Positions 1 through 64,000 of a stretch of 64,000 nt of DNA are shown here, one piece after another. Under the pieces are notes generated by a model. That model was not told the DNA's origin, did no database searches, and saw only the letters and a list, made by a program, of their open reading frames with translations. The DNA is from an uncultured Roseibium sp. (lineage in GTDB: Bacteria; Pseudomonadota; Alphaproteobacteria; Rhizobiales; Stappiaceae), in contig NZ_CANLVF010000004.1 of the NCBI RefSeq assembly GCF_947494555.1, positions 558,001 through 622,000 on the forward strand, given 5' to 3'. The number at the start of each line of letters is the position of its first letter. Position 1 is the stretch's first letter. The position numbers and the translations under genes are program-made.

Positions 1-485
1 GTACCGATCGCATTGAGAAGCTCCAGGTCACGCTGCTGGAACGTCGCCCGCTTTCGGCCGCGCCAGATCCGCAGGTCGCCCAGATGGCCCGATCCGGCAA
101 AGGCGTGAAAATTCATGCCATGATGCAATCCGTCGCGCGCCAGAAAGTCATTGTAGAATTCGGTGCGCAGAAATTCGTCACGGGACATCACCTGGTCGAC
201 GTGGGTTGCGCGGCCGCACAGGCGCAGTCTCGGAGTGATCGGGTCGCAATACTGAAAGTGGTCCTCGTAGGCTGCAAGGTTGCTTGCGTCCATGTTCAGG
301 AAGACGCCCGATGTATCGCCGTCGCTGCGTGACCAGACATAGGACGCAAAAAAATCGGCCTTCAAAAGATCAAGCAAAGGTGTGCCGATCCGGTTTCTGA
401 GTTCATCCGCATCCTGAACGGCAATCATGTCCTGCATGATGGCCAGCAGCAGGTTGGTTTCCCGTGCCGAAAGCGTTGTGAGCAT
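1..485 (-). CDS. Partial LuxR-type regulator, N-terminal sensor part
   Basis: The minus-strand frame is open from an ATG at 485 to the left edge, so the C-terminus is outside the window. An AGGAGG ribosome site lies about 8 nt upstream of the ATG. The visible 161 residues have the GAF/PAS-like character of the N-terminal half of stand-alone helix-turn-helix regulators, for example the segment FYNDFLARDGLHHGMNF followed by RKRATFQQRDLELLNAIG just before the edge. In that family a LuxR-type DNA-binding helix-turn-helix follows this point, but it cannot be seen here. No ligand can be inferred. It sits 77 nt downstream of the mesaconyl-CoA hydratase gene on the same strand, so co-transcription is possible. 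Confidence 0.6.
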   Translation of the reverse strand, partial: MLTTLSARETNLLLAIMQDMIAVQDADELRNRIGTPLLDLLKADFFASYVWSRSDGDTSGVFLNMDASNLAAYEDHFQYCDPITPRLRLCGRATHVDQVMSRDEFLRTEFYNDFLARDGLHHGMNFHAFAGSGHLGDLRIWRGRKRATFQQRDLELLNAIG

Positions 486-562
486 GCGCAGCCTCCTCTC
501 AGGTCATGGTACTCCCGATGCCGTGCCACGTCATCTGCTGGTAACTGGTTGTATTGCCAGTC

Positions 563-1615
563 TCACGTCGGCATCAGGGCCCAGTAGTCAAAATCGAGGA
601 TGATGTCTTCCAGGTATTTGCCGTCGCCGTCCTTGAGCGGGAAGTCGCGGCAGGGGCGGTTCTTGGTCGCCACCAGGCGCAAGCGCAGCGCGCCGACATC
701 CTTGCGTCCTTCTATTTCGGAGGCATCGAGCACTTCCGACCAGGCATAGACGGTATCGCCGGCGAACAGCGGGGCGACATGCCGGCCGCTGTTGATGCCG
801 GCAATATGAAAGGCGTTGCCGAGGCCGTTGAAGGAGAGCGCCCGGGCGAGCGAGATCACGTGGCCACCATAAATCAGCCGCTTGCCGAACCGGCCTTTCG
901 ATTCCGTATGCTGGTTGAAATGAACCTTGGCCGTGTTCTGGTAAAGCCGGGTTGCCATCTGGTGCTCGGCTTCTTCCACCGTCATGCCGTCGACATGGTC
1001 GATCTTCTCGCCGATGGCATAGTCGGCGAAACGGAACTCTGAGCCTGACAGGTCGTTGTCCCAATTCACGCTGTCGAGCAGCGGAACCGCGGTCCCCAGC
1101 GCAATCGGCTCAATGGCCGCAGGCAGATCGGGAACGACGGGATCGGGTGCCGGCGAACCGGGGTCGCGCTTGTTGACCATGACCCAGCGGACATAGTCCA
1201 GAACTTCGGTTCCCTTGGACGTGTAGCCGGTCGAGCGGACATAGACGACGCCGGTCTTGCCGTTTGAGTTTTCCTTCTTGCCGATCACTTCCGAGACGGT
1301 CGACAACGTGTCTCCGGGATAGACCGGCGCCAGGAACCGGCCCCCGGCATAGCCAAGATTGGCGACGGCGTTCAGCGAAATATCGGGAACCGTCTTGCCG
1401 AAGACGATGTGAAACGTCAGCAGATCGTCAGCGGGCGCATGGGCGTAGCCGATGGCGCGCGCAAACGCGTCGGAGGACTGAACCGCGAAACGCGAGCCGT
1501 ATAGCGCCGTATAGAGTGCCTGGTCACCGCTTGTGACCGTGCGCGGCGTTGCATGCCGGATGACCTGACCAATCTCGAAGTCTTCGAAAAAATTGCCGCG
1601 ATTTGTCTTGCTCAA
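563..1615 (-). CDS. mch: Mesaconyl-CoA hydratase
   Basis: This is a 350-residue protein with two tandem MaoC-like hot-dog domains, beginning FFEDFEIGQVIRHATPRTVT and containing GYAHAPADDLLTFHIVFGKTVPD. Length and sequence match the mesaconyl-C1-CoA hydratases (beta-methylmalyl-CoA dehydratases) of alphaproteobacteria. These interconvert mesaconyl-CoA and beta-methylmalyl-CoA in the ethylmalonyl-CoA pathway in the cytoplasm. The start is a TTG codon at 1615 preceded by a strong GGGAGGA site 6 nt upstream, which supports this unusual start. Two other pathway genes (ccr and ecm) lie at the far end of the window, so the pathway is spread out rather than one operon. The main alternative is a general MaoC-family hydratase. 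Confidence 0.88.
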   Translation of the reverse strand: MSKTNRGNFFEDFEIGQVIRHATPRTVTSGDQALYTALYGSRFAVQSSDAFARAIGYAHAPADDLLTFHIVFGKTVPDISLNAVANLGYAGGRFLAPVYPGDTLSTVSEVIGKKENSNGKTGVVYVRSTGYTSKGTEVLDYVRWVMVNKRDPGSPAPDPVVPDLPAAIEPIALGTAVPLLDSVNWDNDLSGSEFRFADYAIGEKIDHVDGMTVEEAEHQMATRLYQNTAKVHFNQHTESKGRFGKRLIYGGHVISLARALSFNGLGNAFHIAGINSGRHVAPLFAGDTVYAWSEVLDASEIEGRKDVGALRLRLVATKNRPCRDFPLKDGDGKYLEDIILDFDYWALMPT

Positions 1616-2060
1616 CGGTTCCTCCCGGGTGCGGTTCGTCGCGCGGATTAGAGCCTATTGCAGCGCACACAGGCAAGTACGACGTTTTGGGTAAGCGCGG
1701 GTGTTGCGCCGATGGAGCTCTGAAACCGATCAATCCAGATGCAGTGTCAATCTCCAGTTGTCAAAAGCAACAGCGCTTTCACTGAGATGACGAACTATGG
1801 CACGGCCAATCGACAGCGATGAGAACATTTTTTGTCAGCAAACATTGCAGCCCTTTGCGCAACGCCCGGCAGCGACACGCTGGATCCGAGACGGGCCCTT
1901 GCCGCTGCCAGTGCCAACCACTGTTCTGTGCCCGCAAACGGGACGTTCACCCGGTTACGTCGAAACACCGAAAGCAGTCATTGATGACTATCGAAGCAAA
2001 TGGCTGAAAGGCGGCAAAAGCGGTTGTCGGGCTTTCAATCTCAAGGTCGGCTTTGAAGCA
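1616..2060. other. Intergenic stretch without a supported gene
   Basis: Between the mch start and the LysE-type exporter. An open frame at 1797-2162 on the plus strand runs into the exporter gene and has no family resemblance or ribosome site. The stretch presumably holds the mch promoter, but no clear -35/-10 pair was recognised. Confidence 0.5.
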
Positions 2061-2696
2061 TTACCGCTGGCCGTCAAAAACCAGTTTTGCGGCAAGGCCG
2101 CCAAATACGAGAGCAAGGAAGTATCTTGGCCACTTTGTGAAAGCCCATTTGTTCTTCGATAGGGATCGCCCGACACCGGCCAGCCAAATCACAACAGCAT
2201 GAACGACGAGATCAATCACAACAAAGATGGTTGCCAGCACTAAAATCTGGATGCCAACGAAGCCTTTTTCTGGGTTCAAGAACTGCGGAAAGAGTGCAAG
2301 GTAAAACAGCGCAACTTTTGGATTTAGGAGGTTTGTAAGAAGTCCCTGCCTAAAAATTACATCCAACGACGGATGCTTGTGCGCGGGCGCTTTTGAAGAA
2401 GGCCTGTCACGTGAAGTGATTGCTTGCCAAGCCAAATAAAGCAAATAGGCAGCGCCGAGATATCTGACGAAATCATAGGCATACGGGACCGCCAAGAACA
2501 ATTGAGAAAGCCCAAGCGCCAATATGACAGCATGAATTATTGATCCTGCAGATATCCCGAATTGCGTCACCAGCCCGGCCATTTGGCCTTGCGCTGCACT
2601 TCGCGCGGCCACGAGGATCATATCCGGTCCCGGGGTCACAGCCAATGCGAAGCTGGCGAGTCCAAAAAGCCAAATCGTTTGCCAATCAACAATCAT
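2061..2696 (-). CDS. LysE/RhtB family amino-acid exporter
   Basis: This 211-residue, highly hydrophobic protein has the hallmarks of the LysE/RhtB superfamily: an N-terminal membrane helix followed by the signature VTPGPDMILVAARSAAQG, then about five more predicted helices and the conserved FRQGLLTNLLNPKVALFYLALFPQF segment. The family exports amino acids or related small metabolites across the inner membrane by proton antiport; the substrate cannot be read from sequence. Length is normal for the family. The ATG at 2696 has only a weak upstream purine stretch. No linked regulator or biosynthetic gene suggests a substrate. Confidence 0.88.
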   Translation of the reverse strand: MIVDWQTIWLFGLASFALAVTPGPDMILVAARSAAQGQMAGLVTQFGISAGSIIHAVILALGLSQLFLAVPYAYDFVRYLGAAYLLYLAWQAITSRDRPSSKAPAHKHPSLDVIFRQGLLTNLLNPKVALFYLALFPQFLNPEKGFVGIQILVLATIFVVIDLVVHAVVIWLAGVGRSLSKNKWAFTKWPRYFLALVFGGLAAKLVFDGQR

Positions 2697-2935
2697 TCTG
2701 TCGTTTCGCCATCTGTTCAGTGCTACGTCCTCTCGACATTCGGGGAAACGGCCGCACCCGTCAAGCTGGGCTCAAAGCTGTCCTTCGCCCTATTTGGACG
2801 ACACGGCAACTCAGCGTTCTTGTTTCGGACTTCTGTCAGGTCAGCGCGCTAAATCGGAAAGTGACGTTCGTCTCGGAGCTTAAGGACAGCAAGAGGTCGA
2901 GTGTTGCCCTACTTTTTCCTGCCGTGCCTGAATAC

Positions 2936-2961
2936 AAAAAGACCTGCCAGAACGGCAGGTC
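2936..2961 (-). terminator. Rho-independent terminator of the relic gene
   Basis: The stem GACCTGCC / GGCAGGTC has a 5-nt loop and is followed on the minus strand by a T run. It is the counterpart of the terminator at 4455-4485. One stem pair differs as A-T here against G-C there, a compensated change that keeps the hairpin intact. Confidence 0.7.
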
Positions 2962-3092
2962 AAGTTGAACCAATCTGCGGTATAAAGATCAGGCTGTTGT
3001 TGTTCTGCGCCTGCGGTGGGCAGCAAAACCCGGCAATCCAAGGCCGTTGACCAGCAGCGGAAGCGCTGCCGGAAAGTACGGCGTTTTGGGTC
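2936..3092 (-). pseudogene. Relic of a VPLPA-CTERM gene 3' end
   Basis: About 157 bp closely match the 3' end of the lectin gene at 4512-5141 together with its terminator. In the minus strand it reads PYFPAALPLLVNGLGLPGFAAHRRRRTTTA and then stop, against VPVPLPAALPLLVGGLGLLGFAAHRRRRTTTA in the intact gene. The similarity stops sharply upstream of the sorting signal, and only a short unrelated peptide precedes it. This looks like the surviving tail of a duplicated or deleted surface-protein gene. A short minus-strand reading frame (2989-3180) could still make a 63-residue peptide ending in the sorting tail, but it has no signal peptide. Confidence 0.7.
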
Positions 3093-3187
3093 GGAGAGGG
3101 TGACTACGCGGTTTGGCATTTGCCGGGCTGACAGAAGCGTGTGTGTGCTGTCGACCATTGTTTTCTGTCCCCATCGCCAAATGCGAT

Positions 3188-3802
3188 TCAAGCAGGCGGC
3201 ACGTACCGATCCAGCAATGCGTCGACGAGGCCTGAGAGAAGTCGGTCGCCCTCTGACCGATCCGCCCCCAGAATGTCCTCCAGAATGATGAATTGCTCCA
3301 TGCCTGTTGTCATCGCCAAGCGCCGTGTCAGGTCCTCATACTCCCGGGGCTCCATGCGTTTCCGGACGGGCTCTAGCGCTTCATCAAACGCGGCCACCCT
3401 GCGAGCTCCTCGTTTTTTGGCTTGTCCTGCTTCCAACGCTGCTTTTAGGGACTCAGCCAAAAACTGCCGGAAGTAAGCCTCATGATCCCGCGAGAAATCC
3501 AGGTAATATTGCGCGACTTTATGTACCCGGCTTCGAACGTCGTCGAGCCCTTCCAGGAGTTGTGACGTCGGAGTAACCTGGACGTCGAGTGTCGCATCCA
3601 GCGCCAGGATGCCGGGGTCTGAGAAGTATCTATAGACCGTTGCCCGACTGGTTTTCGCGCGATCTGCAACTTTGGCCAGTGTAACCTCACTCCCCTCCGA
3701 CATTAGCTCGCGCGCGGCGATGAGGAGTGCTTCTCTCGTCCTGTTTTTCTGATTGGTTCTGGGTGCCACTTTTTCTATTCCAAAATGATACACTTGTCTC
3801 AT
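3188..3802 (-). CDS. TetR/AcrR family repressor
   Basis: A 204-residue regulator whose N-terminal helix-turn-helix reads TREALLIAARELMSEGSEVTLAKVADRAKTSRATVYRYFSD, followed by a ligand-binding helical domain. The longest start is the ATG at 3802, but a 31-bp imperfect dyad (3788-3818) lies across it. The GTG at 3769 (giving VAPRTNQKN) may therefore be the true start and leaves the family domain intact. It is divergent from the cupin gene at 3858, the likely target. The effector is unknown. Confidence 0.88.
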   Translation of the reverse strand: MRQVYHFGIEKVAPRTNQKNRTREALLIAARELMSEGSEVTLAKVADRAKTSRATVYRYFSDPGILALDATLDVQVTPTSQLLEGLDDVRSRVHKVAQYYLDFSRDHEAYFRQFLAESLKAALEAGQAKKRGARRVAAFDEALEPVRKRMEPREYEDLTRRLAMTTGMEQFIILEDILGADRSEGDRLLSGLVDALLDRYVPPA

Positions 3803-3818
3803 TAAGAGAGTTGTGTAT
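3788..3818. promoter_or_regulatory. Candidate TetR operator dyad
   Basis: An imperfect 31-bp palindrome in the TetR-cupin divergent region. The outer arms ATACAC / GTGTAT are perfect and the inner arms TCTC / GAGA are perfect. It overlaps the longest tetR start codon, which fits autorepression plus control of the cupin gene. Assignment to this TetR is inference. Confidence 0.5.
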
Positions 3819-3857
3819 TATAAATGAAAATATGCGGAAATAAAAGGAGCCATCAGC

Positions 3858-4331
3858 ATGGAGCAGTCTCGCCCTCGCATTTATCACCTTCTTGGAAACC
3901 TCCTGACATTTCATGCATTTCCGGAAGAAACCGGAAACAAGTGCACAATTGTCGAAATCAAAACGGCACCTGGTGCCGGCGCGCCGCCCAATCACCACGC
4001 TGGTGAAGATGAAAGCTTCTTCGTACTCGACGGAGAGTTTGAGTTCTTTGTGAACGGAGAGACCAAGCGCGCCAGCGCCGGAGATTTTGTAAAAGTGCCT
4101 GACGGAGCTGTTCACGCTTTTACCTGTACCGGGCAGTCGGCGGGACGCCTTCTGTGCATAAATGCGCCGGGCGAAATGCACGATACTTTCTTCACGGAAG
4201 CTGGCGAAGCCATGCCGGACGGCACGTCAGAAATTCCAGTACCCGACGGTCCACCAGACATCCCTGCCATAATGGCTGTAGCCAGCAGAATTGGTATGAC
4301 AATCCTGACACCGGACGAGGCACCAGCCTGA
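3858..4331 (+). CDS. Cupin-domain protein
   Basis: A 157-residue single-domain cupin. Motif 1 is seen as PPNHHAGEDESFFVLDGEFEFFVNG (metal-binding His and Glu) and motif 2 as the region around GDFVKVPDGAVHAFTCTG. A good AGGAGC ribosome site precedes the ATG. Small cupins of this kind include metal-dependent isomerases, dioxygenases and quercetinase-like enzymes as well as non-enzymatic binders, so no reaction is assigned. Its position opposite a TetR regulator suggests inducible expression in response to a small molecule. Confidence 0.82.
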   Translation: MEQSRPRIYHLLGNLLTFHAFPEETGNKCTIVEIKTAPGAGAPPNHHAGEDESFFVLDGEFEFFVNGETKRASAGDFVKVPDGAVHAFTCTGQSAGRLLCINAPGEMHDTFFTEAGEAMPDGTSEIPVPDGPPDIPAIMAVASRIGMTILTPDEAPA

Positions 4332-4454
4332 GCGCGGTGTTGCGGTTTTAGGACCAAAATGCTGCATTCCAACGTCGCTTTTGGCTCCATTTTTTGCAAA
4401 CGCCTGTTCAAGAGCATTGGCGAGGTCTTTGGCAATACTCGTTCCCTGCGAACC
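4332..4454. other. Short gap, possible coding fragment
   Basis: The minus strand here reads GTSIAKDLANALEQAFAKNG and onward for about 40 residues without a stop. The fragment has coding-like composition but no recognised family, and it ends inside the cupin gene. It may be a gene remnant. Confidence 0.25.
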
Positions 4455-4485
4455 CAAAAAAAGGGCCTGCCAGAACGGCAGGCCC
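4455..4485 (-). terminator. Rho-independent terminator of the lectin gene
   Basis: A perfect 9-bp stem GGGCCTGCC / GGCAGGCCC with a 5-nt loop, followed on the minus strand by an uninterrupted T run. It lies 27 nt past the stop codon of the VPLPA-CTERM lectin gene. Confidence 0.85.
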
Positions 4486-4511
4486 AGTTAAACCAATCTG
4501 CGGTATACAGA

Positions 4512-5141
4512 TCAGGCTGTTGTTGTTCTGCGTCTGCGGTGGGCAGCAAAACCCAGCAATCCAAGGCCGCCGACCAGCAGCGGAAGCGCTGCCGGCAAGG
4601 GTACGGGAACCGGAGCGCTGCTATACTCCACGAGATAAGCGCGTACGCCAGTAATGCCGGGCACATCGTTCCAGGTACCTGACGCGCTGTCTTCCCACCA
4701 GGCGACCACGTAGTCCTCACCGCCTGCGTTATTTGGCTCGCCCGGCTTCCAGTTGGTGTATCCCAGAGGATTTCCGTCTTCGGGCCCTCCCATCCATTCA
4801 AACGACCCTTCGGTGTCGCGGTCCGTCGCACCAATCAGGAAGTAGCTGTAGTCCAGGAACTGACCCGTCACGCTGCCCGCACCGGTCCAGTTCGAGTTGA
4901 GAAATGTCTGTTCGGCGGCGGACGTGATCGTTGCAAGATAGCCACCCAGACCCATGAAGGACGATGACTCGGCAATCGCTTCGGCTTGAGTGGCCGACAA
5001 AGATGGATCGCCAGACCCGAGTATAACAAATTCGTACCAGTGATCGTTGCCTCCGGATCCGGCAGACCATTGGAAGGGTGCAGCCGCCGCCGAGGAAATG
5101 AGTGCAAGGCTCACGACTGCAGTTGATAGTATCCTTTTCAT
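4512..5141 (-). CDS. Secreted C-type lectin-like VPLPA-CTERM protein
   Basis: A 209-residue exported protein. Residues 1-21 form a signal peptide. Residues about 30-175 form a C-type lectin-like domain with GGYLATITSAAEQTF, FLIGATDRDTEGSFEWMGG, an EPN motif at 135-137 (the type linked to mannose-like sugars in calcium lectins) and a WND motif at 157-159. The C-terminus carries VPLPA (180-184), a hydrophobic helix and RRRR before the end. That is the VPLPA-CTERM sorting signal recognised by an exosortase/rhomboid-type processing system in alphaproteobacteria. The probable role is a surface or matrix carbohydrate-binding protein. No exosortase gene is in the window. The start has a GGGGA site; transcription is divergent from the GlxA regulator. 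Confidence 0.85.
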   Translation of the reverse strand: MKRILSTAVVSLALISSAAAAPFQWSAGSGGNDHWYEFVILGSGDPSLSATQAEAIAESSSFMGLGGYLATITSAAEQTFLNSNWTGAGSVTGQFLDYSYFLIGATDRDTEGSFEWMGGPEDGNPLGYTNWKPGEPNNAGGEDYVVAWWEDSASGTWNDVPGITGVRAYLVEYSSAPVPVPLPAALPLLVGGLGLLGFAAHRRRRTTTA

Positions 5142-5223
5142 GAGTGTTCCCCATACTATACTTAAAAAAACTTCGACGCTTCACAGATAGACTAACAGTA
5201 AATTTTTTGGCAAAACCGACAAT

Positions 5224-6210
5224 ATGCCCTCATTTTCCGCCAAATCGCGCCCGGTTGTAGTTATAGTTGTGTTTCCGGACACCAAGCTTTTGGACGTCAC
5301 TGGTCCAATGCAGGTCTTTGCCGATGCAAGACGCGTAGGGGGTGAAAACTACGAGATCGTGCTTGCATCTGCGGAAGGCGGCGCTCAGCTGACGGATACC
5401 GGGGTGGAACTCGTCACAGAATCCATGGAGCGATGGCATGACAGAGATCTCCATACGCTGCTGATTGCAGGGGGCTTTGGAGCGCAAGAGGCAGCGCAAG
5501 ACCTGAAACTTGTCGAAAATACAGTCCTTCTTGCCGAACAGGCCGCGCGCGTCGGGTCTGTTTGCACAGGCGCATTCGTTCTTGCGGCAAGCGGTCTGCT
5601 TGATGGCCGCAGCGCGGTAACTCATTGGTTTTCATGCGATGATCTGGCAAATAAGCATCCGGGCGTGACGGTCGAGCCAGACCGTATGTTCATTAAGGAT
5701 GGAAATGTCTGGACGTCGGCAGGGGTGACCGCGGGCATTGACATGGCGCTTGCCATGGTGGCGGAAGATTCAGGGAGAAAGGTTGCCGTTCGTCTGGCGC
5801 AAACACTGGTTGTTTACATGGTCCGCTCCGGCGGCCAGTCCCAGTTCAGTTCCGTGCTGCTCAGTCAGACAAATGATGCCGACGGCCGGTTTGATGCTCT
5901 TCACGCCTGGATCGGTGACAATCTCAAGGGAGACTTGCGCGTCGATCGGTTGGCCGAGCAGGTGGGAATGAGCGAACGCAATTTTACCAGGGTCTATCGG
6001 GACGCCACCGGCCGAACGCCTGCCAAGACCATCGAACTCTTTCGCGTTGCGGCAGCCCGTGACTTGCTTGAGGTCACCGAGCTACCCATTGCGACGATCG
6101 CGCAACGAACCGGCTTTGAGGACGACGAACGTTTGCGGCGTGCCATGCAACGCGTTCTCGGAATCTCACCGACAGAGTACAGAAAGCGTTTTGGACTCGG
6201 AAAATATTGA
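5224..6210 (+). CDS. GlxA-type transcriptional regulator (DJ-1/PfpI plus AraC HTH)
   Basis: A 328-residue one-component regulator. The N-terminal half is a DJ-1/PfpI-like class I amidotransferase fold (VVIVVFPDTKLLDVTGPMQVF), with Cys114 in the elbow-like segment VGSVCTGAFVLAASG. The C-terminal half is an AraC-type double helix-turn-helix (RLAEQVGMSERNFTRVYRDATGRTPAKTIE, then TGFEDDERLRRAMQRVLGISPTEYRKRF). In this family the DJ-1 domain is generally a ligand sensor rather than a peptidase. It is divergent from the lectin gene with an 82-nt gap, so it may control that gene and itself. Confidence 0.88.
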   Translation: MPSFSAKSRPVVVIVVFPDTKLLDVTGPMQVFADARRVGGENYEIVLASAEGGAQLTDTGVELVTESMERWHDRDLHTLLIAGGFGAQEAAQDLKLVENTVLLAEQAARVGSVCTGAFVLAASGLLDGRSAVTHWFSCDDLANKHPGVTVEPDRMFIKDGNVWTSAGVTAGIDMALAMVAEDSGRKVAVRLAQTLVVYMVRSGGQSQFSSVLLSQTNDADGRFDALHAWIGDNLKGDLRVDRLAEQVGMSERNFTRVYRDATGRTPAKTIELFRVAAARDLLEVTELPIATIAQRTGFEDDERLRRAMQRVLGISPTEYRKRFGLGKY

Positions 6211-6397
6211 GCTTCTGCTGGCCCTTGAGGAGACAAATTTCGGGCTCGGCAAGCAATGGCGTGTGTTGTTGCTTAAGTCATTTCACGCTGTAAGTGCGTA
6301 ACCGCAAAAGACTGTTTTGAAACGCCAGCTTTGCGTAACTCACCGCAGTGACATTAAGCACCGTGACAGGTTTCAGGATACCCGTGACCAGGAGCTT

Positions 6398-6445
6398 GGG
6401 ACGTTGCGGCACTTCAGCGGACTGGGCCAACGATCACAACGTCCC
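6398..6445. repeat. Inverted repeat downstream of hydrolase copy 1
   Basis: A perfect 9-bp inverted repeat GGGACGTTG / CAACGTCCC separated by 30 nt, just beyond the hydrolase stop codon. The copy 2 locus has the same structure with one mismatch. No T run follows, so it may be a weak transcript end or a repeat boundary. Confidence 0.45.
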
Positions 6446-6456
6446 GTGACAGTGGG

Positions 6457-7368
6457 TCAGAACTGAGCTTGCTTCTCACCGATGCGGGGCAATTCACGCA
6501 AGTTTCGGGTTGAGGCATTTGCGAACCGAGAAGTTGGCCGAAGCTGCTTTGCGGTTGTGCCGAGTTCGCCAAGGTTCTCCAGCCATGACAAGAATTCGCC
6601 CGGTTCCCTGGCGGGCCAAATGTGATCTGCGTCCGGTATTCTGTGACCTGAAATGGTTGCCACCCTTGCGGCGGATTCGCTTGGGATCGTCCAAACCTTT
6701 CCCGATTGCCCGCCCCATGCCACATGAACCGGAACGGATAAATTCGCCAGGTCCTCCACTGCTACGGAAGTAAAGCGATGCTTTGAGTTCAGGAGAGGGA
6801 TCAGGGTGTGTGCATTCTCGGCGCAAATCCTGCGCAGTTCGGGTGGCAGTTTCTTGAAGGTCCCCGGCCCGCCGACCGCATCAATGAATGCGCTCAGAAC
6901 TCCAAACCCGTCTCCTGAAGAGGCCGCCGCGGTTATAGGCGAAAACGTCTCACGCATACTGGTCTGATGCGCCTCGATTGAAGAGCTGTCGCTGACGAGA
7001 CTTGTCGAACTGGGTTCATAGGCAACGACGCGCGAGACGAGGTCCGGCCTGTCGACGGTCAGTCGCAAGGCGACATTCGCGCCATAGGACCAGCCGATTA
7101 TGAAGACCGGGCCGCACTCAAGGCTTTCGATGATTGCAGCAAGATCTTCCGCGTGGGTTGCCTCTCCAAACTCTGCAGAACTTGCGGGCCAGTCTGTTGG
7201 TCCGAACCAACGCAGGGTCGGGGCGATGCACCGGTAATGCTGCGCGAGATGCGTAACATGAGGCGTCCAGATCCGATGATCGCAGGCCGCGCCATAAACG
7301 AACAGAATGGGGGCACCTTCCCCGAGACCCATACATGGATACATGCCTGTCAGTGTGTGAACAACCAT
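6457..7368 (-). CDS. Alpha/beta hydrolase, copy 1
   Basis: A 303-residue alpha/beta-hydrolase-fold protein, nearly identical to the one at 12560-13471. The nucleophile elbow is GWSYGAN, with Ser at residue 94, and the catalytic His probably lies in DADHIWPAREP near the C-terminus. The start is placed at the ATG at 7368 because an AGGAG site precedes it and the same start is conserved in the other copy; an upstream in-frame ATG at 7446 would add 26 residues of methyltransferase-relic sequence. The oxyanion-hole motif is FVYGA here against FVHGA in copy 2, a His-to-Tyr change that may affect activity. Substrate unknown. Confidence 0.85.
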   Translation of the reverse strand: MVVHTLTGMYPCMGLGEGAPILFVYGAACDHRIWTPHVTHLAQHYRCIAPTLRWFGPTDWPASSAEFGEATHAEDLAAIIESLECGPVFIIGWSYGANVALRLTVDRPDLVSRVVAYEPSSTSLVSDSSSIEAHQTSMRETFSPITAAASSGDGFGVLSAFIDAVGGPGTFKKLPPELRRICAENAHTLIPLLNSKHRFTSVAVEDLANLSVPVHVAWGGQSGKVWTIPSESAARVATISGHRIPDADHIWPAREPGEFLSWLENLGELGTTAKQLRPTSRFANASTRNLRELPRIGEKQAQF

Positions 7369-7477
7369 GAGGTTCGCTCCTGATAGGGAATTAAATTGAA
7401 AGCTGAGCATCGGTGCCGTGACGGCCTCGGCAATCATCGCCAGCATCGGCGACGGACATCAGTTCAGCAATAGGTGA

Positions 7478-7725
7478 GAATTTGCAACTTGGTTGGCACT
7501 GACGCCCGCAAACAAGTCTAGCGGTGGCAGAGAGAAACTGGGACGGATTGCGAAGATCGGCAACCAGTACCTCAGGCAACTTCTGGTCGTTGGAATGACG
7601 TCACTGGCACGACAAACCCGATCGCATCCAGAGCGCGCCAGCAAATGACTCACTTCTCTTCTGGAACGCAAACCTGCTCGCGTTGCTTCCGTTGCAATAG
7701 CCAACAAAACCGCAGGATCGTCTGA
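7478..7725 (+). pseudogene. IS110-family transposase remnant
   Basis: The plus strand reads EFATWLALTPANKSSGG, then REKLGRIAKIGNQYLRQLLVVG, which is the C-terminal IS110/IS116 transposase core. An in-frame TGA at 7646-7648 follows, after which the same frame continues as LTSLLERKPARVASVAIANKTA before the reading frame is lost. The upstream DEDD catalytic half is absent. It is a dead fragment of an insertion sequence, next to the duplicated hydrolase. Confidence 0.82.
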
Positions 7726-8086
7726 GAAGTTCTCACCCGAAACCATTCTTGCACTCCACACAACGCTTGAGCGAAAAAGGGACATTGAGTCAGCAAGACC
7801 CGCGAAATGATGGTGCATAAGTCCGCCGCCAAAATCAGTACTCCCCGCCGAATGGCCCTGGCATCATGGTCCGCAAAGCTGTTAGGAACCAGGATTGCGG
7901 AACCCATCAGGGCCAGCGGTCAAACCGCGCGAACAGGCCGGACACATGACTGCTTCTTACAAATCCACAAATCTGATCGAAAATGTCTTGCTATGCAGGA
8001 GCCATCCACACAAGTCATTCGCTGCGAGTACGACGAATGACCGAAACGGAACCGGATGTTGTTTTTGCCGTCGTTGAGGACGAAGC
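7726..8086. other. Probable IS-derived tail, no supported gene
   Basis: Sequence after the transposase remnant and before the next reading frame. Short frames on both strands lack ribosome sites and family features. Part of this stretch may be the rest of the decayed insertion sequence, but no terminal inverted repeat was found. Confidence 0.35.
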
Positions 8087-8353
8087 TCACGTATCCAGAG
8101 ACGGTACGTCTCCGAGGCGGATGATGAACTCAGGCTCAGTATAGTCACCAAGTTCGATATCGACTTCAATTGAAAATGCGTCGATTCCGGCATAAGAACC
8201 GCCGTCAAACATCCTCCGCGCACGAGCTTCTGCTTCGGCCGAAGTCTTGCATTCAATCGCAGATGCCTTGATAAGCACCGACTGCTTAGCCGACCCTTTG
8301 CCACGTTCTAAGTACCGGTATGCCTGACATACGAAGTGTAGACTAACGGTCAT
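8087..8353 (-). CDS. Small hypothetical protein
   Basis: The ATG at 8353 gives an 88-residue protein beginning MTVSLHFVCQAYRYLERGKG and ending GDYTEPEFIIRLGDVPSLDT. The longer frame to 8455 adds sequence with poor coding character. The composition is compatible with a small soluble alpha/beta protein. No family recognised and no catalytic motif. It stands alone next to IS debris, so it could be a real accessory gene or a chance frame. Confidence 0.4.
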   Translation of the reverse strand: MTVSLHFVCQAYRYLERGKGSAKQSVLIKASAIECKTSAEAEARARRMFDGGSYAGIDAFSIEVDIELGDYTEPEFIIRLGDVPSLDT

Positions 8354-8731
8354 GCTACGATAGTCCCCGGTGTTGTACGGACAGAGAATTGTGCGCGCCC
8401 CGCCACTGGACAGGTACACCCCCACTGACGGCAATGGGACTATGTCCGGGTGCAACCCGTTTTAACCAGGAATGTGTCTGTCCCGAATACACGGAACCCA
8501 TTGGTCTATTTGCCCTTCTTTTGCCCGAGGACCGGCAACTCCCTACCTTTGTTAGTAACCGCTGTTGCTGGAGTTTTTTCTATGATCTTCTTCGGCTTTC
8601 TATTCTCACGATTTCCTCGTCTATTGTTGCCTTTGGACATCTGTTTCCCTTTCTGATAAACGGGTGTGCTCGTTTGTTAGGCGGCTGGGTTATGCGCAAG
8701 AGAGCGGAAACAGGTCGATTCCCCGTGAGGA
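8354..8731. other. Gap without a supported gene
   Basis: Plus-strand frames here (for example 8389-8775) have atypical, Cys- and Phe-rich translations and no ribosome site. No repeat or hairpin was recognised. Confidence 0.4.
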
Positions 8732-8977
8732 TCAATCGGACCGTGGCCACCTTACGGAGTTTTCTCCCGCAATGATCTGTTTGATCAGCTTCGAGACCGC
8801 TAGGTGCATTTCCTTGTCGGCTTCAGGGCTGGCCGCATTTTCGTGCGTTGCTGCTGCATCGTGTAAGATGCCCAGGATTTCGTACCCGGGCAGAACTTCG
8901 TGTTCGGTCAGTGCCAGCAAAAGCGCTTCGCAGATCGTGAGCGCTGCCATTCCGGAATAGTCTTTCTGATCAGACAT
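8732..8977 (-). CDS. Small conserved hypothetical protein
   Basis: The ATG at 8977 gives an 81-residue protein beginning MSDQKDYSGMAALTICEALLL and containing GILHDAAATHENAAS, a soluble, helix-rich small protein of a type common in Rhizobiales genomes and usually annotated as hypothetical. The longer frame would start at 8995. It is divergent from the Crp/Fnr regulator, so it may be under its control. No function can be assigned. Confidence 0.6.
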   Translation of the reverse strand: MSDQKDYSGMAALTICEALLLALTEHEVLPGYEILGILHDAAATHENAASPEADKEMHLAVSKLIKQIIAGENSVRWPRSD

Positions 8978-9128
8978 CTTGGCTACCACTTTCATGAACT
9001 AGAGCCCGAGCTTAGGTGCCAGTCCAGTTAACTTCACCATAATGACAGAAAATCAGTATGCTAGACTGATCTAAAGCAGTCTTGGCTCAGACATTTCGGA
9101 TAACGGATTATTGCCTGAGGGAACGCCT

Positions 9129-9863
9129 TTGAACCTTATCGAAAATAGTCCGTTCGCCCGCAAACTTTCCAACTTCGTTGTCCTGACAGCGAGCGAGCTC
9201 AGTGCATTGCAAAATCTGCACAAACGTCGCCGTATCTTCCTTGCTGGACGTGACCTTGTCCAACAGGGACAGTCGGATCAGGCAGCCTACATTCTTTCAG
9301 AAGGTTGGGTCTGCTCGTACAAAGTCCAATCTGACGGAACACGCCAAATTGTCGATTTCCAGATCCCGGGCGACTTTCTGGGATTGCGTAGCGTACTCCT
9401 TCGCGCTTCGGATCACAGCTTCGAACCGATCACCGATATTCAGGCGGTTGAAGTTCAGACTGGCGATCTTCTGGAAACGTTTGCAAATTCCCCTCGACTG
9501 GCGACTGCGGTTTTATGGGCCGCGTCGAGAGACGAAGCTATGGTGGTCGAACATCTCGTAAACCTCGGACGGCGCGACGCGGATAGGCGCATGGCACATT
9601 TTCTGCTCGAACTTGGCGCGAGGTTGGCTCTGGTCGGCATAGGTAGCCAGACGGGCTATGACTGTCCGCTGACACAGTATCACCTCGCCGATGCACTGGG
9701 GCTGAGCGCAGTGCACGTCAACCGTGTCTTGCGGCAACTGCGTGAAAACGGGCTTATCACATTTCGAAGCGGCAAGGTTACGTTCGATGATCGTAATCGT
9801 CTGGTCGAATTTTCAGGGTTCGACCCTGAATATCTTGACCAAGCTGGACCATTGCTAAAGTAA
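9129..9863 (+). CDS. Crp/Fnr family transcriptional regulator
   Basis: A cyclic-nucleotide-binding-like beta barrel (about residues 20-140; ILSEGWVCSYKVQSDGTRQIVDFQIPGDFLG) is followed by a winged HTH (YDCPLTQYHLADALGLSAVHVNRVLRQLRENGLI). The N-terminal Cys cluster of oxygen-sensing FNR is absent, so this is not a classical FNR. The reading frame extends to a TTG at 9111, but the TTG at 9129 has an AGGGA site at good spacing and is preferred (about 244 residues). In alphaproteobacteria this subgroup often controls stress-type genes like those found downstream here. Target sites were not identified. Confidence 0.85.
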   Translation: MNLIENSPFARKLSNFVVLTASELSALQNLHKRRRIFLAGRDLVQQGQSDQAAYILSEGWVCSYKVQSDGTRQIVDFQIPGDFLGLRSVLLRASDHSFEPITDIQAVEVQTGDLLETFANSPRLATAVLWAASRDEAMVVEHLVNLGRRDADRRMAHFLLELGARLALVGIGSQTGYDCPLTQYHLADALGLSAVHVNRVLRQLRENGLITFRSGKVTFDDRNRLVEFSGFDPEYLDQAGPLLK

Positions 9864-10347
9864 AACTCGCGTTTGCGGAGTCTTAGTTTCAGATAGGCCA
9901 AATTCATTTGTAAGAAGTCCGAAAGAAAAACGCTCTTAATAAGCCGCTATTCTTTTGCGCTCGTTCGTAATCATTGTTGGCCTTAGCATCGGTCTTAATA
10001 CAAGAAAATACGTTCGCATCTCTCCAATTTTGGTCGCGTCGGCACGGAAAAGACACCAACGACTAACCTCGATCAGGATGTGCCTGCAAGGCTCCATGTA
10101 GGATCACAAAACCGGTTGGCTTCTAGGTCAATTTCTTGAAACACGTTTTAATCCTTCAAAAAAGACAGGAAAGCGGCGTGAATTTCCACAAACGCGCTCG
10201 CGATGCTGTCCCCGAAAATAACTATCTCAAAACGGCCAAGCTGCGTTCAATTGGGTCGAACCTGATTCCGGTTATCTGCCTGATGAGACTTGCGCAATTA
10301 GGCTTTGAACAATCCGGCCATATGCTTGCAAAAGGAGCGCTCAGGCC
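9864..10347. other. Intergenic stretch without a supported gene
   Basis: 484 bases between the Crp/Fnr gene and the DUF2188-like gene. A plus-strand frame from 10136 runs out of frame through the next gene and is judged a shadow. The stretch is AT-richer than its neighbours and probably holds the promoter of the 10348-11699 genes. Confidence 0.4.
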
Positions 10348-10833
10348 ATGGAGACAAAAACGAATAAAGATGGACCCAAACCAGATTCCTCAGATCTTGA
10401 GAGGCGGGTTCTTGCGCATGAGAGAATTCTCCAATCCGTCATTGCGTATATGTCCCGCTCTGAGCCCCGGTTTGTTGAGCACCTCAAGGCACGTTTCGTC
10501 GATACCATGTCGATGGCGCGCCGGGAACAGGATTACAGAGGCGTTGATGACTATGCTGAAGAATTCATACACGCGGCTATGCAACAGGGAGACATTTGCA
10601 CGGGCCTTAAACTAAAGAATATGAAACCGGAAAAAGCGTCTAAGCCTTCATTGGCAAAACTGGCGCCTGAAACCATGCAAGTGCCTCCCGAGAATATTGG
10701 ACCGGAACGTGTTCGGGTCCATGAAAGAAACGGAATTTGGGAGGTCCGTGTAGATGGCGCTTTTCTCGGCAACTATCATAAATCGGAACATGCCCGGGCG
10801 GCCGCCGCGGTGGCCAGATTCACGCTCAAATGA
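10348..10833 (+). CDS. Hypothetical protein with DUF2188-like C-terminus
   Basis: A 161-residue protein preceded by an AGGAG site. The N-terminal part is helical (DLERRVLAHERILQSVIAYMSRSEPRFVEHL). The C-terminal about 40 residues (VRVHERNGIWEVRVDGAFLG, then a YHKSEHARAAAAVA segment) resemble the DUF2188 repeat found in small stress-associated proteins. Its stop overlaps the ATG of the transglutaminase-like gene (ATGA), so the two are translationally coupled. Molecular function unknown. Confidence 0.65.
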   Translation: METKTNKDGPKPDSSDLERRVLAHERILQSVIAYMSRSEPRFVEHLKARFVDTMSMARREQDYRGVDDYAEEFIHAAMQQGDICTGLKLKNMKPEKASKPSLAKLAPETMQVPPENIGPERVRVHERNGIWEVRVDGAFLGNYHKSEHARAAAAVARFTLK

Positions 10834-11699
10834 GCAAAAACTTTCCTTCTCAAGCCCGTTTGGGATGTTTCGCCAAGTCAGGACTAAGTTACCTCCGTAT
10901 CAGTTTGGGTTGTCGCTTTGATTTCGAATTTCCGAAATCGACACCGATGATTGCGATGCTCAACGTTGATGCAACACGTTATTGCGACCTCGAGCAACTG
11001 GATTATTTGACGACAACTCCTTGCGTGCCGATCGAGAGCTATCTGGACGCTTTCGGGAATTGGTGTTCCAGGCTGACAGCACCTGCCGGCGCTTTTACAA
11101 TGGCGACGCATGGCATCTTTTTTGACACCGGCAAGACGGACCCGGCTTTTCCTGCCGCCTATCAGCATGCCGTCCAGGATTTACCAGCTGAATCCCTCGT
11201 GTATCTGGTGGGGAGCCGCTATTGCGATACTGATGTGCTTTCAGAGGAAGCCTGGCGTTTGTTCGGAGAAACAAAGACAGGCTGGGCCAGGGTTCAAGCG
11301 ATCTGTGACTATGTGCATCAGCAGGTGACCTTCGGCTATGAGCATGCACGAGCAACCCGAACGGCGTCCGAAACCCTGACCGAAGGGCGGGGTGTTTGCC
11401 GTGACTTCACCCACCTTGCGATCAGCTTCTGTCGATGCATGAACATACCGGCCCGCTATTGCACGGGATATCTGAGCGATATCGGCGAGTCGGAACCGCA
11501 TCCCCCGTGTGATTTCGCAGCCTGGATGGAAGTCTTCCTGGCAAACCGATGGTGGATCTTCGATCCGTGCAACAACCAACGCCGCATCGGAAGGTTTCTG
11601 ATTGGCCACGGTCGGGATGCTGCCGATGTCCCGCATACACAGACTTTTGGCGAAAATACTTTAAGAAGTTTTGAAGTTTGGAGCGAGATTTCTAGCTGA
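10830..11699 (+). CDS. Transglutaminase-like protein
   Basis: A 289-residue protein with an N-terminal transglutaminase-associated beta domain and a papain-like core: the nucleophile Cys190 is in GRGVCRDFTHLA, followed by FCRCMNIPARYCTGYL. The third triad member is probably Asp245 in WWIFDPCN. The usual His of the D-[YF]-H-A-W motif is Ala230 here (CDFAAWMEVF). From memory of this subfamily, Ser or Ala at this place is not unique, so the protein may be inactive, use another base or act as a binding protein. It overlaps the previous gene by ATGA. Predicted cytoplasmic; no signal peptide seen. Confidence 0.82.
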   Translation: MSKNFPSQARLGCFAKSGLSYLRISLGCRFDFEFPKSTPMIAMLNVDATRYCDLEQLDYLTTTPCVPIESYLDAFGNWCSRLTAPAGAFTMATHGIFFDTGKTDPAFPAAYQHAVQDLPAESLVYLVGSRYCDTDVLSEEAWRLFGETKTGWARVQAICDYVHQQVTFGYEHARATRTASETLTEGRGVCRDFTHLAISFCRCMNIPARYCTGYLSDIGESEPHPPCDFAAWMEVFLANRWWIFDPCNNQRRIGRFLIGHGRDAADVPHTQTFGENTLRSFEVWSEISS

Positions 11700-11837
11700 A
11701 ACTAACTTAGATCAGCTCACAACCTGCCGAGATCATCTAAATTCTTTGAAACAGTTTCACCTCCGAATGAATTCATCGAAAAAACCTATTGTGGATCTTG
11801 ATTGAAGCACAATCAACGGAGAACGGTGGACGATACC

Positions 11838-12098
11838 ATGAACACCCGATCGACCAAATCGACAGTGAAGTTCTTCCACCCGTTCACTTTAAGGGAACAA
11901 TCAGAAGTGCTGCCTGCCGGAGACTATGAAATCGTTGTCGAAGAAGAACTTCTCAGGGACACGAGTTTCGTCGGATACCGAAAGACGGCAACGTATCTGA
12001 TCGTCGCCGGCAACGGCAGGACTGAGATGCGCCAGATCTCCGGAAAGGACTTGGAAACGATGCTCAACCGCGACAAAGCCGCCAACGATGACAAATAA
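11838..12098 (+). CDS. Small hypothetical protein
   Basis: The ATG at 11838 gives an 86-residue protein (MNTRSTKSTVKFFHPFTL, then PAGDYEIVVEEELL). The frame extends to a TTG at 11802 but the ATG is preferred, with a GGTGG purine site before it. It is soluble and predicted mostly beta in its first half. Homologues of this look occur in Rhizobiales beside stress genes, but no function is known to me. It is followed after 38 nt by the next small gene and is probably co-transcribed. Confidence 0.55.
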   Translation: MNTRSTKSTVKFFHPFTLREQSEVLPAGDYEIVVEEELLRDTSFVGYRKTATYLIVAGNGRTEMRQISGKDLETMLNRDKAANDDK

Positions 12099-12136
12099 AA
12101 CAGCAAGGCTGTGCCTGCTCCACCGGAGGACTTGAA

Positions 12137-12490
12137 ATGAACATTCCCGAATGGCTGAAACCTGTCACTCTTGGAATCGTGATTGGCGCAGTTGCCGTGA
12201 GCACGTTGGGATTTTCCTGGGGTGGCTGGTTAACAGGTGGAAACGCGACACAGATGGCGAACAGGCTGTCACAAGACAAAGTAATTGCAGCGCTCGTGCC
12301 GGTTTGCGTCAACCTATCCCGCACCGACGCAGAACGCGCCACGAAGCTGGCGAAGATTCGTAAAACCTCTGCATACCAGCGAAGGAATGCGCTCATGGAA
12401 ACTGGATGGGCGACGGTTCCTGGTTCGGATAGCTCCGACCGAGATTTGGCGCAAGCCTGCCTGGCCGCACTTGAACTCGACAAATCGTGA
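12137..12490 (+). CDS. Small membrane-anchored hypothetical protein
   Basis: A 117-residue protein with one N-terminal membrane helix (LGIVIGAVAVSTLGFSWGGWL) and a soluble C-terminal part containing two Cys (VPVCVNLS, AQACLAAL) and the conserved-looking stretch ALMETGWATVPGS. The ribosome site GGAGG is well placed. The type is widespread in Rhizobiales as a hypothetical protein. Its stop codon lies exactly on the border of the duplicated segment that starts at 12486. Confidence 0.65.
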   Translation: MNIPEWLKPVTLGIVIGAVAVSTLGFSWGGWLTGGNATQMANRLSQDKVIAALVPVCVNLSRTDAERATKLAKIRKTSAYQRRNALMETGWATVPGSDSSDRDLAQACLAALELDKS

Positions 12491-13515
12491 CCAGGAGCTT
12501 GGGACGCTGTGGCACGTCAGCGAACTGGGCCAACGATCACAACGTCCCGTGACAGTGGGTCAGAACTGAGCTTGCTTCTCACCGATGCGGGGCAATTCAC
12601 GCAAGTTTCGGGTTGAGGCATTTGCGAACCGGGTAGCCGGGCGAACCTGCTTTGCAGTTGTGCCGAGTTCGCCAAGGCTCTCCAGCCATGACAAGAATGC
12701 GCCCGGTTCCCTGGCGGGCCAGATGTGATCTGCGTATGGGATTCTATGACCTGAAATGTTTGTCACGCTGGCGGCGGATTCGCTCGGAATTGTCCAAACC
12801 TTTCCAGATTTTCCGCCCCATGCCACATGAACCGGAACGGATAAATTCGCCAAGTCCTGCACTGTTACGGAAGCGAAGCGATGCTTTGAATTCAGGAGAG
12901 GGATCAGGGTGTGTGCGTTTTCTACGCAGATCCTGCGCAATTCGGGTGGCAGTTTCTTGAAGGTCCCCGGCCCGCTAACCGCATCAATGAATGCGCTCAG
13001 AACTCCAAACCCGTTTCCTGAAGAGGCCGCCGCGGTTACAGGCGAAAACGTCTCGCGCATACTGGTCTGATGCGCCTCAATTGAGGAGCTGTCGCTGACG
13101 AGACTTGTCGAACTTGGTTCATAGGCAACGACGCGCGAGACAAGGTCCGGCCTGTCGACGGTCAGACGCAAGGCGACATTTGCGCCATACGACCAGCCGA
13201 TAATGAAGACCGGGCCGCACTCAAGGCTTTCGATGATTGCAGCAAGATCTTCCGCGTGGGTTGCCTCTCCGAACTCTGCAGAATTTGCGGGCCAGTCTGT
13301 CGGTCCGAACCAACGCAGGGTCGGGGCGATGCACCGGTAATGCTGCGCGAGATGCGGAACATGAGGCGTCCAGATCCGATGATCGCAGGCCGCACCATGA
13401 ACGAACAAAATGGGGGCACCTTCCCCGAGATCCAAACATGGAAACATGCCGGTGTGTGTGTGAACAACCATGAGGTCCGCTCCTGAAAGGGTGTTAAATT
13501 GAAAGCCGAGCGTCG
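12486..13515. repeat. Duplicated segment, copy 2 (hydrolase gene and flanks)
   Basis: The partner of 6384-7412. It begins on the stop codon of the preceding small gene and ends within the 3' end of the complete methyltransferase gene, which suggests this is the parental locus. Confidence 0.85.
12560..13471 (-). CDS. Alpha/beta hydrolase, copy 2
   Basis: A 303-residue alpha/beta hydrolase with the HG oxyanion motif (LFVHGAACDHRIW), the nucleophile elbow GWSYGAN (Ser94) and a C-terminal His in YADHIWPAREP. The start at 13471 has an AGGAG site and is conserved in copy 1. It follows the methyltransferase gene on the same strand by 22 nt, so the two probably form an operon. Relatives include esterases, lactonases and haloperoxidase-like enzymes; the substrate is not known. 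Confidence 0.87.
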   Translation of the reverse strand: MVVHTHTGMFPCLDLGEGAPILFVHGAACDHRIWTPHVPHLAQHYRCIAPTLRWFGPTDWPANSAEFGEATHAEDLAAIIESLECGPVFIIGWSYGANVALRLTVDRPDLVSRVVAYEPSSTSLVSDSSSIEAHQTSMRETFSPVTAAASSGNGFGVLSAFIDAVSGPGTFKKLPPELRRICVENAHTLIPLLNSKHRFASVTVQDLANLSVPVHVAWGGKSGKVWTIPSESAASVTNISGHRIPYADHIWPAREPGAFLSWLESLGELGTTAKQVRPATRFANASTRNLRELPRIGEKQAQF

Positions 13516-14168
13516 GGGCCGGCCAGGCTGCGATCCTGGGGCTCGTTCTGTTTCAAGAGCCTCGCATTTCCGACTGTTTGCCATGCGATGGGCAGCGGCA
13601 CGCCCTTGAGCCGGGAGGTATTCGCATCGACGCGAAAATTCGCTCCGCGCAACGCGGTGGCAGCGCGACGATCGAGCTGGCAGCCTCCCAGCAGAAATGA
13701 CCAGGGCCGGCTTACAATTTTCTGAAGTCTTGCAATCCAGGGCGTTGGAGCGCTGACATGTTCGCAAAACAGAACTTTGCCACCGGGCCGGAGCACACGT
13801 CGCACTTCACGAAGAACCGCATCAACGTCCTGAACCGTGCAAAGCGTGTAAGTCAGGACCACCGTGTCGACGGATCCATCCTCAAGCGGGATGTCCTCTC
13901 CGAAAACCTGAAGGAATTCGCAGGCGATGTCTGAGCGGCCGGCCACTTTTCGCGCCATGGCGAGGCTGCTCCCGCAGGGGTCCAGGCCGATGATCCTGGT
14001 AACCTGGGCTGCATCGTAGAGCGGTAGGTTCAGGCCCGTTCCAACGCCAAGATCAAGCACCACGCCTTTCGCCTTGGGTACGATGCGTCTGCGTTGTTCT
14101 TCAAACATTTGCCCGCCGCAACCGCAATCGACAATCCTGGGGAGAATATGCTTACTGTAAAAAGACAC
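13494..14168 (-). CDS. Class I SAM-dependent methyltransferase
   Basis: The SAM-binding motif I is VVLDLGVGTGLNLPLY, followed by a motif II-like VDTVVLTYTLCTVQDV and a post-motif LRPGGKVLFCEHV. Relatives are small-molecule methyltransferases of the UbiE/phosphatidylethanolamine type. The reading frame extends to 14462, but the first 98 residues are Arg/Pro-rich and unlike a protein domain. The GTG at 14168 with GAAGGAAA upstream gives a normal 224-residue enzyme and leaves a divergent intergenic region to the gene at 14342. Its last codons were carried along in the duplication at 7391-7412. Confidence 0.8.
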   Translation of the reverse strand: MSFYSKHILPRIVDCGCGGQMFEEQRRRIVPKAKGVVLDLGVGTGLNLPLYDAAQVTRIIGLDPCGSSLAMARKVAGRSDIACEFLQVFGEDIPLEDGSVDTVVLTYTLCTVQDVDAVLREVRRVLRPGGKVLFCEHVSAPTPWIARLQKIVSRPWSFLLGGCQLDRRAATALRGANFRVDANTSRLKGVPLPIAWQTVGNARLLKQNEPQDRSLAGPDARLSI

Positions 14169-14341
14169 GGTCTGGTTTCCTTCGTTGATTTGACGGGGAA
14201 ACCATGTCCGGGTTTGACGTTTTGCACTTGGCGGGCTTCTGGAGAAACGATGAAGAAACGCTGGATATTGAGGGTGCCAAGGCGACCCGTTCGGTTCACC
14301 CGGCGCACGCCTGACCGGAACCCGTACGAGGCACGGACACC

Positions 14342-15559
14342 GTGATCTATAAATTTTCAGATTGCATTCTGGATCTCGGCCGCCGCACGCTTTCCCGCGA
14401 TGGGGGACAACAGCATATCGAACCGCAGGTCTTCGATCTGCTGGCATTTCTTGTCCAGTCATCGGGACGAACCATCACCAAGGAAGACCTTGTGACGGCC
14501 ATATGGGGCGGCCGCGCAATTTCCGATGATGCCATTACCAGCCGCATCAAATCCGCAAGAAAAGCCATTGGGGACGACGGCCGCGCGCAGCGTCTTATCC
14601 GCACGCTTCCAAGGGTCGGCTATCGTTTTGACGGTTCTGTTGAGGCCATCGCGCGGGCCGAAACCCCTGAACAGGCTACAATTTCGGCAACGTCCTAGGC
14701 CGGCCTTCAACGGGATGATCCGCAAACCGGACGTCTGGCACCAACAGATGAAACAGCGGCTCCCGAAATAGGGTTCGTTACCGATCGCAAGGGCCGGTCC
14801 ATCGGCTACGCCGCTCACGGCCAGGGGCCGCTTGTGATCCTTCCGCCGTTTTGGGTCACAGCCTCCGACCTGTGGCACAACCACCCGGAGATCCAGGAGT
14901 TTTACGTCACGCTTGGAAAAGGCGTGCGCATACTTCGTTACGATCGTCCGGGGTCGGGCCTTAGTCGGGACGTGACGCCAAACGAGACGCTGGAAGACGA
15001 GGTTGCGCTGCTTGAAGACATGGTCGCCGCGTTCAGTTCGGAGCCGGTCATGCTCTTCGCCATTTCCGCTGCCGGTGCCGTTTCAATCCGGTATGCCGTC
15101 CGTTATCCGGAAAAGGTCGGGCGCATCTGTTTTTATGGTGCCTATGGCTCCGGCAAGGATCTCGCGCCGCCGGAGTCCCAGACCATGCTTCTGGGGTTGA
15201 TCCGTCAGCACTGGGGCGTGGGGTCCCGGGCACTTGCGGATATCTTTGTTCCCTCGGCGGACGCCGACGCAAGGCGACGTTTTGCGGAGCAACAGCGCGC
15301 CGCGGCCGACCCGGAGCAGGCTGCTTCAATGCTTCAACTGAGTTGGACAGTTGACGCCAGGGCGGATGCAGACAAGCTTCGTGTTCCGACGCTTGTCCTG
15401 CATCGTCAGGATGACCGTGCTGTGCCGGTCGAACATGGGCAATGGTTGGCGCGTACAATTCCAGGCGCTCGGTTGCAAATACTGCCCGGTGATGCACATG
15501 CGCCCTGGTTCGGGCCATTGGATATTGCAACCAAAGCCAATGCATTCTTTAGCGAATAG
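14342..15559 (+). pseudogene. Winged-helix/alpha-beta hydrolase fusion interrupted by an in-frame TAG
   Basis: One frame runs from a GTG at 14342 to 15559 with a single stop, TAG at 14696-14698. Before it are 118 residues of an OmpR-type winged helix (MIYKFSDCILDLGRRTL, RLIRTLPRVGYRF). After it the same frame reads AGLQRDDPQTGRLAP, then GFVTDRKGRSIGYAAHGQGP, and an alpha/beta hydrolase (elbow FAISAAG, Asp in LHRQDDRAVP, His in GDAHAPWFG). Proteins with this exact fusion exist in alphaproteobacteria, about 400 residues long; restored length here is 405. The hydrolase part could start separately at the GTG at 14834, but that start lies inside the hydrolase domain. The stop may be a recent nonsense mutation, a sequencing error or a read-through site. 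Confidence 0.8.
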
Positions 15560-15679
15560 CCTTCAAACCGGTCCGCCTCTCTTTCGCAGAATCCCGATTG
15601 TCAAAAGCTGTGACCGGCTGCCAAGGTGCGCGCTGCCGCCGTTGCGCCCCATGCGCGAGAACCCTATGCTCCGGGCGCC

Positions 15680-16336
15680 ATGACAAGACAAGATTCAGAT
15701 CCGCCAGCGCTCTATTTTGCGCCCGATACGTGCGCGCTTGCCTCGTTGATTGCCTGCTACGATGCCGGCGTTGAGCCGGAGGTGATCCATGTCGATTTTT
15801 TGTCGGCTCAGCAAAAGTCCGATGCGTATCTGTCTCTCAATCCGAAAGCGCGCGTGCCGGCCTTGCAAGTTGGCGGAACCGTTCTGACGGAGACCCCTGC
15901 GATCCTTGCTTACCTGTCGCAGGCGCATCCCGATGCCGGTCTCGCGCCTTCTGACCCGGTCGGGTTCGCGCAAGTGCAATCCTTCAATGCGTATCTTTGC
16001 TCGACATTGCATGTTGCACATGCCCATCGAATGCGAGGATACCGCTGGGTCGATGGCGAAGAGCATGAAGAAGCCATGCGCCGCAAGGTGCCGGAAGCGA
16101 TGACCGACTGCTACGACTATATTGAACTGCATGTTTTCGAAGGGCCGTTCGTATTCGGTGAAACCTATACGATCTGTGACCCGTATCTGTTTACGATCGC
16201 TCAGTGGATGAAGTCGGATGGTGTTGATCCGGACCGGTTCCCCAAACTCTCTGCACATCAGGAACTGATGGTGAAACGGCCCAATGTTGAGCGGGCGCTC
16301 ACGGTCGAACGCGGATTTATGGCTTCGCAGTCATGA
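15680..16336 (+). CDS. Glutathione S-transferase family protein
   Basis: The ATG at 15680 gives a 218-residue protein with a thioredoxin-like N-terminal domain (ALYFAPDTCALASLIACYDAG; the cis-Pro region in KARVPALQVGG; TETPAILAYLS is the glutathione gamma-glutamyl-binding SNAIL-like motif) and an all-helical C-terminal domain. Beta-class GSTs in bacteria conjugate or reduce electrophiles, or bind ligands. The frame extends upstream to 15626 but that part lacks fold character. It stands alone; the substrate is unknown. Confidence 0.85.
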   Translation: MTRQDSDPPALYFAPDTCALASLIACYDAGVEPEVIHVDFLSAQQKSDAYLSLNPKARVPALQVGGTVLTETPAILAYLSQAHPDAGLAPSDPVGFAQVQSFNAYLCSTLHVAHAHRMRGYRWVDGEEHEEAMRRKVPEAMTDCYDYIELHVFEGPFVFGETYTICDPYLFTIAQWMKSDGVDPDRFPKLSAHQELMVKRPNVERALTVERGFMASQS

Positions 16337-16405
16337 TTGAACCGCAAAATTGCTGCCGGAAATGGCCGGTCTCAGTGCAACGCAGACACACACCAAGCTT
16401 CAATC

Positions 16406-16583
16406 AAGCGGCAGATTTCAGCCTGAATATCGCTAATCGACAGACTGCGGTTTGCTACATCTCTTGCTGGGATTGAACATCTCGAACAGGTCCAACCGAC
16501 ATTACGCTTTTGAGTGTGCAATCCGATTCACTTGGGCAGAGTGATCAATGACCCAGAGGCACGTTAAAAAGGGTCGCGCTGCC
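16406..16583. repeat. Left imperfect direct repeat flanking the DarTG island
   Basis: About 178 bp, roughly four-fifths identical to 18755-18933 in the same orientation. Its right end reads as a decayed version of the last codons of the GntR gene (ATLFNVP). It lies in the 437-base gap after the GST gene, which contains nothing else recognisable. Confidence 0.75.
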
Positions 16584-16773
16584 AGCCAGTCTCAACTCAG
16601 CTTCGCGCTCTACCTATGCATCCAGGCAAGAGATCGCGTTGAAAAGCCAAATGTAAGCAAATTGTTGCGGTGACACGCTTAGTGACAGGATTGCGCGCGC
16701 AATTCGGACATAGAGCGGTTTTCAGTTTACCCCCGAAATCAGCCAATTGAAACGATATTGGGTTGTCTTGCCA

Positions 16774-17814
16774 TTACGCAGCGGTGAGCCAGCCTTTGGA
16801 TTTGAGCGTTTCAAATGCGATGGCAACCTGCCTCTCGGTGAATACCTTCTTGCGCTCATTCCATCCGTAAACTCTAGCGAGCACCTTCTCCGAAGTGTCG
16901 GCACCCTCTCGGGTCGCCACCCAATGGACCGTCGCAAGTAATTCCAGCCCGTAAGGTGTTTCGAAACCATCCACAAGATCAGCAACCTTGTTGAAGTTGA
17001 CGTGAGTCGCCTCCTCATGCGCCAACGCTGACTCTGCCTCTAGGATCGCACCGGGCACGATGGTCAGTTCCTTATCCGGCTGATCACCACCGTCCTGGTA
17101 ACCCGCAACGAAATGGCCCTCTACCTTGTTGAGAACATGCGAGAGGTTTGTAGCATAGGGACCGTAGTGATGCTTAGTGTATTTGAGTTTCAGCGGCTGC
17201 CCTGCCTCCTGCATGAAATACATTAGCTTCTGAACCTCGATGAGGGTCACGAACGGGTCCATCAGCCCTTGCAAATAGCGATTCATAAGCACGACAAGCG
17301 CAGCGCGGCCCGGTGTCATGTTTGGTACGTCACGGGATTTGACCACCTCAGGCGCGCCCTTGGGCTCGTAGATCAATACGTCGAGTTCGGGCAGGTCGCG
17401 TAACGCAGCTTCGATGCGCGGATGAACGTCGTTCCAGTCCAACCCGCCAAGGCCTGCACCGAGCGGCGGAATGGCGACGGACTTGATTCCACGCTCGTTG
17501 ATTTCCCGTGCCAACGCAGCCAGCCCGCTATCAATGTCTGCTATTCGGCTCTTGCCTTTCCAATGCCTCTTCGTAGGGAAGTTGATGATGTAGCGGGGGT
17601 TAGTAAAGGTGCCCGTATCATAAACGAACATCTTGCCCGGCTGCACCTCACCCTCCTCGCAGGCGAGCGCATATGCGCGGAAGTTTGCCGGAAACGCTTT
17701 CTTAAACTGGAGCGCGATACCGCGGCCCATGACTCCGACGCAATTCACCGTATTGACGATTGCCTCAGCATCCGCCTTCAAGATGTCGCCCGTTCTAATT
17801 TCTATTTGTGCCAT
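16774..17814 (-). CDS. darG: DarG-type antitoxin, macrodomain DNA ADP-ribosylglycohydrolase
   Basis: A 346-residue protein. Residues 1-150 form a macrodomain (IRTGDILKADAEAIVNTVNCVGVMGRGIALQF; later AIPPLGAGLGGLDW). Residues about 165-346 match the DarG-specific C-terminal domain, including LIEVQKLMYFMQEAGQPLKL and ELLATVHWVATREGA. In the DarTG system DarG removes ADP-ribose from thymidine in DNA and also binds DarT. The length is full and no key segment is missing. It lies 12 nt downstream of darT in the same operon. Confidence 0.93.
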   Translation of the reverse strand: MAQIEIRTGDILKADAEAIVNTVNCVGVMGRGIALQFKKAFPANFRAYALACEEGEVQPGKMFVYDTGTFTNPRYIINFPTKRHWKGKSRIADIDSGLAALAREINERGIKSVAIPPLGAGLGGLDWNDVHPRIEAALRDLPELDVLIYEPKGAPEVVKSRDVPNMTPGRAALVVLMNRYLQGLMDPFVTLIEVQKLMYFMQEAGQPLKLKYTKHHYGPYATNLSHVLNKVEGHFVAGYQDGGDQPDKELTIVPGAILEAESALAHEEATHVNFNKVADLVDGFETPYGLELLATVHWVATREGADTSEKVLARVYGWNERKKVFTERQVAIAFETLKSKGWLTAA

Positions 17815-17826
17815 GGTTATTCGCTC

Positions 17827-18474
17827 TTAGTAATACCACGCTGGCAGTACGTTGACCGTTGGACGATGCGCAGCACCTGCGATGGCCTGTCCGGCCTGCA
17901 GACCTGTCGCCTGATTGTAGGCACCAATCTGTTCGATGAGGTGCCTAGGAAAATCGCGATCGAGCAGGAACTCTGCCTGCTTTTGCTCCTTGGTCGGAGA
18001 ACCGGACCATCGGTTTGTTTGCACTGCGTTCCAGTTGATCTCGCTGAGTTGACCGAGATCGCACCGATCTTCGAAATAGTAGGAGCCTGCGTTAGACAGC
18101 GTAAATGCCCAACGCCGCTGGTTCGCGTGCGCCCAAGTGACGACTGCGTTCAGGTCAGCAACCAGATGCACGATCGGGTCCTGTCCGCCTTGATAGGCGA
18201 GTTCCGGGTTTCGCCGATAAATCAGGTAGAGCATTACTGAGCGGGGGCAGAAATAGAACGGAACGCACTGACCGACATAAAGCCCTGGATGGCTGTCGAG
18301 CGTCAACTCGTTCATCCGTCTCGCTTTAATGTTGTTCATGCCGATGACCGTTCCCTTGGGCGGATGCTGCGCCATAATTGCGTCGGAAAACAAGAAACCG
18401 TCCGCTGCAATCGCCGCCAGCTTGTCGACGTGGACGATATGATAGATTTTAGGTTTGGCAGGTGCAGGCATCAT
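17827..18474 (-). CDS. darT: DarT-type toxin, DNA thymidine ADP-ribosyltransferase
   Basis: A 215-residue DUF4433/DarT protein. Visible family features are the NAD-contact region IYHIVHVDKLAAIAADGFLF, the GMNNIKARRMNEL segment with Arg52/Arg53, FYFCPRSVMLYLI, and the catalytic Glu168 in KEQKQAEFLLDRDFP. DarT modifies thymidine in single-stranded DNA using NAD+, blocking replication; DarTG modules act in phage defence and plasmid or island maintenance. Two ATGs in a row are available (18474, 18471). The first overlaps the stop of a short upstream coding remnant (TGATG). All motifs are intact, so it is probably functional. Confidence 0.93.
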   Translation of the reverse strand: MMPAPAKPKIYHIVHVDKLAAIAADGFLFSDAIMAQHPPKGTVIGMNNIKARRMNELTLDSHPGLYVGQCVPFYFCPRSVMLYLIYRRNPELAYQGGQDPIVHLVADLNAVVTWAHANQRRWAFTLSNAGSYYFEDRCDLGQLSEINWNAVQTNRWSGSPTKEQKQAEFLLDRDFPRHLIEQIGAYNQATGLQAGQAIAGAAHRPTVNVLPAWYY

Positions 18475-18554
18475 CAGGCGGGTTCGTCCGAATCAATTAG
18501 CTCATCAATATCCACCAAAACGTCAGCGTTGGTCAAATGGCTTACCCAACCAGC
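18474..18554 (-). pseudogene. Short coding remnant coupled to darT
   Basis: After a TAG the minus strand reads AGWVSHLTNADVLVDIDEL, then IDSDEPA and a stop that shares its last base with the darT start codon. The acidic, coding-like tail has no start codon with a ribosome site and looks like the 3' end of a gene that once preceded darT. Alternatively it is a short leader frame coupling translation to darT. Confidence 0.35.
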
Positions 18555-18754
18555 CTAGAAAGCCTCAGACCAATCCTTTGCCAAATTACGCACATTGAGT
18601 TGGCCCTTAATCTTAGTTCACATCTCCGATGTCTGCTTTCAGTTAATAATATTTGATAGCAGACATTCCGCTCTCGGCCCCCAATTCGGACATTCGTGGA
18701 AATCGCGGCATCGGGCAATTTGAGCTCAAAAGAGTCATGCGCCACAGTAAGTAC
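18555..18754. other. Noncoding right end of the DarTG island
   Basis: No gene recognised. The stretch is AT-richer than its surroundings and probably contains the darTG promoter. The 12-mer CAATTCGGACAT occurs here and also near the left end of the island (about 16700). Confidence 0.4.
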
Positions 18755-18933
18755 TAGCGACAGATTTGCGCCTGAACATCGCCATTCGACAGACTGTGGT
18801 TTGCTTCATCTTTTTACCGGGATCGAACCCCTCGAACAGGTCCAACCGGCTTTGTGCTTTTGAGTGTGCAGTCCGGTTCACGTGAGCAGTGCGACTACTG
18901 GCCCATAGGCACGTTGAACAGGGTCGCGCCTTC
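18755..18933. repeat. Right imperfect direct repeat flanking the DarTG island
   Basis: The partner of 16406-16583. It includes the real 3' end of the GntR gene (encoding GATLFNVPMGQ and stop) plus about 140 bp downstream of it. Confidence 0.75.
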
Positions 18934-19599
18934 CTGATCCACGTTCTTTGTGGTGTGTTCACGCAGCAGTCGGCATGCGGCTTCCATGTCGCCGTCAATC
19001 GCAAGGTTTTTCAGCTGCACGTGTTCTTCCGCGCTCTTCAAAAGCCAGTCGCGGTGATTTTTGTGAGCGATCGAATAGGCCATGAGCCGGTAGCGCCTGG
19101 TCAGATCATAAAGATTGGCAACCGTGTCCATCAGGCGCGGCGAGTTGCAGTTGCTGATCAGTGTCTTGTGAAACTGGAAATTCCGCTCGTCCCATTCGAT
19201 GACAAATCCCTTGGGGTCATCGATCATGTCTTCTTCTACTTCGCTGAGCATGTGATGTGCGGCCACGACATTGGCACGCCACTCCGGCGTGGAGTTTGCC
19301 GCCGACCATTGCAGGCCCAAACATTCCAGCTCGGCGCGAAGGCGTGTCGCATCGCTCAGATCCTCGAAGGAGGAGTCCAGGACGCGGTATCCCTTGTTGC
19401 CTTCGGATGAAACGTACCCTTCGCCGGCCAGCAGAGCCAAGGCTTCACGAATGGAGGGATGGGATACCTTGTGTTCGCGTTTCAGTGCTTCGATATTCAG
19501 CCGCGCGCCCGGCAACAGGGTTCCGAGCGCGATATCCCGGCGTAATTTGGCCGCCAGTTCATTGACGACTGAGCTTGAAGAGCGCGTTTTCAAAACCAT
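18895..19599 (-). CDS. GntR family regulator, FadR/FCD subfamily
   Basis: A 234-residue regulator. The N-terminal winged helix is VVNELAAKLRRDIALGTLLPGARL and SHPSIREALALLAGEGYV; the C-terminal FCD helical domain has His residues placed for metal and ligand binding (NFQFHKTLI, AEEHVQLKN). FCD-type GntR proteins usually sense a carboxylate and control nearby catabolic genes. It lies downstream of the SDR gene (29-nt gap, same strand) and opposite the TAXI-TRAP transporter, so it probably regulates uptake and oxidation of one organic acid or sugar derivative. Confidence 0.9.
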   Translation of the reverse strand: MVLKTRSSSSVVNELAAKLRRDIALGTLLPGARLNIEALKREHKVSHPSIREALALLAGEGYVSSEGNKGYRVLDSSFEDLSDATRLRAELECLGLQWSAANSTPEWRANVVAAHHMLSEVEEDMIDDPKGFVIEWDERNFQFHKTLISNCNSPRLMDTVANLYDLTRRYRLMAYSIAHKNHRDWLLKSAEEHVQLKNLAIDGDMEAACRLLREHTTKNVDQEGATLFNVPMGQ

Positions 19600-19628
19600 T
19601 GTCCCGTAAAGACCACCTGCTTCAAAGC

Positions 19629-20378
19629 CTACGAGTATGATCGCAGATTGCTGACGCCACCATCAACGGCAATTGTCTGTCCGCTGATAAAGCTCGCCTG
19701 ATCTGACACCAGAAGGGTTGCGACTTGCGCAACTTCTTCCACTTCTGCCACCCGTCCGGCGGGCGTTTCCTTGCACCAGTATCCGCGCGATCTCGGATCG
19801 GGGTTCATTCCAGCATTGACCGCACCTGATGCCAGCACATTCACCCTGATTTTGTATTGAGATAACTCAACCGCCATCGCCCTTGCCAGCGCGCCCAGGG
19901 CAGCTTTCGACATCGCATAGGCGCCGCGATCCGGTATGCCGATTTGTCCATGGATGGACGAAATGAAGACAATCCTGCCGCCGTCTTCCAGCATCAGATT
20001 GACGACTTCCTGGGCTATGTTGAAAGCGCCAAACAGGTTGACCTTCAAATGATCTTCGATATCTTGATTTTCCAGGTTCAGAAAGGCGCAAGGGGAAAGA
20101 TATCCTGCTGAAAAGATTAGCGCTTGGGGCGTGCCCGTTTTTTTCAATCCTTCGCTGATGGCAGTGGAAATGGACTCTGGTCTTGTCAGATCCACGTACT
20201 GATAAGCACAGCTTTGATCTGCAGGTTCTTTAAGATCCAAGACGAGAACGCGGTTGTTCTCCTTCAGCAGTCTGTCGACAATTGCCGATCCGATACCACC
20301 GGCACCGCCGACCACATAAATCGTCTTGGCAGCAGTTTTTTCGCCCATTTCCGAAATCCGATCCATCAACGATCCCAA
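19629..20378 (-). CDS. Short-chain dehydrogenase/reductase
   Basis: A 249-residue SDR with the cofactor-binding motif GGAGGIGS (residues 24-31), a Ser141 region (FISSIHG) and the catalytic Tyr154-Lys158 pair in YAMSK. The C-terminus FISGQTIAVDGGVSN is typical of classical SDRs. It oxidises or reduces an alcohol/ketone pair using NAD(P). The neighbouring GntR regulator and divergent TRAP transporter suggest it acts on the imported compound. Confidence 0.9.
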   Translation of the reverse strand: MGSLMDRISEMGEKTAAKTIYVVGGAGGIGSAIVDRLLKENNRVLVLDLKEPADQSCAYQYVDLTRPESISTAISEGLKKTGTPQALIFSAGYLSPCAFLNLENQDIEDHLKVNLFGAFNIAQEVVNLMLEDGGRIVFISSIHGQIGIPDRGAYAMSKAALGALARAMAVELSQYKIRVNVLASGAVNAGMNPDPRSRGYWCKETPAGRVAEVEEVAQVATLLVSDQASFISGQTIAVDGGVSNLRSYS

Positions 20379-20394
20379 TTTTCACTTTTCAGAC

Positions 20395-20411
20395 AAATCA
20401 TATTATGATTT
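20395..20411. promoter_or_regulatory. Candidate GntR operator in the SDR/TRAP divergent region
   Basis: A 17-bp palindrome with perfect 8-nt arms AAATCATA / TATGATTT around one central base, inside the 68-nt gap between the SDR and TAXI gene starts. It is flanked by GACAA / TTGTC half-sites. Its position fits binding by the linked GntR regulator. Confidence 0.55.
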
Positions 20412-20446
20412 ATTAAATTGTCATATATAATCGAGAGCAAAAAATC

Positions 20447-21451
20447 ATGCTGAAAAAGTTGAAATCTGCAGTGCTCGCATTTGCGGCCTGCGCAGTGCTC
20501 GCCACGCCGGCGCTCGCGCAAGAGATTAAATTCTTCACAATCGGCACGGGAGGAACGGCCTTCACCTACTATCCGGTCGGGGGAGTGATCGCGAATGCCA
20601 TTTCCAAGCCGCCCGGATCCCGTGAATGCGGCGAGGGTGGCAGCTGCGGCGTTGATGGCCTGATCGCTTCCGCCGTGTCTTCACGCGGTTCGGTCGACAA
20701 CGTCAATGCCATCACCTCCGGTCTGCGCAATTCCGGTTTCGCCCAATCCGATGTTGCCTACTGGGCCTACACCGGCACAGGCACGATGGAAGGCCAGGAT
20801 CCGGCAACCGATTTGCGCACGATCGCTGCCCTCTTCGAAGAGCACATCCATCTGGTGACTTTGGAAGACAGCGGGATCAACTCCGTTGCAGACCTGAAAG
20901 GCAAACGCGTTTCGGTCGATGAGCCCGGCTCAGGCACATATGTCGACGCGGGTCTGATCCTGGAAGCCAACGGATTGTCGCTGTCCGACATTCAGGAAGA
21001 AAACCTGAAAGGCGCTGCGGCAACAGAGGCCTTGCGGAACGGCAAGGTCGACGCTCTCTTCATCGTCGCGGGATATCCGACCGGCGCTCTGGTCGAACTG
21101 GCGTCCGCTGCGGACATGAAACTCGTGCCGATTGACGGAGACGGTGCAAAGGCACTTACCGACAAGTACGGTTTCTTCGCTGCCTCCGATATTCCGGCCG
21201 AGACCTATGAAGGTGTGGACGGCGTGACAACCGTTGCCGTTGGTGCACAGTGGTACACATCCGCGAAGGAAGATGACGACCTGATCTACGAGATCACCAA
21301 GGCATTGTGGAACAAGGAAAGCCGCAAGCTGCTTGATGTCGGTCATGCCAAAGGCAAGACGATCACACCGGATACGGCGTTGAACGGTATCGGCGTTCCA
21401 CTCCATCCAGGTGCTGAGCGGTTCTACAAAGAAGCCGGCCCGATCAAATAA
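20447..21451 (+). CDS. TAXI-family TRAP solute-binding protein
   Basis: A 334-residue periplasmic protein with a clear signal peptide (residues 1-24, ending TPALAQ). The mature start EIKFFTIGTGGTAFTYYPVGGVIANAI is the TAXI-family signature. TAXI proteins capture organic acids such as glutamate or 2-oxoglutarate for a TRAP permease; the substrate here is unknown. It is followed after 81 nt by the fused permease gene. A GAGAG site precedes the ATG. Confidence 0.92.
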   Translation: MLKKLKSAVLAFAACAVLATPALAQEIKFFTIGTGGTAFTYYPVGGVIANAISKPPGSRECGEGGSCGVDGLIASAVSSRGSVDNVNAITSGLRNSGFAQSDVAYWAYTGTGTMEGQDPATDLRTIAALFEEHIHLVTLEDSGINSVADLKGKRVSVDEPGSGTYVDAGLILEANGLSLSDIQEENLKGAAATEALRNGKVDALFIVAGYPTGALVELASAADMKLVPIDGDGAKALTDKYGFFAASDIPAETYEGVDGVTTVAVGAQWYTSAKEDDDLIYEITKALWNKESRKLLDVGHAKGKTITPDTALNGIGVPLHPGAERFYKEAGPIK

Positions 21452-21532
21452 CAGACTTGAGCTATCAAAATGGCCCGGATGTCATGGTGCTTCCAAGACG
21501 TCCGGGCCAATGCGTGAGGGGACAAAGGGCGC

Positions 21533-23557
21533 ATGGCGGATCATTCCAGGGCGGAGCTGACGGAAGCTCAGCTGCTTGAGCTAGAACGAAAATACGATTC
21601 TGAAAGCGCCTTTCGCCCGATGGGCAAGAAGATGGGCTTCATTGTCGCGTCCATTCTGGTTGCGATGTCTGTCTACCACTTCTCGGTCGCGGGTTTCCTG
21701 CTTGTTCGCGAACTTCTTCAGTTTGGAATTCACCTTGCCTTTGTGCTTGGGCTGACGTTCCTCCTCTTTTCGTGGCGGAAGGATCTCTCGGTCACGTCGC
21801 CGCCCAAAGGCTGGATGTATTTTGACGGGGTCAACATCCTCGATATCGTGCTGGCAACACTTGCTGTCGCCGCCGCCCTCTATCTGCCCTTGCTGCCGCC
21901 AGCCGAAGCTGCTGCAAGAGCCGGTAACCCCAGTCTGACCGACACGTTCATGGGATCGGTCGTGCTGCTCTTTACGTTGGAAGCCGCGCGCCGTTCGATC
22001 GGATACACGCTGCCGCTGATTGCGGGCATTTTCGTGCTCTACGCCCTGTTCGGTCAATCGGCCCCGGGGCTTTTGCGCCATGGCGGCGTGCCGTGGGCCG
22101 GTTTCATCGACGGGATTTACGGCACGCAGGGCATCTATGGCATCGCAATCGGGGCCATGGCGAAATATGTCTTCCTGTTCATCCTGTTTGGCGTCCTGGC
22201 CTCCCGCATCGGTCTTGGCCAGCTGTTCATCGATCTGGCGACCATCGCCGCCGGGCGCTACTCCGGCGGCCCGGCGAAAGTCGCGATCTGCGCCTCCGCG
22301 TTCATGGGGTCCATTTCCGGTTCTTCGATTGCCAATACTGTCACAACAGGCGCCCTCACCATTCCGGCCATGAAGAAAGTGGGATATCCGCCCCATTTTG
22401 CCGGTGCCACTGAGGCGACGTCCTCCACCGGCGGGCAAATCACGCCGCCCGTCATGGGCGCGGCAGCCTTTATCATGGTCGACTTTCTCGGGATCCCCCT
22501 GCGCGACGTTCTGGCCGCGGCCCTGTTCCCGGCCTTCCTGCATTATTTCGGTATTTTCGTCATGGTTCACCTGGAGGCGAAGAAGCTGGGCCTGCGCGGT
22601 CTGTCCGCCGAGGAAATGCCGAAGCTGGCCGCGGTCCTGCGCGTCAACTGGCTGGCGGCTGCACCGCTTATCATTCTTGTCTACATGATCCTGTCAGGCC
22701 GAACGCCGGACTATGCCGCCGTTTATGCGATCATTGCCTGCGTCGTTGTCGGCTTCATCAAGCCGCGAGAGCGCATGACATTGCACGGTCTATGGGACGC
22801 CCTTGCCGCCGGTGCCCGCAGCACCATTGCCATCGGTTCGGCGGCAGCCTGCGTCGGTATCATCGTCGGTGTCATCACGCTGACGGGAACAGGCTTTCGG
22901 GTGGGGGCCATCGTCATTCAAACGGCGAATGATTTTGCGGCGGTCGTTTCCAGCCTGTGGCCATTCAGCTTTTTCGATCTGCAGCAATGGGCCCTGTTTT
23001 TCTCGCTGGTGCTCGTTGCGCTCGCCTGTATCGTCATGGGGGCAGGTGTGCCGACAACGGCGACCTATATCATTCTGGTCTCGGTAACCGCCGGAGCGTT
23101 CCAGATCCTGAATGTCGAACCGCTGGTCGCACACTTCTTCGTATTTTACTACGGCGTTCTGGCAGACATCACACCCCCGGTCGCGCTTGCAGCCTATGCT
23201 GCCGCGGGGATAGCCGGTTCGAACCCCTTCAAGACCGGAAATACCGCCTTCCGCCTGGGCATCGCAAAGGCGCTGGTTCCGTTTGTCTTTGTCTATTCAC
23301 CTGCCTTGCTGCTTGTTGCGGACGGATTTACCTGGTGGGCATTCACATACACCCTGGCTGGAGCAATGCTGGGTATTGCGTCGCTCGGCATTGCATTTTC
23401 CGGGTTTCTCTTTGTGCCACTCCATCAGATCGAGCGGTGGTATGTAGCCGCTGTTGCGCTTCTTTTCATTGCGCCAGGCGTCATCACCCTATCCATCGGG
23501 CTCGCGTTGCTTTTGCCGATCCTGCTGCTTCAACTGCATCGCTTGAAACAGGCGTGA
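21533..23557 (+). CDS. TRAP transporter permease, fused DctQ-DctM type
   Basis: A 674-residue polytopic membrane protein in which the small (DctQ-like) and large (DctM-like) TRAP subunits are fused, the normal partner of TAXI binding proteins. Typical conserved stretches are GSISGSSIANTVTTGALTIP, ATSSTGGQITPPVMGAAAFI and GAGVPTTATYIILV. It uses an ion gradient to import the TAXI-bound solute. The GTG/ATG region is preceded by an AAAGGG site. Confidence 0.93.
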   Translation: MADHSRAELTEAQLLELERKYDSESAFRPMGKKMGFIVASILVAMSVYHFSVAGFLLVRELLQFGIHLAFVLGLTFLLFSWRKDLSVTSPPKGWMYFDGVNILDIVLATLAVAAALYLPLLPPAEAAARAGNPSLTDTFMGSVVLLFTLEAARRSIGYTLPLIAGIFVLYALFGQSAPGLLRHGGVPWAGFIDGIYGTQGIYGIAIGAMAKYVFLFILFGVLASRIGLGQLFIDLATIAAGRYSGGPAKVAICASAFMGSISGSSIANTVTTGALTIPAMKKVGYPPHFAGATEATSSTGGQITPPVMGAAAFIMVDFLGIPLRDVLAAALFPAFLHYFGIFVMVHLEAKKLGLRGLSAEEMPKLAAVLRVNWLAAAPLIILVYMILSGRTPDYAAVYAIIACVVVGFIKPRERMTLHGLWDALAAGARSTIAIGSAAACVGIIVGVITLTGTGFRVGAIVIQTANDFAAVVSSLWPFSFFDLQQWALFFSLVLVALACIVMGAGVPTTATYIILVSVTAGAFQILNVEPLVAHFFVFYYGVLADITPPVALAAYAAAGIAGSNPFKTGNTAFRLGIAKALVPFVFVYSPALLLVADGFTWWAFTYTLAGAMLGIASLGIAFSGFLFVPLHQIERWYVAAVALLFIAPGVITLSIGLALLLPILLLQLHRLKQA

Positions 23558-23664
23558 GGTCTTGTTTTGTCGGCCGTAGGGCACCGTTTGCAGTCAAGTC
23601 CGTACAGGAACATAAGTCCGGTTCACCGTTAAGGTTCCCGGCACCTGTGTTGCAAGCAGCTTAA

Positions 23665-23694
23665 AAACAAACGAGCCCGGAGCGCTGTCCGGGC
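23665..23694 (-). terminator. Terminator of the endonuclease-family gene
   Basis: The stem GCCCGG / CCGGGC with an 8-nt loop is followed on the minus strand by a T-rich tract. It lies about 90 nt beyond the stop of the minus-strand gene and faces the TRAP permease end. Confidence 0.6.
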
Positions 23695-23781
23695 ATCAGG
23701 TTGATTTGCCGGCGGTTCTTGGAAGAACGAGGCAAAAAAACCTTTCTGACCAACCCGTGAGCGGACGATCCTGCCGATGCA

Positions 23782-24690
23782 TCAAGGCAGTTCCATGCGC
23801 GCGAGAAGGCCAAGATGATCTGAACCCATGTAAGGACGCGTTTCGACCGACCCTACTGTGCCTTTGGGGACAAGAATATTGTCCAAAGGCAACGGCAACA
23901 GCCAACGCCCGAACTTGAACGAATTACGTGTCTGCCCCAGGATCTCGTTTCCCGCGGTTCTGCTTATTTTCCGAACACTCTCGCCCCAGGGCACCATGTT
24001 GAAGTCACCAGCGATAATGACCGGGCCATCCAGCTTGCTGATCCGATTGGAAACCTGCGCGCTCTGCTGAAACTGGCGGTAAGGAAATGGCCATTCCAGG
24101 TGAAGCGAAACGATCCAGATCTGGCGACTGTCCGGCAGAATTGCCTTGACGCCGGCAAGTCCCTCCTCTGGCAGGCAGAACTCGGTGTCAGAAACTGTCG
24201 GCAATGATGTAAGGATGGCGACATCCTGTCTGGGCCTGAACTGACACGACAGGAAGAAGGGATAGTGATCGAACAGCTTCGCCATGAAGCGTCGATTGTG
24301 TTCCGATACTTCTTGAAGGGTCACAACCTGAGCAGAGGACAGGATAATGTCATCCGCCAGGTCGTAACGCGGCCAAGCCTTCGAAAGCAGGTTCTTTTGA
24401 TAAAGCGTCAGGCAATGACTGCCGCAGGAAACTTCCGCGCGAAAGTAACCTGACATGAAAGACGCAATCGCGGCGGCCGCTATGATCAGAGATACGATCG
24501 CTGTGCGTCGGAAGGTAAGTGCCCAAAGAACAATTGCAGTCGGGATAAGCAACCCGGCCAAAAGCGGACGGATCACCGCCAGAGAATCGCCCGGTGGGAA
24601 CACGCGTCCCGTGAAGCCAAGCAAAACTGTTACCGCGATGACTGTTGCCCAAGTCCGCGCGGCATATCTGACAGTTTTCTTGCCAACCAT
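23782..24690 (-). CDS. Membrane-anchored endonuclease/exonuclease/phosphatase family protein
   Basis: A 302-residue protein. The first about 90 residues hold two to three membrane helices. The rest is an EEP-fold domain with the metal Glu in VVTLQEVSEHN, the central IVSLHLEWPF, the catalytic IIAGDFNMVPWGES and the terminal YMGSDHLGLLARMEL. The family includes nucleases and phosphodiesterases; membrane-anchored bacterial versions like this one have no settled substrate. All catalytic motifs (QE, GDFN, SDH) are present. Confidence 0.85.
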   Translation of the reverse strand: MVGKKTVRYAARTWATVIAVTVLLGFTGRVFPPGDSLAVIRPLLAGLLIPTAIVLWALTFRRTAIVSLIIAAAAIASFMSGYFRAEVSCGSHCLTLYQKNLLSKAWPRYDLADDIILSSAQVVTLQEVSEHNRRFMAKLFDHYPFFLSCQFRPRQDVAILTSLPTVSDTEFCLPEEGLAGVKAILPDSRQIWIVSLHLEWPFPYRQFQQSAQVSNRISKLDGPVIIAGDFNMVPWGESVRKISRTAGNEILGQTRNSFKFGRWLLPLPLDNILVPKGTVGSVETRPYMGSDHLGLLARMELP

Positions 24691-25034
24691 TCCATACCTG
24701 CAGTTTCCACCCGACTTCGGCTCTTACCCTAGATGTGTTTGTCGGCAACAAAAACCCGCTACATTCACCACGAGAATCCTGTCGGGCACTTGCCTGATCA
24801 ATAACCATTGATGGCTGTCGGCTTCATCCCCTCAGACAGGCAATGCGAAAGTGCGCCTTGAAGGCATGCTGTGTGGCGCGTCGAACCGAAAACCAGGTCA
24901 ATCATTCTAACGTGGGCATCGGGGAGGCAGGCCATACGCTCCTCTGTAGGACGCAGAGGAGTTTGGTGACAATGGACGCTGGACATTGATCCGGCTGGAT
25001 TAGGCAGGGTCAGCGGTTAACAACGCCGAGATGC
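24691..25034. other. Gap without a supported gene
   Basis: 344 bases between convergent or tandem minus-strand genes. Only short frames, none with a family resemblance or ribosome site. Confidence 0.4.
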
Positions 25035-25679
25035 TTAACCGCGCATTCGCGAGCGGAAAATTTCTTCCTCTAGTATCTCGATTGCCAAATCAGCTTCCCG
25101 GGATGCCTGTTCAAGAGCGGCATGAAGATCACGCGACACTTCTTCGTCACGGGGACACACACCGGCGACGTCGCCATCGACTCCTGGACGAAGTGTCCAG
25201 GTGACGCCGGATATCGCCAACGTTGCCGAGCACCAATCGTCCGACATCAAGGCGTGAAGTTGTTTGCTTGTTATTTCAATTGGCGTGCCATCAGGAGGCA
25301 TACCGATGATAACCTGCCCCTGATACCACCAAGGTGCCTCTGGGTCGTCAAAGGCGTTTCTGACCATTCGCGGATCGCGGGTTATAATGCGTTGCGGTGT
25401 GGTCCGGCGATGAAGACGGGAACGCAAACGGTCAATCAATCCATTTGCTGAAATGGAGTCAGCGCCTTTCGTTCCAGCGTTACGTGTCCCGCCAAGAAAG
25501 GTAACCGCGGAATTACTTGTAAGGGCTTCCGCCAAAACCGACTTCACGGTTTCAGGGACACCTGCTTCGCGCGAGGGGAAACCGCTCCACCCGATCAAAA
25601 AGCCTCCGGGTTGCCAGGATCCGAGTTGCCAGATTTCGCTGCGTGGATGAGAGCCGATAAGTAACCTTCTCTCATTCAT
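25035..25679 (-). CDS. Unknown protein, candidate immunity partner
   Basis: A 214-residue soluble protein with no family I recognise. It has Trp-rich patches (EIWQLGSWQPGGFLIGWSG, PEAPWWYQGQVIIG) and an acidic C-terminal helix (EVSRDLHAALEQASREADLAI). There is no signal peptide or membrane segment. Its ATG overlaps the stop of the upstream gene by 4 bp (ATGA), so it is made together with that toxin-like protein. Being cytoplasmic, coupled and family-less, it fits an immunity protein, but this is inference from context. It could also be a chaperone for the upstream protein. Confidence 0.6.
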   Translation of the reverse strand: MNERRLLIGSHPRSEIWQLGSWQPGGFLIGWSGFPSREAGVPETVKSVLAEALTSNSAVTFLGGTRNAGTKGADSISANGLIDRLRSRLHRRTTPQRIITRDPRMVRNAFDDPEAPWWYQGQVIIGMPPDGTPIEITSKQLHALMSDDWCSATLAISGVTWTLRPGVDGDVAGVCPRDEEVSRDLHAALEQASREADLAIEILEEEIFRSRMRG

Positions 25680-26626
25680 GGCACAATCCGGTCCAGCTGG
25701 GTGAAAATGGTCCCTTCGGCCCAGTCATAAACAACTTCTCCGACGCGCTCACCGCCATAATAACCGCCGATACCGCCGACAATACAGCCCGCTACACCAC
25801 CCGCTGCGGTGCCCAAACCGGGTTGTATGGCTGTTCCGCCGGCAGCGCCGAGGTATCCGACACTCTTGCAACCGGCTGCTGCCAATGCCCAAGCCGTGAC
25901 CTTTGCTGTCGCGGTGCGCAGCGGATTGCTCGATTGAACCACGTGAACCACATCTATCGCGGCACCGAGAACGACCAGTGCGCGGCCTGCGTATCGGAAA
26001 TATTTTGCGCCTTTGTAGATTATCTGACCGGCTTTCCCGACGGTGGTGTGATCCGCGATGCCAAACTTGGCGTGTGTGCCCTTTTGGTTCCAGTGATAGT
26101 CGACGGTACCTGTAGTCTTGTTAAAGCCGTAGTCGAGACGCAGCGTCTTGTTGCCCTTCATGTTTTGAATGAAGAGCGTCGAGGTTGACTTGCCTTTGAA
26201 ATTTCGAGGGAAAAACTCGATCGCCAGATTCCCGCTGCCGGGAACCGGAATGCGCACGACGCTTGGCAAACCTGCGCCCAGGGGGATTGCGCCCGACATT
26301 GGTACTTCAACGGCATCTATTGCATCGAGGACACTGTCGCCAACCGGCGCCAGCCAACTCAACGGAATTGGAGGATGTTCGACGCAGATCCGGGACGCAG
26401 GCTCCATGGCGGCCCAGGCGTTTTGGTCCAGGATGCCGTTGGGATTCGGCAGCGCATTTGCGGTTTCCCAATCATAGACGGCGTCAGCAAAGACATCGAG
26501 CGAGGGGGACGTTCCTCCCAGCCCAAGGACAGTCAGCACCGCACCAAGCCTCTGCCCCCAAGGCGGAGAGGTATTGCGAGCAAAAAAGGGATTTAGGCTC
26601 CGCGCATCATCATAATCAACAGACAT
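25676..26626 (-). CDS. Candidate effector with PG-binding-like head and glycine-zipper tail
   Basis: A 316-residue protein. Residues about 10-75 resemble a peptidoglycan-binding-type helical domain (LDVFADAVYDWETANALPNP and then GILDQNAWAAM). The centre has RLDYGFNKTTGTVDYHWNQKG and KFGIADHTTVGKAGQIIYKG, then KYFRYAGRALVVLGAAIDVV (helix). The last 60 residues are a Gly-zipper (GTAAGGVAGCIVGGIGGYYGG). The centre-plus-zipper arrangement recalls C-terminal modules of contact-dependent or type VI effectors, from memory rather than a search. No signal peptide is present and no secretion genes are nearby. Confidence 0.6.
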   Translation of the reverse strand: MSVDYDDARSLNPFFARNTSPPWGQRLGAVLTVLGLGGTSPSLDVFADAVYDWETANALPNPNGILDQNAWAAMEPASRICVEHPPIPLSWLAPVGDSVLDAIDAVEVPMSGAIPLGAGLPSVVRIPVPGSGNLAIEFFPRNFKGKSTSTLFIQNMKGNKTLRLDYGFNKTTGTVDYHWNQKGTHAKFGIADHTTVGKAGQIIYKGAKYFRYAGRALVVLGAAIDVVHVVQSSNPLRTATAKVTAWALAAAGCKSVGYLGAAGGTAIQPGLGTAAGGVAGCIVGGIGGYYGGERVGEVVYDWAEGTIFTQLDRIVP

Positions 26627-27115
26627 ACCGCGGCTCCCAAGCTTACAATACCGTTACTGTTCAATACGTTATGTGAATACTGACGAGTAATTCCAAATAT
26701 AGAGAGCAATCTGAAACAACCAGTGAAAAGGCGAACGGGTCCCGCCGATACAGAAAACATGACTGTCAGCATTTGAACAGGCACGGCTGTTCTTCCGAGC
26801 GACAGATCGCACCCGATTTTTTCTAACGGTAAAGTTGTGATCGTCAAGTACCTTGCTCCACAGACCACGATGCCAGGTGCAAAGGGCTCGAACCCGGCCG
26901 GTAATACAAGCGGGACAAAAGAAAGCTTCGGCTCTCAACTCGATCGGCCGGTTGATTTTGTGCCTGTGAACTCGCGACTGATTGAAGGCCGTGATCTGCG
27001 CTCAAGTCTTTCAACAAAGACAAAATGCAGACCTGCTCCTCAACCTAAGGAGAATTCTCTGCGAGCTTGTCATCAGCGGTGCCTCAACGCGCCGTGATAC
27101 CTTCTTTCAACGTCG
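26627..27115. other. Gap without a supported gene
   Basis: 489 AT-richer bases upstream of the candidate effector gene, which presumably include its promoter. No credible reading frame or repeat was seen. Confidence 0.4.
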
Positions 27116-28291
27116 CTAAGACCCTTTGGGCAGAGCCGTTTCCGCCAAAGCCAGCCACATGCGGACACCAACAGGAAAGAGGTTATTGTTGAATACAAAT
27201 TGATCGCCGTGAAGCCCGGCTCTCCCGCCGACCTCGCCTGCGCCAAGCCAAATGTAAGCGCCACCCCCAACCGCATTAAGAAGATAGGAGAAATCCTCGC
27301 ATCCCAGGGAAGGGGGCTCATCCGTGATCACAAGCTCATTTGACAGGAAACTGTCGGCAGCACGTTTCACGATGGCAGCGCCTTCGAAAGAATTGACCAC
27401 AGCGGGATATCCCTTGCGGTAGTCCAGTTTGTATCCGATCCCGCTTGCCTGCGCGATTCCTTCGGCGATCCGCATGATCTGCGCTTCAACATGATCAGAC
27501 AGTGCCGGATCGAAGTAACGCGCCGTGCCTTGGACCTCCATATCCGCTGGAACGATATTGTTGATCCGTCCACCGTGAAGCTGTGTGAAGGAAAGAACCA
27601 AGGCTGTCCGGGGATTGACCGTGCGGCTGACAATGCGTTGTGCGGACGTGACAAACTCGGCCGCTGCCACCAGCGGATCGTCTCCAAGCTCCGGCATAGC
27701 CGCGTGCGCGCCCGTCCCCTTGAATGTGAGAGTAAAATCATCAACGCCCGCCATGATTGGCCCTTCGGTGACAATCACAGCACCTTCTTTCACACCGGGC
27801 CAACTGTGTTGAGAGAAGACGCTTTCAGCCGGAAAGCGATCAAGCAATCCATCTGCCACCATCTTTTTCCCACCGCCGTGAACTTCTTCGGCAGGCTGGA
27901 ACACGAAATAGACCGTTCCATCAAAATTCGGGTTTTCGCTTAGAAGCTTTGCAGCTCCGAGCAGCATCGCAGTGTGGGCGTCGTGGCCACAAGCGTGCAT
28001 CGCGCCATCGACATGAGAGCTGTGGGGAAGGCCTGTGGCTTCGGTCACTGGAAGTGCGTCCAACTCGGCACGGAACATGATGCACCGGTCACTGTTGCCT
28101 GCAGTCAAGACGCCGACAACGGCGGTCTCTGACACGTCGCGATGCACATGGAGACCGAAACTCTCGAGCTTTCCTGCGACGAAGTCGGCAGTTTCCGTTT
28201 CCCGGAATCCCAGCTCAGGATTGCGATGGATGTGTTGCTGCCATTCGATGACATCCGGCAAGACAGCATCTACAAAATCATTCGGGGTCAT
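27116..28291 (-). CDS. M20 family amidohydrolase (hippurate hydrolase-like)
   Basis: The ATG at 28291, preceded by GAGAGGTGG, gives a 391-residue enzyme; the frame extends to 28441 but that part is not family sequence. M20D features are visible: HRNPELGFRETETADFV, the metal-binding HACGHDAHTAMLLGAA, the Glu pair in FQPAEEVHGGGKKM, and CEDFSYLL near the end. Relatives hydrolyse N-acyl amino acids (hippurate, IAA conjugates) or N-acetylated diaminopimelate. Cytoplasmic. The AraC regulator lies 100 nt upstream on the same strand and may control it. Confidence 0.92.
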   Translation of the reverse strand: MTPNDFVDAVLPDVIEWQQHIHRNPELGFRETETADFVAGKLESFGLHVHRDVSETAVVGVLTAGNSDRCIMFRAELDALPVTEATGLPHSSHVDGAMHACGHDAHTAMLLGAAKLLSENPNFDGTVYFVFQPAEEVHGGGKKMVADGLLDRFPAESVFSQHSWPGVKEGAVIVTEGPIMAGVDDFTLTFKGTGAHAAMPELGDDPLVAAAEFVTSAQRIVSRTVNPRTALVLSFTQLHGGRINNIVPADMEVQGTARYFDPALSDHVEAQIMRIAEGIAQASGIGYKLDYRKGYPAVVNSFEGAAIVKRAADSFLSNELVITDEPPSLGCEDFSYLLNAVGGGAYIWLGAGEVGGRAGLHGDQFVFNNNLFPVGVRMWLALAETALPKGS

Positions 28292-28391
28292 CCCGCCACC
28301 TCTCTCGATATCGGAACAGGCGAAGCGCTCCATTCCGTTTCGAAAGGTGAGGTAATGCGGACCCGGGGAGCAGGTCTTGTACGAAGTTGCT

Positions 28392-29291
28392 CTAAGCTGC
28401 GCGGACTGCCTGGTAGTTCCCGGGCGTGAAGCCGTAGGCACGCAAGAAATGACGCGTCAGATGGCTTTGGTCCGTAAAACCTGCGGCGGTAGAAGCCATT
28501 GCCAGCGGTTCACCGGCATCGATCAGGTTTTTGGCGTGGCGCAACCGGCAGTCCAGAAGAAAGGCGTGCGGCGAGATACCTTTGGCGCGGGTGAAGGACC
28601 TCACCAGATGCCATTGAGACCATCCAACCTGTGCTGCTACCCCCGCCAAAGAGATACCGTCCACGGCATGCGCACGCAGTATCTCCTCGATCATCCCAAT
28701 GCGTTTGGCGTCCTGACGATCGTAGCATTCAGTCGGCCTGGTCTCTGAATGACGGTCCACCAGATCAAAAAGGATATCCGGCCACAAAAGCTGTGTGCTG
28801 CTCGGGTTTGACCTCGTTTCAGCTGCAATGTGGAAGTCAGCAATCCGTGACGCAAGTTCAGGATCATGAACGACAGAGTGGCGGAAACGCGGGGGGATGG
28901 CCGAATGTGCCACGCTCATGAAATGGTCTTCGCGCGGATAGATCACGCGATAAGCCCACCCCAGTTCTGTTGCCGCTTCTCCGTCGTGTTGCGATTGAGG
29001 ATTTACCAGGATTATATCGCCCGCTCTGGCGGTGTGAACTTCTCCTCGGCAGAAGAACGCTTCCGCGCCATCGGTAACCACGCCAACAACATAACCGACA
29101 TGGCTGTGACGGCGGTATTTGTGCTTCCGAAATCGGGCCGCGAAAAGTTCCAGGTCGGAGATTTCGGGATCAGTCCAAAAGCATTTGTTGGGACGGCCTT
29201 GCTTTATACCTTGTTCCTTTATGGTGAGGGGTTCGCGGTCGGTCACTGTCCAGTTTCTCTGCCAAGCTGATTTTTCACTGCATCGTGGCAT
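28392..29291 (-). CDS. AraC family regulator with cupin-type N-terminus
   Basis: A 299-residue regulator. The N-terminal AraC-binding cupin domain includes ARFRKHKYRRHSHVGYVVGV and AGDIILVNPQSQHDGE. The C-terminal double helix-turn-helix includes SLAGVAAQVGWSQWHLVRSF and GFTDQSHLTRHFLRAYGFTPGNY. It is upstream of the M20 amidohydrolase, the likely target. The first about 25 residues lie outside the domain, so the true start may be internal. Confidence 0.9.
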   Translation of the reverse strand: MPRCSEKSAWQRNWTVTDREPLTIKEQGIKQGRPNKCFWTDPEISDLELFAARFRKHKYRRHSHVGYVVGVVTDGAEAFFCRGEVHTARAGDIILVNPQSQHDGEAATELGWAYRVIYPREDHFMSVAHSAIPPRFRHSVVHDPELASRIADFHIAAETRSNPSSTQLLWPDILFDLVDRHSETRPTECYDRQDAKRIGMIEEILRAHAVDGISLAGVAAQVGWSQWHLVRSFTRAKGISPHAFLLDCRLRHAKNLIDAGEPLAMASTAAGFTDQSHLTRHFLRAYGFTPGNYQAVRAA

Positions 29292-29459
29292 CGGTCAACA
29301 TTGGCTTACGCGGGCAGCCAGCTGCGCCGGTCACCAGTGGCAGACGCTTGTCGGCTATGCCCCCAAACCGCTCTGGCCGGTTCAGGCAATCACCCGGCTA
29401 TCGTCAGTTGCCAGAGTGCGTCCGGCGAAGATACCTGCGCCGCACACAAGCCAAGAACA

Positions 29460-29484
29460 CAAAAGCCCGGGACGCTGCCCGGGC
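29460..29484 (-). terminator. Terminator of typA
   Basis: A perfect 7-bp stem GCCCGGG / CCCGGGC with a 6-nt loop, followed on the minus strand by TTTT. It lies 27 nt past the typA stop codon. Confidence 0.75.
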
Positions 29485-29510
29485 TCTAGGTTGTCTTAGC
29501 GAAACAAGCC

Positions 29511-31334
<1,824 letters not shown>

Positions 31335-31568
31335 GCGTGGCTCCAAAAGACAGAACGGGCCCGATTGGGACCCGCTTCCTGTCTGGAATTGTAAAATAAG
31401 GGATCGGCGCACTCGCCGAATTTGGCGCCTTTATACGTGGACTGCGGCAATTGTGCAATGCGGGGGCGTGCGGATCTGTCTCGCAAGGCCCGGGCGTCGA
31501 CTTTCGGTCCATTGACATGTCCGCTTTCAAACCCTAATTCGTAAGGGAACCTTACTAAAAGGCCGCTC

Positions 31569-32030
31569 ATGAACATTGCCTATCCGAATGTCAGCGTAAC
31601 AATGCTGGTCGTCGATCTTGCGCGCCTGCTGCGAAGACGATTTGAAGCAGCGCTGACCGACGTGGAAACCGGGCTCACCGTCGGTGAAGCACGCACGCTG
31701 TTTTATGTCTGGCGCAACCCTGGCCACCGCCAGGCCATGCTCGCGGATATCATGTTCGTCGAACCCATGACGCTCGTCGGGTATCTGGACTCGCTGGAAG
31801 GGGCTGGGCTGATCAAAAGATGTCCGGATCCGAAGGACAAGCGTGCGAAGCTGGTTGAACTGACGCCGGAAGCCGATCCGCTCCTGGAACGTATCGGCAC
31901 GGCTCTGCAGAGCGTTCGGGCCAAGGCGCTCGAAGATATTCCCGAAAAAGACCGGACCGTTCTGGAAACGCTGCTTCAGAACATGAAGGACAATCTGATC
32001 TCCGAGGAAGGTGCCGGCAAACGCAAATGA
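31569..32030 (+). CDS. MarR family transcriptional regulator
   Basis: A 153-residue winged-helix regulator of MarR type: VGEARTLFYVWRNPGHRQAMLADIMFVEPMTLVGYLDSLEGAGLI, then RCPDPKDKRAKLVELTPEADPLL (the wing). The stop overlaps the ATG of an MFS drug transporter (ATGA), so it is the first gene of an operon and presumably its own repressor. Inducer unknown. Confidence 0.9.
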   Translation: MNIAYPNVSVTMLVVDLARLLRRRFEAALTDVETGLTVGEARTLFYVWRNPGHRQAMLADIMFVEPMTLVGYLDSLEGAGLIKRCPDPKDKRAKLVELTPEADPLLERIGTALQSVRAKALEDIPEKDRTVLETLLQNMKDNLISEEGAGKRK

Positions 32031-33238
32031 CCTCCGATAACGGCATCATGAGCGCGCGGCGCACGTCGCTGCTTGGCGCGGGACTGGTCGCCATCGGACC
32101 TATTTCGATGGCGCTCTATACCCCTGCCATGCCGACGCTCGTCGAGGTGTTTGGAACGACGGATGCCGCTGTCAAGCTGACGCTGACCGCCTACTTTGCC
32201 GGATTTGCCGTCGCGCAGCTCATCTGCGGTCCTTTTTCCGATGCCTTCGGCCGCAAGCCGGTCACCCTGGCATTCTTGAGCCTCTACCTGCTTTCGAGCA
32301 TTCTCGCGACCTTTGCGCCGACCGTGGAATTTATGGTCGTGGCCAGGACGCTTCAGGGCATTGGAGCGGCGGTCGGAATTTCCGTCTCCCGCGCTATCGT
32401 GCGCGACCAATTCACCGGTCAGGCATCTGCACACATCATGAATGCGATTGCGATGATGCTTGCCTTGGGGCCGGCTATATCGCCGACAATCGGCGGGTTC
32501 GTTCTGGAGCTCTTCGGCTGGCGTGAAGTGTTCTGGTGCATGGTCATCTATGGGCTTGTACTGATGATTGCGGTTGCCTGTTTCCAGGTGGAAACCAATC
32601 CGAACCCGGGCGGACATCACCTCAATCCGGGACGGCTTGTTGCCAACTACCTGACGCTGCTGAAGGATCCGCGCTTTCTCGCGCCGAGTGTTCTGATCGG
32701 CTGCGGACTTGGCGGGCTCTACGCGCTTGCAACCGTGCTGCCTTTTGTCCTGATTTACGAGGTGGGGCTGACACCGTCGCAATTCGGTCTCGCCATGATC
32801 ATTCAGTCGGGCTCGTTTATCGTTGGAACTATTGTCACGGGGCGGCTGCTCAAAATCTTTGAAGCGCGCAAACTGGTCCCGGTCGGTATGGCTTTGTGGA
32901 TCGTGTCGTCGTCCCTCATGTGCATCTTGACACTGACTCAGGTGCCATCAGTCACAACTGTCATGGGACCTGTTGCGCTGTTCGTCTTTGGCCTTGCCTT
33001 TGTGCTGCCGGCAAGTTTCACAGACTCCATGGCTCCCTTTCCCCAAATTGCAGGGGCGGCCTCGGCCATGACCGGCTTCATGCAATTCGGGGGCGGTATT
33101 GCCGGGAGCCTGATTGTCGCAGCGCTGGGCGATCCGCTTATCGGGCTGGCCACGGTGCTGCCCATGATGCCGATCATCGGCACGCTTATCTACCTGGTTC
33201 TCAAGAGCAGGGCGGCTCGGCCGGCCGCTGCCGAATAG
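32027..33238 (+). CDS. MFS multidrug exporter, Bcr/CflA type
   Basis: A 403-residue 12-helix transporter of the drug:proton antiporter-1 family, with the motif A-like FSDAFGRKPVTLAFLSLYLL and the LQGIGAAVGISVSRAIVRDQ segment typical of Bcr/CflA exporters. The ATG overlaps the end of marR; a second ATG at 32048 is possible. The linked MarR suggests induction by a toxic compound. No substrate can be assigned. Confidence 0.9.
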   Translation: MTSDNGIMSARRTSLLGAGLVAIGPISMALYTPAMPTLVEVFGTTDAAVKLTLTAYFAGFAVAQLICGPFSDAFGRKPVTLAFLSLYLLSSILATFAPTVEFMVVARTLQGIGAAVGISVSRAIVRDQFTGQASAHIMNAIAMMLALGPAISPTIGGFVLELFGWREVFWCMVIYGLVLMIAVACFQVETNPNPGGHHLNPGRLVANYLTLLKDPRFLAPSVLIGCGLGGLYALATVLPFVLIYEVGLTPSQFGLAMIIQSGSFIVGTIVTGRLLKIFEARKLVPVGMALWIVSSSLMCILTLTQVPSVTTVMGPVALFVFGLAFVLPASFTDSMAPFPQIAGAASAMTGFMQFGGGIAGSLIVAALGDPLIGLATVLPMMPIIGTLIYLVLKSRAARPAAAE

Positions 33239-33331
33239 GCCACCGTTTTCGATCTCCAACCCGGCGCTCAGCGCTTGACCCCGTGCAAGTGAACGGGCAT
33301 CTGTCGGTGACGACGAGAAAGGGATCACCGA

Positions 33332-34150
33332 ATGGCGAAAGCCGCTGCCTATACCCTGCCGACAAGCCGTGCTCACGTCATGGGTATCTTGAATGTGACG
33401 CCAGATTCGTTTTCCGATGGGGGCCGGCACAATGAAGCCGAAGCTGCCCTGGCACATGCAAAGGCAATGATCGCGCAAAGGGCCGATATTCTCGATATCG
33501 GCGCCGAAAGCACGCGGCCGGGCTCGGCGCAGATTGCCCTGGAGGATGAATGGACGCGGCTCGCGCCAATACTGGAACCCGTCTGCGATCTCGGAATTCC
33601 TGTCTCCATCGACACCTACAAGGCGGAAATCGCCCGGCGGGCCTGCCAGGCAGGTGCCGTAATCGTCAACGACGTGTGGGGTCTGCAGCGCGATCCGGAT
33701 ATGGCAGAGACGGTTGCCGAAGCCGGTGTTCACGTTGTGATGATGCACAACCGGGAGAAGGCCGACGCCAGCATCGATATTCTCAGCGATATCGACCGCT
33801 TCTTTGAAAAATCGCTCCGGCTTGCAGAGTCCGCTGGAATTGCAAAGGAAAAGCAGGTTCTTGACCCCGGCTTCGGCTTCGGAAAGACCGTAGACCAGAA
33901 TTTCGTCATCTTGAACAGGTTCGAGCAGCTCAAGAAACAGGGATTTCCAATCCTGGCCGGCGCTTCCCGCAAGCGCATGATCGGTGCGGTGCTGAATGTG
34001 GAGACCGATGGCCGTCTCTACGGCTCACTTGCCGTTCATATGACGGCGCTGCTCAAGGGCGCGGACATCGTGCGGGCGCATGATGTCGGTCCACATGCCG
34101 ATTGCGTGCGTATGCTGGAAGCAACTTCTCTGGAACGGACCCCCGCCTGA
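33332..34150 (+). CDS. folP: Dihydropteroate synthase
   Basis: A 272-residue TIM-barrel enzyme with both family signatures: MGILNVTPDSFSDGG and ILDIGAESTRPGS, and a later AGASRKRMIG with the sulfa-site Lys/Arg. It condenses 6-hydroxymethyl-7,8-dihydropterin pyrophosphate with p-aminobenzoate in folate synthesis. The site AAGGGA precedes the ATG. folK follows after 1 nt; folB, which often sits between them in Rhizobiales, is not here. Confidence 0.96.
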   Translation: MAKAAAYTLPTSRAHVMGILNVTPDSFSDGGRHNEAEAALAHAKAMIAQRADILDIGAESTRPGSAQIALEDEWTRLAPILEPVCDLGIPVSIDTYKAEIARRACQAGAVIVNDVWGLQRDPDMAETVAEAGVHVVMMHNREKADASIDILSDIDRFFEKSLRLAESAGIAKEKQVLDPGFGFGKTVDQNFVILNRFEQLKKQGFPILAGASRKRMIGAVLNVETDGRLYGSLAVHMTALLKGADIVRAHDVGPHADCVRMLEATSLERTPA

Positions 34151-34151
34151 C

Positions 34152-34673
34152 ATGACACTTTCTCACCAGACACCCGACGCTCCGACCCGTTGCGCGCTCG
34201 GGCTCGGCTCAAATCTGGGCGATCCGAAAGCCAATCTCGACAAGGCCGTTCGGCTATTGGAACAGACTGACGGCATTACCCTGGTCGCCAGGTCGTCTGA
34301 CTACCGGACACCGCCGTGGGGTCCGGTGCCGCAAGGCGACTACATCAATATTTGCGTGGTCATCGACACCATGCTCAGCCCGCGAGACCTTCTGAAGCGA
34401 TGTCTCGATGTCGAAATCGAACTCGGCCGCGTGAGAGATGTTCGTTGGGGACCGCGCGTCATTGATGTCGATGTTCTTATCTACGGCGTTCGCGAAATCC
34501 GTGAGGAGACGCTTGAGATTCCGCATCCCCGCATGGGGGATCGAGCTTTCGTTTTGATCCCTCTGGCCGAGATCTGGCCGGACGCTCCGTTGGGTGACGG
34601 CCGGACTGCCGCTGATGCGCTCAAGACCTGTCCGGATCAGGAAGGCGTCGTGAAGCTTGAACCCGTGGGCTAG
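34152..34673 (+). CDS. folK: 2-amino-4-hydroxy-6-hydroxymethyldihydropteridine pyrophosphokinase
   Basis: The ATG at 34152, directly after the folP stop, gives 173 residues. HPPK features: ALGLGSNLGDPKANLDKAV, DYRTPPWGPVPQGDYIN, and the signature RWGPRVIDVDVLIYG with DxDxL metal ligands, then LEIPHPRMGDRAFVLIPLAEI. It makes the pterin pyrophosphate used by FolP. An upstream in-frame ATG at 34080 lies within folP and is rejected. Confidence 0.95.
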   Translation: MTLSHQTPDAPTRCALGLGSNLGDPKANLDKAVRLLEQTDGITLVARSSDYRTPPWGPVPQGDYINICVVIDTMLSPRDLLKRCLDVEIELGRVRDVRWGPRVIDVDVLIYGVREIREETLEIPHPRMGDRAFVLIPLAEIWPDAPLGDGRTAADALKTCPDQEGVVKLEPVG

Positions 34674-34695
34674 GTTGGTGAGCGATAAAGCGGCT

Positions 34696-35367
34696 TCAGC
34701 GCGCTAAACCGACAAAACTTTCCATATGAAATCTGGCGGTGTCCGGGTGCGGCTTGTGGCTGCTGCCGAATGGGCAGGCATGGCGGGCGAGGCAACCGGA
34801 CCAACACTTCATATCGCTGCCGGTTTCAAGGTGCGCCTTGCAGGCCGGGACGTTGTATCCGGTCTCAACCGAGATCGCATTGACCGGACAGGCGCTCAGG
34901 CAGGGTTTGTCGAGGCAGGTTTCGCACGGACCAGCTGTGGTGTTTTGGTCGAGGCCCGCGATCGGCTGTGAAGACAGAAATGCGGCCCGAAAGCCGGTCC
35001 AGGGTCCGAAATCCTGATGGGCCAGTACGCCGAGCGGACTTTGAGAGAATCCGCCGCATTTCAGCGCCCATTGCTGGAAGGGATAATAAGGAGGCCCTTC
35101 GAAGGGAAACAGCGGTGCACAGCCGTGGCTGGCCGCGATCCGGGAAAGTTCGCGCTTGGTGTACCGGTCCAACGGATGGGGATTGCCGTCCGAGAATTCA
35201 TCGCTGTTGCTGAACGCGGGCCATAAAGAAGGGCCGGTGCTGCCGATCAACAGGAGCACCTTGGTCGTCTTCCCTGCTCCGAGATCGGGCAGGTTGTCCG
35301 CGGTGTCCGGTTCAAAGGCGCCCAATGCCAAAAAACCGGCGGCTGAAAGATCTTCCCTCAGTGTCAT
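34696..35367 (-). CDS. Iron-sulfur (ferredoxin-like) protein
   Basis: A 223-residue protein with eight-cysteine character: GPCETCLDKPCLSACPVNAI (CxxCxxxxCxxxCP) and later PACKAHLETGSDMKCWSGCL then HACPFG. This resembles the Fe-S half of epoxyqueuosine reductase-like proteins. The N-terminal half (GAFEPDTADNLPD, VLLLIGSTGPSLWPAF) is not a cobalamin domain. It probably carries electrons or is a truncated relative of such reductases; partner unknown. Convergent with folK. Confidence 0.75.
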   Translation of the reverse strand: MTLREDLSAAGFLALGAFEPDTADNLPDLGAGKTTKVLLLIGSTGPSLWPAFSNSDEFSDGNPHPLDRYTKRELSRIAASHGCAPLFPFEGPPYYPFQQWALKCGGFSQSPLGVLAHQDFGPWTGFRAAFLSSQPIAGLDQNTTAGPCETCLDKPCLSACPVNAISVETGYNVPACKAHLETGSDMKCWSGCLARHACPFGSSHKPHPDTARFHMESFVGLAR

Positions 35368-35396
35368 TGCCGCCGATCCCGTTATGTGGTTGAGCT

Positions 35397-36617
35397 TCAG
35401 CCTATCCGGTCACGCTTGGCAAGCGTGCGCAGGCGGAGCGCATTCAGCTTGATGAAGCCTGCAGCGTCTTTCTGATCGTAAGCGCCCTGGTCGTCCTCAA
35501 ACGTCACCAGTTCCTCGGAGTAAAGCGAATAGGGCGACGAGCGGCCAACCAGAATGACGTTCCCCTTATAGAGTTTCAGACGAACGGAGCCGGTGACGTG
35601 CTCCTGGCTCTTGTCGATCAGGGCCTGCAGCATTTCGCGCTCGGGAGAGAACCAGAAGCCGTTATAGATCAGCTCCGCGTAGCGAGGCATCAGCTCGTCC
35701 TTGAGGTGCGCAGCACCGCGATCAAGCGTGAGCGACTCCATGGCCCGGTGAGCGGTCAACAGGATTGTGCCTCCCGGGGTCTCGTAAATGCCGCGGCTCT
35801 TCATGCCGACGAACCGGTTTTCGACCATGTCGAGGCGGCCGATGCCATTGTCACGGCCATAGTCGTTCAGCTTCGCAAAGAGCGTCGCCGCCGACATTTT
35901 TTCGCCGTTGATGGAAACCGCGTCACCTTTTTCAAAGCCTATTTCGATTTCTGTGACAACGTCCGGAGCCTCGGTCGGGTCGACAGTCCGCTGGAAGACG
36001 TAGTTGGGTGCTTCCTCCGCCGGATCTTCGAGTACTTTGCCTTCCGAAGAAGAGTGCAGCATGTTCGCGTCTACGGAGAACGGGGCTTCGCCGCGCTTGT
36101 CTTTGGGAACCGGGATCTGATGCTTTTCGGCAAAATCGAGAAGATCGGTCCGGGACTTGAAGGACCAGTCGCGCCAGGGCGCGATTACCTTGATGTCCGG
36201 GTTGAGGGCGTAAGCGGACAATTCGAACCGAACCTGATCGTTGCCCTTGCCCGTTGCGCCATGCGCGACCGCGTCGGCCCCGGTTTCTTCGGCAATTTCG
36301 ATGAGACGCTTGGAGATCAGCGGGCGCGCGATGGATGTGCCCAGCAGATAGACACCCTCATAGACCGTGTTGGCGCGGAACATCGGGAACACGAAATCGC
36401 TGATGAACTCCTCGCGCAGGTCATCGACATAGATTTCCTTGATGCCGAGCATCTCGGCTTTCTTGCGCGCCGGCTCCAGCTCTTCACCCTGGCCGAGATC
36501 GGCGGTGAAGGTGACGACTTCGCAGTCGAATTCGGTCTGCAACCATTTCAAAATGATGGAAGTGTCGAGGCCGCCGGAATAGGCCAGCACGACTTTTTTG
36601 ATGTCACCATGCGCCAT
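35397..36617 (-). CDS. argG: Argininosuccinate synthase
   Basis: The ATG at 36617 gives 406 residues; the upstream extension to 36680 lacks homologous character. The ATP-pyrophosphatase P-loop is [18 protein letters not shown]; other conserved stretches are [13 protein letters not shown] and [15 protein letters not shown]. It joins citrulline and aspartate in arginine biosynthesis, in the cytoplasm. A normal core-genome gene with no linked arg genes. Confidence 0.97.
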
Positions 36618-36867
36618 CTTGGGGAAAGTCCAGTTCGAAGTTTTCGGCGGATTGACCGCGCTGTTGAAAATTTGCGGCAATTTAGCCGGTTCGCGACGCG
36701 GCGCAAGCCCTTCTGTTCGGCCAATTGGTCGCTGAACCTGTTGCTTTCGCGCGACAGGTGGTGATCAGCCTGCGAAGACTTGCCACTTGCAATTGACCCC
36801 CCACCGGTCGAGGGTGATAACAAGAAGAATACAGGCGGACTGGTCCTGTGCCGGCCTGGGAGGCGAA

Positions 36868-37263
36868 ATGGATCTGATCGATTTCAAACTCGACTACTAC
36901 GACTACGCGACCTTTCTGATCCTGCTTCTGGTCGTCATCGCTTTCTTTTACGCCATGGTCACACTCGGCGGGTTGCCCGGGAAACTTGCCGAGAAGCGCA
37001 AGCATCCGCATGCCGAATCCGTCAAGCTCGGTGGCTGGATCGGGCTCTTCACGGTGTTTCCCTGGATCCACGCGCTCATCTGGGCCTATCACGACAGCCT
37101 GACCATCGACATTCGCAGGTTGCCAAAGGATATGCGCGACAAGCTTGACGAAGATCACGATGGCGAGGAAGCGACGCAGCCGGGTGCGATCCAGACGACA
37201 GTGTCGGAAATCGAAGCTGCAGACGTGCCGCCACAGGCTCCCAAAACCGGACCTGCCTCATGA
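36868..37263 (+). CDS. DUF3302 inner-membrane protein (YiaW-like)
   Basis: The ATG at 36868, after a GGGAGG site, gives 131 residues with two membrane helices (FLILLLVVIAFFYAMVTLGG and the GGWIGLFTVFPWIHALIWAY segment) and a charged C-terminal tail. The family, typified by E. coli YiaW, is found beside HlyD-type adaptors. Its stop overlaps the ATG of the next gene. Likely a small subunit or anchor of the envelope export system encoded by the following two genes. Confidence 0.8.
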   Translation: MDLIDFKLDYYDYATFLILLLVVIAFFYAMVTLGGLPGKLAEKRKHPHAESVKLGGWIGLFTVFPWIHALIWAYHDSLTIDIRRLPKDMRDKLDEDHDGEEATQPGAIQTTVSEIEAADVPPQAPKTGPAS

Positions 37264-38411
37264 CGATTGCGCTTCTGATTCTGGCGTTTTACGCCCTCTT
37301 CATGTGGCTGGTTTTCTACAAGTTCAGGCTCTTGAAATTCAATATTGCCTGGGGCGTCGTCAGCTTCTGGGTGGGTTTTCATGTCCTGTTCCTGCTGATT
37401 GTCTTTTTGCGGTTCTACACCCCCTACACAATCGACGGTCACGTGATCCGGCAGACGATCCAGATTGCACCGCGGCTGCCGCATCCGACTCTCCTCCAGG
37501 AAGTCTATGTCTCGCAAAACCAGAAGGTGAAAAAGGGCGACAGGCTCTATCAGTTCGATCCGACGCTCTATGCGGCGCAGCTGGCAGAAGCGGAGGCAAA
37601 TCTCGCCGATGCGCAGCAGAACGCCCTCATTCTGGACGAGAATGTCGTGCTTGCGCAGGATTCGCTCAATCAGGCGCGCGCGAACGAGCAATTCGCCAAC
37701 GAACAGGTCAACCGCTACTCCAATCTGGTGCCGCGCGGCGGGGCCAAGCAGGAAACGCTGGACCAGTGGAACGCGCAACTCGCCGGTGCGGAAGCGCAGG
37801 TCGCAGAGGCCGAGGCTAACGTGAAGAAGGCGCAACTGGCCGTCGATGCCAAGATCGATGGCGTCAATGCGCAGGTTGCCGCCGCGCAGGCCCAGGTGGA
37901 GCAGGCGCAGTATTATCTAGACCAGACCGTCATTTATGCGCCCGCAGACGGTGTGATCATCAGCCAGCAGGCGCGGCCGGGACTGGTCGTCGGCGGGTTT
38001 CGGGTCGGGTCGATTGCAGCCTTTGTCGCTGATGAAGATCCTTATTTCCTGGCGACGTTCTATCAGGAACATCTGAAATTCGTTGAGCCGGGTCAGCCTG
38101 TCGAAGTGGCACTCGATATCTATCCGGGCCAGATCTTCACCGGCAAGGTGCGCGCGATCTGGGACGGAACCGGGCAGGGCCAGATCATTCCGCGTGGGCG
38201 CGTTCCGGAGTTTCTTTTCATGAGCCCGCAAGGACGCTTTGCCGTTGAAATCGTTCTGGACGACGATCCGGCCCTGAAGCGCTACCCGGCCGGCGCCCAT
38301 GGAGCGGCAGCGATCTATACCGGTGCCGGGGGCAACTGGGTTGCCGTCCTTCGGCGTGTGAACATGCGCCTTTATTCCTGGGTCAACTTCATCATTCCGT
38401 TTGATGTTTAA
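37260..38411 (+). CDS. HlyD-family membrane fusion protein (YiaV-like)
   Basis: A 383-residue adaptor. N-terminal membrane segments (residues about 5-55), a biotinyl-lipoyl-like half motif (TLLQEVYVSQNQKVKKGDRLYQFD), a long coiled-coil hairpin rich in Ala/Gln/Glu (about 100-215), the second lipoyl half (TVIYAPADGVIISQ) and beta-barrel domains follow. Such proteins bridge inner-membrane pumps to outer-membrane channels. It overlaps the DUF3302 gene by ATGA and is followed 16 nt later by the channel gene. Two N-terminal helices are a YiaV-type trait. Confidence 0.9.
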   Translation: MTIALLILAFYALFMWLVFYKFRLLKFNIAWGVVSFWVGFHVLFLLIVFLRFYTPYTIDGHVIRQTIQIAPRLPHPTLLQEVYVSQNQKVKKGDRLYQFDPTLYAAQLAEAEANLADAQQNALILDENVVLAQDSLNQARANEQFANEQVNRYSNLVPRGGAKQETLDQWNAQLAGAEAQVAEAEANVKKAQLAVDAKIDGVNAQVAAAQAQVEQAQYYLDQTVIYAPADGVIISQQARPGLVVGGFRVGSIAAFVADEDPYFLATFYQEHLKFVEPGQPVEVALDIYPGQIFTGKVRAIWDGTGQGQIIPRGRVPEFLFMSPQGRFAVEIVLDDDPALKRYPAGAHGAAAIYTGAGGNWVAVLRRVNMRLYSWVNFIIPFDV

Positions 38412-38427
38412 TGTAGGCGGGGCGGGC

Positions 38428-39981
38428 ATGCGGCGAACATCGGCACCTGGATTTGGACTGGCTCTTTGCGGCGCGCTTCTTCTGGGTGGCTGCATGGTCG
38501 GCCCCGATTTCGAACGGCCCGAAGCGCCTCGTTTGGACAGTTGGAGTTCGGGTGCCAACCTCCCGGTCGACAGCCGGACGGGATTTACCACTCGTAGCGC
38601 GAATTCTGTTCCCTGGTGGCACGTCTTCGGGGACGAGACGCTCAACAGCCTGATCGCCCAGGCCTACCGGCAGAACGTGGAACTGCAGGCAGCAGGCGTG
38701 CGGGTCTATCAGGCGCGCGCGCAGCTCGGTATCGCCCGTGGCGAGCTGTTTCCGCAGGTGCAGGAAATCAATGGCGGGTCGAAGAGCATCCGCTTCAGCG
38801 CGGAAGATCCCTTCATCCGGGATCTGGAGCGGGTCGGCCTGGTCAACGATCACATTACCCGGGTGTCCGCCGGGTTCGACGCCGGATGGGAAATCGATGT
38901 CTGGGGCAAGATCCGCCGGGACGTGCAATCGGCCGATGCCAATCTGAAGGCCAATATTGCTTCTTATGACGATGCCCTTGTCACCCTCACGGGCGATATT
39001 GCCGCGACTTATGTAACGGTCCGCGAACTTCAGCAGCTGGTTGCCGCGGCCCGGAAGAATGCCACACTTCAAAGAAAGTCGCTTGATCTCACCAAGCTGC
39101 GGCTGGAAAACGGAGCCGCCACCAAACTCGATGTGGACGAGGCCACCGTTCTTTACAACAACACGCTTGCCAGCATTCCCGGCTACGAAGCGGAACTGGC
39201 GCAGGCCTATAACGCGCTCAGCCTGCTGTTGAGCGAGCCGCCCGGCAAAATGAAATCGCGGTTGGGATCGAGGGCGCGCTATCCACGTGTTCCGGCGGAA
39301 GTCGCCATTGGCGTTCCCGCCGACCTTCTGCGCAGACGCCCGGATATTCGCTATGCGGAATATGTGGCCGCGGCGCAGTCGGCTCAGATCGGCGTTGCCA
39401 AGGCGGACCTTTATCCGGCGTTTTCGATATCCGGTGCGATTGGCGTCAGCGCGGACAACTTTTCTAATCTCTTCGGCAACGGGACGATGACCGGGTTTTT
39501 CAATCCGGCGTTTTCGTGGAATTTCCTGAACTACGGACGCATCCAGAACAATGTCCGCGTTCAGGACGCAAAATTCCAGGAAACTCTGCTGAACTACAAG
39601 AATACGGTGCTGACTGCCTATTCGGAGGTTGAAAACGCGCTCACAGCGTTTCTGCGCTCCAAGCAGGAGGCCGTTTATCTGCGCCGAAGTGTGGTTGCCG
39701 CGCGCAGTTCCGTCTCCGAGGTTGAGGCCCAGTATGAGGATGGCACGGCATCCTACAACCGGGTCGTCGACGCCCAGAAAAGCCTGTTGGTTGCCGAGGA
39801 GCGGCTTATTGCGGCGCAAGCAAATGTGCTCACCAACCTGATTGCTGTCTACAAGGGGCTCGGCGGGGGCTGGGTGCCGGAAAATGTCGACGGGCTGATC
39901 TCTGAAGAAACACGCCAGCAGATGGCGGAACGGACCCGCTGGGGCAAGCTTTTGGAAAAGCCGGTTGACGATGCCGGGTGA
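38428..39981 (+). CDS. NodT-family outer-membrane efflux lipoprotein
   Basis: Preferred start is the ATG at 38428, after GGCGGGGCGG, giving a lipoprotein signal with lipobox LLLGGC (517 residues). The body is a TolC-type channel: GPDFERPEAPRLDSW, FDAGWEIDVWGKIRRDVQSA, LRRRPDIRYAEYVAAAQSAQ, and YEDGTASYNRVVDAQKSLL. It forms the outer-membrane duct for the adaptor upstream. No RND or ABC permease lies in the operon, so the DUF3302 protein or a distant pump must complete the system. Confidence 0.93.
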   Translation: MRRTSAPGFGLALCGALLLGGCMVGPDFERPEAPRLDSWSSGANLPVDSRTGFTTRSANSVPWWHVFGDETLNSLIAQAYRQNVELQAAGVRVYQARAQLGIARGELFPQVQEINGGSKSIRFSAEDPFIRDLERVGLVNDHITRVSAGFDAGWEIDVWGKIRRDVQSADANLKANIASYDDALVTLTGDIAATYVTVRELQQLVAAARKNATLQRKSLDLTKLRLENGAATKLDVDEATVLYNNTLASIPGYEAELAQAYNALSLLLSEPPGKMKSRLGSRARYPRVPAEVAIGVPADLLRRRPDIRYAEYVAAAQSAQIGVAKADLYPAFSISGAIGVSADNFSNLFGNGTMTGFFNPAFSWNFLNYGRIQNNVRVQDAKFQETLLNYKNTVLTAYSEVENALTAFLRSKQEAVYLRRSVVAARSSVSEVEAQYEDGTASYNRVVDAQKSLLVAEERLIAAQANVLTNLIAVYKGLGGGWVPENVDGLISEETRQQMAERTRWGKLLEKPVDDAG

Positions 39982-40004
39982 CTAAGGCTTGGAACAACGT
40001 CCGG

Positions 40005-40324
40005 CTGCCCTTTTCTTTCAATCCTCATCCTGAGGAGGGTTGCAAACCCCACTCGAAGGATGGGTTACAAGTTCAGAGCGAGCGGCCCATCCTAATCTGT
40101 TTGCATTTTCGTATTGTTGTCTTGGGAGGGCTTATGGGCCCTCCTCAGGATGAGGTGGTGGTTTGGTAGGACATGTGTTTGCTGGCTTCGCCGCTAAGCC
40201 GCCAACCGTGGATTTTGTCATCCCGGACAGAGCGCATCGGAGATCCGGGAACCAGTACACCGCAGCCGCTATGACCTGTTTCTGCGGCCTGTGACTACTG
40301 GATCCCTGCCTTCGCAGGGATGAC
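40005..40324. repeat. Composite palindromic repeat, copy 1
   Basis: Two palindromic units in a row. Unit A (about 40022-40155) is bounded by CCTCATCCTGAGGAGG and its inverse. Unit B (40217-40324) is bounded by GTCATCCC / GGGATGAC. A short link between them includes GGCTTCGCCGCTAAGCC. The same arrangement recurs at 41236-41512 and, shortened, at 41670-41873. No transposase is encoded; it resembles mobile REP/MITE-type elements. The gap 39982-40416 otherwise holds nothing. Confidence 0.8.
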
Positions 40325-40416
40325 AAAAGGGGATGTGCGCAGTATCTCATACGAAGTTCATCTCGATGATTTCTGAAGGACTGGGCGGGGATTGATTGCC
40401 GGACGATGCGAGCCAG

Positions 40417-41079
40417 TCAGCTTGTCAGGCTGGACCTGAGTGAGCGTGCAAGTTCAGACAGTTTCTTGGTTTCCGTTTGAATGATTGGTGTCGGGATTGC
40501 TGCAATTTCAAGGTTTAGCGCAAAGTCTCTCCAGGCATTGAGCGTGTTTGCAAAATCCGGTGCGGACTTGCAGGCAGCCTCCTGTTCCTCAGTTCGTCCG
40601 GAAAAGCGGTGATGCGTAATGTACATGTCTATCGGGATCAGCAGATCCGCATCTGCTTCGTCAGTTGGGTTGTCCGGCTTTTCGTCTAATGACGACAGGA
40701 AACTTGCAGACAGGTAGTGTGAGTGTACGTGAAGTTCACCGTGTTCATCCCGCGACATGTTTTCCAACAGGGTAATGCGTGAAAGATTCCGCCAAGCGTG
40801 AAAACTTGTGCCACCAAAGAGCGTCAAGGTCAGACCCTCTCGGGAAAGTTCCAGACAGCTTTCTTGTGGCATGCCGCGCAGAAGACGGAAACAAATCCAA
40901 TAAATGGCTGCGCCGATTGCCAAGTAAAACAGGAAGCCGAACTGGATATTGTCAAAAATGGCAAGAAGCAGAAAGCCTAGCAAAAAATACACAGCTGTTG
41001 GCAAACCCAGCGCCAAAAATCGCTGCTTTATGGGATCAGGTTTGAGGATGAGTGTTTCGGGAGTAAATTGAGAATCCAT
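40417..41079 (-). CDS. Hypothetical membrane protein
   Basis: A 220-residue protein with two adjacent membrane helices (about residues 25-65: FLALGLPTAVYFLLGFLLLA, FGFLFYLAIGAAIYWICF), followed by a soluble domain of beta character (LELSREGLTLTLFGGTSFHA; HGELHVHSHYLSASF) recalling bacterial PH-like membrane proteins. No catalytic motif. It lies between repeat copies. Function unknown. Confidence 0.65.
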   Translation of the reverse strand: MDSQFTPETLILKPDPIKQRFLALGLPTAVYFLLGFLLLAIFDNIQFGFLFYLAIGAAIYWICFRLLRGMPQESCLELSREGLTLTLFGGTSFHAWRNLSRITLLENMSRDEHGELHVHSHYLSASFLSSLDEKPDNPTDEADADLLIPIDMYITHHRFSGRTEEQEAACKSAPDFANTLNAWRDFALNLEIAAIPTPIIQTETKKLSELARSLRSSLTS

Positions 41080-41235
41080 GCCGGTCCGGTCTTATTGGCG
41101 AGTTGCGAAGGCTGATTAACATGCAAAAGTGCGGGTTACCATCGCACATTGCGCCGGTGGTTAAGCTGGTCCGCGGTTGGGGGCAGTCTATTGGGGATCG
41201 CGTGGTCTTTTCAGGTCAATCAGCAGTCGTGTGTT

Positions 41236-41512
41236 CTCCTCATCTTGAGGAGGGTTGTAAGCCCGTCTCGAAGGACGCGTGGCAATTTCCAACATTGTAG
41301 CCCATCCTTCGAGACAGCACTGCGTGCCTCCTCAGGATGAGGTGGTGGGTGTTGCGGGACATGAGTTTGTTGGCTTCGCCACCAAGCCGCCGAATGTCAA
41401 TTTTGCCGTCCCGGACGCAGCGCAGCGAAGATCCGGGATCCGGTACGCCGCCGCCGCTATGACCTGTTTCTGTGGCTTGCAATTACTGGATCCCCGCCTG
41501 TGCAGGGATGAC
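41236..41512. repeat. Composite palindromic repeat, copy 2
   Basis: Unit A about 41236-41342 and unit B about 41406-41512, with the same order and link as copy 1. Unit A here has an inner inverted pair (CATCCTTCGAGAC against GTCTCGAAGGACG) that makes it nearly a full hairpin. The start of unit B reads GCCGTCCC in place of GTCATCCC. Confidence 0.8.
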
Positions 41513-41669
41513 AAGGGGGAGGTGCGCAGTCTCTCAATCGAATTGTTATCTCGTTTCTTTCTGAGGGAATGATCGCCGGACGATGCGCTGTCATTGGCCG
41601 GGGCTCAGGCCAGCTTTTGGATTTGACGATCGAGGATGCAGGGTGATTTCATCGTGTGGCAGCATTTAG

Positions 41670-41873
41670 CTGCCCTTTTCTTTCCCTCCTCCTCAGGATG
41701 AGGTGATAGGTGTCGCGGGACATGAGTTTGTTGGCTTCGCCGCTAAGCCGCCAACCGTGGATTTTGTCATCCCGGACGCAGCGAAGCGCAGATCCGGGAA
41801 CCAGTACGCCGCAGCCGCTATGACCTGTTTCTGCGGCCTGTAATTACTGGATCCCTGCCTGCGCAGGGATGAC
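41670..41873. repeat. Composite palindromic repeat, copy 3 (deleted form)
   Basis: Unit B (41766-41873) is complete, but unit A keeps only its right arm (41687-41702). The flank CTGCCCTTTTCTTTC just before it also precedes copy 1, so copy 3 looks like copy 1 with the left arm and centre of unit A deleted. Confidence 0.75.
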
Positions 41874-41978
41874 AAGGGGGCAGTGTCTGCGAAGCAAAGG
41901 TGTTCGGATATTTCCGTTGGCCGTCTGTGGCAGCTGCCTGACCGACAGGAAATCGCGATTGGTCAGGAGTGCCGGGGG

Positions 41979-42584
41979 CTATTCTGATGCCGATGCAACA
42001 CCGTATCTCGCCAGAAAAAGATCGACGCTTTCCTCGATGATTGTGCCGACTTCCTCGCGGCCAGGGACGCGGGCGGCGTAGATGTTGGGAAAGAATGCGC
42101 GGGACTTGATCAGGCCGAGGAACTGTTCTGCGGCGACCGACGGGTCGCCTGCCTTCAGCTTGCCTTCGCTAGTGGCGCGCTCGATGAATTCGGCAAAAAC
42201 GACCAGCTTGGTCATACGCGCGTTCATGTCGGCGGCCAGTTCCGGGTCGCGAATGGTTTCGCTCATGATCATGCGCGCGAGGCTCATGAAACAGGGGTTG
42301 ATCATCAGCTCGCCTTCTGCCCAACCCAGCCGGACGAGTGCGTCCCGAATGGGCAGTTCGGCGTCATACGGGAGTTCGAGTGCCGAGTTGATCTGGTCCG
42401 CAAGGCACTGGTTTATCGCCCGGAAAAGAACGTCCTTGCTTTCGAAGTGATTGTAGACTGTCCGCTTGGAAACCTGCGCGCGCTCGGAGATGCGGTCCAT
42501 GCTCGCGCCAGCATAGCCTTTCTCCTGAAATTCCGCGATTGCAGCTTCTACTATCTGCTTTCTCTTCTGATCGGATACGGACAT
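41979..42584 (-). CDS. TetR/AcrR family repressor
   Basis: A 201-residue regulator with the N-terminal HTH KRKQIVEAAIAEFQEKGYAGASMDRISERAQVSKRTVYNHF split over residues 6-50 and a TetR_C-type helical domain. It is divergent from the molybdenum-hydroxylase genes at 42765, with two dyads in the gap, so it probably represses them until an aromatic or aldehyde-type inducer is present. Confidence 0.9.
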   Translation of the reverse strand: MSVSDQKRKQIVEAAIAEFQEKGYAGASMDRISERAQVSKRTVYNHFESKDVLFRAINQCLADQINSALELPYDAELPIRDALVRLGWAEGELMINPCFMSLARMIMSETIRDPELAADMNARMTKLVVFAEFIERATSEGKLKAGDPSVAAEQFLGLIKSRAFFPNIYAARVPGREEVGTIIEESVDLFLARYGVASASE

Positions 42585-42665
42585 TTTCTGCTCAATTCGG
42601 CCCCTGTTGCATGTTGCGTTTCTTTTGCGTCCCCCAGTTCTTTTTTCCCAAAAAATACGCCCTAT

Positions 42666-42683
42666 GTAAACTATGGCGTTTAC
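42666..42683. promoter_or_regulatory. Candidate TetR operator 1
   Basis: The dyad GTAAAC-N6-GTTTAC lies in the gap between the TetR gene and the hydroxylase genes. A further GTTTAC half-site occurs at 42718-42723, beside operator 2. Confidence 0.5.
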
Positions 42684-42701
42684 AGACGCGGAAGTCGGTA
42701 T

Positions 42702-42717
42702 TACACTGCACAGTGTA
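42702..42717. promoter_or_regulatory. Candidate TetR operator 2
   Basis: A perfect 16-bp palindrome TACACTG-CA-CAGTGTA, 47 nt before the start of the 2Fe-2S subunit gene, close to where its promoter should be. Confidence 0.5.
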
Positions 42718-42764
42718 GTTTACACCCTTTAGCCAGTTAAGGCCAGCCAAGGGAGACGCCCTTC

Positions 42765-43226
42765 ATGTCAATAACACTCAAAATCAACGGGGAAACGCGC
42801 ACGCTTGATGCCGACCCCGAAAGCCCGCTGCTATGGGCCCTGCGCGACGAACTCGGAATGACGGGAACGAAGTTCGGTTGTGGCATAGCCTCCTGCGGCG
42901 CCTGTACGGTCCATTGGGACGGTGTCCCGATCCGATCCTGCCAGACATTCGTCGGAGACCTCGAAGGTGCTGAAATCACCACGATCGAAGGTGTCGACGG
43001 CAAGGCGGCAACAGCTGTTCAGGCCGCCTGGAACGAATTGGATGTGCCGCAATGCGGTTATTGCCAGTCCGGACAGATCATGGCGGCGACGGCTCTGCTC
43101 AGCGAAACGCCAAAACCGACTGACGAAGATATCGACGCAGCCATGGACGGAAACGTTTGCCGGTGTGCAACTTACGCCCGTATCCGCAAGGCAATCCACC
43201 TTGCTGCCGACAAGATGGAGGGTTGA
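42765..43226 (+). CDS. 2Fe-2S subunit of a molybdenum hydroxylase (IorA-like)
   Basis: A 153-residue protein. The plant-type [2Fe-2S] site is [15 protein letters not shown] with Cys before and after; the second C-terminal cluster is [10 protein letters not shown] and [10 protein letters not shown]. This is the small subunit of isoquinoline 1-oxidoreductase/aldehyde oxidase-type enzymes. It passes electrons from the molybdenum centre of the large subunit encoded 2 nt downstream. The site GGGAG precedes the ATG. Confidence 0.93.
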
Positions 43227-43228
43227 TC

Positions 43229-45418
43229 ATGTTGCATCTGCTGCAAAAGCCGCTTGAGGCGGCCAAACCGACCCGCCGTACCTTCCTGAAGATATCCGCG
43301 GGTACCGTCGGCGGGCTTGTGCTCGCGATGAACCTGCCGCGCGGCGCAGAAGCTGCCGCAGGCGACGGCGAGCTGATCCAGCCGTTCGTGCATATCCGCC
43401 CCGACAATACGGTTGTGGTGCTGTCAAAGCATCTGGACAAGGGACAGGGGACGGCAACGGGTCTCACGACGCTGGTTGCCGATGAACTCGACGCGTCCTG
43501 GGAGCAGGTATCTGCCGAACACGCCCCATCCAACCCGCAGGTTTATGCCAATACCCTGTTCGGTGTTCAGGGTACCGGTGGCTCCACTGCCATGGCCAAC
43601 TCCTTCATGCAGTACCGGCAGGCCGGCGCTGCCGCGAAGGCGATGATCGTTGCCGCGGCCGCTCAGGAATGGGGCGTACCGGCGGAAGAGATCACGGTCT
43701 CGAACGGCGTTGTCAGCCACTCATCCGGTCAATCGGCAACTCTTGGCGACCTGGCCGGCCTCGCCGCTCAGCAGGATGTTCCGGCAGAACCGACGCTGAA
43801 AACGCCCGATCAGTGGGTCTATATCGGCAAGTCGTTCCCCCGTGTTGACGTCAAGAACAAGACCGTCGGTGCACCCGGCACCTACACGATGGATTTCCAG
43901 AGAGACGATCTCCTGGTTGCCGTCGTTGCCCGCTCACCGCGTTTCGGCGGCAAGCTGAAATCCTTCGATGCCGCAGAAGCAATGAAGGTGCCTGGTGTCG
44001 TCAACGTGCTGCAGATCCCGAACGGTGTCGCGGTCGTCGCCGCCTCCACCTGGCCGGCGATCAAGGCGCGGGATCTTCTTGAAATCGAATGGGACGACAG
44101 CGAAGCGGAAACCCGGTCCAGCGATGCCATGATGGCCGAGCTCAAAGACATGACCGGCAAACCGGGCGTTAAGGTTCGCGAAGACGGCGATGTCGACGCG
44201 GCGCTTGAAGCCTCCGATCGTGTCATCGAGGCCGATTTCGAGTTTCCGTTCCTGGCCCATGGTGCCATGGAACCGCTCGATGCGGCTCTGCTCTACGATG
44301 GCGAAACGGCTGAGCTCTGGCTCGGTTCGCAGATCCAGACGATCGATCACAACGTCGCTGCGACGATCCTCGAGGTTCCCTTCGAGAAGGTCAAGATCAA
44401 CACGATGTGGGCCGGCGGATCCTTCGGCAGGCGGGCACAAGCGGACAGTCATCCGGTCGCTGAAGTTGCTTTCCTGGCGAAGGCGATGCTGGCGGCGGGG
44501 ATGGATCCTGCGCCGATAAAGATCGTGTGGACCCGCGAAGACGACATGGCCGGCGGTTACTACCGTCCGATGTCGGCGCACAAGATCAAGGTTGGTCTTG
44601 ATGCCGACAACAGTGTCACCGCGTTCAAGTACAACATTGCGGCCAAGTCGATCGTCAAGGGCACGCCTTTTGAAGCCATGCTTATGAAGGACGGTGTCGA
44701 TCACAACATGACGGAAGGCGCCCACGACACGACATATGCGTTCCCGCTCATGAACATGGACCAGTCCTTCCAGGAAACGAAGGTACCGGTTCTGTGGTGG
44801 CGTTCGGTGGGACACACCCACACGGCGTATGTGATGGAGACCATGGTCGACCGCATCGCCAAGGAAGCCGGCAAGGATCCGGTCGCCTATCGTCTTGAGA
44901 TGATCAAGGACGACCCGAGAAAGGTCGAGGTGCTGAAACTGGCGGCTGAAAAGGCCGGCTGGGACACGCCAGCACCTGAAGGACGGCATCGCGGTGTTGC
45001 CGTACACAAGTCCTTCGGTTCCTACGTTGCAGAGGTTGCGGAAATCTCCTTCCGCGACGATGGCACTGTGAAGGTCGAGAAAGTGGTTGCTGCCGTCGAT
45101 TGCGGCACACCGATCAACCCGGACAACATCCGGGCCCAGGTCGAAGGCGGCATCGGGTACGGTCTCGGTGCAATCCTGCGCAACCAGGTGACACTTGCAG
45201 ATGGTGTCGTTGAAGAGACCAACTTCGATACCTACGAGCCGATCCGCATATCGGACATGCCGGAAATCGAGGTCCATATCGTTGCTTCGAACGAAGCACC
45301 GACAGGTATCGGCGAGCCTGGTACACCTCCGATCGGTCCGGCAGTCGCCAATGCCATCGCGGCAGCGAAAGACGATTGGGTCACCAACCTGCCGCTAACC
45401 AAGGCAGGTCTTGTCTGA
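43229..45418 (+). CDS. Molybdopterin-binding large subunit of a hydroxylase (IorB-like)
   Basis: The ATG at 43229, after GGAGGG, gives 729 residues; the frame reaches back to 43157 inside the previous gene. A twin-arginine signal ([19 protein letters not shown]) shows export in folded form. The remainder is the xanthine-oxidase-type molybdopterin domain ([52 protein letters not shown], and [18 protein letters not shown] near the end). It hydroxylates an aldehyde or N-heterocycle in the periplasm. No cytochrome subunit follows. Confidence 0.93.
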
Positions 45419-45440
45419 TCGGCCCGGATCTGAAAACGAA

Positions 45441-45465
45441 AGGCCGCCTCCGGGCGGCCTTTTTT
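45441..45465. terminator. Bidirectional rho-independent terminator
   Basis: The stem AGGCCGCC / GGGCGGCCT has a short loop, an A run on the left and a T run on the right. It separates the end of the hydroxylase operon from the convergent P460-like gene. Confidence 0.85.
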
Positions 45466-45522
45466 CTGGTGCGAACCGTGCTCATGGTGTTCGCACTATT
45501 GTCGCGTCGACACAGTCGGAGA

Positions 45523-46134
45523 TTACTCCTGAACCCGGTACCCTTCCGGAACATAGAAGGTAAAATCCCGATCCTCGACCGCAAGATGACATTCGTGGCA
45601 ATAGGTCATGAGCTGCGGATTGTCGCCTGTTGTATCACCCACGATGGAGCCATCCGGGATCACCATGAAATAGCGCCAGTCGGCGGTCTCCGGACTTGTT
45701 CCTTCGGCGAGCTTTTCCATTCCGAACATGGCACCCGGGAAGATGCGGCCGTCTCCCGTCACCGTAATGCTGTCCTTAGCAAGCACGGATCCGACCGGTA
45801 ATTTCTCGCCTGCCTTCAGGATCGCGTAATTGACTGCAATCGCGTTGGCATAGTTGTTGACGTAGCGCTGGCCGTGAGTGGCCGAAACATAAGGCGCGTC
45901 ATTGAACAGCTTCCAGGACTGATATCCCTCGATCTCCGGCAGATCCGCGATGGCGTAAAGGTCGCCCATTCTGCTCTTGAGATCGTCGTAGATCTTCCGG
46001 GCGTCTTCCTTGCTGAGGTCCGCTGGATCTTCAATCGCAATGTGACTGTCGAACGATTGGGTCTGTGCAAAGGCGTCCACGAGAACGCCTGAAAGGATAA
46101 GCAGGACAATGAGTATCAAAATCTGTTTGCTCAT
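45523..46134 (-). CDS. Cytochrome P460-like exported haem protein
   Basis: The ATG at 46134 gives 203 residues: signal peptide (about 1-23, ILILIVLLILSGVLVDAFAQ), a cytochrome P460-type body (YQSWKLFNDAPYVSATHGQRY, YAILKAGEKLPVGSVLAKDSI) and a C-terminal haem c motif CHECH (CxxCH). P460-family proteins oxidise hydroxylamine or bind NO; many relatives have no proven role. Periplasmic. A GGGAG site precedes the start. Confidence 0.8.
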   Translation of the reverse strand: MSKQILILIVLLILSGVLVDAFAQTQSFDSHIAIEDPADLSKEDARKIYDDLKSRMGDLYAIADLPEIEGYQSWKLFNDAPYVSATHGQRYVNNYANAIAVNYAILKAGEKLPVGSVLAKDSITVTGDGRIFPGAMFGMEKLAEGTSPETADWRYFMVIPDGSIVGDTTGDNPQLMTYCHECHLAVEDRDFTFYVPEGYRVQE

Positions 46135-46371
46135 AATGCACTGTCTCCCAAAGTTACGCTTTGGCGAGCCCCTCCCCAGAAACGTGTCCATTCCTTAAAA
46201 TAATACAACCCCTGCCTCTTTCCATGACGAACTGTTTCAGCTTCACCCGGTTGTGTGCAGGCTTGATCGCCGCGCCCGGGAAAGCCGGCGTTTTCACAGT
46301 CAATTTCCGTGACGCCAGCGGGCAAATGCAAAAATCATTCGATTGAAACTGCAAAGCGCAAAAAAGTGAGG

Positions 46372-47595
46372 TCAGGAAGCGGCTATTGCCTCGCGGTCCT
46401 TCTTGCGCATGCGCTCGGACGCCGACTTGAGCTGGCCGCAAGCGGCAAAAATGTCTCGTCCGCGGGGCGTGCGGATGGGCGAGGCATATCCGGCGCGATT
46501 GACGATGTCGGCAAATTCCTCAATCCGTTCCCAGTCGGAGCACTCATATTGCGATCCCGGCCAGGGATTGAACGGGATCAGGTTGATCTTGGCGGGAATG
46601 CCCTTGAGCAGACGCACAAGATCCAGCGCATCCTGATTGCTGTCGTTCACGTCCTTCAGCATCACATATTCGAATGTAATCCGTTTGGCGTTGGAAAGGC
46701 CCGGATACTGACGGCATGCGGCAAGAAGCGCCTCTGTGTTCCATTTCTTGTTGATCGGAACCAGCACGTCCCGCAGATCGTCACGGACCGCATGCAGCGA
46801 GATTGCGAGCATGCAACCGATTTCGTCACCTGTGCGGAATATTTCGGGCACGACACCCGATGTCGACAGGGTTATGCGTCGCTTGGAAAGCGAGAGGCCG
46901 TCTCCATCGGAGGCGATCAGAAGTGCTTTTTTGACATTCTCGAAGTTGTAGAGCGGCTCTCCCATGCCCATCATCACGATGTTGGAGACAAGGCGCCCTT
47001 CGGACGGAACGATCGCGCCTTGGGGGGTCGCGGCGTCGGGAAAATCGCCCAGCCTGTCACGTGCCATGAGAATCTGGGACAGAATTTCTTCGGCTGTGAG
47101 GTTCCGCACCAGCTTTTGCGTGCCGGTGTGGCAGAAGGTGCAGGTCAGTGTGCACCCGACCTGCGAAGATACACAGAGTGTTCCTCGGCCTTCCTCGGGA
47201 ATGTAGACCGTTTCGACTTCAACGGGACGACCGGCTCCGCGCGGCGGAAAGCGGAACAGCCATTTTCGCGTGCCGTCGACCGAAATCTGTTCGGACACGA
47301 TTTCCGGCCGGGCGATTGTGAAGGCTTCATCGAGCTTTGCGCGCAGATCCTTGGCGATATTGGTCATCTGCGAGAAATCTGAAACGCCGCGCACATAGAG
47401 CCAGTGCCAGAGCTGCGAGGCACGCATACGCCACTGTTTCTCGGGAACACCGATCGTTCCGAGCGCTTCGCCCAGTTCCTGGCGGGAAAATCCGACCAGC
47501 GTCGGCTTGTCATCTGCGGAAAGGGATGCAGCCGCAGCGGCTGTAACTGTTGGCGCGTTGGGATTGTCCCGCGCGATGTCGAGTGTTGTCGCCAT
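46372..47595 (-). CDS. rlmN: 23S rRNA/tRNA adenine-C2 methyltransferase
   Basis: The ATG at 47595 gives 407 residues, the usual length; the longer frame to 47703 adds 36 non-family residues. The radical-SAM cluster motif is [11 protein letters not shown] (CxxxCxxC), with the RlmN traits SSQVGC and a catalytic Cys near the end (IFAACGQL). It methylates A2503 of 23S rRNA and A37 of some tRNAs. The N-terminal domain is [20 protein letters not shown]. Confidence 0.96.
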
Positions 47596-47780
47596 GTCGT
47601 GATCCGTCTCGTGTCCGGCTCTCGTCAACGTGTCGATATCTGGTGACACGGCTGCCGGATCGCCCACCGCGGCAGGCTTAAACTCAAGCGGTTCCAAAAC
47701 CACAGATTGGCTGAAAAATCAAGCTATGGCGCGCATTGGAGGCATGCCTGTGCAGCATGGGACGGACATACGACAAGACA

Positions 47781-47805
47781 CCCGGCCAGGAAATACCTGG
47801 CCGGG
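47781..47805. terminator. Hairpin after the IalB-like gene
   Basis: A perfect 10-bp stem CCCGGCCAGG / CCTGGCCGGG with a 5-nt loop, 27 nt past the stop of the minus-strand gene. The following T tract is weak, so termination may be partial. Confidence 0.55.
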
Positions 47806-47831
47806 CAATTCAGTCCGCTTAACAAAACCCG

Positions 47832-48347
47832 TTAGCGGCAGGCCTGCAGAGCCGTGTCGATGGCAGCCGTGACGCCGGACAGCGAGAACTTGTAGGTCGT
47901 CCGGGTGCCGCGGCTGGATTCGCCATTGACCGTCATTTCCCGGCCGGCCTTCATGGCGGCAACCAGTTGTGCCTCGGTCGCCGCGTTTTCGACCCACGCT
48001 CCGTCATTGTTCGTGAAAAGCGCAAAGTCCTTGCCGTCCACGTTGACCGATACGGAAGACTTGTCCTTGAACGGATACCCGACCTGAAGGCTCGGTTCGG
48101 ACGAGACGTTTTCAGCAGGCCGGGACGTCACGAAAAAGAACACGTCCCCATGATTCCGGTCTCCCGGCAACATTGTCGTGGGTTTCGTCAGAGCATAGCA
48201 GACCTTGCCGCCACCGCTCGGGGAAGTATACGCCGCCCAATCCTTGTGCTGCTTCAGAAGCGTCGGGGTTTGTGCGAAAGCTGCTGCACTCGAAACGGCT
48301 AGACCTGCGAGGGCCAGTACCAGCGATTTTGCTTTCATCATCTCCAC
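47832..48347 (-). CDS. Invasion-associated locus B (IalB) family protein
   Basis: A 171-residue exported protein. Signal peptide (SLVLALAGLAVSSAAAFAQ) and an IalB-type domain follow: HKDWAAYTSPSGGGKVCYAL, FFFVTSRPAENVSSEPSLQVG, ending IDTALQACR. The two Cys probably pair. In Bartonella the namesake affects invasion, but the family is widespread in free-living alphaproteobacteria with no known activity. An ATG two codons later is an alternative start. Confidence 0.85.
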   Translation of the reverse strand: MEMMKAKSLVLALAGLAVSSAAAFAQTPTLLKQHKDWAAYTSPSGGGKVCYALTKPTTMLPGDRNHGDVFFFVTSRPAENVSSEPSLQVGYPFKDKSSVSVNVDGKDFALFTNNDGAWVENAATEAQLVAAMKAGREMTVNGESSRGTRTTYKFSLSGVTAAIDTALQACR

Positions 48348-48621
48348 ACCATTTGGCTATGAGTTTTCGTCAAATTTGATGCAATTGCCGTCTGTCTTAT
48401 AAACCTTGCTTTAATGATAACTTAAAGCGGGTTACGAAAGGGTTGAAGCCTTGACGAGGCAATTCCGGGTTTCTGACGTTTCTGCTGATTAATCTTTTTT
48501 GTGTTCCTGTATTGGCTCTTGCGGTTAATCGCGGCGACAGTGTGGCAGAAAGTCTTGAACCCTCTTTCGAAATGTTTCGAACCTGCTAAAGAATAGGGTC
48601 GGACAGGGAGTAAGACGGCTT

Positions 48622-49188
48622 TTGGTGCAGGCGCAGTATTTTTCAGATCTGATCGTCAGGGTCGCGGTTGACCGCGACAAGGCTGCATTTGTTGAATTGT
48701 TTGATCATTTTGCTCCACGGCTGAAGGGGTACTTGATGAAACAGGGTGCCGATGCAGCCATTGCGGAGGAAATCGCGCAGGATGTCATGGTGACGCTCTG
48801 GCGCAAGGCAGACCTTTTCGATCCCAAAAAGTCCTCGGCAAGCACATGGCTCTTCCGAGTCGCCCGCAACCGGCGTATCGACCGCCTGCGGCGACAAAAG
48901 ACCGCAGAGCTGGATCCGGAAGAACCGGCCCTGCAGCCGTCGGCTCTGCCCGACGTCTCGGAGGAAATGGATGCGCGGCTTCGCGAGGAACGCGTGCGTG
49001 TTGCGCTTGCCAAGCTTCCCGACGAACAGATGGAAGTGGTCCGGCTGGCTTTCTTTCTGGGGCAGTCTCACAGTGAAATCTCCGAGGCTACCGGACTGCC
49101 GCTTGGAACCGTGAAATCCCGGATCCGCCTTGCCTTTGGCCGGCTTCGCCAGTTGATCGAAGCTGACGAGGCGGTCGACGTCGACTAG
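48622..49188 (+). CDS. ECF-type RNA polymerase sigma factor
   Basis: A 188-residue group IV sigma factor: region 2 (DKAAFVELFDHFAPRLKGYL; STWLFRVARNRRIDRLRRQK) and region 4 (ALAKLPDEQMEVVRLAFFLG; HSEISEATGLPLGTVKSRIRLAFGRLRQL). The start is TTG at 48622 or GTG at 48625, both after GGGAG. Relatives often precede a ChrR-type zinc anti-sigma gene. None follows here, and the next gene is an MFS pump 127-166 nt on. Target promoters are unknown. Confidence 0.88.
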   Translation: MVQAQYFSDLIVRVAVDRDKAAFVELFDHFAPRLKGYLMKQGADAAIAEEIAQDVMVTLWRKADLFDPKKSSASTWLFRVARNRRIDRLRRQKTAELDPEEPALQPSALPDVSEEMDARLREERVRVALAKLPDEQMEVVRLAFFLGQSHSEISEATGLPLGTVKSRIRLAFGRLRQLIEADEAVDVD

Positions 49189-49276
49189 CCAAGGCTACGA
49201 TCTGGCCGATTTCCGCACGAGGGCTATGTCTCCAGTCCGCGCGGTGATGCCCGAAAAAAAAGTTTTCGACACCGGA

Positions 49277-49307
49277 TTGACCTCAACTTAGGTTGAGGCC
49301 GTACAAG
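49277..49307 (+). promoter_or_regulatory. SoxR/MerR-type promoter-operator
   Basis: A -35 TTGACC and a -10-like TACAAG are separated by exactly 19 nt. The dyad CCTCAAC-N4-GTTGAGG (49281-49298) sits between them, close to the known SoxR consensus arms CCTCAAG/CTTGAGG. The over-long spacer with a central dyad is the mark of MerR-family activators. It lies about 48 nt upstream of the MFS start. No soxR gene is in the window. Confidence 0.8.
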
Positions 49308-49354
49308 GCGCGACGTTGAATTTCACCAACGTCGAACCGTGGAGACAAACACGC

Positions 49355-50785
49355 ATGACAGCAACGTTCGAACGGCCCGAAGACGCCCGCTGGAGCGATA
49401 TTCTCTGGGGAGCGCACGCGCCGGTATCTGCTGTATTGGCAGGCGGCATCATCCTGCACGCGATCAATATCAACATCTCGGCGACGATGCTGCCGTCCAT
49501 CGTTTCGGAAATCGGTGGCCAGGGACTTTACGCCTGGAACGCAACCCTGTTTACGCTGGCGGCCATTTTGAGCGCTGCCGTCACGGGCAAGATCCTGAAC
49601 AGGCTGGGTGCGAAGATTTCTTTTGCTGTCTCAGGCTTGGTCTTTGCGCTTGGCAGCCTGATCACCGCAGCCGCGCCGGACATGCCGATAATGCTCGTCG
49701 GCAGATCCGTTCAGGGTACGGGCGGCGGAATGATGTTTACGCTGTGCTATGCGATGATTGTGTTCGCCTATCCGGAAAGGCTCTGGTCGCGTGCGGTGGC
49801 CCTGTTGTCGGGCACATGGGGCATTGCAATGCTGTTCGGGCCGGCGGTCGGCGGGGTTTTTGCCGAATACGACATCTGGCGGGGGGGATTTGCCTCACTC
49901 ATTCCCGTGACTGCGGTTTATACGCTGATTGCCTGGAGACTCCTGCCTGCCGCCGGTGACGCGTTGCCACCGGCAGCACCGATTGCCATTGTCCAGCTAT
50001 TGCTGCTTGCGGGCGCTGTTCTTGCGGTCTCCATCGGTTCGCTGTCGGCATCTCCGTTGGGTGCAGGCAGCGGTGTGGTTGTGTCCGTCATCTTCATTCT
50101 GATTCTGATGCACCGGGAAAATACAGCACGGCTGCGCCTGTTTCCCAAAGGCGCAATGCTGCCCGGATCGACGCTCTTCCTGTCTTTCGCGGTGATGTCT
50201 CTCCTGATCTTTTGCGTCAATGCGGAGTTTTTCATGCCGTTTTATCTGCAGCGGCTCCACGGACTGTCGCCGCTGCTTGCGGGCTATATTGCGGCCCTGG
50301 TGTCTATCGGCTGGTCCTCGGCCGAGGTCTACTCGGCGCAATTCACGGGGCGTGTCATGCACCGGGTTGTTCTCGCGGGTCCGTTCGTCATGCTCGCTGG
50401 GACCCTTGTTCTGGCGATAACAACGCCGATGTATGGAGCTGCGGGGCCACTGCTTTCGACTGTTCTGTCGCTGGCACTCATTCTGCTCGGAGCCGGCATC
50501 GGTCTGAGCTGGCCTCATCTCAACACGTTTGCCCTGCAATTCACCGACATGTCGGAAAAGGAAAACGCGGCATCCGCTCTTTCCACAATCCAGATGTTTG
50601 CCGTCTCATTCGGAACGGCGGTCGCAGGCCTCGTTGCCAATATGACCGGTTTCAACACGATCAACGACCCTGAAGCCACCGCGAATTCTTCGGTCTGGTT
50701 GTTCGCAACCTTCGCTGCGATGGCCGTCATGGCGATTTTCACAAGCCGGTTGCTTGTCAACGTGCTGAAAAAGACTGCGCCCTGA
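49355..50785 (+). CDS. MFS multidrug transporter (14-helix type)
   Basis: The ATG at 49355 gives 476 residues; the longer frame starts at 49316, within the predicted leader. DHA2-like features: FTLAAILSAAVTGKILNRLG, AAPDMPIMLVGRSVQGTGGG and many hydrophobic helices. The upstream SoxR-type operator predicts induction by redox-cycling compounds, as for other SoxR-controlled pumps. Probable exporter of quinones, phenazines or similar; the exact substrate is unknown. Confidence 0.9.
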   Translation: MTATFERPEDARWSDILWGAHAPVSAVLAGGIILHAININISATMLPSIVSEIGGQGLYAWNATLFTLAAILSAAVTGKILNRLGAKISFAVSGLVFALGSLITAAAPDMPIMLVGRSVQGTGGGMMFTLCYAMIVFAYPERLWSRAVALLSGTWGIAMLFGPAVGGVFAEYDIWRGGFASLIPVTAVYTLIAWRLLPAAGDALPPAAPIAIVQLLLLAGAVLAVSIGSLSASPLGAGSGVVVSVIFILILMHRENTARLRLFPKGAMLPGSTLFLSFAVMSLLIFCVNAEFFMPFYLQRLHGLSPLLAGYIAALVSIGWSSAEVYSAQFTGRVMHRVVLAGPFVMLAGTLVLAITTPMYGAAGPLLSTVLSLALILLGAGIGLSWPHLNTFALQFTDMSEKENAASALSTIQMFAVSFGTAVAGLVANMTGFNTINDPEATANSSVWLFATFAAMAVMAIFTSRLLVNVLKKTAP

Positions 50786-50847
50786 TCGGAGCAGTCTCGT
50801 CATTTCAAAGGTATATGTGCCGGCTCGGGAGGTGCGGACTGCAGCTG

Positions 50848-51393
50848 TCAGGTGCCCGGAACCTTCCGCCCCGTGCGCATGACAGGGCCGCCACTGACAT
50901 GTTTTGCCGGCTCTGTTTTCGGGGCGCCTGCGGTGATCGACCGGTCTGCATACCGGCCAATGGCGCGGTGCCTGTCATACATGACGATTGCACCGGCCAT
51001 GGCCACGTTGATGCAGAATTTTGTGGGGATCTTGACCACATGATCGCACCGTTCCAGCATCTGCGGTGACAACGAACCACGCTCCGGTCCGAGCACATAT
51101 GCGGCCTGAAGCGGGTGGCCGAAACTCGGCAGGTCAATCGAGTCGTCCGTCAGTTCGATGCCGACCAGCTGGCAGCCGCGTGGGAGATCCATGGTATCAA
51201 CGCTGTCCCAGGTAAAGACCGGCAGGTGGCCCGGGCTTTTTGACGTATCGGAGGGCGGTGCCTTGCGGATTTTATGATCCGCATCGACGGTAAAGAAAAA
51301 ACTCGCTCCGAAAGCGTGTGCCGAGCGCATGAGCGTCCCGAGATTCATACGTTTCGAAAGACCTTCCGCTCCGACTGCAAAATATCCACGCAT
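50848..51393 (-). CDS. TrmH/SpoU-family RNA methyltransferase
   Basis: The ATG at 51393 gives 181 residues beginning MRGYFAVGAEGLSKRMNLGT; a second ATG at 51399 is possible. Knotted SPOUT motifs are NLGTLMRSAHAFGAS, YVLGPERGSLSPQML and IPTKFCINVAMAGAIVMYDRH. It 2'-O-methylates a tRNA or rRNA ribose; the exact site is not predictable. The C-terminal 35 residues are variable. Confidence 0.88.
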   Translation of the reverse strand: MRGYFAVGAEGLSKRMNLGTLMRSAHAFGASFFFTVDADHKIRKAPPSDTSKSPGHLPVFTWDSVDTMDLPRGCQLVGIELTDDSIDLPSFGHPLQAAYVLGPERGSLSPQMLERCDHVVKIPTKFCINVAMAGAIVMYDRHRAIGRYADRSITAGAPKTEPAKHVSGGPVMRTGRKVPGT

Positions 51394-51591
51394 TGTCAAT
51401 TCCGTTATGTTGTACCGGCCGCGTCATACCCCAAACCTTCCGGTATTTGAACCTGCCGGTCTTGTTTGCATTTGAGCGGGACTTATCCGGAAAGCGTATA
51501 TGTGGGACCAGGGAGACTTGATATCGTGTGCCTGTTTCCGGTGTGGCCGACCACGCGGGGCTTCCGTTTTTAGCGCAAGTATGAGGTTCCT

Positions 51592-52566
51592 TTGAAAGCC
51601 TGTCTTTGCAAGTCCTTCGGGCCGCCGTCAGATCTGGTGATCGAGCATATCGAAGAGCCGACTGCCGGCCCGGGTGAAGCGGTCGTCCGGGTTGAAGCCT
51701 GCGCGCTCAATTTTTTCGACACGCTGATCATTCAGGGAAAATATCAGTTCAAGCCCGATTTTCCGTTTTCGCCGAGCGCTGAATTTGCAGGGGTCGTTGA
51801 AACGGTCGGAACCGGTGTCGGCGACGTGGCTGTCGGTGACAGGGTCATGGGCTACATGAAATGGGGGGCAGCGCGCCAGAAAGTTCTGAGCCGTTCGGAA
51901 GATCTTGTCAGGATCCCGGACGGGGTTTCTTTCGATGTGGCGGCCGGGCTGGCGGTCACCTATGGGACGACTTTACATGCCTATCAGGACCGGGCGGCTC
52001 TGAGGGCGGGTGAAACTGTTGCGGTTCTGGGAGCATCCGGAGGCGTCGGGCAGGCCGCGGTCGAGATTGCCTCGATCATGGGAGCTAAGGTGATCGCCTG
52101 CGCATCCTCTGAGGACAAACTCGAGTTTGCCCGTTCGCTAGGGGCCGAGCTGACGATCGATTATTCGAAGGAAGCTCTCAAGCAACGGCTCAAGGAACTG
52201 ACCGGTGGCACGGGAGTGGATGTCGTTTACGATCCAGTCGGCGGAGATCACAGTGAGCAGGCGCTGCGTGCCACGAGCTGGGAAGGACGCTTTCTGGTGA
52301 TCGGTTTTGCCGCCGGTGACATCCCGAAGATCCCCCTTAATATCGTCATGCTCAAAGGATGCGATGTTTTGGGTGTCTTCTGGGGAGCTGCGGTCGAGCG
52401 CGATCCGGCCGGTCACCGGCGGAACATGGCGCAGCTTCTCAACTGGGTGGAAGAAGGCAAGCTGAAACCGCATATTCACGCGGTCTATCCGCTTGAAGAA
52501 ATCGCAGTGGCACTGGAGGAAATCGCCGCGCGCAAGGTGCGGGGGAAAGTGATCCTTCGGCCTTGA
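51592..52566 (+). CDS. NADPH:quinone oxidoreductase, MDR family
   Basis: A 324-residue zinc-free medium-chain reductase: a GroES-like domain (EEPTAGPGEAVVRVEACALN, FPFSPSAEFAGVVE) and a Rossmann domain with VLGASGGVGQAAVEIASIMG. The start is TTG at 51592 with an AGG site. It reduces quinones, enones or acrylyl-type compounds with NADPH. The transaminase gene follows 42 nt later on the same strand. Confidence 0.92.
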   Translation: MKACLCKSFGPPSDLVIEHIEEPTAGPGEAVVRVEACALNFFDTLIIQGKYQFKPDFPFSPSAEFAGVVETVGTGVGDVAVGDRVMGYMKWGAARQKVLSRSEDLVRIPDGVSFDVAAGLAVTYGTTLHAYQDRAALRAGETVAVLGASGGVGQAAVEIASIMGAKVIACASSEDKLEFARSLGAELTIDYSKEALKQRLKELTGGTGVDVVYDPVGGDHSEQALRATSWEGRFLVIGFAAGDIPKIPLNIVMLKGCDVLGVFWGAAVERDPAGHRRNMAQLLNWVEEGKLKPHIHAVYPLEEIAVALEEIAARKVRGKVILRP

Positions 52567-52608
52567 AAACCCGCGGTGCAGCCGGGTCAAACCTAAGCTG
52601 GTGACAAA

Positions 52609-53550
52609 ATGACACAGTCAAACGAAGACGTTGCCGACAGCCGGCATTCTGACCTGGCGTCGGGTGCGGCCTGGATGCGGGGCGAGATCATGCCGATCAC
52701 GCAAGCGTCGATCCCGGTGAATGACTGGGGGTTGATCCACTCTGACATCACCTATGACGTGGTTCCTGTCTGGGAAGGGGCGTTCTTCAGGCTAAAGCAC
52801 TATCTGAGCCGTTTTTTTCGTTCCATGAACACGCTGCACCTCGATCCCGGGGTGACTGAGAGTGATGTCGAATCGGTACTTCATGAACTCGTTTCGGCAA
52901 CCGGGCTGAGACGAGCCTATGTTGCTATGGTGACGAGCCGAGGGGTCAATATGGTTCCGGGATCGCGCGATCCGCGGGATTGCCGGAACCACTTCTTTGC
53001 GTGGTGCGTTCCCTACATTCATGTCATCCGGCCTGATCTTGCGAGGTCCGGTGCGTCGATCCACGTTGCAAGGACCGTCACGCGCATACCTGAGGCGAGT
53101 GTCGACCCCAGGGTGAAGAACTACCATTGGGGCGATTTCACGAAGGGCCTCTTTGAAGCGAAAGATGCCGGTGCGGAGACAGTCATGCTGCTCGACAGCG
53201 ATGGCAACGTGACAGAGGGCCCGGGTTTCAATGTTTTTGCCGTGAAGGACAATCGCCTCATTACACCCGATGCCGGTGTGCTTGAGGGCATCAGCCGTCA
53301 AACGGTTCTTGAGATCGGCCGCGAGCTTGGTTTGACAACCGACATCAGGTCACTGCCGCTCGAAGAGTTGTTTCAAAGCGACGAAGTTCTGATCACGACC
53401 TCCGGTGGAGGCGTTGCGCCGATCACGAAAGTCGACGACCGGGTCTTTTCCAACGGGGCGCCCGGTGAAGTCACGATGTCGATTCAAAAACGGTATTTTG
53501 AATGGGCAACCATGCCGGAACACCGGATTGAAATCGACTACGATTTGTAA
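52609..53550 (+). CDS. Class IV aminotransferase resembling (R)-selective amine transaminases
   Basis: A 313-residue PLP fold-type IV enzyme. The PLP lysine is probably Lys170 (PRVKNYHWGDF). The active-site entrance reads GLIHSDITYDVVPVWEGAFFRL, followed by TSRGVNMVPGSRDPRDCRNH and GFNVFAVKDN. The pattern HSDxTYDV...VW.G..FRL and VKN..WGD matches, from memory, the Arthrobacter-type (R)-amine transaminases better than BCAT or D-alanine transaminase. It may move amino groups between (R)-amines or D-amino acids and keto acids. It lies 42 nt after the quinone-reductase gene. Confidence 0.82.
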   Translation: MTQSNEDVADSRHSDLASGAAWMRGEIMPITQASIPVNDWGLIHSDITYDVVPVWEGAFFRLKHYLSRFFRSMNTLHLDPGVTESDVESVLHELVSATGLRRAYVAMVTSRGVNMVPGSRDPRDCRNHFFAWCVPYIHVIRPDLARSGASIHVARTVTRIPEASVDPRVKNYHWGDFTKGLFEAKDAGAETVMLLDSDGNVTEGPGFNVFAVKDNRLITPDAGVLEGISRQTVLEIGRELGLTTDIRSLPLEELFQSDEVLITTSGGGVAPITKVDDRVFSNGAPGEVTMSIQKRYFEWATMPEHRIEIDYDL

Positions 53551-53563
53551 GTGGCCGCGGTGA

Positions 53564-54373
53564 TCACGCTTCGAAAACGGCAACCACAGGCGCATGATCG
53601 GAGGGTTTCTCCCATCCGCGCGCTTCACGCAGGACCGTTGTGCTCTTGACGCAAGGCGCTAACGGCTCGGAAACCCAGACATGGTCCAGACGGCGGCCTT
53701 TGTCGGCCTTCGACCAGTCTTTCGCGCGGTAGCTCCACCACGTATACAGTTTTTCGTCCATCGGCGTGAATTGGCGCATGGCGTCGAGCCAGCCTCCGCT
53801 TTCGCGAAGGTTTTCGAACAGTTCAGTCTCGACCGGCGTGTGTGAAACGACTTTCAATAGCTGTTTGTGTGACCAGACATCGTGTTCATAAGGAGCAACG
53901 TTGAGGTCACCGACCAGGACAGCCGGACGTTCTGTTTCCGAACCCTTCAGCCAATCCTGCATCTCCTTCAAAAAGTCGAGCTTGTGACCGAATTTTGGGT
54001 TCACCTCGCGATCCGGCTCGTCGCCTCCTGCGGGAACGTAGAAGTTATGTATGCGTATGCTGGACCCGTTGAAAGGGATGTCGACGGCCACATGACGGCT
54101 GTCGCCGACGTTGCAGAAGTCGCGTTTTTCAACGTTGGTCAGGGGCAAGCGGGACAAGGTCGCGACACCGTGATAGCCCTTTTGTCCGTTGACGGCGATC
54201 TGATCGTATCCTGCCTTGCGGAAGGCATTTTCCGGGAAATTCGCGTCCGGGCATTTGGTCTCCTGCAAGCAGATGACGTCCGGAGAAATCTCGTCTATGA
54301 GTTGCTCGACGATCGGCATGCGCAGACGCACGGAATTGATGTTCCAGGTTACAAGCTTCAGCCGATTGTTCAT
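53564..54373 (-). CDS. xth: Exodeoxyribonuclease III
   Basis: A 269-residue EEP-fold nuclease: LVTWNINSVRLR, the metal Glu in ICLQETKCPD, the GDLNVAPYEHDVW segment, YTWWSYRAKDWSKADKGRRLDH and the final PSDHAPVVAVFEA. It is the AP endonuclease/3'-5' exonuclease of base excision repair. It overlaps nothing and is convergent with the transaminase gene (13-nt gap). Confidence 0.95.
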   Translation of the reverse strand: MNNRLKLVTWNINSVRLRMPIVEQLIDEISPDVICLQETKCPDANFPENAFRKAGYDQIAVNGQKGYHGVATLSRLPLTNVEKRDFCNVGDSRHVAVDIPFNGSSIRIHNFYVPAGGDEPDREVNPKFGHKLDFLKEMQDWLKGSETERPAVLVGDLNVAPYEHDVWSHKQLLKVVSHTPVETELFENLRESGGWLDAMRQFTPMDEKLYTWWSYRAKDWSKADKGRRLDHVWVSEPLAPCVKSTTVLREARGWEKPSDHAPVVAVFEA

Positions 54374-54985
54374 TTATGCCTTGCCGGAAAAATTGCAGTC
54401 CGGACAGTCATATAGATTCGACTGTCAAGCGCAACACGTTTCAATTGCGTCACCGCTGCGCAAACGCGTGCACTGTCTTGGAAGGGCGAGGGACACCGTT
54501 CTGGTGATTGCTGATCCGCTGCTTGCCTGATCGCGCATAAGTGAAGTTTGTACAAATAGACGAAATGACAATTTGACATTTTTGTTATTTGAGTCCATTT
54601 TGCATTTGCGAGATGATGCGCTCCTGAGGTTGTGGTGGATCACGCCTCCAAAAACACACCAAGATAAATTCAAAAACAGAATAGATTTTGAAAAGTAAAA
54701 CTCTGCACCAAGAAATTGGTTCGGAGTTTCTTGTGTTGACGTAAAAACTCAAATTAATCCTTTGTTATCAATGTGTTGCAAAAATACGACGCGCTAACGC
54801 AATCTGATTTTCGGTGATCGTTTGGACTTGAGATGCGGAATGAAAAGTGGTTGTTCAGAGTTAAGCAAGTGCGGTAGGCGACTCGGCTCTTGACGTGCGG
54901 GGGCATCGACGTGAACTTTTGTTTCTCGCTCGGGATGCGTCACATTTGCTTATTTGCTTGCGACTGAAATAACTTGGAGATTACT
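54374..54985. other. Long AT-rich region upstream of the porin gene
   Basis: 612 bases without a credible reading frame. Between about 54540 and 54800 it is clearly AT-rich, as is usual before strongly expressed outer-membrane protein genes. TTGACG elements occur near 54737 and 54895 but neither has a convincing -10 partner. A small RNA could fit here; none was recognised. Confidence 0.4.
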
Positions 54986-56146
54986 ATGAAACTTAAAGGC
55001 TTGATGCTCGGCGTGGCAGCTGCTGCTACCGCTACCACCGCTCAGGCAGCCGATCTTCCGGTTGCTCCGGAGCCGGTTGACTACGTTCGCGTCTGTGACG
55101 CTTACGGCTCTCGCTTCTACTACATCCCGGGCACAGAAACCTGCCTGCGCGTTGGTGGCCGTCTGCGTACGCAGTTCATCGTCAACAACGTTCTGGACGA
55201 TGGCCCCTGGGGCAACCGTGATCAGGATGGCTACTCCTGGCTGACACGCGGCTACGCTTACCTCGATGCGCGTACGGCAACCGAATTCGGCACCCTGCGT
55301 GCTTATGTTGCTCTGCGCATGGACATCACCAACGGTGAATCTGGCCAGAAGCTTGATGCCGGTTACATCCAGTGGGGCGGCCTGACAGCTGGTTACCTCG
55401 GATCTAACTTCAACATCTACACCGGTCAGGCATTTGTCGGTGTTGTCACTCGTGACTGGTCCGATGTAACCACGAACCAGATCGCTTACACCGCTGCTTT
55501 CGGCAACGGCTTCTCCGCAACTCTTGCTCTTGAAGACCGTTCCGACCGTGAAGTCGGCGCATATGGCGGCACACGTGCTCCTGACGTCGTTGCTGCTCTC
55601 GGCCTGTCCCAGGGCTGGGGTTCTGCACAGCTCTCCGGTGCTCTGCACCAGGTCTACCCGGACGTTGCCAACAACAACGCTACCGGCGGTGAAGACAACT
55701 ACGGTTGGGCAATCGGCGCTGGTGTGAACGTCAACCTGCCGTTCGCCAACTCCGGTTCGAACCTCTACTTCCAGGGCTTCTACGCTGACGGCGCTCTGTC
55801 CTACATCGGTAACGGCATCACCGACGTAGCAGGTGTGTCCGACTACACCGGCGACGACACCAACAGCGGTTTCTCCGTATCTGCTGGTGTGTACATCCAG
55901 GCTACTCCGACCATCGGTCTGGCAGCTGACGGATCCTACGCACAGGTTGACATGGACCAGAATGCAGCCATCGGTGATGTTGACCGCTGGGCAATCGACG
56001 GTTCGGTACAGTGGGAGCCGGTCTCCGGCTTCGTCATGGGTGCTGACGTTGGTTACGCCAACACCAATGTTGACGGTATCAACGGTAACTCCGGCACCGA
56101 TACCGACGAACTCCTCTTCGGTGTTCGTATGCAGCGCACTTTCTAA
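54986..56146 (+). CDS. Alphaproteobacterial general porin
   Basis: The ATG at 54986, after TTGGAGA, gives 386 residues: signal peptide (GLMLGVAAAATATTAQAA), then the conserved start ADLPVAPEPVDYVRVCDAYG, SRFYYIPGTETCLRVGGRLR and 16-strand-type beta repeats ending in Phe (GVRMQRTF). It forms water-filled channels in the outer membrane. Codon use is strongly biased (many CGT, GGT and GCT-type codons), typical of very high expression. Confidence 0.95.
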   Translation: MKLKGLMLGVAAAATATTAQAADLPVAPEPVDYVRVCDAYGSRFYYIPGTETCLRVGGRLRTQFIVNNVLDDGPWGNRDQDGYSWLTRGYAYLDARTATEFGTLRAYVALRMDITNGESGQKLDAGYIQWGGLTAGYLGSNFNIYTGQAFVGVVTRDWSDVTTNQIAYTAAFGNGFSATLALEDRSDREVGAYGGTRAPDVVAALGLSQGWGSAQLSGALHQVYPDVANNNATGGEDNYGWAIGAGVNVNLPFANSGSNLYFQGFYADGALSYIGNGITDVAGVSDYTGDDTNSGFSVSAGVYIQATPTIGLAADGSYAQVDMDQNAAIGDVDRWAIDGSVQWEPVSGFVMGADVGYANTNVDGINGNSGTDTDELLFGVRMQRTF

Positions 56147-56197
56147 CCGAAAGGTTAGTTAGCTGACTGAGAAGTAATGACCTCCACTCAGTCAAGC

Positions 56198-56236
56198 GGC
56201 CCGGCAGGCTCCAATCTGCCGGGCCTCCCCTTTTTT
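56198..56236 (+). terminator. Porin terminator
   Basis: A perfect 10-bp stem GGCCCGGCAG / CTGCCGGGCC with an 8-nt loop, followed by TCCCC and six T. It lies 52 nt after the porin stop codon. Confidence 0.9.
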
Positions 56237-56286
56237 GGGGCAAGGCAATCTCCAGAGTCTCTTGTCAAACGAAGCGAGGCCGGACG

Positions 56287-56847
56287 CTAGGCCTGCACGC
56301 TGTTTTCTAGCAATTTTCTGAGCGGAGCGTATGAGCGGTCAATCTGCTCTTTTTCTTCGGTCTTTGTCCTGATCTGGTCGAATGACATCCTGATGAACTC
56401 GCACAGGTCATCGAAGTCGACACTTCCCAAGGCCAGCCTGTCCCGGAAGGGTTCCAGCACGCTCCCGATCGCTTGATTGCAAATGCGAACGATGTTTCTC
56501 TTCTTGTTCTTGTCGATGCCCTCCACAATCTGGAGGATCTCTTCGCCGTGCGGCATCTGCAACATCATTTCGCATGGCTTTGCGCTCAGGTGCCGGAATG
56601 CGACGTCCAGGCGTGCGCCCAGATCGTCCAGTTCCGAACATTCCTTGGATATGAGTCTCGCTGATTTACGCACGTGGTGCTCAACGGCGTCATAGATTAA
56701 CTGCTCTTTACAATCATAGGCGTTGTAGAGAGTTTGCCGCGCCACCCCCGCGGCTGTTGCGATTTCGCTCATCGTCGTCTTTTTCACACCGTAGTGAGAG
56801 AAAAGTTGAAGAGCGGTCTCAACAATCTTTATTTCTCGTTCGTTCAT
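56287..56847 (-). CDS. TetR/AcrR family repressor
   Basis: A 186-residue regulator with HTH IVETALQLFSHYGVKKTTMS, EIATAAGVARQTLYNAYDCK and a helical ligand domain rich in charged residues. It faces no gene directly on its upstream side; the next plus-strand gene begins about 460 nt on. Effector and targets unknown. Confidence 0.88.
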   Translation of the reverse strand: MNEREIKIVETALQLFSHYGVKKTTMSEIATAAGVARQTLYNAYDCKEQLIYDAVEHHVRKSARLISKECSELDDLGARLDVAFRHLSAKPCEMMLQMPHGEEILQIVEGIDKNKKRNIVRICNQAIGSVLEPFRDRLALGSVDFDDLCEFIRMSFDQIRTKTEEKEQIDRSYAPLRKLLENSVQA

Positions 56848-57310
56848 AAATGCCCCTGGACTTTTTCGTCTCTTATGGCGTTTGTAGAATCCCGTACGAT
56901 TTTAGTCTACATGAATGATAGTTAACTATCGTCGTTATTACCAAGGTCGCAAGAATTTCAACAACTTGAACTGTGCGCCGCCTGATAGGAAATGTGTACT
57001 ACTAGGTGTAAGTCTATTGGGTGCACGCTCAGAATCGTCCGACACTTCAGAAGGACAGGCAAAACGAAACCGGTACTTGATCAAGAGTTACGTGCGAATC
57101 AGAAGGTCTTGCGGCGACCGACATTCGGAGAGACTGTAAGGTGGTGAGCTGAGAGGCTCTGTTCGGCGCAACGGTGCCAAGCAATCATCTTGGGTAAGAA
57201 TTGAAGTTCACTTTTGCGTAAAAAGCGATTGGTCGTCCACGATCCGTTAGGGAATTGCGACCATTTTGAACATTGGCAGAAAGTGTTTGTTAACCTGTCG
57301 AGGACGCACC
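56848..57310. other. Intergenic region with a 14-bp palindrome
   Basis: 463 bases without a supported gene. It contains the perfect palindrome GATAGTTAACTATC at 56917-56930 and, before it, an inverted pair TGTAGA / TCTACA, both possible TetR sites. The short frames around 56915-57139 have no family features. Confidence 0.45.
56917..56930. promoter_or_regulatory. Candidate TetR autoregulatory site
   Basis: A perfect palindrome GATAGTTAACTATC, about 70 nt upstream of the TetR start codon. It is the only perfect dyad of this length seen in the gap. Confidence 0.4.
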
Positions 57311-58042
57311 GTGCTTAAGCAGTTCAAGTCGTTTTGTACCGTTGCCGGACTGATCATTCTGAGCGCCTGCTCCGCGTATGATTTTCCGGACCCGACACCG
57401 GAGGACTACGCCGTTCACGGTATCGACATCTCCAGGTGGCAAGGCGATATCGACTGGAACGAGGTCAAACGGTCTGGCGTCGCGTTTGCGTGGATCAAGG
57501 CGACGGAGGGCGGCGATCACGTCGATCCGAGATTTGCGCAAAACTGGATAGCGGCACGCAAGGCAGGTGTGCCGCGCGGGGCGTATCATTTCTATTATTT
57601 CTGCCGCCCGGTCGAGGAGCAGATCTCCTGGGTCAAGGAAGTGGTTCCGCAGGATCCGGAAGCTATTCCGCTGGTATTGGATATGGAGTGGAATGCCCAT
57701 TCCAAGACCTGCCAGCTTCGGCCTGAACGGTCGCAGATCGTGCGCGACATGAAAATATTCCTCGACGAAATGGAAAAGCACTACGGCAAACGACCGGTCA
57801 TCTACTCTTCGGTGGATTTTCACCGGGACCGGCTGGTCGGCGCCCTGAAAGGTGAGCAATTCTGGCTTCGATCGGTGGCGACGCACCCCAAGAACATCTA
57901 TGATCAGCGGGACGACTGGGTGTTCTGGCAGTATACGGCGGAAGGACGCATTCCCGGGATCAAGGGCGACGTCGATCGCAACGCATTTTTCGGAACACGG
58001 TCGCAATACCGCAGCTGGCTGAACGGTAATCTGAGGCGTTAA
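57311..58042 (+). CDS. GH25 family lysozyme, lipoprotein
   Basis: The GTG at 57311, after GAGGA, gives 243 residues with a lipoprotein signal and lipobox LSAC. The GH25 barrel follows: HGIDISRWQGDIDWNEVKRS, FAWIKATEGGDHVDPRFAQN, the YHFYYF strand, and catalytic acids in PLVLDMEWNAHS. It cleaves peptidoglycan N-acetylmuramyl links. In a free-living Gram-negative it may serve in wall remodelling or against competitors. An upstream ATG start at 57266 would spoil the lipoprotein signal. Confidence 0.9.
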   Translation: MLKQFKSFCTVAGLIILSACSAYDFPDPTPEDYAVHGIDISRWQGDIDWNEVKRSGVAFAWIKATEGGDHVDPRFAQNWIAARKAGVPRGAYHFYYFCRPVEEQISWVKEVVPQDPEAIPLVLDMEWNAHSKTCQLRPERSQIVRDMKIFLDEMEKHYGKRPVIYSSVDFHRDRLVGALKGEQFWLRSVATHPKNIYDQRDDWVFWQYTAEGRIPGIKGDVDRNAFFGTRSQYRSWLNGNLRR

Positions 58043-58100
58043 CGCGGATCCTCTGGCCGAGGCCGCAGCGCAAGCCTGTAGCCTTGTTCCGCGAACAGAC

Positions 58101-58592
58101 CTACTGAATCTTGATCTGGTGTGCGACGTCCTTGCCGTTGCTCACGGTGACCTGTTTGAAGCCGATCAGCTTGCAAAAATCGAGAAAATTCAATTCGTGC
58201 GGATGATTTGAGCGGGCGAAGAGTTCGGTTGACCTTGCAAGCGAAGTCAGAGACGCCAGCAGCGCCCGCATTCGGTACAGCGTGTCATACTGCCCATCGC
58301 CAGTGGCGACGATAATCAGCTTTTCAAGTTCTCCGCCTTTTGCAAACAGATGATACCCGGCGGAATGGTTTTGTTTGGTATGCTGACTTGCCAGGCCGAT
58401 CACGAAGGCTGCGCGCGACCTCTTCCTGGCGTCGCGTGAAACGGGGAGCTCCGAAATGTAGACTTCCCTTGTCTGGGGTTCGGGATAGTAATAGCCGGCG
58501 TGCGCGTCGAACGCTCTTGCCGCCGGCAAAGACGCCAATAGCATGGCGGTGGACACCGCGAGTGCGAATGCAAGCTTTTGAAAATACGCCAT
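58101..58592 (-). CDS. Exported hypothetical protein
   Basis: The ATG at 58592, with a GGGGGAG site, gives 163 residues: signal peptide (LAFALAVSTAMLLASLPAARA), then HAGYYYPEPQTREVYISELP, ARKRSRAAFVIGLASQHTKQ and IIVATGDGQYDTLYRMRALL. A conserved-looking periplasmic protein found in alphaproteobacteria; no catalytic motif recognised. Confidence 0.7.
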   Translation of the reverse strand: MAYFQKLAFALAVSTAMLLASLPAARAFDAHAGYYYPEPQTREVYISELPVSRDARKRSRAAFVIGLASQHTKQNHSAGYHLFAKGGELEKLIIVATGDGQYDTLYRMRALLASLTSLARSTELFARSNHPHELNFLDFCKLIGFKQVTVSNGKDVAHQIKIQ

Positions 58593-58803
58593 TTTGAGCT
58601 CCCCCCGCTTTGTCACTCGCTCATAGTGAAGCCGATAGAGACGTGCAAGGGCAAGGAGAAACTGATCCCGCTGCCACGAAGAACGCTTACTTCGGATGGA
58701 AGCGCTATATTTTCGCCATCTTGTCTACCCACATCTAAAGCGTGTGTGGGCTTGGCGCCCGGATACCTTGAAGATCCGGGCACAGGTTATTCGGAGATAA
58801 AAT

Positions 58804-59217
58804 ATGATAATCCGCTTGCCGCTGGCGCTGGCCGCCGTGGCTATGATGGCGATTCCGGCCGCTGCTCAATCCGGCCCCGCAATCGCTTATACGACAGCAA
58901 ACCTGAATATGCGCGCTGGTCCGGGAACGAACTATCCCGTGATTACGACGGTGCCACAGGGTGGTGGCGTTACGGTGTTTGGATGTACGGCGAATTTTTC
59001 GTGGTGCGATGCTGCATTTGCCAACGTAAAGGGCTGGGTGTCTGGAAAATACCTGAGCTACGGCGTTCAGGGGAACTATTACGGCCGTCCGCTTCCGAGT
59101 GCCGGTGTCTATATCGGCGTACCGCGCTACCAAAACAACTATCCGATCTACAGGCGCCCGCCACCGGTTGTCCGGCCGGTACAGCCAATCTACCCCCGCT
59201 ATCCTCGCCGCTATTGA
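58804..59217 (+). CDS. Exported SH3-like domain protein
   Basis: A 137-residue protein: signal peptide (LALAAVAMMAIPAAA), then a bacterial SH3 (SH3b) domain beginning TANLNMRAGPGTNYPVITTV and VKGWVSGKYLSYGVQG, and a Pro/Tyr/Arg-rich tail. SH3b domains bind wall peptides. The site CGGAG precedes the ATG. Stands alone between two minus-strand genes. Confidence 0.8.
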   Translation: MIIRLPLALAAVAMMAIPAAAQSGPAIAYTTANLNMRAGPGTNYPVITTVPQGGGVTVFGCTANFSWCDAAFANVKGWVSGKYLSYGVQGNYYGRPLPSAGVYIGVPRYQNNYPIYRRPPPVVRPVQPIYPRYPRRY

Positions 59218-59227
59218 CGGCGCAGAC

Positions 59228-59821
59228 TTAGCTTCCTGGTTTTGGAGCCGCCAAAACCAGCGACCAGAACACCTTATGCTTGGCATTGGGCGAATATGCC
59301 GTGGCGATGCCAAGCCGGGTGGCGTCACCCGTCAAAAGCACTTCATTGTGTTTAGGGGATTCCCGCCAGCCGGAAAAAGCTTCAGCAAATGTCCGGTACC
59401 CTGCACTCACATTTTCCGCTGCCGCGGTCTTGGGTTCGCCGATCGCTGACATGCGTGTTGCCAATTGCTGGTCGGGTGCAAGTGAGGCCTGTACGCTGCC
59501 CGCCTTTGCCATCGCATCTGCCTGCGATTTTGCAATGCCGGTGAGCTGCGCGTCGGGTGTAACAGCGGAAAGGCCGTTGTTGATCCGGTACTGTGAGATC
59601 ATCTGGGCGGCTGTTGTCGCATCGACCTCACCGTCAACCCGTGCAAGATCCTTGTAGAAGGGCGGTGTTTGAAAGCGTTCGCTCTGGCAAGCGACAATGA
59701 AAAGCACCGCCATTGCGGCAAGCGCGTGTTTTGCGGCTTTAAAACCAGACTGGGTAGCGATCGACAGGGGAACTACTCCAAAGCGCGTGATTCGAATTTG
59801 ATCCTTCGGTAATGCGGTCAC
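59228..59821 (-). CDS. CAP-domain (SCP-like) lipoprotein
   Basis: 197 residues from a GTG at 59821. A lipoprotein signal ends in the lipobox IVAC (residues about 27-46), followed by a CAP domain: ISQYRINNGLSAVTPDAQLT, QADAMAKAGSV, AAENVSAGYRTFAEAFSGWR and SPKHNEVLLTGDATRLGIAT. Bacterial CAP proteins have poorly known roles in the envelope. The exact start is uncertain because the residues before the signal are unusually long. Confidence 0.8.
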   Translation of the reverse strand: MTALPKDQIRITRFGVVPLSIATQSGFKAAKHALAAMAVLFIVACQSERFQTPPFYKDLARVDGEVDATTAAQMISQYRINNGLSAVTPDAQLTGIAKSQADAMAKAGSVQASLAPDQQLATRMSAIGEPKTAAAENVSAGYRTFAEAFSGWRESPKHNEVLLTGDATRLGIATAYSPNAKHKVFWSLVLAAPKPGS

Positions 59822-59949
59822 ATCGAAGCAGAATTGGGGCAGACGTAAACTGATCTGTGGTCAACGAAATTGGCCAGTCCCCTATCGGGACTGGCCAGGC
59901 TGCACAAGACGTCGGGCTCGTTGGACCGCGCCTTTCGGGGAGCTCTTTG

Positions 59950-61245
59950 CTAGCGCTTTCCGGCGTCGAGAACGTCCTCAAGCGTGCGCAAACCGGTTGT
60001 GGGTGCGGAGACCAGAACCGACATGTTTCCAGGCGCGTGCTGGTTCTTCCACATCTTCGTATGGGCCTTGGGGATCTGGTCCCAGGGAAAGACTTCGGAC
60101 ATGTAAGGGTCGATACGGCGCTCGATCATCAGCTTGTTGGCGGACGCAGCCTGTTTCAGGTGGGCGAAGTGCGAGCCCTGAAGACGCTTCTGGTGCATCC
60201 ACATGTAGCGGACGTCGAACGTGCAATTGAACCCGGATGTTCCTGCGCAGATCACCACCATGCCGCCCTTCTTGCAGACAAAGGTCGAGATCGGGAACGT
60301 CGCCTCACCGGGATGTTCAAAGACGATATCGACGTTGTTGCCCTTGCCGGTGAACTCCCAGATCGCCTTGCCGAACTTGCGGGCTTCCTTGAACCATTCG
60401 CCGTATTCCGGTGAACCGACCTTCGGCAGCTGCCCCCAGCAATTGAAATCCTTGCGGTTGATGACGCCTTTCGCGCCAAGTTCCAGAACAAACTGCCGCT
60501 TGTCTTCGTCGGAGATGACGCCGATTGCGTTCGCGCCGGCCGCCGTGATCAGCTGGATCGCGTAGGAGCCGAGACCGCCCGAGGCACCCCAGACCAACAC
60601 GTTCTGTCCGGGCTTGAGTTCGTGAGGATGGTGGCCGAATAACATCCGGTAGGCTGTTGCGAGCGTGAGCGTATAACAGGCGCTTTCTTCCCAGGTAAGG
60701 TGTTTCGGCCGCGGCATAAGCTGCTGCGCCTGCGCACGGGTGAACTGGGCGAAGGAGCCGTCCGGTGTTTCGTAGCCCCAGATACGCTGGGTGTTGGAGA
60801 ACATCGGGTCGCCGCCGTTGCACTCCTCGTCGTCGCCGTCGTCCTGATTGCAGTGGATGACGACCTCGTCGCCCACCTTCCAGCGCTTGACCTTGTCTCC
60901 GACCGCCCAGACGATCCCGGAAGCGTCCGAGCCGGCAATATGGTACGGCGCGCCATGGCCGTCGAAAGGACTGATCGGTTCCCCGAGGCCGGCCCAGATG
61001 CCGTTGTAGTTGACCCCGGCTGCCATCACCAGGACCAGAACCTCATGGCTATCGAGTTCCCAGGTCGGTACGACCTCCAACTGCATTGCATCTTCAGGAG
61101 CTCCGTGACGCTCACGGCGGATCGCCCACGCGTACATGTTTTTCGGGACATGACCGAGTGGTGGGATTTCACCGATTTCATAAAGATCTTTCACCGGAGC
61201 ATCCTCACGCGTTCGGTTGTCATTGGCTTCGGCTGTAGCTGTCAT
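59950..61245 (-). CDS. ccr: Crotonyl-CoA carboxylase/reductase
   Basis: A 431-residue medium-chain reductase of the carboxylating type: GVNYNGIWAGLGEPISPFDG, YHIAGSDASGIVWAVGDKVK, VLVWGASGGLGSYAIQLITA, and the C-terminal GSHFAHLKQAASANKLMIER. It reduces crotonyl-CoA with NADPH while fixing CO2 to give (2S)-ethylmalonyl-CoA, the key step of the ethylmalonyl-CoA pathway. The site GGGAGGGG precedes the ATG. Divergent from ecm, which catalyses a later step of the same pathway. Confidence 0.97.
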   Translation of the reverse strand: MTATAEANDNRTREDAPVKDLYEIGEIPPLGHVPKNMYAWAIRRERHGAPEDAMQLEVVPTWELDSHEVLVLVMAAGVNYNGIWAGLGEPISPFDGHGAPYHIAGSDASGIVWAVGDKVKRWKVGDEVVIHCNQDDGDDEECNGGDPMFSNTQRIWGYETPDGSFAQFTRAQAQQLMPRPKHLTWEESACYTLTLATAYRMLFGHHPHELKPGQNVLVWGASGGLGSYAIQLITAAGANAIGVISDEDKRQFVLELGAKGVINRKDFNCWGQLPKVGSPEYGEWFKEARKFGKAIWEFTGKGNNVDIVFEHPGEATFPISTFVCKKGGMVVICAGTSGFNCTFDVRYMWMHQKRLQGSHFAHLKQAASANKLMIERRIDPYMSEVFPWDQIPKAHTKMWKNQHAPGNMSVLVSAPTTGLRTLEDVLDAGKR

Positions 61246-61531
61246 TCATCCCCTCCCAGGGCTTAAGGAGTGCGCGCTTAACTTCGCAACTGCACAAGGC
61301 TCGAACGTCTCGAAACCCTGTTTCACGCAACTATTGTTCAAAAACGAGCTTCGATCTATACGACTATTGCTTAACTTGCGTTTTAATGCCAAGCATATTT
61401 TGCATTGCACAGAAGGATTTCGCATGCGCGTAATCTCAGGCACACTATTGCCGGACCGGGAGATCCGGCTGTTTCTGGACCTGCGAATACGAATAAGGCA
61501 GGCAGAATAAGGTCTTAGGAGGAGTATCGGT
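61246..61531. promoter_or_regulatory. Divergent ccr-ecm promoter region
   Basis: A 286-bp gap between two pathway genes that are read outward. It is AT-richer than the coding DNA and contains TTTTGCATTGCACA near 61399 and several GCAA/TTGC half-sites. A pathway regulator probably acts here, but no defined binding site was established. Confidence 0.5.
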
Positions 61532-63529
61532 ATGAGCCATGCAGGTGAGAAGCAAACGGAACGGGATCGGGCCTGGATTTTCCGCACCTATGCAGGACAT
61601 TCCACAGCCGCGGAATCAAACAAGCTTTACCGTGGAAATCTCGCCAAAGGGCAGACCGGACTGTCCGTCGCCTTCGATCTGCCGACCCAGACCGGATACG
61701 ATCCGGATGACATGCTTTCGCGCGGCGAAGTTGGCAAGGTGGGCGTTCCGGTTACCCATCTGGGAGACATGCACACGCTTTTCAACGAGATCCCCCTGGA
61801 ACGCATGAACACGTCGATGACGATCAATGCGACGGCGCCATGGCTTCTCTCGCTTTACATTGCAGCCGCCGATGAACAGGGCGCCGACCGTAAACTTCTC
61901 TCCGGAACGACCCAGAACGACATCATCAAGGAATACCTGTCCCGAGGGACCTACGTGTTCCCTCCGGCGCCGTCCCTGAAACTGACAACGGATGTCATCG
62001 CCTGGACCTATTCCAACATGCCCAAGTGGAATCCGATGAACGTCTGCTCCTACCATTTGCAGGAAGCGGGTGCGACACCAGTCCAGGAACTATCCTTCGC
62101 ACTGGCAACGGCGGTCGCGATCCTGGACTCGATGAAAGCAAGCGGTGCCATCCCGGAAGAGGACTTTCCGAAGGCCGTCGGCCGGATTTCTTTTTTCGTC
62201 AACGCCGGCATGCGTTTCGTCACCGAAATGTGCAAGATGCGCGCGTTCACCGAGCTTTGGGACGAAATCTGCCGGGAGCGCTACGGTGTCGAGGACGAGC
62301 GCTACCGGCGCTTCCGGTACGGTGTTCAGGTCAATTCTCTCGGCTTGACGGAGCAGCAGCCGGAAAACAATGTCTACCGGATACTTGTTGAAATGCTCGC
62401 CGTGGTGTTGTCGAAAAACGCGCGTGCGCGGGCGGTTCAGCTCCCGGCCTGGAACGAAGCTCTCGGTTTGCCGCGCCCTTTCGATCAGCAATGGTCCCTC
62501 AGGATGCAGCAGATCATGGCATACGAGACAGATCTTCTCGAATATGCCGACATCTTCGACGGTTCCGCGGAAATCACGAAAAAAGTCGATGCCCTCAAGG
62601 CTGAGGCACGGGAAGAACTGGCCCGGATCGATGCCATGGGTGGCGCTGTGGCGGCGGTCGATTCCAGTTACATGAAACGTCAGCTTGTCGAAGCCAACTC
62701 AGCGCGCCTTGCCGCGATTGAGGCAGGCGACCAGGTTGTCGTCGGCGTCAACAAGTGGACGGACAGTGAACCGTCTCCGCTCGCGACAGGAGAGGATGGC
62801 GCGATCCTGACCGTGCCGGAGCACGTGGAAGAAGAGGCGATCGAAAAGGTCAAGGCCTGGCGCGAAACGCGTGATGATGCGGCGGTGGCGGCAGCGCTGT
62901 CGGATCTCAAGGCAGCCGCTCAGGAAGGCCGCAATGTGATGGAGCCATCGATCGCCGCTGCAAAGGCCGGTGTCACCACTGGCGAATGGGGGCGAACCCT
63001 TCGGGACGTGTTCGGGGAATACAGGGCACCCACTGGTGTCGGGCAAGCAGTCCGCGACGATGCCGGTGACCTTGCGACGGTGCGCAATCATGTCGACGCC
63101 GTCTCGGAGAAACTTGGCCGCCGGCTGAAGTTTCTTGTCGGGAAGCCAGGCCTGGACGGTCACTCAAACGGCGCGGAGCAGATTGCCGTGCGCGCGCGCG
63201 ATTGTGGCATGGAGGTCGTTTACGAGGGCATCCGGTTAACGCCGGCTCAGATCGTCAATGCGGCGGTTGAGGAAGACGTTCACGTGATCGGCCTGTCGAT
63301 CCTTTCGGGCTCTCATCTCGCACTTGTCCGCGACGTCATGGACCGCTTGCGTGCATCCGGTTCGGATGACATTCCGGTCGTCGTTGGCGGCATTATTCCC
63401 GACGAGGATGCAGCGCAACTGAAGGCAATGGGTGTTGCCGCGGTCTATACGCCCAAGGATTTCCAGCTGACCGATATCATGGCGGATGTCGTCAAGATCG
63501 TCGGAAATGCAGGAGAAAAAGCCGCCTGA
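61532..63529 (+). CDS. ecm: Ethylmalonyl-CoA mutase
   Basis: A 665-residue B12-dependent mutase. The N-terminal substrate domain includes FRTYAGHSTAAESNKLYRGN, LAKGQTGLSVAFDLPTQTGY and GTTQNDIIKEYLSRGTYVFP. The C-terminal B12 domain has the DxHxxG signature in KPGLDGHSNGAEQIAVRARD. Length and context (ccr across the promoter) point to ethylmalonyl-CoA to methylsuccinyl-CoA conversion and not methylmalonyl-CoA mutase, which is longer. The site AGGAGG precedes the ATG. Confidence 0.95.
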   Translation: MSHAGEKQTERDRAWIFRTYAGHSTAAESNKLYRGNLAKGQTGLSVAFDLPTQTGYDPDDMLSRGEVGKVGVPVTHLGDMHTLFNEIPLERMNTSMTINATAPWLLSLYIAAADEQGADRKLLSGTTQNDIIKEYLSRGTYVFPPAPSLKLTTDVIAWTYSNMPKWNPMNVCSYHLQEAGATPVQELSFALATAVAILDSMKASGAIPEEDFPKAVGRISFFVNAGMRFVTEMCKMRAFTELWDEICRERYGVEDERYRRFRYGVQVNSLGLTEQQPENNVYRILVEMLAVVLSKNARARAVQLPAWNEALGLPRPFDQQWSLRMQQIMAYETDLLEYADIFDGSAEITKKVDALKAEAREELARIDAMGGAVAAVDSSYMKRQLVEANSARLAAIEAGDQVVVGVNKWTDSEPSPLATGEDGAILTVPEHVEEEAIEKVKAWRETRDDAAVAAALSDLKAAAQEGRNVMEPSIAAAKAGVTTGEWGRTLRDVFGEYRAPTGVGQAVRDDAGDLATVRNHVDAVSEKLGRRLKFLVGKPGLDGHSNGAEQIAVRARDCGMEVVYEGIRLTPAQIVNAAVEEDVHVIGLSILSGSHLALVRDVMDRLRASGSDDIPVVVGGIIPDEDAAQLKAMGVAAVYTPKDFQLTDIMADVVKIVGNAGEKAA

Positions 63530-63672
63530 GGTTCGACACCCGAAACAGTTGAAGCGCTATTCTCGCAGATGAGACAATGGGTTAACCTTACGTAAAGAAT
63601 TGTTAACGCTTTGTTGAGACACTGTTCCAATTCCGCCAGAAGGCGGAGTTCTCTGACGGCCAGGAGGCCACA

Positions 63673-64000
63673 ATGGCGACGACGATCGACAGGCCGCAAT
63701 CGGCCCAGGTCGTGGCGCATGCGACAGAGTATCCTGCGGACAGGGACGGCGATGGGACCGGCTATGACCGCAGAGGCAAGCGTAACAGTGCGCAGCGACA
63801 CGAAACCGACACCGGCAGCTCCTCAGACGGACCTGCGGTTCTAATAGATGCCCACCAGAGCGACGATCACACCCTGGACGGCGTGGCTGCCTACCGCGCT
63901 GCAGCCTTGCAGGCAATGGAACCTGGCATCGATCACGGTCCGGTTCATCCGATGCGGAGTTCGCTGGAGGGCATTGCTCCCTCTGACATCCGTCATGCCT
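63673..64000 (+). CDS. Partial unknown protein
   Basis: From an ATG at 63673, with AGGAGG 7 nt upstream, the frame is open to the right edge (109 residues seen). It reads MATTIDRPQSAQVVAHATEY and then a Asp/Gly/Arg-rich low-complexity part, followed by DDHTLDGVAAYRAAALQAME. No family recognised. The N-terminal half looks disordered. The gene lies 143 nt after ecm and may be in its transcript. Confidence 0.65.
   Translation, partial: MATTIDRPQSAQVVAHATEYPADRDGDGTGYDRRGKRNSAQRHETDTGSSSDGPAVLIDAHQSDDHTLDGVAAYRAAALQAMEPGIDHGPVHPMRSSLEGIAPSDIRHA

Follow-up and report, generated by a model that had tools for sequence, protein, structure and literature searches.

A complete darT-darG pair lies in the window (the whole 64,000-nt stretch analysed here, G000:C4:558001-622000) between two long direct repeats of the 3' end of a neighbouring GntR-family gene. 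With moderate confidence, we explain this arrangement by insertion of the DarTG module, with long target duplication, at the 3' end of the GntR gene. A comparable footprint is found at DarTG loci beside other host genes, and one of these loci has an uninserted counterpart with a single copy of the repeat.

The darT-darG pair and its flanking repeats

The elements of the island and its host gene are listed below.

17827-18474, minus strand: darT, DNA ADP-ribosyltransferase toxin, 215 aa (Pfam, PADLOC, solved relative 7omv)
16774-17814, minus strand: darG, macro-domain antitoxin, 346 aa (Pfam Macro, PADLOC, solved relative 5m3i)
18895-19599, minus strand: GntR/FCD regulator of 234 aa (GntR and FCD domains), the host gene, with a duplicated 3' end
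18756-18934, minus strand: right, gene-proximal repeat, comprising the GntR gene end and downstream DNA (alignment, profile)
16407-16583, minus strand: left, distal repeat, a decayed, 5'-truncated copy of the GntR gene end with downstream DNA (alignment, profile)
16584-18755, minus strand: inter-repeat unit of about 2.2 kb, in which only darT and darG are recognised as genes and the other open frames overlap them
16700-16711, plus strand: 12-nt motif CAATTCGGACAT left of darG, an exact copy of that at 18682-18693
18682-18693, plus strand: 12-nt motif CAATTCGGACAT upstream of darT, an exact copy of that at 16700-16711

The darTG pair (16774-18474) is located directly downstream of the GntR/FCD gene on the same strand; both of its reading frames are uninterrupted, and darG follows darT after a gap of 12 nt. 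DarT matches Pfam PF14487 over the full model (8.5e-57) and the PADLOC DarT model (1.6e-61), while DarG matches its PADLOC model (1.8e-138) at positions 2-328 of 329. Residue E168 of DarT, within KQAEFL, aligns with KQAAFL of 7omv, at a position which we take to be the mutated catalytic Glu160. In this family, DNA ADP-ribosylation by DarT stops phage replication, and DarG reverses the modification and neutralises the toxin. The pair of the window would, by family membership, act as an anti-phage toxin-antitoxin system. It shares with the known DarTG phage-defence system the adjacent arrangement of the genes and a nearly full-length match to both models; the genes themselves are ordinary, whereas the insertion footprint alone is of note. 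In enteropathogenic Escherichia coli, DarTG2 is reported to lie inside a Type I restriction-modification locus (PMC12255303).

Alignment of 16407-16579 with 18756-18929 gives 81.6 per cent identity over 174 nt with one indel, and a sequence profile made from the tail copies extends the repeats to 16583 and 18934. The right repeat contains the 12 final GntR codons and the stop codon, followed by about 140 nt of downstream DNA; in the left repeat, about 37 decayed coding nucleotides precede the former stop codon and about 140 nt follow it. These results bear out the original prediction of an intact darT-darG pair set between direct repeats of about 178 bp, the right one carrying the real GntR 3' end and the left one a decayed copy. 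The alignment that it had proposed, of 16406-16583 with 18755-18933, confirms a repeat that continues beyond the GntR codons through the downstream DNA, and the suggested comparison of GC content revealed no contrast in the base composition of the island. When pseudo-islands were slid along the window, 2 of 151 had a repeat, and both of these were the GntR-tail repeat itself. The 18 per cent divergence between the two copies indicates either that the event is old or that the tail was already different on arrival. The exact copies of CAATTCGGACAT bracket darTG in the same orientation, inward of the long repeats.

Origin of the pair

Among 45 genomes of the genus, DarT has one other match, at 50 per cent identity, and DarG is 91 per cent identical to the DarG of Sphingomonas kyeonggiensis. 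The rarity of DarT in the genus, together with this close relative of DarG in Sphingomonas, points to acquisition of darTG by horizontal transfer. The similarity extends to the DNA level.

16776-18539, minus strand: DNA-level likeness (83 per cent, alignment) to the darTG locus of Sphingomonas kyeonggiensis

The similar stretch runs from 65 nt upstream of darT to 1 nt beyond the final darG codon. In 36 pairings of the window and eight related loci, the similarity breaks off no more than 10 nt from the darG end in 25 and 61-265 nt earlier in 8; the remaining 3, among L062, L064 and L065, continue into shared flanks. These limits hint that the interval 16776-18539 is perhaps the transferred compact core, although a local alignment is in any case prone to stop where coding constraint is lost.

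No near relative of the pair was found on a mobile element among plasmids, phages and viral contigs. DarT has two relatives in viral contigs (61-63 per cent); for DarG, there are 81 plasmid records, the best at 71 per cent, and 263 phage records, two of which reach at least 80 per cent query coverage.

Flanking repeats at other DarTG loci

The survey was based on 101 sequences (66 first loci, 34 fetched later and the window), among which DarG was found in 100, darT adjoined it in 87 and at least 500 nt of flank was present on both sides in 77. Repeats were counted if direct, at least 40 nt long and within 1.5 kb on each side of the pair. Such a repeat flanks 11 of the 77 DarTG loci, the window included, as compared with none of 105 pseudo-islands of equal size (Fisher, 5e-5); the window supplied no controls, and each of the other loci could supply as many as two, so that the controls are not fully independent.

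Three of the loci were discounted. The repeat of L085 sits at both contig ends and is likely an assembly overlap, that of L087 is weak (45 nt, 78 per cent, more than 1 kb away), and L112 duplicates the structure of L110, with repeats at the same coordinates (138 nt at 95 per cent). After these exclusions the count is 8 of 74 (Fisher, 7e-4).

By the order in which the loci were seen, repeats occur at 7 of the 44 examined first, 2 of the remaining 8 first loci and 1 of the 24 usable loci of the later set (L130-L163), in addition to the window; the corresponding controls are 0 of 73, 0 of 11 and 0 of 21. In this small survey, most of the repeats thus come from the loci that suggested the hypothesis, and the later set by itself does not prove an excess. 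A first scan, covering 45 of the 66 loci, gave 4 of 43, compared with none among 43 mismatched flank pairs. In an early scan with settings of 1-kb flanks and 50 nt, the contrast was weaker than in the main survey (4 of 45 against 2 of 78 pseudo-islands). Among 28 GntR-family loci used for comparison, one has a repeat (56 nt at 73 per cent).

The end of a host gene is repeated in five lineages, represented by the window and the following four loci.

L077 (Pleomorphomonas): 42 nt, 98 per cent; end of a sigma-54 regulator gene, abutting darG
L088 (Campylobacterales): 104 nt, 88 per cent; end of an epimerase/dehydratase gene, rfbB-like by our reading
L110 (Gammaproteobacteria): 141 nt, 96 per cent; end of an oligopeptide ABC transporter gene
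L143: 235 nt, 94 per cent; 5' end of a macro-domain gene

In all four 3'-end cases (the window, L077, L088 and L110), darTG is codirectional with the host gene. The darG frame of L077 continues through the copied codons of the sigma-54 regulator to the copied stop, and at L110 an extra fragment of the same transporter gene precedes the distal copy. L080, L089 and L093 were also retained, but their repeats do not correspond clearly to the end of a gene.

A locus from the family of L143 (L165, genome G288) is uninserted and has a single copy of the repeat. The left flank of L143 (3274-4502) aligns with it at 79 per cent, the right flank with the gene-side copy (6910-8175) at 78 per cent, and the distal copy falls on the same one position of L165 at 77 per cent; the left-flank alignment ends about 190 nt short of the repeat.

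Several other features of these loci were recorded. At L088, the gene right after the duplicated tail (7193-8545) has Schlafen/AlbA_2 and RecG-C-terminal-like domains, and its start overlaps the copied stop codon. The DarG of L110 (5998-7362, 454 aa) has an added C-terminal stretch that looks, by eye, like a helix-hairpin-helix domain. At L080 in Asticcacaulis (7421-9637), DarTG adjoins a large serine recombinase gene with Resolvase and Recombinase domains, and the repeat is 105 nt long at 77 per cent.

The corresponding site in a sister genome

G024 is a genome of the same genus, and a 19-kb stretch of it was used for comparison with the window. The two align over 18818-23563 at 93 per cent, 29454-32174 at 92 per cent and 3590-6229 at 87 per cent, and the GntR protein is 97 per cent identical to its G024 ortholog; one scan of the genome contigs returned no named orthologs of the GntR gene. 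Two features to the left of the pair are relevant here.

6230-18817, no strand: accessory stretch, replaced in G024 by a different 5.75 kb, with only the GntR tail copies aligning within it
15626-16336, plus strand: glutathione S-transferase-like gene, the left neighbour (domain match)

In place of the 12.6 kb of the window, G024 carries an OmpA-family gene, a second GntR 3' end, a gene of 115 aa and a protein of 1114 aa with CHAT, AAA and TPR domains (L035 10847-16277). In our judgement the last resembles a defence gene. The two GntR tails of G024 surround the OmpA-family gene, and no DarT match was found in this genome. With stricter filters, a profile of the four tails run over 45 genomes of the genus identified two copies in G000, two in G024 and none in the other 43.

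In the part downstream of the gene, the two copies of the window are 81 per cent alike, whereas all other pairings, including G024's own, are 57-64 per cent alike. Over 90 mostly coding nucleotides, the second tail of G024 is 81 per cent identical to its own GntR gene and 74 per cent identical to that of the window. Of 17 informative sites, 10 pair the tails of the window together, 3 pair the tails by position and 4 favour the third arrangement; the pairing of the two window tails was upheld in 1838 of 2000 resamplings. Since the two window tails resemble each other more than either resembles those of G024, and the cargo is different, the duplication in the window is probably separate from that in G024, as far as these 17 sites indicate. 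The G024 duplication may be the older one, and gene conversion between tail copies is a possible alternative cause of the pairing. The sharp drop in identity between G000 and G024 at the gene end was considered as proof of a crossover and rejected, because another intergenic stretch is also just 68 per cent alike.

The expectation that relatives devoid of DarTG should not keep both repeats held in part: G024 is DarT-less and has two GntR tails, but its cargo is different and its tails pair apart from those of the window. No empty site corresponding to the window was found in the genus genomes searched, and nothing in the other 44 of them matches the glutathione S-transferase stretch at the DNA level.

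The accessory stretch of the window contains further repeated DNA. A second long direct repeat (6383-7418 and 12486-13521; 1036 nt, 93 per cent) brackets about 5 kb, and each of its copies bears an alpha/beta-hydrolase gene. Within the bracketed DNA, 8754-12498 has a relative at 78 per cent on G000:C5, in another part of this genome, and other genomes of the genus contain similar stretches. The segment 7840-8020, which we guess to be an insertion-sequence remnant, is matched in seven or more other genomes of the genus, in one case at a contig end.

Proposed mode of insertion

Under insertion with long target duplication, the resident GntR end and some downstream DNA would be doubled upon entry of darTG. 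One copy of the tail would stay joined and keep the GntR gene whole, and the other, released from selection, would decay on the far side. The doubling would occur through joining based on homology or break repair rather than through a dedicated recombinase, either by filling in a long staggered break or by a single-crossover entry of DNA already bearing the gene end. The surviving insertions would be those that leave the host gene whole. We infer that the arrangement in the window arose as did the other DarTG cases at gene ends.

Long target duplication by restriction-modification genes was reportedly described by Nobusato et al. in Helicobacter pylori in 2000. Insertions of these genes resemble the present ones in being compact selfish or defence units with direct repeats of about 100 bp and no known mobile element linked to them; what sets the present insertions apart is the DarTG cargo, the variety of hosts and the fact that gene ends make up the clearest repeats. 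Insertion with a long target duplication of about 100 bp is reported for restriction-modification genes in PMC3874152, PMC3031569 and PMC1643837.

The window has edge repeats of this order (174 nt at 81.6 per cent). A single-copy target in a relative is seen for L143 in L165, whereas for the window the G024 site holds other cargo. One of the original proposals, that the island was inserted at the end of a gene and restored that end, fits the window, and the same footprint recurs beside other host genes; the predicted empty site, with the glutathione S-transferase gene directly followed by the GntR gene, was not found. The window is not the cleanest case, as it has no empty site and the DarT-less G024 has a second tail. 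A second tail with other cargo is unpredicted by plain long target duplication, and the most serious argument against this explanation in its simplest form is that both species used the same tail.

This recurrence of the GntR tail in G024 is what keeps weight, for the window, on site-specific integration, in which the GntR 3' end would be an attachment site, the integrase would be lost or remote, and islands would repeatedly bring a replacement tail. Such integration is unlikely in our estimate, even though it readily accommodates the presence of a second GntR tail, with different cargo, in each of two sister species and the lack of other copies across the 45 genus genomes, and even though all four tail copies share a core around AACGTGCC beside a possible hairpin. 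The exact tail core has no occurrence in viral contigs. Elsewhere in G000, 12 Phage_integrase matches are present; the nearest on the same contig (C4:541221-541772) lies beyond the window edge at about 33 kb from the pair, and G024 carries a similar match at C3:178872-179423. The prediction that no integrase is present agrees with the search of the 64,000-nt window, which returned no Phage_integrase match and hence no tyrosine integrase gene at the island edge, and darT and darG take up most of the space between the repeats. Other DarTG pairs share no single site: the gene ends at which they sit are unrelated, and their repeats differ in length. Integrase-bearing islands are known in the 3' ends of protein genes, such as phage 21 and e14 in icd. 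There, as in the window, an imperfect direct repeat holds the gene 3' end, which is rebuilt upon insertion; in contrast, the window has no Phage_integrase match, and its inter-repeat unit is just 2.2 kb long with no other mobile gene recognised.

The different cargo of G000 and G024 would also be accounted for by homologous entry of linear or circular DNA bearing a GntR tail and DarTG, or by cassette exchange between ancestral double tails that served as exchange arms, DarTG being placed in one species and the OmpA-family gene in the other. Neither form needs a recombinase, and both accommodate the 18 per cent divergence of the copies. We give these routes about one chance in a handful: the pairing of the window tails with each other (10 sites against 3 and 4; 1838 of 2000) speaks against them unless gene conversion has intervened, and the first joining of darTG to a gene end is left unexplained. 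Finally, it is very improbable that the events were unrelated, an ordinary local rearrangement doubling the tail and DarTG landing between the copies later: the 1036-nt repeat shows that duplications happen in the accessory stretch, but the excess of repeats at DarTG loci over pseudo-islands and the single-copy counterpart of L143 tie the duplication to the insertion.

Wider significance

Beyond the window, it is conceivable, though in our view doubtful, that DarTG constitutes a minimal mobile unit, consisting of a short leader and darT-darG, which moves without a recombinase among distant bacteria and copies a gene end of about 40-235 nt as it enters. The literature searched, which was thin in subscription journals, contained no published report of a target-duplication footprint for DarTG. 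The direct repeats discussed with DarTG in PMC12255303 are promoter repeats. A review ascribes to restriction-modification systems the same apparent mobility as that of toxin-antitoxin systems, and cites long target duplication in doing so (PMC2654758), so the general idea is already in print.

If the proposal is true, DarTG behaves like restriction-modification genes, and addictive defence modules may share a recombinase-free route of entry, for which breaks or fork stalling caused by the toxin might be the driving force. With a recurrent footprint and one uninserted locus, the spread of small defence modules that lack a recombinase would become countable and testable, and repeat length, orientation and junctions could be scored across thousands of genomes.
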